A stretch of 37,894 nucleotides of DNA from Terriglobales bacterium. Its GTDB lineage: Bacteria; Acidobacteriota; Terriglobia; Terriglobales; Acidobacteriaceae. Position 1 is the first letter of the stretch. Each line of letters begins with the position of its first letter. The stretch lies in assembly GCA_035454605.1 (NCBI GenBank), contig DATIGQ010000189.1, positions 1-37,894 of the forward strand, read 5' to 3'. The notes under the pieces were generated by a model. The model saw only the letters and a program-made list of their open reading frames with translations, ran no database searches and had not been told where the DNA came from. Made by a program: the position numbers and the translations under genes. This document shows positions 1 through 37,894 of the stretch, in pieces.

Positions 1-1653
1 GGCGCCGGCGGTTCGCATGGCCGGCGGCGGGTAGGACGGCAGCGTCTCTTGCAGGCGCGTGTTGCGCTGCACTTCCAGCTCTTCGAACAGCACCGAAGGA
101 TTGATCACCGCCTTGGGGATGGCCTCGTTGCTGTTGTCGGCTTGCAGATCGTCGCCAGCGGCCACGATCTCGTTGCGCAAGGTTCGCATGTCCAGCTCGG
201 CGAAGGTGCCGCCGCGGACCAGCTCCATGCGCCCATCGTCGGTCCATACGCGGTACATCAGCTCCGGCACTACATTGTTACCGGATGCGGCGCTGTACAC
301 CAAGATGCCGTACGGCTTGCCCTGTTGCTTGCACATTTCGATGAGCTTCTGCTTCATCTCCTCGAAGGAGTATCCCGGATTGGCGCGCACAAACAAGTTG
401 GCAAAGCTGGCCACGGGCGCACCACCCGGCGCCGCGCGTCCGTGACCGTTGGACCGGGGAAAATCACGGATGGGCCGACGCCCAAGCAGGTAGTTGGTCA
501 GCATGCCCTTGTCGACTACTGTGACGGGCATGGCCGTGACCCCTTCGTCGTCCAGCTCATAGCTCCCCACCAGGGTGCGGCCGTTGAAGCTGGCGATGGT
601 GGGATCGTCCACCACGCTCAGGAAATCCGGCAGCACGCGGCTCTTGTAGTACGAGGCCCAGGGACCGGTCGTGCGGGCGGAATCGCTGGGCGCCGGCTGG
701 TCCCCGGTGATGGCCGGGCCGACCATGTTCCAGAAGATCATTTTGGCGGCGTCGGCGGCGAACAGAACCGGACCGCGGTACGTATCCTCCACCACGGGCG
801 CCTGGCGCAGTGCAGCGAGGTCGGCGATGAGTTTGCGCGCCGCTTCGCCCACCACTTCGGCGGACGGAAGCTCCTCCCCGCGGGCCATGACCCAGTCGCG
901 GCTCAGGCCCAGCCGCATGCCGTCCGGCGCCTGGCTGGATGCGGTGAAGTACAGGGTGTAATTCTCCCCGCCGCTGCGGCCCACTGTGCCTTCGGTATTC
1001 ACAAAGTAGCGGTTGACGCCGCGATATTCGAAATGGACATTGGCCGCGTCGATCTTGGGATCGTCGCGGAACAGGGCCGAGATATCACGCGCCAGGTCGC
1101 GACGGCCGTCCGGGTCCTTCTCTCCCGCAACCAGGGGGCCGATGGAGATCGTGCTCGCTTCGCGTGAGAAGTCGTCCACCGCGTGCTCGACCACCAAACC
1201 TTGGAGCATGGCCTGCTTCGCCGAGCGGGCCGCCAGGGCGTTCTTGTAAGCGGCGTCCGTGGCCAGCCAGAGCTGATAGCGCAGGGCCAGTTCATCGTCG
1301 CCCAGGGTGGCGAAAGCCACCTGTCCCTGGCCGGGGCCGAAATAGCTGTCGTTCTTGTAATCGCCCACCCGCACCACGGCCCGGATCAAGCGGCTGCGTT
1401 GGCGGTTCTCCTGCAGGAGGGCGCCAAACGCGGCATCCACCGAGTGTTCCTGCGCATCGGTCACCGAGTACTCGATGTAGTAAGGCCGATCGAGCTGTTC
1501 TAGTTGCAGCCGCGACCGCGAGCGCTCCAGCTCGGCGCTCATGGCGCGCAGCACGGGATAATCGCTGGTGCTCGGAGTGGGCTGCTGGGCGGGCGCGGAA
1601 ATCGCTGCCAGCACCACGACCGCCCCAGCCAGAAGCCAGCCGCCACGCTTCAT
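1..1653 (-). CDS. Exported TldD/PmbA-like protein without metal ligands (partial, C-terminus off the left edge)
   Basis: Reading the minus strand from ATG at 1653 gives 551 codons with no stop before the window edge, in frame to base 1. A signal peptide covers about residues 1-22 (hydrophobic LLAGAVVVLAAISAPA, then AQQ). The rest aligns over its whole length with the TldD-like protein encoded just upstream: shared blocks include PYYIEYSV, LPDFLSVVDDPT, DDEGV, SNGHGRA, KPYGI and LFEELEVQ. The zinc-binding HEVLGH of the neighbour is WNMVGP here (residues 308-313), and the C-terminal Cys ligand is also absent (the region reads GDDLQADNSNEAIP). It is therefore probably a non-catalytic partner, as TldE/PmbA is to TldD, though it is closer to its neighbour than to TldE (inference). 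The start overlaps the upstream stop codon as ATGA, indicating translational coupling. Few residues should be missing, because the sequence already extends past the last shared block. Confidence 0.88.
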   Translation of the reverse strand, partial: MKRGGWLLAGAVVVLAAISAPAQQPTPSTSDYPVLRAMSAELERSRSRLQLEQLDRPYYIEYSVTDAQEHSVDAAFGALLQENRQRSRLIRAVVRVGDYKNDSYFGPGQGQVAFATLGDDELALRYQLWLATDAAYKNALAARSAKQAMLQGLVVEHAVDDFSREASTISIGPLVAGEKDPDGRRDLARDISALFRDDPKIDAANVHFEYRGVNRYFVNTEGTVGRSGGENYTLYFTASSQAPDGMRLGLSRDWVMARGEELPSAEVVGEAARKLIADLAALRQAPVVEDTYRGPVLFAADAAKMIFWNMVGPAITGDQPAPSDSARTTGPWASYYKSRVLPDFLSVVDDPTIASFNGRTLVGSYELDDEGVTAMPVTVVDKGMLTNYLLGRRPIRDFPRSNGHGRAAPGGAPVASFANLFVRANPGYSFEEMKQKLIEMCKQQGKPYGILVYSAASGNNVVPELMYRVWTDDGRMELVRGGTFAELDMRTLRNEIVAAGDDLQADNSNEAIPKAVINPSVLFEELEVQRNTRLQETLPSYPPPAMRTAGA

Positions 1654-3383
1654 CGCAAGACCTCCAGAGGCCGGGCGCCGCTGTCGAACGCGGGCGGCGG
1701 CAGGATGGGAGGCCGGTTGCGCGAAACCGCCTTCTTCTGCACCTCGATCTCAGAGAACAGGATGGCCGGAGCCGCGGCCGATACCGGAACGTTGCCGCTC
1801 TCCGCTCCACAAATGCCATTGAAGACCTGGGTGGTGTCGCCGGTGATGATCAGCCGGTTCAGCGCCACCAGGGGCGTGCCTACGATGTCCACGCCGCGCA
1901 CCAGCTCGTCCGGGCGCCCATCGGGATACACGCGCCACACCATGATGGGGAGGATCTGGAACGCCTGCGGCAAGAAACGCGTCGTCAACGTGAAACCGCC
2001 GGCGATGTCCTCGAAGTACAGGCCATAGGGCTTGTTCTGGCGCTTCACCTCGTCAATCAGCTTCTGGCGCAGGTGGGCGTCGGGCACGGTGTGAGTGGAA
2101 CTGACAATGAGGTTGGCCTGACGCCCGACCGGCATCAGCCCTTCCTGGGCCCGGCCGTGGCCGTTGGACTCGGCGAAGCCCTGTACCGGCATGCGCGACA
2201 TGAGGAAGCCTCGCAGCACACCGTCCTTCACCACTTCCGCCCGCTGCCCAGGCACGCCCTCGTCGTCATATTGGTAGTAGCCGTTGAGCTCGACTCCGTC
2301 CAGGGTCTGCAGCGTGGGGTCGTCCACCACGCTCAGGAAGTCTGGCAGAATCTTCTGGTTCACTTTCTTCGCGAAGGTCTGGCCTTCCTCGTCGCCACGC
2401 TGCCGCTGGCCCTCCAGACGGTGCCCGAGCACTTCGTGGAAGAACACAGCGGCCGCCCGTCCGGAGAGCAGCGCCGGCCCGGCGTAGGGTTCCACCAGCG
2501 GCGCCTTACGCAGCGCGCGCAGGTCCTCGGCCAGCTTGTGGATCTTTGCGGCCACCATGGCCTCGTCGGGCAAACCGTCAGGCGAGGAGGCATCAAACGT
2601 CTCGGCGCGGAATAGCTCCATGCCATCATCGGTCCGCGTCTCCGCATAGGCGATCAGACGGGTGAGCGCCTCCGAAGTCAGAACGCGTGACCCCTCGCTG
2701 GAAACAAAGTAGCGGGTGGAAGTGTCTGTCACGAGAGTGACGTAAGAGCCGTAGATTTCCGGATACTCCCGGAACAGCCCGGAGAGGCGCTTCACCCGCT
2801 CCCGCCAGACCTCGCGATCCACCCGCGACGCCGTACCCGGCCTTCCGATAAACACTTGGGGCTTCTGGCTGCTGAAGTCCGGCGAAGAGTCTTCCTCCTC
2901 CGCCTTCACCTTGTGCTCCGTCTGTACTTCCAGCAGTGCGCGCGAGGCCACCTTGTACTGGCGGTCGGTGGTCAGCCATAGAGCGCGCGCTATCGCCGCC
3001 CGGTCATCCTCAATGGGCAGCAGCGTCGAACCCAAGCCGCTGGGGCGGCGATGATTATGCGTGTTGTCGAGCTGGTGGTTGCCGACGCGCACGGTCACGT
3101 CCACCGAGCGCACCTGCCGGGAGATGGGATCGAACAGATCTCCCTGGCTGCCAGAGACCACCTCCACGCGATGCTCAGAGGCCGCGTAGCTGATGTAGTA
3201 AGGAGCGGGTTTCGCTTTGGAAAGCTCCTGCATGGCACGGCTGAGCTCTTGTTCGAGCGTCTCCAGCAGCAGGGCCGAGGACGCATCCGGTGCAGCGGGC
3301 TTGGACGCGCCGCCGGTCGCCGGAATCGAAACCAGTATCCAGGTCAGAAGGACAGCAACAGGACGAACACGAAACTGACTCAT
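1650..3383 (-). CDS. Exported TldD-family zinc metallopeptidase
   Basis: 577 residues from ATG at 3383; the frame is open 27 codons further up, but only this Met is directly followed by a signal peptide (VAVLLTWILVSIPATGGA, about residues 9-26). TldD/PmbA proteins are zinc proteases that, as TldD/TldE heterodimers, trim peptides such as microcin B17 and PQQ-type precursors in the cytoplasm. This one carries the full TldD ligand set: HEVLGH at residues 316-321 (HExxxH) and Cys525 in FNGICG, the place of the third zinc ligand in E. coli TldD. It is longer than TldD (about 480 residues) because of an extra N-terminal region. The signal peptide predicts a periplasmic role, unlike E. coli TldD. 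The last base pairs overlap the next gene (ATGA), so the two are made together. No strong Shine-Dalgarno is visible upstream. The substrate is unknown. Confidence 0.9.
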   Translation of the reverse strand: MSQFRVRPVAVLLTWILVSIPATGGASKPAAPDASSALLLETLEQELSRAMQELSKAKPAPYYISYAASEHRVEVVSGSQGDLFDPISRQVRSVDVTVRVGNHQLDNTHNHRRPSGLGSTLLPIEDDRAAIARALWLTTDRQYKVASRALLEVQTEHKVKAEEEDSSPDFSSQKPQVFIGRPGTASRVDREVWRERVKRLSGLFREYPEIYGSYVTLVTDTSTRYFVSSEGSRVLTSEALTRLIAYAETRTDDGMELFRAETFDASSPDGLPDEAMVAAKIHKLAEDLRALRKAPLVEPYAGPALLSGRAAAVFFHEVLGHRLEGQRQRGDEEGQTFAKKVNQKILPDFLSVVDDPTLQTLDGVELNGYYQYDDEGVPGQRAEVVKDGVLRGFLMSRMPVQGFAESNGHGRAQEGLMPVGRQANLIVSSTHTVPDAHLRQKLIDEVKRQNKPYGLYFEDIAGGFTLTTRFLPQAFQILPIMVWRVYPDGRPDELVRGVDIVGTPLVALNRLIITGDTTQVFNGICGAESGNVPVSAAAPAILFSEIEVQKKAVSRNRPPILPPPAFDSGARPLEVLR

Positions 3384-3504
3384 GCTAGGTATTGAGTGTA
3401 CAGGAAGCCCGGAAGTTCCGTCGCCCCCCCTGGCACCGGCTGGTTCCGCTGGCAGACACCACAATTCCTGGGACAGTGCGGCCCAAAACCATCTCGCCGA
3501 AGAG

Positions 3505-3510
3505 TATAAT
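3505..3510 (+). promoter_or_regulatory. Candidate -10 element (TATAAT) for the phosphodiesterase gene
   Basis: A perfect TATAAT lies 38 bases before the ATG at 3549. The position about 17 bases upstream (cccaaa) does not look like a sigma70 -35 box, so only the -10 is supported. A G-run (GGGGG, 3537-3541) in front of the start codon may act as ribosome binding site. Confidence 0.45.
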
Positions 3511-3548
3511 TTAGCGAGTTTTGACCATATATCTGTGGGGGTTTTTTC

Positions 3549-4793
3549 ATGTCGAACCGGTTAAGATTCATGGGCTTGGCGCTGCTGGCGCTATTTGTGG
3601 TCGGAGTCTCGGTGGCAGCCCGAGCCGAGCAGAAGGCCTCTAAGAAGAACCCGAAGGTCCTGGTGATCGGGGTCAACGGAGCAGAGTGGGACTTCCTGCG
3701 TCCGTTACTGGTGCGAGGCGAGCTGCCCAACCTTGCCCGCTTGGTCAACAACGGGACGTCGGGATACTTGAAGACCATTTCTTCACCCAACTGTCCCAAG
3801 GTGTACACCACTTTCTTTACCAGCGCTCCTCCGTCCGAGAACGGAATCACAGGTTTTGTGGTGAATGGCCAGACGGCCAACACCCACATGCTGAAGGAGG
3901 AGCCCATCTGGTCCATTCTCTCCAAGAACGGGGTTTCGGTAGGCATGGCCAATGTGCCAGGCACTTTCCCCGTAATGCCTGTAGACGGCTACATGGTCAG
4001 CGGCATGCTCACCCGCGGCAAGGACTGCGAAGACGGCGTCCTGTGCGCTCCCAAGTTGACTGAAGTCGAAGGCGGCGATGCCGTTTACCCGGCTGCGCTG
4101 AAGGACGAGCTGCTGGCCAACGTAGGCGACTTCTACATCGACTGCTCCCGCATCCCCAAGCTGGAAGCTCTTGCCGGAAACGAAGCAGAAGGCGTCAACC
4201 AATGGTTGGCGAGAGTGGATACCATCCGCGCCCAGCAAACCAAGGTTTTTGATTACCTCTTGACCAAGTACCCCAAGGACTTCACCTTCCTGGTGCAGTC
4301 GTGCGAGGACCGCGTGGGTCATTGGCTCTATCCCATCCAGCCGCACAACGTGGGCTACAACGAGAAGGTCCACCGGGCACGCGTGGACGCGTTCCCCAAC
4401 CAGTACCGTGCCTTTGACAAAGTGCTGGGCATGATCCTGAAGCACGTAGATGAAAACACCTACGTGTTCCTGGTCTCCGACCACGGAATCAAGCCGCTGC
4501 GCTACGCCGACCATGGAGAGCATATGGACCATCCCATGGACAGCGTTATTGCCAAGCATGATTTCACCGATGGCGACGAGGTTCCGGGCGCTTTCATTGC
4601 CATGGGACCGGGCATCAAGAAGGGTGTCCAGTTGTCGGGTCTGCCGGTGAGCGCGTTCGATGTGGCGCCCACCATATTGCACCTCTACGGCATCCCGCAG
4701 CCCAAGCAAATGAAGGGTCGCGTGTTGACGGAACTGTTTGCGGACGGCACCAAGGTAGCGGAAGCTCCAGCCAAGACGGAGCACGCCCACTAA
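3549..4793 (+). CDS. Exported type I phosphodiesterase/nucleotide pyrophosphatase-family hydrolase (alkaline phosphatase superfamily)
   Basis: 414 residues with a signal peptide (about residues 1-26, ending ARA). The fold is recognisable from LPNLARLVNNGTSGYL, the nucleophile region VYTTFFTSAPPSENGI (probable nucleophile Thr87 or Thr88), EDRVGHW, the metal motif SDHG, the GEHMDH histidines and the C-terminal APTILHLYGIP. Family members hydrolyse phosphodiesters or pyrophosphates with two zinc ions. The first metal-binding Asp, usually in a G-(L/V/I)-D-G-(A/M) stretch, is Asn43 here (VIGVNGAEW). Activity may therefore be altered, or Asp48 might substitute; this cannot be settled from sequence. 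Several cysteines (NCPK, DCEDGVLC, IDCS, QSCED) fit a disulfide-bonded periplasmic protein. It is a single-gene unit between the divergent TldD pair and a convergent sulfatase-like gene, with its own promoter element and terminator. Confidence 0.85.
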   Translation: MSNRLRFMGLALLALFVVGVSVAARAEQKASKKNPKVLVIGVNGAEWDFLRPLLVRGELPNLARLVNNGTSGYLKTISSPNCPKVYTTFFTSAPPSENGITGFVVNGQTANTHMLKEEPIWSILSKNGVSVGMANVPGTFPVMPVDGYMVSGMLTRGKDCEDGVLCAPKLTEVEGGDAVYPAALKDELLANVGDFYIDCSRIPKLEALAGNEAEGVNQWLARVDTIRAQQTKVFDYLLTKYPKDFTFLVQSCEDRVGHWLYPIQPHNVGYNEKVHRARVDAFPNQYRAFDKVLGMILKHVDENTYVFLVSDHGIKPLRYADHGEHMDHPMDSVIAKHDFTDGDEVPGAFIAMGPGIKKGVQLSGLPVSAFDVAPTILHLYGIPQPKQMKGRVLTELFADGTKVAEAPAKTEHAH

Positions 4794-4811
4794 ACCGGGT
4801 CGGACTGGAAC

Positions 4812-4845
4812 TCAGGCGCCCCGCTCAGGGCGCCTGATCCTTTTT
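4812..4845 (+). terminator. Intrinsic terminator of the phosphodiesterase gene, embedded in the end of the opposing gene
   Basis: A perfect 10-bp stem (TCAGGCGCCC at 4812-4821, GGGCGCCTGA at 4828-4837) with a 6-base loop is followed by TCCTTTTT. It lies 19 bases past the plus-strand stop. The loop and left arm contain the stop and last codons of the minus-strand gene 4825-6768, and the T tract is the complement of its Lys-Lys codons. Confidence 0.85.
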
Positions 4846-6768
4846 GAGCAGCAATGCGGCTTGGGCTTCGGCGCGTTGCGCTTCCTCCGTTCGGCCCAAA
4901 CCGCGATAGGACTGGGCCAGCAGACGGTAGAGCTCTGCGCTCGGCTCGGTTTGCGCAGCACGCTCCAACTGACGGGTGGCGTCCGCGTATCGCTTCTCAC
5001 CCAGCAATATGCGGGCCAGTTCGACTCGTGCCGTAGCCGCTTTCGGCCGCAGCAGCACTGCGGCCTCGAGTTGGTCGCGGGCAGCGTTGGCGTCTCCCAG
5101 ACGCGCGTAGACACGACCCAGAAGCAGGCGTGCCTCGTACTGGCCGGGAGTGAGGCGTAGGGACTCGTTCAGAGCATCGCGGGCCCCCGCCAAGTCGTTT
5201 AGCTTCTCCAATGCCTGGCCTTGATACCAGGCGGCCGCGGCATCGTTGGGACGCAGCGTGCGAGCGCGCGCCAGGTGCCCGGCAGCCCTGGCGTAGTCGC
5301 CTTGCGCCAGCTCGATCTGGCCTAGCTGCAGGAAGGCCACCGCGGACGTCGCGTCCATCGCGATCGCCTCTTCCAGGGCAGCGCGGGCGATGCCGGGTTG
5401 TCCGCCTTCATCGGCCATCAGGGCGCGATGCAGCAGATTTTGGAGCTCAATCTTGTCCTTGGGGTCCGGAAGCAACGAGGGTTCGGGCACGTTGGTCTGC
5501 CCGGGATCGGTACCAAGATATCCCAGCGCCTTCAGGTGTTCCAGGGTCTCCTGCGGAACCTGCCCGGCGCTCCTCGCGGCTTCCGTGTTCGATCGGATAT
5601 CCGCGAGCACGGCGCGCGCCGCTTGCACCTTTGGACTCCAAGGCTCGTAAACGTTGCGGGTTTCGCCGGGGTCCGTCGCCAGATCGTAGAACTCCGGCCG
5701 CGGCGCCTCGATGAACTTGGAATTCTCGCGCCGAACCGATCGCAGCGGCGCCCACCCAAAACGCAGCGGGTAATCAGTCTCCCCAATAGCCGGGGCTTCC
5801 GGCAGCGCTTCCCCGCTCAGAAGCGGCGTGAGCGAGCGGCCCTGAAGCTCTTCGGGTACGTTCATTTTCAATTGGGCGAGCACGGTCGGCAGGATGTCGA
5901 TCGTGCGCACCTGGGTCGCATTGCTGCTGCCAGCACCGGCTCCACCTGGGAGCTTCACCATCAGGGGCACATGCAGGGTGGAGTCATAGAGGAAGATGCC
6001 GTGGGTCTCTTCCTTGTGCTCGCCCAGGCCTTCGCCGTGGTCCCCGACCACGACGATGAGCGAGGAGCGGTAGCGCTGCTGGCGGTCCAGATAAGCCAGC
6101 AGCTTGCCCAATGCGGCGTCGGCGTAGGCAATCTCGCCGTCGTACGGGTGGTCGCGAAATGTCTCTGCGAATGGGGCTGGCGCTTCGTAGGGATCGTGCG
6201 GATCATAGAGATGCACCCACACAAAGCGCGGCCCACCCCGGTTTCGCTCCATCCACTGGATGGCTCTCTCCACCACCTCCATCCCTCGCCGCTCCACCCT
6301 GCCCCAGCGGGGCGTGGACTTGGGGAGGTTCGGGAAGTTGTCGTAAGAGTCGAAGCCGCGGTCCAGACCCGGCGCCAGACTGCTGCTGTCGAGAATCACC
6401 GCTCCAATGAACGCCGCGGTATGGTAGCCGTGCTGCTTCAGCAGTTGCGCCCAGGTGGCGTGCGCACCGGCCAGGGGCACTCCGAAATCGGTGACGCCGT
6501 GCGCGCTTGGCAGGAGTCCAGTGAGAATGCTGGCATGGGAGGTGTTGGTGATCGGGCTGGGAGTGAAAGTACGAGAGAAACGGATGCCGTCGCGACACAG
6601 CCGATCGAGGGTTGGAGTTTGACCCTTTTCGTAACCGTAGCAGCCGACGTGGTCGGCCCGCACGGTGTCCAAGGTGATCAGGTAGACGTCCGGTTGTCGC
6701 TGCGCCAGGGTGCGCGGAGCGGACGCCAGCATCAGCAGGAAGACAAGAAAATATCTCTCCAAACGCAT
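4825..6768 (-). CDS. Exported sulfatase-fold hydrolase fused to TPR repeats (paralogue A)
   Basis: 647 residues from ATG at 6768. A signal peptide (about residues 1-22, ending TLA) precedes a sulfatase/alkaline-phosphatase-superfamily domain (about 25-430) and a C-terminal half of roughly six TPR repeats (about 440-640). Metal-site signatures are VYLITLDTVRADH near residue 34 and VVGDHGEGLGEH further on. The position where sulfatases carry the formylglycine motif C/S-x-P-x-R reads T-N-T-S-H (Thr74-His78). It is thus not a standard formylglycine sulfatase; a Thr nucleophile is used by related phosphodiesterases and phosphoethanolamine transferases. The TPR part probably binds protein partners. 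It is divergent from two close paralogues (B and C) across a 131-bp gap. Sulfatase, phosphatase or phosphotransferase activity are all possible. Confidence 0.88.
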   Translation of the reverse strand: MRLERYFLVFLLMLASAPRTLAQRQPDVYLITLDTVRADHVGCYGYEKGQTPTLDRLCRDGIRFSRTFTPSPITNTSHASILTGLLPSAHGVTDFGVPLAGAHATWAQLLKQHGYHTAAFIGAVILDSSSLAPGLDRGFDSYDNFPNLPKSTPRWGRVERRGMEVVERAIQWMERNRGGPRFVWVHLYDPHDPYEAPAPFAETFRDHPYDGEIAYADAALGKLLAYLDRQQRYRSSLIVVVGDHGEGLGEHKEETHGIFLYDSTLHVPLMVKLPGGAGAGSSNATQVRTIDILPTVLAQLKMNVPEELQGRSLTPLLSGEALPEAPAIGETDYPLRFGWAPLRSVRRENSKFIEAPRPEFYDLATDPGETRNVYEPWSPKVQAARAVLADIRSNTEAARSAGQVPQETLEHLKALGYLGTDPGQTNVPEPSLLPDPKDKIELQNLLHRALMADEGGQPGIARAALEEAIAMDATSAVAFLQLGQIELAQGDYARAAGHLARARTLRPNDAAAAWYQGQALEKLNDLAGARDALNESLRLTPGQYEARLLLGRVYARLGDANAARDQLEAAVLLRPKAATARVELARILLGEKRYADATRQLERAAQTEPSAELYRLLAQSYRGLGRTEEAQRAEAQAALLLKKDQAP

Positions 6769-6833
6769 CGCAGGTCAGCCTAGCACAGTGCAAGGACCAG
6801 CAGAAACCGGCCGATGGCGGGGCCATCACGCGG

Positions 6834-6839
6834 TATAAT
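6834..6839 (+). promoter_or_regulatory. Candidate -10 element (TATAAT) for the B-C sulfatase-like operon
   Basis: A perfect TATAAT in the gap between the divergent paralogues A and B, about 60 bases before the ATG at 6900. No clear -35 is seen at the expected distance. It is the second perfect TATAAT in the window placed just ahead of an exported hydrolase gene. Confidence 0.45.
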
Positions 6840-6899
6840 GTGAGCGTTGTCCAGTGCGGCTGACCTCCCGAGGTTGGGTTCGCGCTTTTCTTGACCCTG

Positions 6900-8900
6900 A
6901 TGTCCGTCCTTATCCCCAGAATCCTGCAATTTCGCGCCCAAGCCTCTTTGTTCTTGCTCCTCACGGCGATTGCCGCGCCGGCCGGAGCTCAAACCGGGCG
7001 CGGTGCCGCCCGTATCGCCCCGCCCAATGTCATCCTCATTACCATCGACACTTTGCGTCCCGACCATCTGAGCTGCTACGGCTACGAACGACTCCGCACC
7101 ACGAACATTGACGCCCTGGCCGCCGACGGAGTGCTGTTTGAGAAGGCCTACACTCCCGTCCCCATCACGCTGCCCTCGCACGGTTCGTTGTTTACTGGCA
7201 CCTATCCCATGCGCACCGGGCTGCATGACTTCAGCGGCAACCGGCTGAATCCGGAACAGCCGACCCTCGCGGGAGTGCTCCGGCGGCGCGGGTATGCTAC
7301 CGGCGCCGTGGTAGGGGCGGCGGTGCTGGATTCGCGCTTTGGTCTGAATTCCGGCTTCGATTTCTATTACGACCGTTTTGATTTCAACCGCATGCTGGAA
7401 ACCAACCTCGACGCCATGGAGCGCCCGGGCAACGTCGTGGCAGACGAGGCCCTGGCCTGGCTGCGCAAGAATGCGCACCGTCGTTTCCTGCTGTGGATGC
7501 ACTTGTACGACCCCCATCATCCCTATAATCCGCCGGCGCCTTACGACCAGCAGTATGCGGATTCACCCTATGATGGGGAGATCGCATTTGCCGACGCTCA
7601 GGTCGGGCGGATCATCTCCTACCTAAAGCAGCAGGGGCTCTATGGGCGGACGCTCATCGTGCTGGCCGGCGATCACGGAGAAGGGCTGGGCGAACACGGA
7701 GAAAAGACCCATGGGTTTTTCATCTACAACACCACGATGCGCGTGCCTCTCATCGTCAAGCCCGCTGCTCGTGAGGCTGCAACGGTGAAGCGGGTTGCGG
7801 AACCGGTGAACCTGGTAGATGTCTTGCCTACTACGCTCGAACTGTTGAAACTACCCGTGCCTCCAGAAGTCCAAGGACGGAGCTTGCTGCCTCTTCTCCG
7901 AGGCCAGCAGACGGAACGCGTCAGTGACCTGTATGGCGAGTCCTTCTTGCCGCGCCTGCATTTCAACTGGAGTGAATTGCGCGGTATTCAGGTGGAGAAC
8001 TACCACTTCATCGATGCTCCCAAGCCGGAGCTCTATGACGTGGCCGCGGATCCCAGCGAACGCACCAACCTGATTGAGCAGAAGCCCGCCGTGGCCAGCG
8101 AACTGCAGAAGAAGCTGGCAGACCTGATTGTGAACTACTCAGCAGGAAAAGAAATGGCGGAAAAGACGGGATTGGATCCAGCCATGGCCGAGCGCCTGCA
8201 AGCGCTGGGCTACGCGGCGTTCTCTGGCGGCGGCAACCCCACCATCAGCAATCGCGAACTGCCAGACCCGAAGGATCGGATCGAGATGTATGAACTGGTA
8301 TCCGAGGCGCTCAACCTGAGCCAGCGCGGGCGCTATGACGAGTCCATCGAGAACCTGAAGAAGGCCGTGGCGATCGAGCCGACATCGGTCCCGACCCACT
8401 ACCTGCTGGGGCTGAATTATTACCGGAAGCAAGACTGGGCCAGCGCCGCGATCGAGTTCGAGCTGGTTCTGAAGGCCAGTCCCGATTACACGCTGGCCGT
8501 ATTCAACCTCGGCCTGGCCAAGGCACGGCTGGGTGAACGAGAGGAGGCGGCGCGCCTGCTGCGGCGCACGCTCGAACTCGATCCCAGCAATTTCACAGCC
8601 GCCTTCGACCTGGGTGCATTGCTGCTGCGGATGCAGCGGGTTCCCGAGAGCCTTGAGGCCTTTCGCCAGTCCATTAGGATCCTGCCGAGCTTCGGACCAG
8701 CCCATCGGGCGATTGGAGAAGTGCTGCTCTACCAAGGCAAACCGGATGAGGCGCTGGTGTCACTGCGTACCGCTTTGCGCCTCATGCCCAACAATTCAGC
8801 CGTCCGTGTCTCTATCGCTAAGGCACTGGAAATGAAGGGCTTACACCAGCAGGCACAGGAGGAGCTGCGGAAAGCCCGGTCCGGCGGATCGGCGGAATAG
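6900..8900 (+). CDS. Exported sulfatase-fold hydrolase fused to TPR repeats (paralogue B)
   Basis: 666 residues from ATG at 6900; an in-frame TTG at 6891 is possible, but neither has a strong Shine-Dalgarno. The signal peptide spans about residues 8-30 (ASLFLLLTAIAAPAGA). The catalytic domain (about 42-425) shows VILITIDTLRPDH, VPITLPSHGSLFTG and LAGDHGEGLGEHGEKTHG. The nucleophile position is Thr90 in T-L-P-S-H instead of the sulfatase C/S-x-P-x-R. DPKDR marks the linker into about six TPR units that run to the C-terminus. The next gene starts two bases after the stop, so B and C form an operon and are probably translated together. The substrate is unknown; the close relationship of A, B and C suggests local duplication followed by specialisation. 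Confidence 0.88.
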   Translation: MSVLIPRILQFRAQASLFLLLTAIAAPAGAQTGRGAARIAPPNVILITIDTLRPDHLSCYGYERLRTTNIDALAADGVLFEKAYTPVPITLPSHGSLFTGTYPMRTGLHDFSGNRLNPEQPTLAGVLRRRGYATGAVVGAAVLDSRFGLNSGFDFYYDRFDFNRMLETNLDAMERPGNVVADEALAWLRKNAHRRFLLWMHLYDPHHPYNPPAPYDQQYADSPYDGEIAFADAQVGRIISYLKQQGLYGRTLIVLAGDHGEGLGEHGEKTHGFFIYNTTMRVPLIVKPAAREAATVKRVAEPVNLVDVLPTTLELLKLPVPPEVQGRSLLPLLRGQQTERVSDLYGESFLPRLHFNWSELRGIQVENYHFIDAPKPELYDVAADPSERTNLIEQKPAVASELQKKLADLIVNYSAGKEMAEKTGLDPAMAERLQALGYAAFSGGGNPTISNRELPDPKDRIEMYELVSEALNLSQRGRYDESIENLKKAVAIEPTSVPTHYLLGLNYYRKQDWASAAIEFELVLKASPDYTLAVFNLGLAKARLGEREEAARLLRRTLELDPSNFTAAFDLGALLLRMQRVPESLEAFRQSIRILPSFGPAHRAIGEVLLYQGKPDEALVSLRTALRLMPNNSAVRVSIAKALEMKGLHQQAQEELRKARSGGSAE

Positions 8901-8902
8901 GC

Positions 8903-10996
8903 GTGAGCTACCGACGCAGAACCGTGACAGCGCTTCTGGCGGTGGCCGCGGTATGCCTGCCGTCGGTGGCACAGACGACTCGAAAGCGGCCCGTTCATAC
9001 TCTCCGGCCTAACGTGTTGCTCATCACCATTGATACGCTGCGCGCCGACCGCATCGGCGCCTACGGCGCCACCAACGTCTCCACGCCCGGCATGGACGCC
9101 TTGGCCAAGGACGGCATCCTCTTCGAGCGGGCTATCGCGCAGGTTCCTCTCACGCTCCCTTCCCACGCCGGCATCCTGACCGGCATGTATCCTTTTTCCA
9201 ATGGGGTGCAGGACTTCACGGGGCAACCGCTGGCACCGCAGTTCCGCACCCTGGCCCAGAGTCTGAAACAGAATGGCTACACCACCGGAGCTATCGTCAG
9301 TTCGTTCGTGCTGGACCGGAGCTGGGGACTGTCGCGCGGCTTCGATTTCTACTTTGACATGTTCGCCGGCACCAGCTTCCTGACTCACGACCTGGCGCTG
9401 GTGGAGCGCAAGGGTAACCTCAGCACCGACCGCGCCCTCGAATGGCTGACCAAGGTTTCGGCCCGGCCCTTTTTCCTCTGGCTCCATCTGTACGACCCCC
9501 ATAGCCCCTACGATCCCCCGGAGCCGTTTCGTACTCAATACACCGGTCGTCTCTACGACGGCGAAGTGGCGTTCGCCGATTCGCAGTTGGCACGCGTGAT
9601 CGAGTGGCTGAAGAAACGCCGCCTGTATGACAACACACTCGTGATCCTGGTGGCCGACCATGGTGAATCTCTGGGTGAGCATGGAGAGAACGAGCACGGC
9701 TTCTTCATCTACAACTCCACTGTGCACGTACCGCTCCTTGTCAAGCCGCCCGCGCGCGTGACCGTGCGTGAGCGGCGGGTCGAGCGGCCAGTAGAGATCC
9801 TGGCGGTCGCGCCTACCATCTTGGGTGTGCTGGGCATAGGCGATGAGATCCAGAAGCAGTTCCAGGCGCAGAGCCTGCTCGAAGCGGCTTCCGAAGAACA
9901 GGCAGAATCATATAGCGAAACCTTCTACACCTTCAGCTCCTTCGGATGGAGTCCGCTGCACAGCCTGCAGACCGAACGGTACCACTATATCGAGGCGCCT
10001 AAACCGGAGCTGTACGACGTCGTGGTAGATCCGGGGGAGAAAGACAACCTTGTCGAGAGCCAGCCCGCCGTGGCCGCCGTTCTGAAGGAGAAGCTCGCAG
10101 GATTGCAGCGCCGCTTCCCTGCCCCGACCCAGCAGCCGGGAGCCGGGGGGCTGGACGCGGAGACCATCGAGAAGCTGAGCGCGCTCGGTTACGTCGGCTT
10201 TCGTACTTCAGTGACGGCGGAACAGCTTGCCGCCGGCCTCGCGGACCCCAAGGATCGGGTGTGGGAGTTCAACACCATCCTGCGTGCCATTGATCTGGCG
10301 CAATTGAAGGATTACGAAAAGAGCCGCGTGCTCCTGGAACAAGTGAGGGAGAAGGAACCCAACATGTACGTCATCCCGTTCATGCTGGGCGAGGCAGCCT
10401 TGCAGCAGGAGGACTGGGTAACCGCCGCCAAGGAGCTCAAGCGTTGCCTGGAACTGAATCCCAACTTCGACCAGGCGATGACGGCGGTGGCGCGAGCCCT
10501 GCATGCGCTCGATCAGACGGAAGAAGGCATGCAGTGGCTCGACAAGGCGCTGAAGCTTAATCCGAACAACACTCGGGCCCTGTACCAGCGCGGCTGGATG
10601 CAGTTGAAGAACAATCCCGACGCAGCCGCAGCGTCGTTTCAGAAAGTCATTGATATCCAGCCGCACTTCGCGTTGGCGCGCCGCGACCTGGGCATCCTGC
10701 GCATCCGTCAGCAACGCTTCGCGGATGCGGCTGAGCACCTGGCAGAAGCTTACCGCCTCGGATTGAACGATTACCGCTTGCTGAATTTCCTGGGCATTGC
10801 CTACGGCCAAACCGGACAGACCCGGAAGGCCGTCGAAGTCTATCGAACCGCCCTCCGTGAAAAGCCGGATTTTGCTGAAGCCCATCTGAACCTGGCAGCC
10901 GCGCTGGAAAGGCTCAAGCAGCCGCAGGCAGCTCGGGCGGAGTATGAGGAAGCCTGCCGCCTGGAGCCGAAGTTCTGTCAGTATGTGCCGCGCTAA
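8903..10996 (+). CDS. Exported sulfatase-fold hydrolase fused to TPR repeats (paralogue C)
   Basis: 697 residues starting with GTG at 8903, two bases after the stop of paralogue B. The signal peptide covers about residues 8-23 (TALLAVAAVCLPSVA). The catalytic domain carries VLLITIDTLRADR, VPLTLPSHAGILTG (nucleophile position Thr84, motif T-L-P-S-H) and LVADHGESLGEHGENEHG. The C-terminal third has about seven TPR repeats, the last ones very regular. As in A and B there is no C/S-x-P-x-R, so formylglycine activation is not expected. The TPR stretch is the longest of the three. Only nine bases separate its stop from that of the convergent carboxypeptidase-regulatory/TPR gene, and no convincing terminator with a T tract is visible between them. 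Confidence 0.88.
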   Translation: MSYRRRTVTALLAVAAVCLPSVAQTTRKRPVHTLRPNVLLITIDTLRADRIGAYGATNVSTPGMDALAKDGILFERAIAQVPLTLPSHAGILTGMYPFSNGVQDFTGQPLAPQFRTLAQSLKQNGYTTGAIVSSFVLDRSWGLSRGFDFYFDMFAGTSFLTHDLALVERKGNLSTDRALEWLTKVSARPFFLWLHLYDPHSPYDPPEPFRTQYTGRLYDGEVAFADSQLARVIEWLKKRRLYDNTLVILVADHGESLGEHGENEHGFFIYNSTVHVPLLVKPPARVTVRERRVERPVEILAVAPTILGVLGIGDEIQKQFQAQSLLEAASEEQAESYSETFYTFSSFGWSPLHSLQTERYHYIEAPKPELYDVVVDPGEKDNLVESQPAVAAVLKEKLAGLQRRFPAPTQQPGAGGLDAETIEKLSALGYVGFRTSVTAEQLAAGLADPKDRVWEFNTILRAIDLAQLKDYEKSRVLLEQVREKEPNMYVIPFMLGEAALQQEDWVTAAKELKRCLELNPNFDQAMTAVARALHALDQTEEGMQWLDKALKLNPNNTRALYQRGWMQLKNNPDAAAASFQKVIDIQPHFALARRDLGILRIRQQRFADAAEHLAEAYRLGLNDYRLLNFLGIAYGQTGQTRKAVEVYRTALREKPDFAEAHLNLAAALERLKQPQAARAEYEEACRLEPKFCQYVPR

Positions 10997-11005
10997 GGGG
11001 TCGTC

Positions 11006-12028
11006 TTACTGAGCCGGTGCGTTCGTCGCGGCTCCCTCCAGCCGCGCCAGCACTTGCCTTGCCTGGGGCGCGAGTGCGTCCTCCGGGAACACTTCCAGGA
11101 AAACCTTTAACTCATTGATGGCGTCGGCGTTGCGCTTCTGGCTAAGGTAGACGTTGACCATCTCGAGATGCGGCCGGGACTGGAGGGGATCCAGGCGCAG
11201 GGACTCGCGCAATTCACGCTCCGCATCCAGCAGCCGGCCCATGCGGGAATACACCGAGCCGAGCAGGAAGTGCCCGAGGGGGTGATTGGGTTGCTTCCGA
11301 AGGCCTTCCTCCACCATGGGCAGCGCCTCAGACAGCCGCCCTGTAAGCAGGAACACGTTGCCCAGGTTCAGGTAGCCGGCGGCATCGGTCTGGTTCAAAC
11401 GGATGACTTCCTCGAACTGATCCTCTGCGTCGGAAAACTCGCCCCTGCCGGTGAGAAGGGAGCCCAGATTGTTGCGGGCGAAGTAGAAGTCCGGAGCCAT
11501 TCGCACGACTTTTTCGTAGCGCTCGATGGCCTCATCTGTCTTCCCACGCTGCTCGGCGCGTACGCCACGCTCGTACTCCTTTTGCACGTCCTTGGGGTAG
11601 CGATTTAGGAACTCGGCTACGTTGATAACGTTGGGGTTCGCGCCCTCGACCACTGCGACTCCCGGCTTCTCGCGAGTCACCAACGGCTGCAGCGTGAGGA
11701 AGACTGAATTGTTGACGCGTATGGAAGGATTCACTATGACTCGCTCTTCAATCCGCCGGAACCCCTCTTCATCGATCACGAGGATGTAGGGGTTAGCGGG
11801 AAGATTTGAGAAAAAAAAGCGCCCGCTATCATCAGTGTAGATGGTGTCGACCGTGATGCCGCGAGTACTGAGAGTTACCTTGATTCGCTGTGGAGGCAGG
11901 TCGCCTCGAGCCATGCGAAGCTCGCCCAGGATGCTACCCGTCTGATCCTGCTGCGTGGAGGCGCGTGGAGTGCAAAAGAGTGCGAGGGCAAATACGATGG
12001 CAGCCCACAGCCTCAGCGGTGCACGCAT
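11006..12028 (-). CDS. Exported carboxypeptidase-regulatory-domain/TPR protein
   Basis: 340 residues from ATG at 12028, chosen because an AGAGGA Shine-Dalgarno stands eight bases upstream and a signal peptide follows (LWAAIVFALALFCTPRAS). The frame is open 14 codons further up, but only from a TTG. Residues about 30-115 form a transthyretin-like carboxypeptidase-regulatory fold (GSILGELR, TDDSGRFFFSNLPANPYIL), the same fold that opens the two TonB-dependent receptors upstream. Residues about 145-335 contain five to six TPR repeats. It is a binding or scaffold protein with no catalytic motif. It lies downstream of receptor E on the same strand, separated by 74 bases that include a hairpin, so it may be read through from the receptor transcript. 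Its role is inferred only from architecture and location. Confidence 0.82.
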   Translation of the reverse strand: MRAPLRLWAAIVFALALFCTPRASTQQDQTGSILGELRMARGDLPPQRIKVTLSTRGITVDTIYTDDSGRFFFSNLPANPYILVIDEEGFRRIEERVIVNPSIRVNNSVFLTLQPLVTREKPGVAVVEGANPNVINVAEFLNRYPKDVQKEYERGVRAEQRGKTDEAIERYEKVVRMAPDFYFARNNLGSLLTGRGEFSDAEDQFEEVIRLNQTDAAGYLNLGNVFLLTGRLSEALPMVEEGLRKQPNHPLGHFLLGSVYSRMGRLLDAERELRESLRLDPLQSRPHLEMVNVYLSQKRNADAINELKVFLEVFPEDALAPQARQVLARLEGAATNAPAQ

Positions 12029-12054
12029 CGCGCGTCCTCTGCGAAAAGAGGAAT

Positions 12055-12084
12055 GGGGGCGTGACCGCAACCGGCCACGCCCCC
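12055..12084 (-). terminator. Hairpin after the first TonB-dependent receptor gene
   Basis: A perfect 9-bp stem (GGGGGCGTG at 12055-12063, CACGCCCCC at 12076-12084) with a 12-base loop begins 18 bases after the receptor stop. On the minus strand it is followed by ATTCCTCTTTTC, only moderately T-rich. It could be a terminator or a partial terminator that sets the level of the downstream TPR gene. Confidence 0.5.
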
Positions 12085-12102
12085 GAGTTTAACAACGCTC
12101 AA

Positions 12103-15100
12103 CTAGAAGGTCAGCTTCAAGCCGAACTGCAGGTTGCGCGCGTTGAACGTGCCCCCAGACTTTCCAAACGCCGCCCTGCGGATTTCGTTATTACCCGCAC
12201 CCTGGGCGCCGGGAAGCTGGAAGTTCGTCCGGTTGAAGGCGTTGAAGAACTCCGTCCGGAACTGGAGACCCACCCGCTCGGTGATCTTGAAGTTCTTGAA
12301 CACCGAGGGGTCCCAAACCCACAGGTTCGGGCCCACGAACTGGTTCCGGCCCAGATTACCGGGGCTCCCAAGAGGCGGAGCAGAAAACACGGTGCCTCCG
12401 GGATATTGCCACTGGGCGGCGCCGAAACCGTTGGCCCACATCGAGTGGGTAGCGGCATCGAACGACGAGAAGGTGGAATTGGGCCGTTCGTTGGCTTCCG
12501 CGTCCTGGTTGAAGTCACACGCTCCACGGCTGCTGCAGAACGGGCTCCAGTGAGCTCCGGTCTGGAAGCTCATGATGCCGTTAAGCTGCCAGCCGCCGAA
12601 TACCGCCTCCGCGAATCCGCCCCGGCCCTTGAAGAAGGGCATCTCCCAGACGTAGTGGAAGACGATGCGATGCCGGATGTCGAAGATCGAGTTGCTGCGA
12701 TCCAGATCCGGCAGCGTCATGTCGGTCGTATAGCCTTCGCCGGCGGCGGCACCGTTGGCGCTGGTGGCGCCGCTGTGCCAGGTAGAGCCACCATCCAGCG
12801 CGTGGCTCCAGGTGTAGTTGAAGGTGAAGGTCAAGCCCTTGGACATCTGCTTGCGCAGGGAGGCCTGCAGTGCGTTGTAGCTTGAACTCACCGAGTTCCG
12901 CCAGTTGCGCAGACGTCCGTAGTTGGGGTTGAGCCGGCTACCCGTACCGGTGAGTGTCCGCCCGAAGATGTCGACCACCGTCGCACCCGGGGCCATAATG
13001 CTTCCCGGAACGCGGTTGATCTGCTCCGCGCGAAACAGCTTGGTTCCCTTCGTGCCGACGTAGTTCAGTTCGAGCACCCACTTGGGAGCCAACTCCCGTT
13101 GGATGCCGAAGAACCAGTTCATCACGTAGGGATCGCGGATGCCTTCCGGCAGGACGATACCGGTGAGGAAGCCCAGGTTGGCATTCGCCGGATTCCAGGC
13201 CTGGATGTTGCCCACCGCGGTCGCGTCGCCCGCATTGCCCTGGAAGTTATTAGGATCCGCGTCGCCGATATAGGAAGGAGCCACCGCGCAGGCCGGGCAG
13301 GTGCCGCCGCCGGACTGCGGACCGTACGGAGCTTCGGGTCCGCCCCCTGTGTCATTCGTGAATGCGAGGTTGAACGAATAGTACGGCAGGTTCCAGCGCG
13401 AGTTCGAGAGCGGGTTGTACAGCGTGCCCTCGTAGGAAACACCGTAACCTCCGCGCAAGGACGTCTTGCCGTCACCGAACACATCCCAGGCGAAGCCCAC
13501 GCGCGGACCCCAGTTGTTGTGGTCGCCCGCACCCAGCGAATCGGCCGGGGAGAAGCCGCCCGGACCGCAGACACCCGCCAACTGCGCAAACGGGATCTGC
13601 GTGACCGGATCGTCGCAGCCCGGATCGCCCGCAGGGATGTTCGCCGAGAAGATCTGGCCGGCGTGAGTGGTAACGTCATCCACCAGGTTGTTGCCTGGCC
13701 CCAAGAGGAACGTGGTTTCCAGGTCGTTCTGCTCGTTATGGCGCGCGTACAGGTCGTAGCGGATCCCCAGGTTCAGGGTCAGGTTGCGCGTGACTTTCCA
13801 GTCATCCTGAAAGTAGAAGCCGTATTCCCAGTTGCGGAAGTGCCGGATATTGCTGGCCAAGTGCGAGGGCGCGCCGGATACGATTCCAGGATCCACGCCG
13901 GCTACCAGACCGTACGGCGCATCCACGGCGAAGTGCAACGGGTCGATGAAGTAATACGACGGCCGGCCCACGTTGAATTCGCTGTTTTCGATGTTACGGC
14001 GGATATCCGCCCCCATCTTCAGGCTGTGGTTCCCCTTGGTGATGGAAACCATGTCCGCGTAGCTGTAGATGTGCTCCTTGAAGAACTGCGGGTAGCCGTT
14101 GTAGGAGCCGAAGCCCATGGTGCCATCCGTTAGGTAAATGGAAGGCACGCCCGGAATGCCGGCGACGTACCTGGAGTAGCTGCCCGCGTATCCGAAGCGG
14201 AACTCATTCAGGATGGTGGGGCTGAAGGTGTGGATGTAGTTGAACTGTCCGTTGGGGAAGGTAAAGCGGGTGGGGTTGATGAACCCACGGCCGCCCGTGG
14301 TGCCGCCCAGGGTGTCGTTCTGCTGTCCATAGGCGAACTGGGCAAAGATGCGGTCGTTCTGCCCCACGTTCCAGTCGATGCGGGCCGAGTACTCATTGCC
14401 ATCCCGCAGGTTGGCTTGCAGCCGGCTGGGCGCGATGTTAAGACCTGCGTTAAGGGCGTTAGCATCGCGGTTGAAGCTTCCCAGAGGAGCCTGAATGGCC
14501 GGAATCGTCGTACAGCCGTCGGCCATCAGCTGCGCCTGGTCCCCCGCGGTCACGCCAATCAGGTTAGCGATGTTTGCGCTGGTGGCGGCGTTGCCGGTGA
14601 AGTCCGGACAGAGGCCGAAATACCCATCGCCGACGAGGTCATTGAAGCTACCGATGGGGTTGCCCTGAGCGAAGGGAATGAAATCGGCGTACAGCAAGGA
14701 CGAAACGGAACCATTCGCGCCGCCACCCGCCGTGCCCGGACCGAAGGTCGAGATGACGGCAGCACGGAACTCCGGACTCTCAATGACCGTGGGTACCGGG
14801 TTGCTGAAGGTCCGGAAGCGGTTCCCCTGATAGGACAGGAAGAAGAACAGCTTGTCCTTGAAGATGGGTCCGCCAAAAGTGCCGCCGAACTGGTTGAAAC
14901 GCAATGGGCATTTCAAGTGCTCGGGCGCGTCGCCGCCCTGGTTGCAGGGAGCCGCCGGGTCGCCCGCCTCACTGGCGAAGAACGGCTTGGCGTCGAACAC
15001 GTCATTGCGCACGAACCACCAGCCGCTGCCGTGGAAGCTGTTGGTGCCGCTCTTGGTCACCAAGTTGGTGACGGAGCCGGCGCTGTTTCCGTACTGGGCG

Positions 15101-15768
15101 GAGTTGTTGAGGGTCAGGAGTTGGAATTCAGCCACCGTGTCCTCGATGGGACGGTTGATGGCGCCACCGCTCAGGCCCTTGTTAGACACGCCGTTGATGA
15201 GGAACCCGTTGAAGTTCAGGCGAGTGCCGTTGACCACCGCGTCCTCACCGTTTTCCGTGAGCACGCTATCCACGTTCACCGCTCCGGGCGCAAGCTGGAG
15301 CAGCGAGAACACGTTGCGGCCGTTCAACGGCAGGTTCTGAATCTGCGTGGAACCCACTGTGTTGGCCAGTTTGGAGTCCACGGTGTTGACCGGGGCAGCT
15401 TCCTCGGTTACTTCCACCACTTCAGAAGCGCCGCCGACTTCCAACTTGAAGTCCAAACGGTAGGTCACGCCGGCGTTGACTTCCACACCGGACTTGCTGG
15501 AGGTCTTGAAACCGGAGGCCTCGACCGTCACTTTGTAGGTCCCGATCTGCAACTCACGGATGAGGAAACCTCCCGTGTTGCTGGTCTGTGCGCTGGTCTT
15601 GAGGTCGGTGCCGACGTTGGTCGCCGTCACCTTCGCGTTCGGTAGGGCTGCCCCTGTGGGGTCGGTCACCGTGCCGGTGATCTGCCCGTTCTGGACCTGG
15701 GCCATGGCGGTCATCGCACACAGCACCACAGCCACCAAAGCAAGGCTAAATCGAACTCGATTGTGCAT
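12103..15768 (-). CDS. TonB-dependent outer-membrane receptor with N-terminal carboxypeptidase-regulatory domain (receptor E)
   Basis: 1221 residues from ATG at 15768, supported by a GGAGG-rich ribosome binding site (GGAGGGGGTAAGA) and a signal peptide (about residues 1-23, ending AMA). Residues 25-110 are a carboxypeptidase-regulatory/Cna-B-like fold (GQITGTVTDPTGAALPNA). A plug domain follows (IQNLPLNGRNVFSLLQLAPG near 143-162), then a large beta-barrel ending in the terminal aromatic strand FGLKLTF, the usual outer-membrane signature. Such receptors in Acidobacteria resemble Oar-type proteins and are thought to import or bind large substrates using TonB energy; no TonB or ExbBD gene is in the window. 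Repeated Cys pairs (for example CNQGG...KCPL, TCPAC, FCSSRGAC) suggest disulfide-locked loops. It is paralogous to the adjacent receptor F. The ligand is not deducible. Confidence 0.92.
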   Translation of the reverse strand: MHNRVRFSLALVAVVLCAMTAMAQVQNGQITGTVTDPTGAALPNAKVTATNVGTDLKTSAQTSNTGGFLIRELQIGTYKVTVEASGFKTSSKSGVEVNAGVTYRLDFKLEVGGASEVVEVTEEAAPVNTVDSKLANTVGSTQIQNLPLNGRNVFSLLQLAPGAVNVDSVLTENGEDAVVNGTRLNFNGFLINGVSNKGLSGGAINRPIEDTVAEFQLLTLNNSAQYGNSAGSVTNLVTKSGTNSFHGSGWWFVRNDVFDAKPFFASEAGDPAAPCNQGGDAPEHLKCPLRFNQFGGTFGGPIFKDKLFFFLSYQGNRFRTFSNPVPTVIESPEFRAAVISTFGPGTAGGGANGSVSSLLYADFIPFAQGNPIGSFNDLVGDGYFGLCPDFTGNAATSANIANLIGVTAGDQAQLMADGCTTIPAIQAPLGSFNRDANALNAGLNIAPSRLQANLRDGNEYSARIDWNVGQNDRIFAQFAYGQQNDTLGGTTGGRGFINPTRFTFPNGQFNYIHTFSPTILNEFRFGYAGSYSRYVAGIPGVPSIYLTDGTMGFGSYNGYPQFFKEHIYSYADMVSITKGNHSLKMGADIRRNIENSEFNVGRPSYYFIDPLHFAVDAPYGLVAGVDPGIVSGAPSHLASNIRHFRNWEYGFYFQDDWKVTRNLTLNLGIRYDLYARHNEQNDLETTFLLGPGNNLVDDVTTHAGQIFSANIPAGDPGCDDPVTQIPFAQLAGVCGPGGFSPADSLGAGDHNNWGPRVGFAWDVFGDGKTSLRGGYGVSYEGTLYNPLSNSRWNLPYYSFNLAFTNDTGGGPEAPYGPQSGGGTCPACAVAPSYIGDADPNNFQGNAGDATAVGNIQAWNPANANLGFLTGIVLPEGIRDPYVMNWFFGIQRELAPKWVLELNYVGTKGTKLFRAEQINRVPGSIMAPGATVVDIFGRTLTGTGSRLNPNYGRLRNWRNSVSSSYNALQASLRKQMSKGLTFTFNYTWSHALDGGSTWHSGATSANGAAAGEGYTTDMTLPDLDRSNSIFDIRHRIVFHYVWEMPFFKGRGGFAEAVFGGWQLNGIMSFQTGAHWSPFCSSRGACDFNQDAEANERPNSTFSSFDAATHSMWANGFGAAQWQYPGGTVFSAPPLGSPGNLGRNQFVGPNLWVWDPSVFKNFKITERVGLQFRTEFFNAFNRTNFQLPGAQGAGNNEIRRAAFGKSGGTFNARNLQFGLKLTF

Positions 15769-15857
15769 TCTTACCCCCTCCCGGAGGTGAATCCAGGGTC
15801 GGTTCCTTAACATCATGGTTGGTCTTGTACCCCAAAATGGACACAACAAGCCTTGAA

Positions 15858-15881
15858 ATTCTACCGTCACACATGCATGTG
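15858..15881 (-). promoter_or_regulatory. Possible promoter with overlapping palindromic operator for receptor E
   Basis: On the minus strand TAGAAT (15863-15858) is a possible -10, about 90 bases before the start codon. Directly upstream lies the perfect 12-base palindrome CACATGCATGTG (15870-15881), in the spacer of such a promoter, where a repressor could block RNA polymerase. No good -35 is seen. The palindrome is directly visible; the regulatory role is inference. Confidence 0.3.
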
Positions 15882-16023
15882 ACGTGCCTAAATCTTCTTA
15901 TTGAAAACAAAGGGGTTAGCAGGACACACTCAGATTGAGAATACGGATAAAGGAAAGTAAGGGCCAGGGTGGTACCAATTTTCATATTCCTTACCTACCT
16001 AGTGGGCTAAGTAGCTGATTTGT

Positions 16024-16088
16024 AGGTCCAAAACGCTCTCTTAGCGGGACGGCACCGGGAGGCTTCGCGCCGGGTTGCTTACTGACCT
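16024..16088 (-). other. Possible structured RNA element, unidentified
   Basis: On the minus strand a bulged hairpin is formed by GTCC-CGCT, loop AAGAG, AGCG, a TTTT bulge, and GGAC (plus coordinates 16026-16050). The outer arms AGGTC (16024-16028) and GACCT (16084-16088) could pair instead, which would give two mutually exclusive structures. It lies between receptor F and receptor E, upstream of E. I could not match it to a riboswitch family that I know. The CGCT/AGCG-TTTT part might instead be a weak terminator for the F transcript. Confidence 0.22.
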
Positions 16089-16168
16089 TCTGAAACGGAG
16101 ATGGCAGGGATAGACGCGACGCTCTTGGGGGGGCAGACAGGCCTGGATGGGAGCGGATCCTGAGGGGA

Positions 16169-16200
16169 CCAAGCCCGGTCCGTGTCAGAACCGGGCTTGG
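16169..16200 (-). terminator. Hairpin after the second TonB-dependent receptor gene
   Basis: A perfect 11-bp stem (CCAAGCCCGGT at 16169-16179, ACCGGGCTTGG at 16190-16200) with a 10-base loop begins 21 bases after the stop of receptor F. No T tract follows on either strand, so it may terminate weakly or mainly protect the 3' end. Confidence 0.5.
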
Positions 16201-16221
16201 GTTGAATCGTGCGGGTCGGGC

Positions 16222-19200
16222 CTAAAAGTTCAACTTCAGACCAAACTGCATGTTGCGCGGGTTGAAGGTCCCGCCCGCCTGTCCGAAGTTACCGGCATTG
16301 ACCCTGAGGTTGGTGGCGCCGCTGGCACCGGGGAGTTGGAAGTTGGCGCGGTTGAAGAGGTTGAACGTCTCGGCCCGGAACTGCAAGCCAACCCGCTCCG
16401 AGATACGGATGTTCTTGAAGACCGACATGTCCACGCCGAAGAAATCCGGGCCAACAAAAGTATTGCGTCCCAGATTCCCGACGCAGCCCAAACAAGGCGT
16501 GCTGAAGAAGCCGCCGCCGATCTGGAACTGCGGTCCCCACCCGTTCGCCCACTGGGAGTGCGAAGGGTTGAAGTTGTTGGCGACGGCGTCCGGACGATCG
16601 TTACGCTCGCCGTCCAGGTTAAAGTCACCGGCATCGTTCGAACAGAGGCTGGCGAGGATTCCTGCCTGCGAGCAATCTCCGGAGAGGGCGCGGTTGCGGC
16701 GGTCGAACGGGCTCCAGTGGGCTCCCTTTTGGTAACTGACGATGCCGTTCCACTGCCAGCCGCCGAATACCGCTTCCAGCGCTCCGCCGTGCCCCTTAAA
16801 GAACGGGAGCTCGTAAACGTAGTTGGCCACGAAACGGTGGCGGATGTCGAAAATCGAATTGCCCCGATCCAGGCCGGGAAGGGTCTGGTCCGAGGTAAAG
16901 CCCTCGCCGCCCGCCTGCTGGTTGGACGTGGTGGCGCCGCTATGCCAAGTGGAGCCACCGTCGATGGAATGGCTCCAAGTGTAGGCAACGTTGAACATCA
17001 GGCCCTTGCTCATCTGCTTCCGCAGGCCGACCTGAAGCGCGTTGTAGCTGGAGTTCACGACATTCTTCCACACGCGCAATGTGCCGTAGTTGGGATTCAA
17101 ACGTCCCAGAGGGTTCAAAGCGCCTACCTGGCTGCAAAGGGTGCGCCCGAAGGTGTCCTGGACGCAGGTGCCCTGTGGCAGGCGCCCACCGGGTATACGG
17201 TTCGCGTTTTCTGCGCGGAACAGTTTGTGTCCCGCCGTACCCACGTAGTTGACTTCCAGCACCAGCTTGTTCACCAGTTCATGCTGAATGCCAAAGAACC
17301 AGTTGTGGACGTAGGGGTCGCGGATGCCCTCCGGATAGACGATGCCGGTGAGGAACGCCGCGTTGGGATTGGTAACAACCCAGCCGCTGAGGTTGCCCAC
17401 GGCCTGCGCACCCACGCCCTGGCCCGGATTGGTGGCCGGACCGTCAAAGCTTGGCGGTTCGCCCGGATTCTGCGGTCCAAAGACCACGGTATCGGTTCCG
17501 CCAGCCAGGAAGTTGACTGCAGCGTTGAAGGAGTAGAACGGCAGATTCCAGCGCGAGTTAGAGAGCGGGTTGTAGAGCGTGCCTTCGTAGGAGATCCCGT
17601 AACCGCCGCGCAGCGAGGTGCGGCCGTTCCCGAAGATGTCCCAGGCGAAGCCCACGCGTGGACCGAAGTTGTTGTGATCGGCGCCTCCCAGGGTTTCGGC
17701 AGCAGTAAATCCGCCCGGCCCGCAAACACCCGCTAGCTGAGCCAGGGGAATCTGGGTCACAGGGTCACTGCAGCCCGCACCGCCCGCCGGAGCGTTGGCG
17801 TCACGAACCTGCCCTGCGCCGGTGGTGATGTCGTCAATCTCCGCTCGACCCGGCCCCTTCAGAAAAGTTGTGACCAGGCCATCGAGCTCGTTGTGCCGAC
17901 TGTAGAGGTCGTAGCGGAGGCCGAGGTTGAGCGTCAGATTGCGCGTAACCTTCCAGTCATCCTGGAAGTAGAAGCCCAGTTCGACGTTCCGCCAGTGACG
18001 GTTGTTCGATGCCAGTTGTGCTGGCTGTCCCGAGATGATTCCCGGATCCACGCCTGCCGTCTCGCTGTAGGGAGAGTCGGCGGCAAAGAACAAGGCGTCA
18101 AAGAAGTAGTACGACGGGCGGGCCACGTTGAATTCACTGTTTTCGATGTTGCGCCTTACTTCTCCGCCGATCTTGATGTTGTGGTTGCCGTGGTTGAGAG
18201 AAACCATGTCGGAGTACGTGTACACGTGCTCCTTAAAGAACTGTGGGTAGCCGTTGTAGGACCCGAAACCCATCAGGCCGTCGTCGAAGCGCAGGTCCGG
18301 CACGCCCGGCAGCGCGGTCTTGACCGTCTGCACCAGGGAGCTGTAACCAGCACGGAATTCGTTGAGTACCGTAGGACTGAACGTGTGGATGTAGTTGAAC
18401 TGGAAGTTGGGCGTGATCTGGCGGGAGGGATTGAGGAACGCTGGTCCGCGTCCCGCGCTGTTATTCCCGTTGGGTGGTCCAAAGGAATTGTTGATGCGGT
18501 TCCAGTTGAACTGCGTGAACAACCGGTCGTTGACCCCTACGTTGTAATCCAGGCGCGCGGAGGCTTCGTAGCCATTGAACAGATTGCCGGTTCCGGTGCC
18601 GAAGCCGGTCTGGTCCTGGGAGCCGTTGAAGGCCAGAGTATTGACGAGGAAAGGCAGGGTACGGTCGAACGTCCCGGCCTGTAGACCCGGAATCACGCTG
18701 CAACCTGCCGCCGTCAGGTCAGCCTGGTCCTGCGCCGTGACGCCGATCACGTTCGCAATAGAAGCGGCGATGGCCGGGCTGCTGTTGTCCTGGCACAGAT
18801 AATCGGCCAGGCTGCCGAAGCCGGAACCAGATACCCCGCTGGCCACATAGTCCGACAGTGTGCCGGCCGGAGTGCCGAGCACCGTGGGAGCGAAGTTGCC
18901 ATAGAGTAGGGCGGCGGTGGAATTGGGCAGGGCGGCAATCACCGCGTCACGCCACGCCTGCGACTCGGCTTGCAATACGGTGGGCGGAGCCGACTCCCGG
19001 AAGCGGTCATTCTGATAGGACAAGAAGAAGAACAGCTTGTCCTTCTTAACAGGGCCGCCGAAGGTACCGCCGAACTGGTTGAAGCGGAGCGGTTGCTTTT
19101 CGATGCCCTGCTGGTTCAGGAAAAAGGAGTTGGCGTCAAACACGTCGTTGCGGTTGAACCACCAGGCGCTGCCATGGAAGCTATTGGTGCCTGACTTGCT

Positions 19201-19917
19201 CACCAGGTTCGTGATGGAGGCGGCGCTGTTGCCGTATTGCGCCGACATATTCAAGGTGAGAAGCTGGAACTCCTGGACCGTGTCCTCCACCGGCTGGTTC
19301 ACGGCACCACCGCTAAGGCCCTTGTTGGAAACACCGTTAAGCAGGAAGCCGTTGAAATTCTCCCGGAGGCCGTTGACGACCGTGTTGGCGCCGTTCTCAG
19401 CCACCACGCCGCGCACGTTGACCGCTCCGGGGGCGAGTTGGATCAAATCGTAGACGTTGCGGCCGTTCAGCGGCAGGTTCTGGATTTGCGTGGAGTTGAC
19501 GGTCGAAGCCAGCTTGGAGTCTACGGTGTTGACCGGCGGCGCGGCGTCGGTCACTTCCACCGTCTCAGAGGCTTGGCCTATGTGCATCTTGAAGTCGGCG
19601 CGCTGAATCGTCCCGGCATTCAGCGTCAACGCCGAACCAGTGGCACGCTTGAAGCCCGAGGCCTCTACCTGCAGGTTGTACTGGCCCGGCGGAAGTTCGC
19701 GTGCGTTGTAGATGCCGGCTTCGTTGGTGGTGACGGCCGTGCTCAGGCCCGTGCCGGTATTGGTGATCTTGACGGTGGCGTTGGGGATGGCGGCGCCGGT
19801 CGGGTCCGTTACCAAGCCGGTGAACTGGCCGTTCTGGATCTGAGCGGCCGCCGTGAAGGTTAACGCCAAAAGCAGGCAAAAACAACAGACAGCAAAACCA
19901 ACATAATCTCGCTTCAT
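16222..19917 (-). CDS. TonB-dependent outer-membrane receptor with N-terminal carboxypeptidase-regulatory domain (receptor F)
   Basis: 1231 residues from ATG at 19917, chosen for the AAGGGGAAC ribosome binding site and the signal peptide that follows (VGFAVCCFCLLLALTFTAAA). Residues about 27-112 form the carboxypeptidase-regulatory fold (GQFTGLVTDPTGAAIPNA). The plug contains IQNLPLNGRNVYDLIQLAPG, and the barrel ends in FGLKLNF. It matches receptor E along its full length, with near-identical blocks such as FNQFGGTFGGP, YNGYPQFFKEH, DPVTQIP-AQLAGVCGPGGF and DPYVNWFFGIQ-like segments, and differs most in the loops between about residues 300 and 480. The two receptors are tandem products of an old duplication and probably take different ligands (inference). 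The gene is preceded by 113 bases that separate it from the FG-GAP/ASPIC gene; no clear promoter is seen there. Confidence 0.92.
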   Translation of the reverse strand: MKRDYVGFAVCCFCLLLALTFTAAAQIQNGQFTGLVTDPTGAAIPNATVKITNTGTGLSTAVTTNEAGIYNARELPPGQYNLQVEASGFKRATGSALTLNAGTIQRADFKMHIGQASETVEVTDAAPPVNTVDSKLASTVNSTQIQNLPLNGRNVYDLIQLAPGAVNVRGVVAENGANTVVNGLRENFNGFLLNGVSNKGLSGGAVNQPVEDTVQEFQLLTLNMSAQYGNSAASITNLVSKSGTNSFHGSAWWFNRNDVFDANSFFLNQQGIEKQPLRFNQFGGTFGGPVKKDKLFFFLSYQNDRFRESAPPTVLQAESQAWRDAVIAALPNSTAALLYGNFAPTVLGTPAGTLSDYVASGVSGSGFGSLADYLCQDNSSPAIAASIANVIGVTAQDQADLTAAGCSVIPGLQAGTFDRTLPFLVNTLAFNGSQDQTGFGTGTGNLFNGYEASARLDYNVGVNDRLFTQFNWNRINNSFGPPNGNNSAGRGPAFLNPSRQITPNFQFNYIHTFSPTVLNEFRAGYSSLVQTVKTALPGVPDLRFDDGLMGFGSYNGYPQFFKEHVYTYSDMVSLNHGNHNIKIGGEVRRNIENSEFNVARPSYYFFDALFFAADSPYSETAGVDPGIISGQPAQLASNNRHWRNVELGFYFQDDWKVTRNLTLNLGLRYDLYSRHNELDGLVTTFLKGPGRAEIDDITTGAGQVRDANAPAGGAGCSDPVTQIPLAQLAGVCGPGGFTAAETLGGADHNNFGPRVGFAWDIFGNGRTSLRGGYGISYEGTLYNPLSNSRWNLPFYSFNAAVNFLAGGTDTVVFGPQNPGEPPSFDGPATNPGQGVGAQAVGNLSGWVVTNPNAAFLTGIVYPEGIRDPYVHNWFFGIQHELVNKLVLEVNYVGTAGHKLFRAENANRIPGGRLPQGTCVQDTFGRTLCSQVGALNPLGRLNPNYGTLRVWKNVVNSSYNALQVGLRKQMSKGLMFNVAYTWSHSIDGGSTWHSGATTSNQQAGGEGFTSDQTLPGLDRGNSIFDIRHRFVANYVYELPFFKGHGGALEAVFGGWQWNGIVSYQKGAHWSPFDRRNRALSGDCSQAGILASLCSNDAGDFNLDGERNDRPDAVANNFNPSHSQWANGWGPQFQIGGGFFSTPCLGCVGNLGRNTFVGPDFFGVDMSVFKNIRISERVGLQFRAETFNLFNRANFQLPGASGATNLRVNAGNFGQAGGTFNPRNMQFGLKLNF

Positions 19918-20030
19918 ACCGTTCCCCTTTCGACTCTGAGGTCGCTTGTTCAAGAACACCGCCGCCGGATACACCTTGGCCGGGTCCGATGCTCAAGTGC
20001 GTAACTGTTTCGTGGGACGCGGAAGGCTGG

Positions 20031-21827
20031 CTACAACTTTGGGACTGGACGCGGGCTGGCCGGTGCGGATTGCCCCCTCAACGTGGCAGACGGCCGGACG
20101 AGAGCACGTAGGATTCCTTTCCCCTCCTCGATCACAATCTCCTGGTTGGCAGTCACATCGGTTGTTGTGTCCGTCGCACCGGAGGGCCAGCGCACCACGA
20201 TCCGGTCGGCACGAGTAGCCTTCCCTAGACCGAAATGCAGGCTGGGATCACTTGAGGAAAGATAGCTGCTGGAAGCTCTCACCTCGTCGCTTTGGCTAAG
20301 AGAGCCGGCGGTCACCTCGACTCGCGCGCCGTAGCCATCGCGATTGGACCTGGCGCCCACGGTCCGGATTCTCAGCCAATTGCCGGCAGCGGGGGCCACG
20401 TTGTGGAGGACCGTGGGCGAGTCGTCCAGGTTGGTGAGCAGGAGATCGAGGTGGCCGTCGTTGTCGAAGTCGGCGACAGCGAGCCCTCGGCTGACTCGGT
20501 TGACGGCAAGCGCTCGGCCGACGCGCTCGCCCACTTCCTCCATACGGCCGTTGCCCAGGTTGTGGAACAACAGGCTGCGCTGGGCATAGGTCACGCCGAA
20601 GGTGTGCTGGTCCACCTGCGGATTGACGTGGCCATTGGCCACGAAGATATCCTTCCAGCCGTCGTTGTCGAAGTCGAAGAAGCGCACTCCAAAACCGAGC
20701 AGGGGGACGCTGACCGGCCCGAAGCCTGCGCGCCCAGCCATGTCCGTGAAATTGCCGTTGCCGTTGTTGCGGTAAAGGTTGTTGCTGTCGTCGGAGAAGT
20801 TGGTCTTGGCGAGGTCGGGACGGCCGTCATTGTCGTAATCGCCGAGATCGACACCCATCCCGGCCTGCTCCCGGCCGTCCTCGCTGTAGGCCACGCCGGC
20901 GGTGATTCCGTCTTCTTTCAGTCCACCCTTGCAGTCGCCCAAATACAGCAGGCTGGGTGACGAGTCATTGGCGATGTAAACGTCCTGACAGCCGTCACCG
21001 TTGACGTCCCCCCAGATGACTCCAAGGCCGTAATAGGCCTGCGGGTCGATACCCAGCTTCTCGGTGACGTCGGTGAAGGTGCCGTCGCCGCTATTGCGAT
21101 AGAGGCGGTCGCGCGAACCCTTCAATCCACGCGGGCCGCAAGAGACCGGGATGCCGCGATACTGGCAGAAGGGACCGCTCCCGAAAGCCGGCAGGTGGTC
21201 AAGATCGAGATCGACGTAGTTCGCAACATAGAGGTCGAGAAATCCGTCGTTGTCATAATCGCCGAATGCTGCGCTGGTGCCCCAGCGGCCTTCATTGCTT
21301 ACGCCCGCGGCGGCGGTGACATCCACGAAAGCGCCTTTGCCCGTGTTGCGGAACAACCGTCCCCCGGTGAAGTAGGTCACGTACAGGTCCGGCCAGCCAT
21401 CATTATCGAAGTCGCCGACAGCAGCGCCGTGTCCCCAGCCTGCCGCTGCCAAACCCGCAGCCTCGGTTACGTCCGTGAACGCACCATCGCCGTTGTTGCG
21501 ATACAGCTTGCTGCCCGGATGCTTGCCGCTGCGCAGCCCCTCGAGCGTAGAGCCGTTGACCAGGAAGATGTCCACTGCGCCGTCGCGGTCGTAGTCGAAA
21601 AGAGCGACACCGCCGCACAGGGTCTCCATGATGTAGAGCTTTTGCGGGCTGCCGCAGGTGAGGTGAAACTGAATTCCGGCCTTGGCGGTTACATCTTCGA
21701 AGAGTGCAGGCGCCACGGGAACTCGAGGCCGTGGTCTGGTTGTGCGAGTCCCTTGTCCGAACAAAGGCAGGCTAAGGAGCAGCAACAGGACGGCTGCGAG
21801 GCCTGGGCAGCGGGAGCCACGCATCAT
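20031..21827 (-). CDS. Exported FG-GAP repeat/ASPIC-UnbV (CRTAC1-like) protein
   Basis: 598 residues from ATG at 21827. This start overlaps the TGA of the upstream TPR gene (ATGA) and is followed by a signal peptide (LAAVLLLLLSLPLFG); the open frame upstream of it is only a shadow of the TPR gene. Residues about 40-470 hold at least seven FG-GAP/VCBS-type repeats with calcium-binding loops of the D-x-D-x-D-G-x-x-D type (DYDRDGAVD, DFDNDGWPD, DYDNDGFLD, DVNGDGCQD, DYDNDGRPD, DFDNDGWKD, DFDNDGHLD), which predict a seven-bladed propeller. The ASPIC/UnbV domain follows (about 480-560; GYGARVEV, SSSYLSSSDPSLHFGLG). No catalytic residues are evident. The family is known from cartilage acidic protein 1 and is common but uncharacterised in Acidobacteria. 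Translational coupling suggests a complex with the TPR protein. Confidence 0.9.
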   Translation of the reverse strand: MMRGSRCPGLAAVLLLLLSLPLFGQGTRTTRPRPRVPVAPALFEDVTAKAGIQFHLTCGSPQKLYIMETLCGGVALFDYDRDGAVDIFLVNGSTLEGLRSGKHPGSKLYRNNGDGAFTDVTEAAGLAAAGWGHGAAVGDFDNDGWPDLYVTYFTGGRLFRNTGKGAFVDVTAAAGVSNEGRWGTSAAFGDYDNDGFLDLYVANYVDLDLDHLPAFGSGPFCQYRGIPVSCGPRGLKGSRDRLYRNSGDGTFTDVTEKLGIDPQAYYGLGVIWGDVNGDGCQDVYIANDSSPSLLYLGDCKGGLKEDGITAGVAYSEDGREQAGMGVDLGDYDNDGRPDLAKTNFSDDSNNLYRNNGNGNFTDMAGRAGFGPVSVPLLGFGVRFFDFDNDGWKDIFVANGHVNPQVDQHTFGVTYAQRSLLFHNLGNGRMEEVGERVGRALAVNRVSRGLAVADFDNDGHLDLLLTNLDDSPTVLHNVAPAAGNWLRIRTVGARSNRDGYGARVEVTAGSLSQSDEVRASSSYLSSSDPSLHFGLGKATRADRIVVRWPSGATDTTTDVTANQEIVIEEGKGILRALVRPSATLRGQSAPASPRPVPKL

Positions 21828-22864
21828 TCGCGAACCCGTCCCGTAGCCATTCCGCCGGTCTGCTCTTGCTGCGCCTTGAGCTCCTGGAAGCGTGCGAGGT
21901 GCTGTTGCGCTTCTTCTGTGCGGCCGGACTTCTCCAGCGCGCGCGCCAACTGGAAGTGCGCGCTGGCGTCGTTGGGGTCGAGTTCGAGCGCCCGGCGCAG
22001 CGCCACAATCGCTTTCTCTGTCTCGCCCAGGAGCAGCAGAGCTTTGCCCAGATCGTAGTGCGCAGCCTGGTTGGAGGGATCGAGCGCAACCGCTCGCTCC
22101 AGATGCTGCACGGCTTCGTTCCATTCGCCCGATTCGAGCAGCGTATGCCCCAACTGATAGAAAACTTCGGGATTGTCCTGTCGCGCCGCCAGCTCCTTCC
22201 GGTATTCAGCGATAGCCTCCCGGTTCCGGCCCAGGGCACCGTAGGCGAAGCCGAGATGGTAATGCCCCAGTGGCAGCCGCGGATCGAGCGCGAGCGCCTT
22301 GTGGAACACGCGGATGGCATCGAGGGTGCGGTTGGAATTGAGATAGGCCCGCCCCAACAGAACGTGATCCATCGCCGAGCGCGGGCTCAGCGCGATGACT
22401 TTCTCCAGTTGCTCGGCGGCGGGCGCATACTGCCGTTCCGCCAGATACACGAGCGCGAGGTCGTGATGAATGTCAGCGCTACGTGGTGCGAGACGCGCTG
22501 CGTGTGTCAACTGTTCGAGAGCCGGCTGATTCCTGCCACTCTGGAATAGCGCCAGCCCCAGCAGGTGGCGAAGGCCGGGATCCTGTGGCCAGCGTTCGAC
22601 CGCTTCAACGCCCAGCACCGCACCCCGGTCGGGGCGCCTGCCCTGCAGGTAGGCAAGCAGCAGCGAGCGGGTAATCTCGCGGTCAGCCGGCGCCAACCCG
22701 TGTGCTTCTTCGAGTTTCGCTACGGCTGCTGTAACGTTACCCCCTTCGAGCGCCCGTCGCCCCTGGGCCGCGAGTGCTGCGGCGCTTTGCGCACCTGCCA
22801 AGGGGCACATGACGAGGGCGGCAAGAATCGTAACGAAGGTCACCCGAGGGGCACTGCGAGCCAT
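21824..22864 (-). CDS. Exported TPR-repeat protein, coupled to the CRTAC1-like gene
   Basis: 346 residues from ATG at 22864 with a signal peptide (VTFVTILAALVMCPLAGA). About eight TPR repeats occupy residues 30-330, many with the canonical A-x-x-x-L-x-x-A-L-x-x-P pattern. There is no enzyme domain; TPRs provide protein-binding surfaces. The last repeat (RALEKSGRTEEAQQHLARFQ) matches the last repeat of the TPR part of the 1181-residue fusion at 32468-36013 (RALQRRGQTEQAREHLARFQ), so the two are homologous at the junction to the FG-GAP part. The stop overlaps the next start by four bases. The cupin gene on the same strand ends 59 bases upstream, so co-transcription with it is possible. Confidence 0.88.
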   Translation of the reverse strand: MARSAPRVTFVTILAALVMCPLAGAQSAAALAAQGRRALEGGNVTAAVAKLEEAHGLAPADREITRSLLLAYLQGRRPDRGAVLGVEAVERWPQDPGLRHLLGLALFQSGRNQPALEQLTHAARLAPRSADIHHDLALVYLAERQYAPAAEQLEKVIALSPRSAMDHVLLGRAYLNSNRTLDAIRVFHKALALDPRLPLGHYHLGFAYGALGRNREAIAEYRKELAARQDNPEVFYQLGHTLLESGEWNEAVQHLERAVALDPSNQAAHYDLGKALLLLGETEKAIVALRRALELDPNDASAHFQLARALEKSGRTEEAQQHLARFQELKAQQEQTGGMATGRVRE

Positions 22865-22923
22865 CGGCTAGAACTTACAGCAACGCGTGGGGCCGAGCAA
22901 CCGCCGCATTGACCTGTCTTGCC

Positions 22924-23283
22924 TTATTTCTGCGCTTCCCGCAAGTAAGCATCGTCACCCTGTAGCCAGTCGGCGCGCGGAGGACTGAAGACATCGAGGA
23001 CGATCGTATCCTCCACCGCCTCCGCCGCGTGCGGCTGGTGGGGCGGGATGCAGACCACCTCGCCGGCACGCACAATCACCTCCCGCCCCGAGAAAATAAG
23101 CTTAAGAGCGCCCTGAAGGACGCTGGTGAGCTGCTCATTGATGTGGCTGTGCTCGGGAATCACCAGGCCCTTGCGCAGCGAGAAGCGGGCCAGTGTCACG
23201 TTCTGCGCGGTGACGAACTGGCGCTCCAGCCTAGGATTAAGGACCTCAGGTTTGATGTCGCTCCATCGAATGTAGCGTTCCAT
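22924..23283 (-). CDS. Small cupin-domain protein
   Basis: 119 residues from ATG at 23283; GAGGAG stands three bases before it, which decides for this Met over one 21 codons upstream. A single cupin barrel: motif 1 is IPEHSHINEQLTSVLQG (His45, His47, and Gln51 at the place where the usual Glu stands, with Glu50 next to it), motif 2 is IPPHQPHAAE (His85). It is probably a metal-binding small-molecule sensor or isomerase-like protein. No DNA-binding domain is attached and no signal peptide is present. It is divergent from the unknown membrane protein gene and upstream of the TPR/CRTAC1 pair on the same strand. The ligand is unknown. Confidence 0.85.
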   Translation of the reverse strand: MERYIRWSDIKPEVLNPRLERQFVTAQNVTLARFSLRKGLVIPEHSHINEQLTSVLQGALKLIFSGREVIVRAGEVVCIPPHQPHAAEAVEDTIVLDVFSPPRADWLQGDDAYLREAQK

Positions 23284-23418
23284 ATTCTCCTCAACTTCTG
23301 TCATTCCAACCATCATCACGATCAGCGAACAAAACACAAGAGCCACTGAACAATGGCGGCTCGTTTCGACGTTAGCTCCCTGTGCGTTAGAATCACGAGG
23401 GAGAGATACCGATTGGCA

Positions 23419-23922
23419 ATGGGAACGCTGATTGTTTCAATCCTGCTGGCTATCTTGCCGCTGATCATGGCCGGAGTGCTGTTGGCCAGGGTCGAAAGAT
23501 TTACGGTAGACGGTTTGTTCACCAGCCTCATTCTGGTGGCCATCTCCGGCATCTTTGGCCTCAATGCTCTCCTGGACCTCCGCCAGAAGGGATTGCTCCC
23601 GGCTCGCCTCGCCGGCAAGAAAGAACAGGATGGCTCGAAGAGTACGGCGCGCTCGACGTCGGCCTCCGTGCCTGTGCACATGGCGGCTTCGGTGGAGGGA
23701 GTCCACACGGTTCGAGCTCGAGTGGAGAACGTCCTCTACTTCGAAGCGCCGATCGGCCAGCCGAACAAGTCCGTGGTTACGTTGGCACGCGACAGCGCCG
23801 GCCATGAGCAGATGACCTTTGCCGGCGACATGCGCAACGCGTTGCCCAAGGGCAAGCGCCTGGAGATCCGGTTCCGTACCACGGGCGAGTACAGTACGCT
23901 CCTCGAGGCGCGCGAAGCATAG
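23419..23922 (+). CDS. Unknown protein with two membrane segments
   Basis: 167 residues from ATG at 23419; a TTG two codons earlier would sit better behind GGGAGAG (23399-23405), and an ATG at 23353 is also in frame, so the start is uncertain. Two hydrophobic segments (about residues 2-23 and 33-53) are followed by a soluble tail of about 110 residues with no motif I recognise. The segment near residues 95-140 (VEGVHTVRARVENVLYFEAP) looks like a beta-rich fold. A possible -10 (TAGAAT, 23388-23393) precedes it. It converges with the small unknown gene behind msrB, seven bases apart. Function unknown. Confidence 0.65.
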   Translation: MGTLIVSILLAILPLIMAGVLLARVERFTVDGLFTSLILVAISGIFGLNALLDLRQKGLLPARLAGKKEQDGSKSTARSTSASVPVHMAASVEGVHTVRARVENVLYFEAPIGQPNKSVVTLARDSAGHEQMTFAGDMRNALPKGKRLEIRFRTTGEYSTLLEAREA

Positions 23923-23948
23923 TGGGTGCTCAGCGCTGCTTCTCGCGC
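23910..23948. terminator. Possible bidirectional terminator between two convergent unknown genes
   Basis: GCGCGAAGC (23910-23918) and GCTTCTCGCGC (23938-23948) pair with a two-base bulge, with both stop codons in the loop. There is no long T tract, so support is weak. Confidence 0.3.
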
Positions 23949-24205
23949 TCCCGCCTGCCGCAAACAACGCCGGCTTCGTAGTCTGCCCTTCCTCTGGGAT
24001 CAACGTTTCCGGCACTCTTTCGGTCTTCGAAGCCATCACGAAAGCCCCGCTTGAATACTTCATAGGATGGGGTGTGAATCAGCTCCCAGTTGCTGATGGT
24101 ACGTCCGTCCGGCCCACGGTAGACCACCTGCTCGCCTCCGCCCAGGATCTCGAACCCCTTGTCGCGGAGATAGCAAATCCGAACCAGTTGAGGCAGGTCG
24201 ATCAC
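23930..24205 (-). CDS. Unknown small protein downstream of msrB
   Basis: 91 residues from a GTG at 24205, ten bases after the msrB stop. The GAGGACGAGGAG at the end of msrB lies 13 or more bases upstream and may serve as ribosome binding site. It is a charged, soluble sequence with a short conserved-looking core (GGGEQVVYRGPDGRTISNWE) and an Arg/Lys/Glu-rich C-terminus; there is no membrane segment or signal peptide. I do not recognise the family. The spacing suggests an operon with msrB. The reading frame has codon use like its neighbours, which favours a real gene. Confidence 0.55.
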   Translation of the reverse strand: MIDLPQLVRICYLRDKGFEILGGGEQVVYRGPDGRTISNWELIHTPSYEVFKRGFRDGFEDRKSAGNVDPRGRADYEAGVVCGRREREKQR

Positions 24206-24215
24206 CCCGGCGGGA

Positions 24216-24623
24216 TTACTCCTCGTCCTCTTTTCTCTCCAGCTTCAGTGCGGCCGAATTGATGCAATAGCGCATCCCGGTGGGCTTGGGGCCGTCCGGA
24301 AAGACATGGCCCAGATGGGCGTCGCAACGGCCGCACAGGACCTCTGTGCGCCGCATGAAAAAACTGTCGTCTTCTTCGGTGTCCACGGCTCCTTCCGAGG
24401 CCGGACGAACGAAACTAGGCCAGCCGGTGCCGGAATCGAACTTGGCATCGGAGGTGAACAATTCCGCGCCGCAGCAAACGCACCGGTACACGCCGTCGTC
24501 ATGGCAGTCGTAGTATTCCCCAGTGAAGGCACGCTCGGTGCCCTTGCGCCGCGTCACCTCAAACTGCTCCGGAGTAAGGATCTGGCGCCACTCGGCGTCG
24601 CTCTTCTCGATCTTGTCGCTCAT
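24216..24623 (-). CDS. msrB: Peptide-methionine (R)-S-oxide reductase MsrB
   Basis: 135 residues, the usual length for a single-domain MsrB, from ATG at 24623 behind GAGGAG. It reduces methionine-R-sulfoxide in proteins. Visible are the zinc-binding pairs Cys48-x-x-Cys51 (CVCC) and Cys97-x-x-Cys100 (CGRC), the substrate-site block [11 protein letters not shown], and the catalytic Cys120 in RYCINSAAL. No signal peptide, so cytoplasmic. It is separated from ligD by 45 bases on the same strand; msrA, its stereochemical counterpart, lies about 4 kb away beyond ku. The grouping suggests a role in protein repair after oxidation. Confidence 0.97.
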
Positions 24624-24668
24624 GCCATGCTCCTCAGATTCATCCTACCGGCCGTTGATTCCCGGCCG

Positions 24669-27185
24669 CTACTTGGCGGTCTTGCCTCGTCCCCCTGCGG
24701 CGGCGTGGACCAGCTCCGCCAGCTTCTCGAGCGGCTCCTCGAGACGCTGCAAGTCGGTCAGCACTGGCCGGAAGATATCCCCCAGCCGCTGGAACCGGTC
24801 CAGCACATTGCCCAGGTGGAACCGTTCCGGGGAAAGACCCGCCACCACTTCCCGCCACGCCAAAGGCGTCGCTACCGGCGCACCGCGATAGGCGCGCAAC
24901 ACGTAGGGAGCGGAAATCGTCTTGCCCTCGCCATTCTGCAGATGGTCAAAGTACACCTTGCCCTTTTCACGGCGGGAGACCACTCGCGGCGTGGTGAAGA
25001 GATCGGGCCTTTCGCTCGCCACCAAGCGCGCCAGCACCTCTGCGAAGGTCCTGGTTTGCTCGAAGGTGTAACCCGGCTCGACCGGCACATAGATGTGCAT
25101 GCCATCGCCGCCCGTGGTTTTTGGATATCCTTCCAGCCCGACCTGGCCCAGCCGGCGGCGGATGACCTGCGCGGCCTCAACGATGCGGTCGTAGCCACAA
25201 TCACTGGGATCGAGGTCGATCAGAATGAAGTCGGGCTGGTCAATCGAGCCCACGCGGCTCATGGTCGGGTTCTGATCGATGCAGCCCAGATTGGCCAGGC
25301 ACAGAAGACTGGGTCGGTCTTCGCAAAGTACGAAACGAGTGGGCTCTTTACCATCGCTGAAAGTTACGGGCTCGACGCGCACCCAGTCCGGGATACCGGC
25401 CGGCGCCTCCTTCTGGAAGAAATGCTCGCCTTCGATACCGTCCGGATAGCGTTTAAGGGTGAGCGGGCGGCCACTCAAATGAGGCACCAACAACTCCGCG
25501 ACGGCGTCGTAGTAATTGCTGACGTCGCGCTTGGTGTAACCCTCACGCGGATAAAAGACCTTGCTCAGGTGAGTGAACTTGAGCCGGCGGCCCTCGACCT
25601 GCAGCGTGATCTCTTCGGGCCCGCCTGCCGGCAAAAGCGCGGCCTTCGCCGGCGCAATCGTCTCCGCAGCGACCCGAGTTTCTTCCCGCACGCACTGATC
25701 CGGCGGCACGTCCGTCCGGATGCCCAGGAACACCGGTGCGCGCAGACGTCCCTCCGGGGTCCAGGAGGCGAACTTCACCGTGCACACGACCTCCGGCCGG
25801 ACCCAGCTGACTCCTTTCAACGCTTCTGGAGGCTCGTGCAGTGGGCTCCGCTTCTCCACCAGGGGTTCGAGCAGGCGAGCGACAACCTCCAGCGTCTTGC
25901 CGTCGAAACCGGAGCCCACGTTGCCCGCCCACACCAGTCTGCCCTCGTCAAAGTAGCCCAGCACGAGCGAGCCAAAGGGCTTGCGCTCGCCTTCGAGCAT
26001 GCCGCAGATGACGAATTCCTGCTGGCTCTGCACCTTGAGCTTGAACCAATCGGAACTCCGCCGGTGCTGATAAGGGCTGAGGGCGCGCTTGGCGACGATG
26101 CCTTCGAGACCAGTCCCGCGCGCCGCCTGCATGAGTTCGGCGCCATGTCCCACAAAATGCTCGGAGTAATGAACGGGGCCACCGGGCCGCAGAATGCCGG
26201 AAAGCACGCGCTTGCGCTCGACCAGCGCCGCGGCGCGCAAATCAACCCCATCGCAGTACAGCAGGTCAAAAGCGAACAGCGTGATCGGCTGCGAACGCGC
26301 CAGCTTAGCGGCGGCGCTGGCACCCGCCATCATGCGCGGCTGCAGCAACGAGAAGCTCGGCCGGCCGTTCTCGTCCAGGGCGACAATCTCACCGTCCAGG
26401 ATGGCGGACTCCGCACGCACCCACGGCCTGAGGTCCCTCAACTCCGGATATTGCGCGTCCATCGAGCGCCCGGTGCGCGAGACCAGGTGCACCTTTCCGC
26501 CCTCAAGGAAGCACAGAACGCGTACGCCGTCCCACTTGACTTCGTAGATCCACTCCGCGCCCTCCGGCAAGGTTTCGGCGATCACGGACAGCATGGGAGT
26601 GACGCTTCGAGGCATCGGCGCCGTTACGGCGCCGGGGATGCTGGCCAAGTCTTCCGGCGCGCTGGCCACGCTGCGCAGGTCATCCTCGGCGTCCCATCCT
26701 GAACGGGCGGCGAAATCCTTTTTCTTGATGAGCAGCCACTCATTCTTCTTGCCGCGCCCTTTCATCCGCACCAGGGCAAAATCGCCCATCAGCTTCTTGC
26801 CATGCAGCTGGAACTTCAGGTCGCCGCGCTCCCACTGCTCGGCCGGGGGCTTGTCCCCGAGCCATGTGTAGGTGCCCCGATCCCACAGCAGAACGCCCCC
26901 GGCTCCGTAGTTGCCCTCCGGGATGGTGCCTTCGAATTCGCCGTATTCCAGCGGGTGGTCTTCCACCATCACCGCCAGGCGCTTCTCACCGGGGTCGAGC
27001 GTGGGGCCCTTGGGAACCGCCCAGGACCTTAGCGTACCTTCGTACTCCAGCCGAAAATCGTAATGAAGCCGACGGGCCGTATGTCGTTGAACATAAAAGC
27101 GGTTCCCGGTCGCCTCGCCACCCGAGGGACGCGGCTCCGGGGTCTGCTCGAAAACCCTTTTCCGCAGGTATTCATCTAGTGACAT
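24669..27185 (-). CDS. ligD: Multifunctional NHEJ ATP-dependent DNA ligase LigD
   Basis: 838 residues with the order phosphoesterase - ligase - polymerase. The phosphoesterase domain (about 1-160) shows FYVQRHTARRLHYDFRLE with His35 and Asp43, and EDHPLEYGEFEG with His77, the known metal triad. The ligase domain (about 200-500) has the nucleotidyl Lys217 in EVKWDG, then EGIVAKR and WFKLKV. The polymerase/primase domain (about 535-830) has the metal Asp657 and Asp659 in LIDLDPSD and KTTGGDGMHIYV. In this domain the residue that is His in P. aeruginosa LigD (18 positions before the first Asp) is Asn639 (CIDQNPTMSR), which I recall as a feature of a LigD subfamily. The protein trims, fills and seals double-strand breaks with Ku, which is divergently encoded 77 bases away. 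Confidence 0.97.
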   Translation of the reverse strand: MSLDEYLRKRVFEQTPEPRPSGGEATGNRFYVQRHTARRLHYDFRLEYEGTLRSWAVPKGPTLDPGEKRLAVMVEDHPLEYGEFEGTIPEGNYGAGGVLLWDRGTYTWLGDKPPAEQWERGDLKFQLHGKKLMGDFALVRMKGRGKKNEWLLIKKKDFAARSGWDAEDDLRSVASAPEDLASIPGAVTAPMPRSVTPMLSVIAETLPEGAEWIYEVKWDGVRVLCFLEGGKVHLVSRTGRSMDAQYPELRDLRPWVRAESAILDGEIVALDENGRPSFSLLQPRMMAGASAAAKLARSQPITLFAFDLLYCDGVDLRAAALVERKRVLSGILRPGGPVHYSEHFVGHGAELMQAARGTGLEGIVAKRALSPYQHRRSSDWFKLKVQSQQEFVICGMLEGERKPFGSLVLGYFDEGRLVWAGNVGSGFDGKTLEVVARLLEPLVEKRSPLHEPPEALKGVSWVRPEVVCTVKFASWTPEGRLRAPVFLGIRTDVPPDQCVREETRVAAETIAPAKAALLPAGGPEEITLQVEGRRLKFTHLSKVFYPREGYTKRDVSNYYDAVAELLVPHLSGRPLTLKRYPDGIEGEHFFQKEAPAGIPDWVRVEPVTFSDGKEPTRFVLCEDRPSLLCLANLGCIDQNPTMSRVGSIDQPDFILIDLDPSDCGYDRIVEAAQVIRRRLGQVGLEGYPKTTGGDGMHIYVPVEPGYTFEQTRTFAEVLARLVASERPDLFTTPRVVSRREKGKVYFDHLQNGEGKTISAPYVLRAYRGAPVATPLAWREVVAGLSPERFHLGNVLDRFQRLGDIFRPVLTDLQRLEEPLEKLAELVHAAAGGRGKTAK

Positions 27186-27194
27186 GGGGTAATC

Positions 27195-27223
27195 TTGAAG
27201 CGCTGGGATGGGTATGATATAGG
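27195..27223 (+). promoter_or_regulatory. Candidate ku promoter
   Basis: TTGAAG (27195-27200) and TATAGG (27218-27223) are 17 bases apart, the optimal sigma70 spacing, and each matches the consensus at four of six positions. The predicted start site lies about 33 bases before the ku ATG. The same 77-bp gap must hold the ligD promoter on the other strand; I see no clear one. Confidence 0.4.
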
Positions 27224-27262
27224 CTTAACTTCCCCCGAAGACCCCCGGTTCCCTGAGGTTAC

Positions 27263-28111
27263 ATGGCCAGTACGGTTTGGAAAGGGCATCTCACGTTCGG
27301 TCTGGTTTCGCTTCCTGTCCGATTGTACAGCGCGGCGCGCAGCGAAACCGTCAGCTTCAACCAGCTTCATAAGGAAGACCACTCGCGGGTGAAGAACGTG
27401 CTGTACTGCGCGCTGGAGGACAAGCCCATCCCGCGCACCGATGTCGTCAAAGGCTACGAGTATGAGAAAGACAAGTACGTAGTGGTCGCAGACGAGGACA
27501 TCAAGAAGGTCGCCCCCAAGACCGCCAAGACGATGGAGATCGTGGAGTTCGTCAAGTCGGCCGAAGTCGACCCGCTGTACTATGAAAGCTCCTACTACAT
27601 GGCGCCGGAAGAAGCCGGCGAGAAGCCGTACGCGCTGCTGTTCGAGGCGCTGCGGCGCACCGGCTACGCGGCTCTGGCCAAAGTGGCCATGCACAACCGT
27701 GAGCATGTCGTGATTCTGCGGCCGGGTGAGAAGGGCATCCTGATGCACACCCTGTACTACACCGACGAGATCCGCAAGGTGGATGAGTTCCGCACCAACT
27801 CCTCCCTGGTCAAGGAGAAGGAACTGGATCTTGCCATCAATCTGATCGAGTCGCTGGCCGGACCCTTCGAACCCACGAAGTACAAGGATGACTATCGCGA
27901 TAATCTGAAAGGGCTTATCCGGGCCAAGGTCGAAGGCCACGAGACCGTGGAAGTGGCTGCGCCCGAGCGGCTGGCCCCAGTAGTGGACATCCTGGAGGCC
28001 CTGAAGATGAGCCTGGCGCAAGCCAAGAAGCCGGCTCGTTCGGCGGCGGCGGATGGGGCGAGTCCGGTCGAAGCTGAAGCCCCGGAACGGGCACGCAAGG
28101 CACGCAGATAG
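27263..28111 (+). CDS. ku: Non-homologous end-joining protein Ku
   Basis: 282 residues, the normal size of bacterial Ku, from ATG at 27263 with GAGG eight bases upstream. It opens with the family hallmark WKGHLTFGLVSLPVRLYSA and contains YYMAPEEAGEKPYALL, KVAMHNREHVVILRP and LMHTLYYTDEIR, which together form the core barrel and dimer bridge. The C-terminal tail (about 255-282) is Ala/Lys/Arg-rich, like the basic DNA-binding extensions of other bacterial Ku proteins. Ku homodimers bind broken DNA ends and recruit LigD. Divergent arrangement with ligD makes a complete minimal NHEJ pathway. Confidence 0.97.
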   Translation: MASTVWKGHLTFGLVSLPVRLYSAARSETVSFNQLHKEDHSRVKNVLYCALEDKPIPRTDVVKGYEYEKDKYVVVADEDIKKVAPKTAKTMEIVEFVKSAEVDPLYYESSYYMAPEEAGEKPYALLFEALRRTGYAALAKVAMHNREHVVILRPGEKGILMHTLYYTDEIRKVDEFRTNSSLVKEKELDLAINLIESLAGPFEPTKYKDDYRDNLKGLIRAKVEGHETVEVAAPERLAPVVDILEALKMSLAQAKKPARSAAADGASPVEAEAPERARKARR

Positions 28112-28204
28112 AAGCGGCGCTCTGCTCGCTGGATCGCCGATCTCCGGGCAGTAAGAATCCTCCCCGTAGGCCGTACGCCGTCATTCGACGGAAGGAGGCC
28201 GCAT

Positions 28205-28639
28205 ATGTCTGACCGCAAATACCGGCAGCGCGGCTACATGGACCGCTCCGAAGAACGGAGCGCTCCGAAGGAAAGACCGAAGAAGAAAGAAGAGACGTTC
28301 GGACCACGAGCGCTCCAAATGCCCGGCAAGCGGGCCATCTCCCGCTGCGCCCAATGCGGCGCCATCCTAGGTCCTGAGGTGGATCCCCGGGGCCAATGCC
28401 CCAAATGCGGGGCAGCCCTGCATGCGTGCAAGCAATGTTCGTTCTTCGATCCCGGCAGCCGGTTCGAGTGCTCCAAGCCCATCACGGAACGCATCGCCCA
28501 GAAGGACGCGCGCAATGACTGCCAGTTCTTCGAGTTACAAGTGCGCGTGGAGCGTGAAACCGGAGCCGGCCCCGCCTCAGTCTCGAGCGGCAGCCCCGAC
28601 GATGCCCGCAGGGCCTTCGACAACCTCTTCAAGAAGTAA
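28205..28639 (+). CDS. Unknown protein with two zinc-ribbon-like sites
   Basis: 144 residues from ATG at 28205, with a very strong ribosome binding site (GGAAGGAGG). The first 45 residues are highly charged and probably disordered. Eight cysteines follow in two sets of four: Cys48/Cys51 with Cys65/Cys68 (CAQCG...CPKCG), a classical zinc ribbon, and Cys75/Cys78 with Cys89/Cys106 (CKQCSFFDPGSRFEC...NDCQFF). The last 30 residues end in DDARRAFDNLFKK, a short amphipathic helix. No enzyme signature is present. It follows ku on the same strand after 93 bases. Nucleic-acid or protein binding is likely but not shown. Confidence 0.8.
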   Translation: MSDRKYRQRGYMDRSEERSAPKERPKKKEETFGPRALQMPGKRAISRCAQCGAILGPEVDPRGQCPKCGAALHACKQCSFFDPGSRFECSKPITERIAQKDARNDCQFFELQVRVERETGAGPASVSSGSPDDARRAFDNLFKK

Positions 28640-28677
28640 TCGCAGCTTGGGTCGCCGTGAGAGCGGCCCACTAGTGC

Positions 28678-29151
28678 TCAAAAGTGGCAGGCCTTCGCGC
28701 CGCGCTTCTCCAGGTAGCGCTGGTGGTATTCCTCCGCGCGGTAAAAGGTCGACGCGGGCTCGATTTTGGTCACGATAGTCCGAGAGACTCGGCCGGACTT
28801 CTGCTGCTTCTCCTTCGACGCTCGCGCCCCGGCTTCCTGCTCCGGTGAATGGAAGAAAATCGCCGAGCGGTACTGCGATCCATAGTCCGGCCCCTGGCGG
28901 TTCAATTGCGTCGGGTCATGGATCTTCCAAAAGACATCGAGCAACTGGTCATAGGAAACACGAGCCGGATCGAACGTGACCTCGACCACTTCCGCATGCC
29001 CGGTCTGGTCCGTGCATACATCGTGGTAGGTGGGATTGTCGTAGTGCCCGCCCGAATATCCCACCTGCGTGTCCACCACGCCTGCCACTTCGCGAAACGC
29101 CGCCTCGATTCCCCAAAAGCAGCCGGCCGCAAATGTCGCCTTTTCTGTCAT
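28678..29151 (-). CDS. msrA: Peptide-methionine (S)-S-oxide reductase MsrA
   Basis: 157 residues from ATG at 29151, with GGAG eight bases upstream; the frame is open for 17 more codons, but the family starts just before the active site. The catalytic motif is GCFWG with Cys11. [16 protein letters not shown] and [11 protein letters not shown] are typical of the substrate pocket, and [13 protein letters not shown] closes the domain. Cys155 in KACHF may be the resolving cysteine. No export signal. It reduces methionine-S-sulfoxide and complements MsrB, which is encoded about 4 kb to the left. Confidence 0.97.
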
Positions 29152-29232
29152 TGAAATCACTCCGGAAAGATGCCAAGGATAAGATGCAACACCGGCCGCC
29201 AAGTTGCGGCCTGATAGTAGCGCGGAGATGGC

Positions 29233-30516
29233 CTAGGTTCCGACCGGTGCCTGTTGACGAGGACGATCGATCGGTCGAGAAAGTCCGGCTACTTCCACCC
29301 GGTTACGGCCCGCCGCCTTGGCGCGGTAGAGAGCCTTGTCAGCCATGCGCACGACATCCTCCGGCTGTTTGAGCTGGGCGCTCGCGGCGGCCAGGCCGAT
29401 GCTGACCGTCACCGACGTCCTGCGCGGCCCGCTGGGCGCCCCACTCCGCGCCCGTGTGCCGCAGCGGCGCTCCTTTCTTCTCCTGTGGCTGCGGTCGGGG
29501 CCGCGTACATTGAAAGTCGAGTGGGCGATGATCTTTCGCAGATCCTCCAGGTGCGGGTACGCTTCGCGCAGTGAACGCTCCGGAAACACGACGACGAACT
29601 CCTCACCGCCATAGCGGAAGGCATCGCCACCGCCCGTCACCTGCGAGATGCGAGCAGCGACCATTCGTAACACCTGGTCGCCGGTGTCGTGCCCGTATTC
29701 GTCGTTGAAACTCTTGAAATGATCGATGTCCAGCACCGCAATGCTGTAGTGGCCACCGAGCTGTTCGAGAGCCCGCTGCAGCGCGCGCCGGCCAGGAAGG
29801 CGGGTGAGTTCGTCGTGATACGCCAGCCGGTAGGAAGTCTCAACCACGCTCACCACCAGCACCAGCGCTGCGGTAGCCAGGTAGGCGGTTGCCACCTTGC
29901 CGTTCCCCATGGTGCGCACCGCCAGGAACGCTGCCCCAATGGCCCAGAAGAACCCGATGTCCTGGGGATGCCGCAGGAGCAGATAACGCAGCAGGAGCAT
30001 GAGGACTGCGGCCAGGAAGAGAAACAGCGGCACCTGCGGCACATGCGCCCACGCGAAGAGTTGCGGGGCTAGGAGAGGCTCGCGCAGCACATCCAGGCTG
30101 GCCGCCAGTTCGGAGCGAGAAACCACCGAGACCGCTCCCGCCTGCGCCAGCAACAGGGCGGCTGGCACCCCGACCGACTCCAGCCGGAACGCCAGGTCGT
30201 CGGCAAACGCCAGCAGGACCAGGTTGATGGGGAGCAGTACGGCCAGCAGGTCAAACATCGCCGGGGCTCCTCCGGACTGAGCAAAGGACATGCCCCGGTC
30301 CACCAACAGCATCACCAGGAACGCCAGGAATGCCCGCCGGGCCTGGAATCGCCAAGCCAGGAGCGCGCCGGCCGCCAACGTGGCGTAAAGATAGAAGTCC
30401 GCCACCGCCGCCGGCGGGGAAACCTCCCTTCCCTCGAGCAGCGCCATCGCACACAGCACGATCAGGCCTCCAGGAAGCAGGAAGGACAGCAGTGCTTTCC
30501 CGGGCCAGGAACTCAA
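29233..30516 (-). CDS. Membrane-bound diguanylate cyclase (GGDEF protein)
   Basis: 427 residues from a TTG at 30516, favoured because GGAGG stands seven bases upstream and no ATG is in place. Residues 1-228 contain about eight hydrophobic segments, a possible integral-membrane sensor. The GGDEF domain (about 229-405) begins LAYHDELTRLPGRRAL, contains VLDIDHFKSFND, and the active site GGEEF at 303-307, so it should make cyclic-di-GMP. The product-inhibition site R-x-x-D, expected at 294-297, reads TGGG and is lost. Between FNVRGPDR and VTVSIG an Arg-rich insertion of about 28 residues (338-366) interrupts the domain. A CATAAT on the minus strand (30555-30550) may be its -10. No PilZ or EAL partner is in the window. 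Confidence 0.9.
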   Translation of the reverse strand: MSSWPGKALLSFLLPGGLIVLCAMALLEGREVSPPAAVADFYLYATLAAGALLAWRFQARRAFLAFLVMLLVDRGMSFAQSGGAPAMFDLLAVLLPINLVLLAFADDLAFRLESVGVPAALLLAQAGAVSVVSRSELAASLDVLREPLLAPQLFAWAHVPQVPLFLFLAAVLMLLLRYLLLRHPQDIGFFWAIGAAFLAVRTMGNGKVATAYLATAALVLVVSVVETSYRLAYHDELTRLPGRRALQRALEQLGGHYSIAVLDIDHFKSFNDEYGHDTGDQVLRMVAARISQVTGGGDAFRYGGEEFVVVFPERSLREAYPHLEDLRKIIAHSTFNVRGPDRSHRRRKERRCGTRARSGAPSGPRRTSVTVSIGLAAASAQLKQPEDVVRMADKALYRAKAAGRNRVEVAGLSRPIDRPRQQAPVGT

Positions 30517-30614
30517 GGGTGAGCCTCCAAGTCTGTGTACTGAATGGTAATTATGGAATTCTGCGAGTGAATCCAGGAATAACTACAAGGGTTCGGACGA
30601 CCGCCAACGGGTAG

Positions 30615-31772
30615 TCACAGAACCGCAGTCTCTTCGATCATCCGCCCTTCGGCAAACCGCTCCAGGTTGAGCAGCTTGGCGTCCACCACGTCCGTCTTTC
30701 CCGTGAGGATCAGGTCGGAAACAATCTTGCCGGTGGCTGGGGCGTGCATCACCCCATGTCCGCTGAAGCCATTGGCGAAGAACAGGCCTCGGACGCCGGA
30801 TGCAGGTCCCAGGACGGGATGATGGTCGGGAGTCATCTCGTACAAACCCGCCCAGGCGCGCTTGGGATTCACGGCCACTTGCTCGAAGCAGGGCACTCGG
30901 TCCGCGGCGCGCGTCAGCACCTTTTCGATGAAGTTGGGATCGAAGTCGGTCTTGAATCCCGGCGTTTCCTCCGGATCGTTCCACGCCAGCAGGAAACCGA
31001 GAGCCTCCGGGCGAAAATGAAAGCCGTTGGACATGTCGATGATCATGGGCGCGGTCCGGGGGAAGGCGTCGAACGGCTCGGTCGGCACCAGCATGCGGCG
31101 CAACGGCTCGACCGGCAGGTCCACCCCCGCCATGCGGGCCACTCCCGCGGCCCACGCTCCCGCCGCGTTCACCACCGTGCGCGTCCCGACCGGACCGCGT
31201 GTCGTCTCTACGCACGAAACGCCATCTCCATTACGGGCAATCCCGGTCACCTCGGTATCCCGCCATAGGCGCGCTCCTTGTTCGGCGGCGCGGGTCATGA
31301 AGCCCACCATGGCACTGTAAGGGTCCACGAATCCGTCCGTGGAGCAGAAACTGCCGCCGCGAATGTCATCCGAGCGCAGTTGCGGGTACATCCGCGTGAT
31401 GTCGTCGGCGGAGATCAGCCGCGCTGTCTTCAAACCCAGCGCTACCTGACGTTCATAGTTGGCGCGCAAGTAACTCAAATGTGCGTCGCTGGTCGCGGCG
31501 AACAAATACCCCTGCGGCCGGTAACCCGAAGGATGCCCCAGCCGCTCCTCGAACGAGGCGTAGAACGGGATGGAGTACAGCGACATCTGGATGTTGACAG
31601 GGGTCGAGAACTGGGCCCGCACGCCGCCCATGCTCTTGCCGGTGGAGCCCTTGCCCTGATGGGTTTCCCGCTCGATCACCAACACATCCCGGCATCCGGC
31701 TTCCGTCAGGTGATAGGCGATGCTCGACCCGACGATTCCGCCGCCGATAATGACCACTTCCGCCGTGTGCAC
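30615..31772 (-). CDS. FAD-dependent oxidoreductase, DadA/sarcosine-oxidase-like
   Basis: 385 residues from GTG at 31772. The N-terminus carries the FAD-binding Rossmann motif [17 protein letters not shown], with the acidic residue in VLVIERE. A second conserved block is [12 protein letters not shown], and VVNAAGAWA plus [15 protein letters not shown] and [12 protein letters not shown] close the FAD domain, as in glycine/D-amino-acid oxidases (DAO family). It oxidises an amine or amino acid such as sarcosine, dimethylglycine or a D-amino acid; sequence alone does not tell which. It is cytoplasmic. An MttB-type methyltransferase fragment lies 6 kb to the right, so a link to methylated-amine catabolism is conceivable but weak. 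Confidence 0.88.
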
Positions 31773-31830
31773 TGTGGGACTCGCACTCGCAGGGCAGCAT
31801 TGTAGACGAGCACGAAGATAGAATGTCTGA

Positions 31831-32502
31831 GTGTCAACTTCGAGACATATCGCAACCGCTTTCGTCCGCGCGCGGACTCGACGTCACCTGCTGACCTGGA
31901 CAACGGTCGCGGCCTTGTTCCTCGGGCTGCCGGTTCCTCAGCTCAACGGCCAGCAGGCGTCTCCGCCTGCCACCAAGGCCGCGGCTCCGGCCGTCAAGCT
32001 GAAGGAGCCCGGTCTACCCAATCTCGGGCGTGTCAACGAGCGCTTGTTTCGCGGCGGCCAGCCGGAAGAGAAAGGATTTGACACACTCCGCCGGCTGGGC
32101 GTCGAGATCGTCGTTGACTTCAACACCAGCCAGGATGCGATCCGCAAGGAGCGCACCGAGGTGGAGTCGCGCGGCATGCGCTACCTGAGCATCCCCTGGA
32201 GCGCACGATCACTTCCAAGCAAGGAGCAGGTCGAGGAGTTCCTTCGTCTGACGCGCAATCATCCGCGCACCACGATATTCGTGCACTGCCACCGTGGCGC
32301 GGATCGAACGGGTGTGATGGTGGCGGCTTATCGCATGGCGTTCGAGGGATGGACTCCGGAGCAAGCCCTGGCTGAGATGGAACAGTTCAAGTTTCACGGC
32401 TTCTGGTACCGGCACCTGAAGCAGTACGTGCGTGACTTCCCCGCCCTGCTGCGTTCTGATCCCGGCTTCATCTCGGCCCTCTCCCCGGCTTCGTCGCACT
32501 AG
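31831..32502 (+). CDS. Exported dual-specificity/tyrosine-phosphatase-like protein
   Basis: 223 residues from GTG at 31831. A twin-Arg-containing basic stretch (RARTRRH) leads a hydrophobic segment ([16 protein letters not shown]), so the protein is probably exported; the twin-Arg may or may not direct it to Tat. The phosphatase core begins [19 protein letters not shown] and holds the P-loop [11 protein letters not shown] with catalytic Cys153 and Arg159. The loop that usually provides the general-acid Asp reads [10 protein letters not shown] and lacks one, so activity might be low or depend on another acid. The 3' end overlaps the convergent 1181-residue gene by 35 bases. Possible substrates include phosphoproteins or phospholipids. 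Confidence 0.85.
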
Positions 32503-35500
32503 TTGGCTTCTCATACCGGAAGCGCAGGCTGGGCGGCGCGGTGCCCCGGTCCAAGCGCGTGTTGAAGTTGAGCAGATACTCGAGCGCCGCCGCGTCATCC
32601 GGGAAGGCCTTGGATGCAGGATAGGGATACGTCCCCATGCCGTGGAACGGCAGTGGATCCACGCTGTACGCGAGCGCAGCGTAAAAGTCCATGTCCTTGG
32701 TGAAGCCGTCAGCGTAAAAGAAGTAGTCGCGCTTCCACCCTTGGGGCAGCGGTGGCAGGCCGGCCGGATCAAAGTCCAGCGCCACCTGGTCGCCTGAGCC
32801 CATCACCACGAATCGATCCTCGGCCGCAGTCAGGAGTTCATGTACTTCGCCGTAGCGCGTGAAGCTGCCCAGGTGGCGTGCGTACGGCCCCGTCGCGCTC
32901 ACCTGGGCGTAATCAAAGCGCACGTTGCCTGTGGGATGCCCCTCGACCAGACGCGGGTATCCCAGGTACGCAAGCTCGGCTCGGGCCAGTGGAACCTCGT
33001 TCAGACGCACGGGAGGTGCATCGCTCGTGCGATCGATCAGGATCTGGTCCCAGTAGATGGAGAGATTGGTACGGATGCGGATGCGCCGTGCCCCCGCGGG
33101 AAGCTTCCCGGAGAGGTCCGCAATCATGGTGCGCGCCAGTCCCGCCGGAAAACCCATTTCATCGACCACCTTCACCCAATGCCCGCCGGCATCGAGCGCC
33201 TCGACGTAGGGGACGATAGCCTGCACGCCCGCCTGATCCGCCGCATAGGCTGACGTCGGCGTGAAGTAGTCGATATATCCGGTCATGATCAGTCGCAGCG
33301 GTCCGGCGGTGTACGGCTCACCCAGATCCAATTCCAGGCTGTGCAGCTCGGCGAAGCCGCGGAATGCCTGGCGCGCGAAGCTGTCCACATAACGCTGGTC
33401 AGTCTGTTCGACCAACGGCAACACATTGTGCCCGCGGTCATCCCAGGCGCCCGCCGGTGGTCGAGCCCCACGGGAAGCAATCACCCGGAATTCCGGAAAC
33501 GGCGGCCCAATGCGGAAGTGTTCGTTGGGATGAACCTCCACGCCTTCGGGATGATCCACGGCCAGCAGGCGGACCTGGTCGAGATAGACGGTCTCTTCCA
33601 TGGGCTCGACGAAGCGAAAGCTCAAGCGTCCCTCGCGTGGCCGGACGCGCTCGCCGCCCACCTTCACGTACTCGGTTGGGTCCGGGATGTTCTGCTCTCC
33701 CGGCGCCACCCAGTGCCCCAGGACTCCGGCGCCCACCATGTCCGTCACGAATTCGTAGCGTTCACCGTTCCAGGCAAACAAGACCGGGCAGGAAGAGCCT
33801 CGCCGGTCGATCTCATCCACGGTCACCGAGCGGCCCGCCACGAACTGGATTTCATCCTGCAGGACGCCGGTGGGCCACAGCATGCGCACGATGTCAGCGC
33901 GGCGCTCCCGCCCCAGGCCGGCCAGGATCTCCGGTGCGCTCTGCCCCAGGTACCCGGACGACGAGCCGATCTCCCATTTCTGCCACTGGGTTCCGGCGAA
34001 TACCTCCACCTTGGTGCCCACCGCGCTCTTGTTGTCGTTCAGGCCTCGAAAGGCCAGCCGCAACCAGCCGTTGCGATTGCCGCCGTCGTTTCGCAAAAGG
34101 ACCGCCGGGCCGTTGTTCTGCGTAATCAACAGGTCGCTGTCGCCGTCGCGATCATAGTCGGCTGCCAGAACCGCACGAGGGCTCGACAGTTTCAAGCCTC
34201 TAAGCGCGGTTGCGCGTGTAACGTCTTCGAAACCTTGAGTTCCTTTGTTCCGCAGGACCTTGAGTTCCCCGCCGCCGTTCGATTCGCCGGCGGCCACCAG
34301 GTCGATCCAACCATCGTTGTCGTAATCAACCGCCGCCACTCCCCAGCCACGCCGCCAACCCGTCTCAGGCAGCGCAACCATCTCGAAGGACTTCCCCTTC
34401 AGATTGCGCCACAAGCTAAGTCCGGGCGCTTGCGTATGGGTGAATGCGAGGTCCATCCAGCCGTCTTTGTCGAAGTCAAATACGACGGCCCCCACCGCCG
34501 GTCCGGGCATCGCTTGTGCCCAAGGCTGCTCGGCACGGAACTTCCCTTCCCTTGGATTCAGGTACATGGTCGGCGCCGGGCCGGTGCCGGTCACCACCAG
34601 GTCCACGGCGCGGTCGGAATTCAGGTCCGAGAGAACCGCTCCAAAGCTCGGATTCTCGCCCGCCAGCCCGGTCTGCTCGGTGCGCTCCGTGAAAGTTCCA
34701 TTGCCATTGTTACGCCACAGGACGTTACCCATTGGCGCAGCGAGAGGAACCGGCTCGGAATTCGCCGGGTCGCTTACCGTCTGGAATCGCGCCGCATAGA
34801 GATCCAGGTCTCCGTCGTGGTCATAGTCCACGAAGGTCACACCCAGGAACAGGCCCTTGGGCTCTGAATGAGAGGCTTCGCCGCCTGCCTCAAGGCCCGC
34901 CTTGGCGGTAACGTCTTCGAATTTCGCGCCCAGGTTGTGGAACAAGCGAACGCCGCCCCGGAAGCTCACGGCCAGGTCCGTTTTGCCATCATTGTCGAAG
35001 TCACCAGCCGTACAGGACATGGCCTGCCCGTCAGTCCTGAGTCCCGCGGTCTGGGTCGCATTCACAAACCGTCCCGGCGCTACGTTGTGATATAGCGCGA
35101 TAGCGCTATCTCCGCCGCTGTTCAGCAGCGCGAGATCCGGTCGCCCATCGCCGTCGTAATCGAAAAAGCACGCGCCGGACCCCAGTTCCTCATCTGACCC
35201 GGTCGGGGAGCTGCGATGTGTGAACCGCAAACCGGTCGCTCGCGCAACCGGCGCAAAGCGAACCGGGACGGCTGCAATCGGCGTCCTCCGGACCCCGCCG
35301 ATTTCTTCTGCCAGCGAGTAGCGCCCCTGGTCTCCGTACGCCAGGCTGATGGGAGCGCCCAGCTTTTCCTGCGTGATCCGCTGGAATCGCGCCAGGTGTT
35401 CCCGCGCCTGCTCGGTCTGACCGCGACGCTGCAAAGCACGCGCCAAGCCGAACTCCGCCGAAGCATGGAAAGGGTTCAGTGCCAGCGCCCGCCCATACGC

Positions 35501-36013
35501 CGCGATGGCGTCGCCGTAGTTCTCCAACTGCGTGGCCATCCAGCCTAGGAAATATTGGGTGTCCGCGTCGTCCGGATCGAGCTGTGCCGCTCGGCCGAAA
35601 GCCTGTAGAGCAGCCTCGGACTCTCCCTGCTGGCGGAGCAGCAGGCCCAGGTTGTACCAGGCCCGCACACTTTCCGGATGCGACCGGGTGATCTCTTCCA
35701 AGATGGCTTTCGCCCGATCGAACTGCTGCGCGTTGTACCGCGCTATCCCCTGGTTGAGCCGCGCCACCCACAGCCTTCGATCCAACGCCGCGGCCTGCTC
35801 GAACTGCTGCAGGGCCTGCGCGAAGCGCTGCTGGTTCATATATGCGGCGCCCAGGTTGTTGGCCCTGACTGCCGCGGCGGAGTCGCGCGTTGTCTCGGTG
35901 CCCTGAGTTGTGGAGAACCCCGGAGTTTTCTGGGCCGCGAACCGAGGCGCACCCAGGAACAGCAGTAGGACGAGTGCTGGCAGCGAACGGAGGAACCAAC
36001 GCGGTGGGCTCAT
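32468..36013 (-). CDS. Exported TPR - FG-GAP - ASPIC/UnbV fusion with an unidentified 440-residue C-terminal module
   Basis: 1181 residues from ATG at 36013 (GGGAGA upstream). Signal peptide about 9-27; about five TPR repeats 45-215; FG-GAP repeats 250-640 with calcium-type loops (DYDGDGRPD, DFDNDGKTD, DYDHDGDLD, DFDKDGWMD, DYDNDGWID, DYDRDGDSD; one degenerate, DLNSDRAVD); ASPIC/UnbV domain about 650-730 (GTKVEVFAG, SSSGYLGQSAPEILAGLG). From about 739 to the end is a further module starting SSCPVLFAWNGERYEFVTDM and rich in aromatic residues, with lectin- or jelly-roll-like beta character but no family I recognise. The first 730 residues correspond to the two separate genes at 20031-22864. No catalytic motif is visible. 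It is a single gene between the phosphatase and the amidase. Confidence 0.9.
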   Translation of the reverse strand: MSPPRWFLRSLPALVLLLFLGAPRFAAQKTPGFSTTQGTETTRDSAAAVRANNLGAAYMNQQRFAQALQQFEQAAALDRRLWVARLNQGIARYNAQQFDRAKAILEEITRSHPESVRAWYNLGLLLRQQGESEAALQAFGRAAQLDPDDADTQYFLGWMATQLENYGDAIAAYGRALALNPFHASAEFGLARALQRRGQTEQAREHLARFQRITQEKLGAPISLAYGDQGRYSLAEEIGGVRRTPIAAVPVRFAPVARATGLRFTHRSSPTGSDEELGSGACFFDYDGDGRPDLALLNSGGDSAIALYHNVAPGRFVNATQTAGLRTDGQAMSCTAGDFDNDGKTDLAVSFRGGVRLFHNLGAKFEDVTAKAGLEAGGEASHSEPKGLFLGVTFVDYDHDGDLDLYAARFQTVSDPANSEPVPLAAPMGNVLWRNNGNGTFTERTEQTGLAGENPSFGAVLSDLNSDRAVDLVVTGTGPAPTMYLNPREGKFRAEQPWAQAMPGPAVGAVVFDFDKDGWMDLAFTHTQAPGLSLWRNLKGKSFEMVALPETGWRRGWGVAAVDYDNDGWIDLVAAGESNGGGELKVLRNKGTQGFEDVTRATALRGLKLSSPRAVLAADYDRDGDSDLLITQNNGPAVLLRNDGGNRNGWLRLAFRGLNDNKSAVGTKVEVFAGTQWQKWEIGSSSGYLGQSAPEILAGLGRERRADIVRMLWPTGVLQDEIQFVAGRSVTVDEIDRRGSSCPVLFAWNGERYEFVTDMVGAGVLGHWVAPGEQNIPDPTEYVKVGGERVRPREGRLSFRFVEPMEETVYLDQVRLLAVDHPEGVEVHPNEHFRIGPPFPEFRVIASRGARPPAGAWDDRGHNVLPLVEQTDQRYVDSFARQAFRGFAELHSLELDLGEPYTAGPLRLIMTGYIDYFTPTSAYAADQAGVQAIVPYVEALDAGGHWVKVVDEMGFPAGLARTMIADLSGKLPAGARRIRIRTNLSIYWDQILIDRTSDAPPVRLNEVPLARAELAYLGYPRLVEGHPTGNVRFDYAQVSATGPYARHLGSFTRYGEVHELLTAAEDRFVVMGSGDQVALDFDPAGLPPLPQGWKRDYFFYADGFTKDMDFYAALAYSVDPLPFHGMGTYPYPASKAFPDDAAALEYLLNFNTRLDRGTAPPSLRFRYEKPTSATKPGRGPR

Positions 36014-36080
36014 GCTCTCCCGCAGACTAAACTGCCCGGATGGGCGACTTCAACTGCAGCCGCTCGTGCGCGAATAGCCC

Positions 36081-37517
36081 TTAGGGGCTCTCGTGGAACA
36101 TCGGTGGCCCCTGAAAACCGAACGCCCTGTCGAGAACAGCCGCGACCGCCAGCGTCTCCTCCTCTTCCCACGGCCTCCCCACGACCTGCACACCGATCGG
36201 CAGACCTTCGGCAGAGCGGCTGACCGGAACCACCGCTGCCGGATTCCCCAGGGCGTTGAAGTACTCGGCATAGGAAAAGGCATCGCGCTCACGGCCGAGG
36301 TATTCCACTGTCGTTCCACCGATCGTCCAGCGGCGCTCACCATGGCGGAAAGCCGGAATGGCGCACACCGGACAGAGCAGCACGGGAAATTGGCGCATCT
36401 GCGCCAAAAGTTGCAGCCGCAGCACATCTCGCTCCAGCCACGCGTTCAAGAGGTCGGCAGCGGTGAGCGGAGGTCTTGTCCCGATCGATGCCAGGAGTTC
36501 TTTGAGGATGGGGTGCTGATCCGCTTCGCGCCCGGCGACCAGCGGCCCCAGCACCATCTGGCCGCAGCGGCCGAACATTACGTTCCACGGCCGGCGCGCC
36601 TGCGGCAAGACGTCCGGCCGGAAAGGCACGACGTCGAAACCCTGCTGGCGCAGCGCGTCGGCTGCCGCGCGGACCGCAACTCGCGTTTCGTCCGTGACGG
36701 GAACGCAACCGTCGTCCTCGAAGTAGCCGACACGAAGCTCGCGTGCGTCATTCTCGCTGACTCGCCGCAGCGGGACCGGTGCCGCGCTGGTGTCTCCCCA
36801 GTCCGCTCCCGCCATCGCCTCGAACATCAGTCGGACGTCTTCGATGGTCCGCGCCATCGGTCCTACCACCCCCAGCGGCGCAAAAGGCCCCAGAGATTCC
36901 GGGAAGTGTCCGGTGGCGGGCACCCGGCCGGGGGTAGGCTTGAGCCCGCAGATGCCGCTGAAATGTGCCGGCACGCGAATGGAGCCTCCCCCGTCGGAAC
37001 CTACCCCGGCGGCCGAGAGCCCCGCCGCGATGGCAGCCGCCTCGCCGCCGCTCGAGCCACCCGGCGTACGTTCCAGGTCCCAGGGACTGTTGGTGCGCCC
37101 GTACAGCAGGTTGTCCGTCTCCCACGCCATCAGGAACTCCGGAACGTTGGTGGTACCCAGCACCACCGCCCCAGCGGCCTTCAGGCGCGCCACCAGAGGC
37201 GCATCCTGCTGGGCCACATTGCCGGCGCGTATCTTCGTACCCGCTTCGCAGCGCAGCCCGACGACGTCAATCGAGCTCTTGATGCTTACCGGAACACCGT
37301 GCAGCGGCCCCAGCTCGTCACCGCGCATCGCCGCCTCCTCAGCTGCTTGCGCGGCCCGGCGCGTTCCCTCCACGTCCATCGAGACGAAGGCGTTCAATTG
37401 CGGATTCAGGCGTTCGATGCGCGCTAGGTGCGCGTCGATCAGTTCTACCGACGATATTTTGCGGGCGCGCACCTGCTGCGCCATGGTGGAAGCAGACAAA
37501 CGGGTCAGGTCAGACAT
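36081..37517 (-). CDS. Amidase-signature family hydrolase
   Basis: 478 residues from ATG at 37517. The Ser-cisSer-Lys triad is complete: Lys80 (VSIKSS), Ser155 in PGGSSGGEA and Ser179 in DGGGSIRVPA, with the 24-residue spacing of the family. SGICGLKPTPGRVP and the C-terminal GLPIGVQVVGRPWEEE are also typical. No signal peptide. Members include aryl acylamidases, fatty amide hydrolase and the GatA subunit; absence of gatB or gatC nearby argues against the tRNA amidotransferase, though only the neighbourhood is known. The precise amide substrate cannot be told. It follows the methyltransferase fragment on the same strand after 92 bases. Confidence 0.92.
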   Translation of the reverse strand: MSDLTRLSASTMAQQVRARKISSVELIDAHLARIERLNPQLNAFVSMDVEGTRRAAQAAEEAAMRGDELGPLHGVPVSIKSSIDVVGLRCEAGTKIRAGNVAQQDAPLVARLKAAGAVVLGTTNVPEFLMAWETDNLLYGRTNSPWDLERTPGGSSGGEAAAIAAGLSAAGVGSDGGGSIRVPAHFSGICGLKPTPGRVPATGHFPESLGPFAPLGVVGPMARTIEDVRLMFEAMAGADWGDTSAAPVPLRRVSENDARELRVGYFEDDGCVPVTDETRVAVRAAADALRQQGFDVVPFRPDVLPQARRPWNVMFGRCGQMVLGPLVAGREADQHPILKELLASIGTRPPLTAADLLNAWLERDVLRLQLLAQMRQFPVLLCPVCAIPAFRHGERRWTIGGTTVEYLGRERDAFSYAEYFNALGNPAAVVPVSRSAEGLPIGVQVVGRPWEEEETLAVAAVLDRAFGFQGPPMFHESP

Positions 37518-37609
37518 GCCTTCGAGGTCCGACAGAAGAACGCGGTGAGAAACACGTCCTCTCGCGGCCAGCCATTGTCGCCGAACGAGCGGTTTCCGTG
37601 CAATCGAAG

Positions 37610-37894
37610 CTAGATTCCCGGCAAACTGTGCAATCCTGCCTTGCCTGCTCGCCTGCGCACGACGTCGAGTAGATGCTCCTCCACATCTGCGGCCATGCTG
37701 GGTCGCGCGTAGCTGGCGACAAGCTCGCTCACACGTTCACGGGCACGCGCGAACATATACTTCCCGCCGGATTCCCTCCACCGGCTGAGTGGCTCACGAT
37801 CGATCGTTGGCGACGGCAGATATTGCTCGCTGCGGAAGAGCCGTCGCGTTTCCGGCAGCTTCAGGAAATCGGTCTGGTGCCCGGCGGCGCGGAA
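37610..37894 (-). CDS. MttB-type (trimethylamine:corrinoid) methyltransferase, C-terminal fragment
   Basis: From the right edge the minus strand reads 94 codons in frame to a TAG at 37610. The start lies outside the window. The translation contains TDFLKLPETRRLFRSEQYLP, then TIDREPLSRWRESGGKYMFARA and the helical end ERVSELVASYARP, which matches the C-terminal segment of MttB-family methyltransferases. These move a methyl group from a quaternary or tertiary amine such as trimethylamine, glycine betaine or carnitine to a corrinoid protein. The pyrrolysine region of true MttB lies upstream and is not in the window, so a pyrrolysine or non-pyrrolysine type cannot be decided. The fragment is recognised from memory of the family. 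Confidence 0.72.
   Translation of the reverse strand, partial: FRAAGHQTDFLKLPETRRLFRSEQYLPSPTIDREPLSRWRESGGKYMFARARERVSELVASYARPSMAADVEEHLLDVVRRRAGKAGLHSLPGI

Follow-up and report, generated by a model that had tools for sequence, protein, structure and literature searches.

The TldD/TldE fold and its described assemblies

The best described relative of the proteins considered here is E. coli TldD/TldE (PmbA; MEROPS M103; PDB 5NJ5), in which the HExxxH motif and a Cys are carried by one subunit and the partner is free of metal ligands. The two E. coli genes lie ~1.07 Mb apart. PMC5810440 gives the metal ligands of E. coli TldD, which were our reference for the assignments below, and also describes crystallised TldE homodimers, a Sulfolobus TldD homodimer reported to be active, and peptide binding in TldD that is independent of sequence. 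In Leptospira, a TldD is reported from the culture supernatant together with cytoplasmic proteases, ClpP and HslU among them (PMC5881292). For an exported pair of the kind presented here, no description was found in searches of the open-licence PMC literature, and a soil bacterium appears to export just this: a hollow zinc protease in which one half works and the other is catalytically dead.

A gene pair at the end of a contig

The window, i.e., the whole stretch of DNA that was analysed, is 37,894 bases of a Terriglobales bacterium and is identical with the entire contig C189, at the end of which the P2 gene is cut (Table 1). A relative from genome G001 aligns through P2 residue 549 and its frame stops 4 residues later, so P2 is probably short of just a few residues. 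The overlapping start and stop of the two genes and the position of HEVLGH and Cys525 in the first protein were confirmed as originally predicted, and Cys525 is the sole Cys of P1. The second protein had been said to have WNMVGP in place of the motif, which is correct, and no Cys, which is not, since Cys441 is present, away from the ligand position.

Table 1. Features of the P1/P2 locus, in positions of the window
Feature	Position	Strand	Basis
P1, TldD-like zinc metallopeptidase, predicted to be the active subunit and exported, 577 aa	1650..3383, stop included	minus	ORF; PF19289 match
P2, inactive paralogous subunit (predicted), 551 aa up to the contig end, where the C-terminus is lost	1..1653	minus	ORF; PF19289 match
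HEVLGH zinc-binding/catalytic motif, P1 residues 316-321 (E. coli TldD 262-267)	2421..2438	minus	alignment to E. coli TldD
Cys525 of P1, third zinc ligand (E. coli TldD Cys454)	1809..1811	minus	alignment to E. coli TldD
WNMVGP, P2 residues 308-313, replacing HExxxH	715..732	minus	sequence and alignment
Cys441 of P2, away from ligand position	331..333	minus	sequence and P1/P2 alignment
ATGA, P1 stop (TGA) overlapping P2 start (ATG)	1650..1653	minus	sequence
GGAGG ahead of P2, probable ribosome-binding sequence	1661..1665	minus	sequence
Putative Sec signal peptide of P1, ~residues 1-26	3306..3383	minus	hydrophobicity heuristic; cleavage place guessed
Putative Sec signal peptide of P2, ~residues 1-23	1585..1653	minus	hydrophobicity heuristic; cleavage place guessed
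TACACT, -10-like hexamer 11 bases before P1 start	3395..3400	minus	by eye

BLASTP aligns P1 with P2 at 31% identity (568 alignment columns, 1e-75), and the two are, on that basis, paralogues across nearly their whole length. The inactive partner had been called a copy of the active one; at 31% identity, a recent copy was rejected. The PmbA/TldD C-terminal domain, PF19289, was recognised above the cut-off in both proteins (P1 303-549, 1.9e-26; P2 294-529, 2.5e-22), and the N-terminal and central domains (PF01523 and PF19290) were not found in either at E 0.001, so that Pfam recognition covers only ~43% of their length. A consensus scan at P1/P2 found no sigma-70-type promoter. Between TACACT and the P1 start a ribosome-binding sequence is not evident, and a leaderless start is possible.

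Metal site and predicted export

The pair had been likened to TldD/TldE in its division into active and inactive subunits, and the relatives bear this out: in all 21 pairs taken from related genomes the metal site is whole in the first protein and lost from the second (that of G003 retains one His), a repetition which makes the pattern more than chance. Over larger sets, in which some genomes were counted twice (e.g., L073 is G010), H, E, H and C were all present in 100/100 P1-type rows, while among 94 P2-type rows two ligands were kept in none, a single His in five and the Cys in none. These counts skipped frames shorter than 430 aa, which were cut or split in six inactive cases (L074, L103, L131, L108, L089 and L137) and split in one active case (L147), and include no inactive row for L077, there being none inside that locus. 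The P2-type proteins have a conserved residue set of their own.

Signal peptides had been expected on both proteins, and export-like hydrophobic N-termini were indeed seen on P1 and P2, as on 19/21 P1-type proteins (those of G020 and G052 failed) and 20/20 unfused P2-type proteins, by a heuristic of our own (best 10-residue hydrophobicity mean of ~2 or more) rather than by SignalP. In this they differ from the TldD/TldE orthologues, which are cytoplasmic and without a signal peptide. From such N-termini, P1 and P2 are inferred to be secreted through Sec into the periplasm.

Gene order, fusions and unpaired relatives

Close copies of the pair, 21 in number, were found in 19 of 61 related genomes, and all 21 were paired. 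A separate, downstream, same-strand P2-type frame accompanies P1-type in 78 of the 80 loci of the genome_contigs set; one of the others is fused, and in the last (L077) the P2-type frame lies ~9.5 kb downstream. A sample of 51 genomes from across the phylum, reduced to 49 by excluding two with the unpaired form (G101 and G280), gave a similar picture: 48 of the 49 genomes holding P1-type have a P2-type gene, which in 46 adjoins P1-type, in G267 is seen as a start at the contig end and in G115 is on another contig. The lone miss, G275, has a contig that stops ~300 bases past its P1-type gene. Adjacency or fusion in nearly all loci sets the pair apart from tldD and tldE of E. coli. There are two natural fusions of P1-type with P2-type, L047 and L113, and the distances of the two protein types correlate (r 0.84, 0/2000 permutations), a congruence expected of linked genes anyway. 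Export, pairing and a 1:1 stoichiometry of the predicted dimer are supported by the N-termini, gene order, two fusions and congruent divergence. There is no indication of a plasmid home: none of 72,556 plasmid records was matched by P1 in tblastn at 1e-20.

In a sample centred on myxobacteria, active relatives without a partner are common; 87 of 94 had one match at an E-value limit of 1e-40, the ligands having been read in the fetched ones. These relatives (e.g., L187-L191, L193-L195 and L201) resemble P1 in having HExxxH and NG-x-CG-x-E and, by eye, mostly export-like N-termini, and those placed in the tree belong to the same clade as P1/P2; in the one scanned (L187), only PF19289 was recognised, as in P1 and P2. 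Unlike P1, they lack a P2-type partner in the stretch that was fetched, and a search with the P2-type profile found no P2-type gene in any of 20 genomes with the unpaired form (18 of them from the myxobacterium-centred sample). Genomes with both the unpaired form and the pair also exist (the source of L197-L200).

Structure models, helix and clamp

A model of P2 alone (pLDDT 90.4, pTM 0.88) matched the TldD chain 5nj5_C with Z 30.9 (429 residues, rmsd 3.6) and the TldE/PmbA structures 1VL4, 3QTD, 3TV9, 1VPB and 6J6A, which share its inactive TldD-like fold, with Z 25.3-28.5; its top match is TldE by Foldseek and TldD by VIA-align. The complex was modelled as the natural L113 fusion, from another bacterium (1113 residues, pLDDT 82.6, pTM 0.81), whose tether could force the halves into proximity; its first half matched TldD 5njf_C with Z 29.2 (441 residues, rmsd 3.3). 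Both this half and the P2 model have the two-domain TldD/TldE fold. The alignment behind the L113 model held fusion-like and inactive rows only, three of which are neighbouring genes read through a stop codon; active rows were left out because the inactive rows had fallen on the wrong half in two mixed alignments.

The P2-type proteins keep features of the active kind that TldE is without. Their helix segment has 22 residues in 21/21 cases, vs 21 residues in 12/13 canonical TldE, and their clamp columns hold 7-27 residues (P2 itself 7, a reduced clamp), vs a single residue in 13/13 canonical TldE. Because its helix is as long as that of TldD and some of the clamp remains, the dead partner probably came from an active enzyme. 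Residues that serve the clamp and salt bridge in the active kind (E. coli Arg362, Glu270) are mostly lost in P2-type, and the brace is no marker between P2-type and TldE, having 10 or 11 residues in 10/13 canonical TldE as well. Among six partners of the C145/C205 kind helix length is mixed (21 residues in three, 22 in two, 24 in one).

Proposed function and its alternatives

We consider it likely, on sequence grounds, that P1 and P2 form a periplasmic TldD/E-like heterodimeric peptidase with an independently evolved pseudo-subunit, its dimer, activity and substrate being inferred. Like E. coli TldD/E, they would form a hollow shell from one copy of each protein, here in the periplasm, with P1 binding the metal through His316, His321 and Cys525 and using Glu317 as the base. 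Unfolded peptide ends threading into the cavity would be trimmed by P1, and P2 would be the other half of the shell, stabilising P1, restricting access and perhaps holding the peptide backbone, with no cleavage of its own. The pair would probably clear or process unfolded peptides after their export, with no need of ATP, and TldD-type proteolysis, reported for the cytoplasm and RiPP maturation, would then reach the periplasm.

A bolder version, which we think rather improbable, is that the fold yielded an active/inactive heterodimer twice and that the exported dead subunit acts as a further cleft, holding substrate or feeding it to the active half without cutting, which would make the pair an ATP-independent processive periplasmic trimmer related to the solitary exported enzyme still common in myxobacteria. 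The helix and the partial clamp that P2-type retains from a peptide-binding TldD-type scaffold are what could make it such a cleft.

P1 may instead be a homodimer that shares no shell with P2, which would form a homodimer of its own or act as a regulator (peptide holder, chaperone or inhibitor). The unpaired relatives, which would be homodimers if dimeric, and the G115 P2-type gene on its separate contig are in keeping with this, as are the TldE homodimer crystals and the Sulfolobus homodimer reported to be active, both described in PMC5810440. Two natural 1:1 fusions, near-constant adjacency and the confident L113 model speak for a heterodimer, and we judge separate assemblies unlikely.

A comparably low probability is given to an exported pair as proposed, with a different chemistry, e.g., small-molecule de-N-acylation or the processing of one dedicated exported peptide. 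The family reportedly includes N-deacetylases, as the title of a 2022 review by Vobruba has it. In P1-type, two of the three residues that form the clamp-tethering salt bridge of E. coli TldD are replaced (Ala for Lys456 in 21/22 rows, Gln or His for Asp272 in 20/22; Glu270 is kept in 22/22), and general proteolysis is not indicated by any constant neighbour: among 101 loci, whose flanks differ in length, no neighbour cluster occurs in more than 21. The complete metal site of P1 counts against this alternative, as does the sequence-independent peptide binding of TldD described in PMC5810440. The neighbours do not name a substrate. The commonest neighbour cluster, at 21 loci and on the opposite strand, is by eye an M48-type peptidase, and other neighbours resemble LptF/LptG (13 loci), a cation efflux protein (11) and an M28-type peptidase (6).

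Origin of the inactive subunit

Within the TldD/TldE fold, P1/P2 represent an old, exported branch. The whole-length tree puts P1-like, P2-like and unpaired forms in one clade apart from TldD and TldE (SH-aLRT 100), and the same clade has a support of 100 when the N-terminal part, or the C-terminal part minus the ligand columns, is analysed separately. Clustering with classical TldD/TldE, against which the original prediction was to be checked, thus did not occur: P1 did not group with TldD in the trees, and P2 did not group with TldE in the trees or by the AU test. Placing all inactive subunits in one clade was rejected (AU p 0.000128, lnL 143 worse, 29 of 80 rows), which tells against a single origin and supports the separate evolution that had been proposed for the predicted pseudo-enzyme heterodimer. 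P1 and P2 probably descend from an old, active ancestor, and the active/inactive split probably arose once within this exported family, separately from TldD/TldE. The finer order is less settled, with values of 67/98 for the unity of P1-type and 40/7 for the order of paired vs unpaired branches in the careful tree, and neither P1-type nor P2-type as a single clade in the N-terminal tree.

That P1/P2 are ordinary TldD/TldE with acquired signal peptides, and an inactive subunit of single origin, is consequently very improbable. The shared fold and active/inactive division would suit it, as would the TldE-like (TldE/PmbA) best PDB and NCBIfam matches of P2 by sequence and its Foldseek ranking. 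Against it are the AU rejection, the separate clade in both protein halves, the active-kind helix and clamp remnant of P2-type, and the presence in the same genome of a classical-looking TldD/TldE pair (contig C104). P1 itself scores below the cut-offs of the NCBIfam TldD equivalogs (81 vs 635, 54.8 vs 513). The genome also has, on contig C205, a TldD-like protein with an inactive partner that is, like P1/P2, probably exported, but here only the active subunit has a Tat-like signal, the Cys is replaced by Asp, and the clade is a different one.

If the independent origin is true, a pseudo-enzyme partner has evolved a second time in one protein fold. Unpaired active enzymes and dead-partner pairs are both extant, together with two natural fusions, so that a comparison of the solitary, the paired and the fused enzymes can test directly what a dead subunit buys.

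Selection on P2

The weakest alternative, that P2 is a functionless duplicate in decay, has on its side the lost active site and a lower mean identity among the 21 partners (0.32 vs 0.46 for P1-type), and is hardly credible in view of the P2-type residue set, the retention in 48/49 genomes with the one miss at a contig end, and a dN/dS of ~0.11. This value comes from comparison with one relative by the NG86 method, in which both genes are under purifying selection (P1 0.067/0.845; P2 0.078/0.706).

A putative exported pair and its conservation

The first two genes at the left end of the window had been described in the original prediction as an exported TldD-like pair, an intact zinc peptidase (P1) and a paralogue that had lost its zinc ligands (P2), and that description was borne out but for one detail. 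The genes overlap by ATGA on the minus strand, P1 has HEVLGH at residues 316-321 and Cys525 (its sole Cys), P2 has WNMVGP at residues 308-313, and a heuristic found hydrophobic, export-like stretches at both N-termini. The claim that P2 has no Cys was wrong, as Cys441 exists, away from the ligand place. P2 is cut at its end because the window is a complete contig, and comparison with the genome G001 indicates that the missing end is probably just a few residues long. The two proteins are 31% identical across 568 columns, their sole Pfam domain is the TldD/PmbA C-terminal domain (PF19289), and their scores with the NCBIfam TldD and PmbA models were far under the cut-offs. Against G001, P1 had a dN of 0.067 and a dS of 0.845 (NG86); for P2, dN was 0.078 and dS 0.706.

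A search with P1 in 61 related genomes, its own among them, yielded 21 close copies in 19 genomes, all with a P2-type gene immediately downstream and one fused with it in a single frame (L047). The entire metal site was kept by the first protein of all 21 pairs and two ligands by the second protein of none, that of genome G003 keeping a His at the first place. Distances between partners were correlated (0.84 over 21 pairs, with 0 of 2000 permutations as high), much of which is expected from linkage alone. A genome_contigs scan found at least 565 relatives, and the best 80 of these were taken as loci; by title they derived mostly from Acidobacteriota, with Aminicenantes and MAGs labelled Planctomycetota, Elusimicrobia, Myxococcaceae and others. 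A separate same-strand P2-type frame lay downstream in 78 of the best 80, L113 was a second natural fusion, and the genome of L077, a locus with no such frame, had a P2-type gene on the same strand ~9.5 kb downstream. Among 297 evenly sampled genomes of the phylum, the family was present in 51 (E 1e-40), two of which (G101 and G280) had an unpaired active form whose N-terminus was not export-like. A P2-type gene was found in 48 of the remaining 49, adjoining the P1-type gene in 46, beginning at a contig end in one and on another contig in one; in the 49th, where none was seen, the contig terminates. In alignment, the active proteins had H, E, H and C in 100/100 rows, while two ligands were present in 0/94 inactive rows, a single His in 5/94 and the Cys in 0/94.

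By eye, 7 of 10 pairs had TAnACT 9-14 bases 5' of the P1-type ATG (here in window 3384-3428), mostly with no evident ribosome-binding sequence, and GGAG preceded the P2-type gene in 7 of 10 (here in window 1654-1680). Such starts may mean a leaderless mRNA for P1-type genes.

Probable separate origin of the inactive subunit

The prediction proposed that the pair evolved separately from the classical TldD/TldE, and a phylogeny was one of its suggested checks. In a tree of 80 rows and 469 columns made by a quick method, P1-type, P2-type and unpaired active relatives formed a single clade outside both classical groups and apart from the types on contigs C145 and C205 of the same genome (support 100). 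This clade returned at 100 in the N-terminal part alone, and in the C-terminal part minus the ligand columns. A long-branch pull of P2-type proteins would be expected to be toward TldE, which is not the grouping observed. A single clade of all inactive subunits was rejected (29 chosen rows; lnL 143 worse, p-AU 0.000128).

P2-type proteins formed a single clade in the C-terminal tree (100) and in the whole-length trees, with supports of 99, 100 and, for the careful tree, 100/100. The unity of P1-type proteins was weaker: 88 in the 80-row tree, 99 in a later whole-length tree, 67/98 in the careful tree and 56 in the C-terminal tree. Neither clade appeared in the N-terminal tree, and the branching order of P1-type, P2-type and unpaired forms had a support of just 40/7 in the careful tree.

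The published structural account of E. coli TldD/E (PMC5810440) describes a TldD HExxxH helix distorted by one residue more than the thermolysin HExxH, a TldE helix with no such distortion, and two insertions of TldD, the "clamp" and the "brace". Over the alignment columns of E. coli TldD 250-271, 21/21 P2-type proteins had 22 residues, the same as every active protein, and 12/13 classical TldE had 21; inactive partners of the C145/C205 kind varied in this length. The clamp columns contained a median of 12 residues in P2-type proteins (range 7-27, P2 having 7), against 1 in 13/13 TldE. The brace was no marker, since 10/13 classical TldE match the P2-type length. Because of the helix and clamp lengths, the aligned sequences suggest that the P2-type ancestor was an enzyme with a TldD-type site.

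The P2 monomer model (pLDDT 90.4, pTM 0.88) was closer to TldD chains (Z 30.4-30.9) than to TldE chains (25.3-28.5) by VIA-align, but Foldseek, contrary to that order, ranked a TldE top. The model of the L113 fusion (1113 residues, 16 rows) had a mean pLDDT of 82.6 and pTM of 0.81, and its first half matched E. coli TldD with Z 29.2 over 441 residues; for the predicted relative placement of its halves, the global pTM is the only support.

A possible shell protease of the periplasm

In the same account, E. coli TldD/E is a hollow heterodimer enclosing the metal site of TldD only; the heterodimer holds peptides by their backbone, and its presumed task is the trimming of unfolded N-termini (PMC5810440). 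By homology, P1 would act through His316, His321 and Cys525 with Glu317, and P2 would close the shell around that site; a shell protease that needs no ATP would be well placed in the periplasm. Of the residues tethering the E. coli clamp, Glu270 and Arg362 are retained in 22/22 P1-type rows, and Lys456 is replaced by Ala in 21 and Asp272 by Gln or His in 20, so the tether is presumably built differently. No constant neighbour gene hinting at a substrate was seen across the loci compared.

The TldD fold, its metal site and the concept of joining an active to an inactive subunit were already known (MEROPS M103; PMC10885120). Judged by searches of open-licence PMC papers, the exported pair and its separate origin are new, as are the features that the dead subunit has inherited, the natural fusions and the relatives that occur unpaired. 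The pair would be a second event in which an active/inactive division arose in the TldD fold.

Unpaired relatives

In 146 genomes centred on one labelled Myxococcaceae, the family was present in 94, as a single match in 87 of them (E 1e-40). Sixteen fetched stretches held a pair in two (L196 and L202) and a lone HExxxH member in 14; 13 lone members had NG-x-CG-x-E, and the 14th, L192, had neither this motif nor an export-like N-terminus. L179 and L180, from two genomes of the phylum, group with L192. In 20 genomes with unpaired forms (G101, G280 and 18 from the Myxococcaceae-centred set), a P2-type profile revealed no P2-type gene: it matched the unpaired protein itself at E <=7.4e-89, and the next matches were weak (best 5.3e-13). 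Members of this family can therefore do without a dead partner. Some genomes have both forms, e.g., G466 (L196 and L197).

Other family members and window neighbours

The window's own genome has eight PF19289 matches, two on each of four contigs (C104, C145, C205 and the window). A classical look is given to the C104 pair by the match of its inactive frame to E. coli TldE and by an HExxxH in its active frame, which is truncated at the contig start.

Positions of the pair, other family members and window neighbours
Feature	Location	Positions	Strand	Remark
P1	window	3383..1650	-	577 aa
P2	window	1653..1	-	551 aa visible
Phosphodiesterase-type protein	window	3549-4793	+	adjoins sulfatase-TPR row
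Sulfatase-TPR fusion protein	window	4825-6768	-	first of three in a row
Sulfatase-TPR fusion protein	window	6864-8897	+	second
Sulfatase-TPR fusion protein	window	8822-10993	+	third
Large outer-membrane barrel with carboxypeptidase-regulatory domain	window	12106-15897	-	
FG-GAP/UnbV protein	window	20034-22205	-	
Methionine sulfoxide reductase (SelR)	window	24219-24644	-	~5 kb from the other type
Methionine sulfoxide reductase (PMSR)	window	28681-29232	-	
TldD-like protein	C205 (L015)	785-2392	+	
Inactive partner	C205 (L015)	2413-3807	+	
Unpaired active member	L179	7268-8917	+	N-terminus not export-like
Unpaired active member	L180	7485-9155	+	N-terminus not export-like

The TldD-like protein of C205 carries TRRRFLELTG, which we take to be a Tat-like signal, and its inactive partner has no such signal. 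The two are a possible Tat hitch-hiker pair, which may be another exported TldD-type pair of this genome. The same TldD-like protein has Asp where the ligand Cys stands in others, and the E. coli TldD/E account notes such a replacement of Cys by Asp in Gemmatimonas (PMC5810440). The genome of L136 (G068) has an expansion of the TldD/TldE family, with 20 PF19289 matches.
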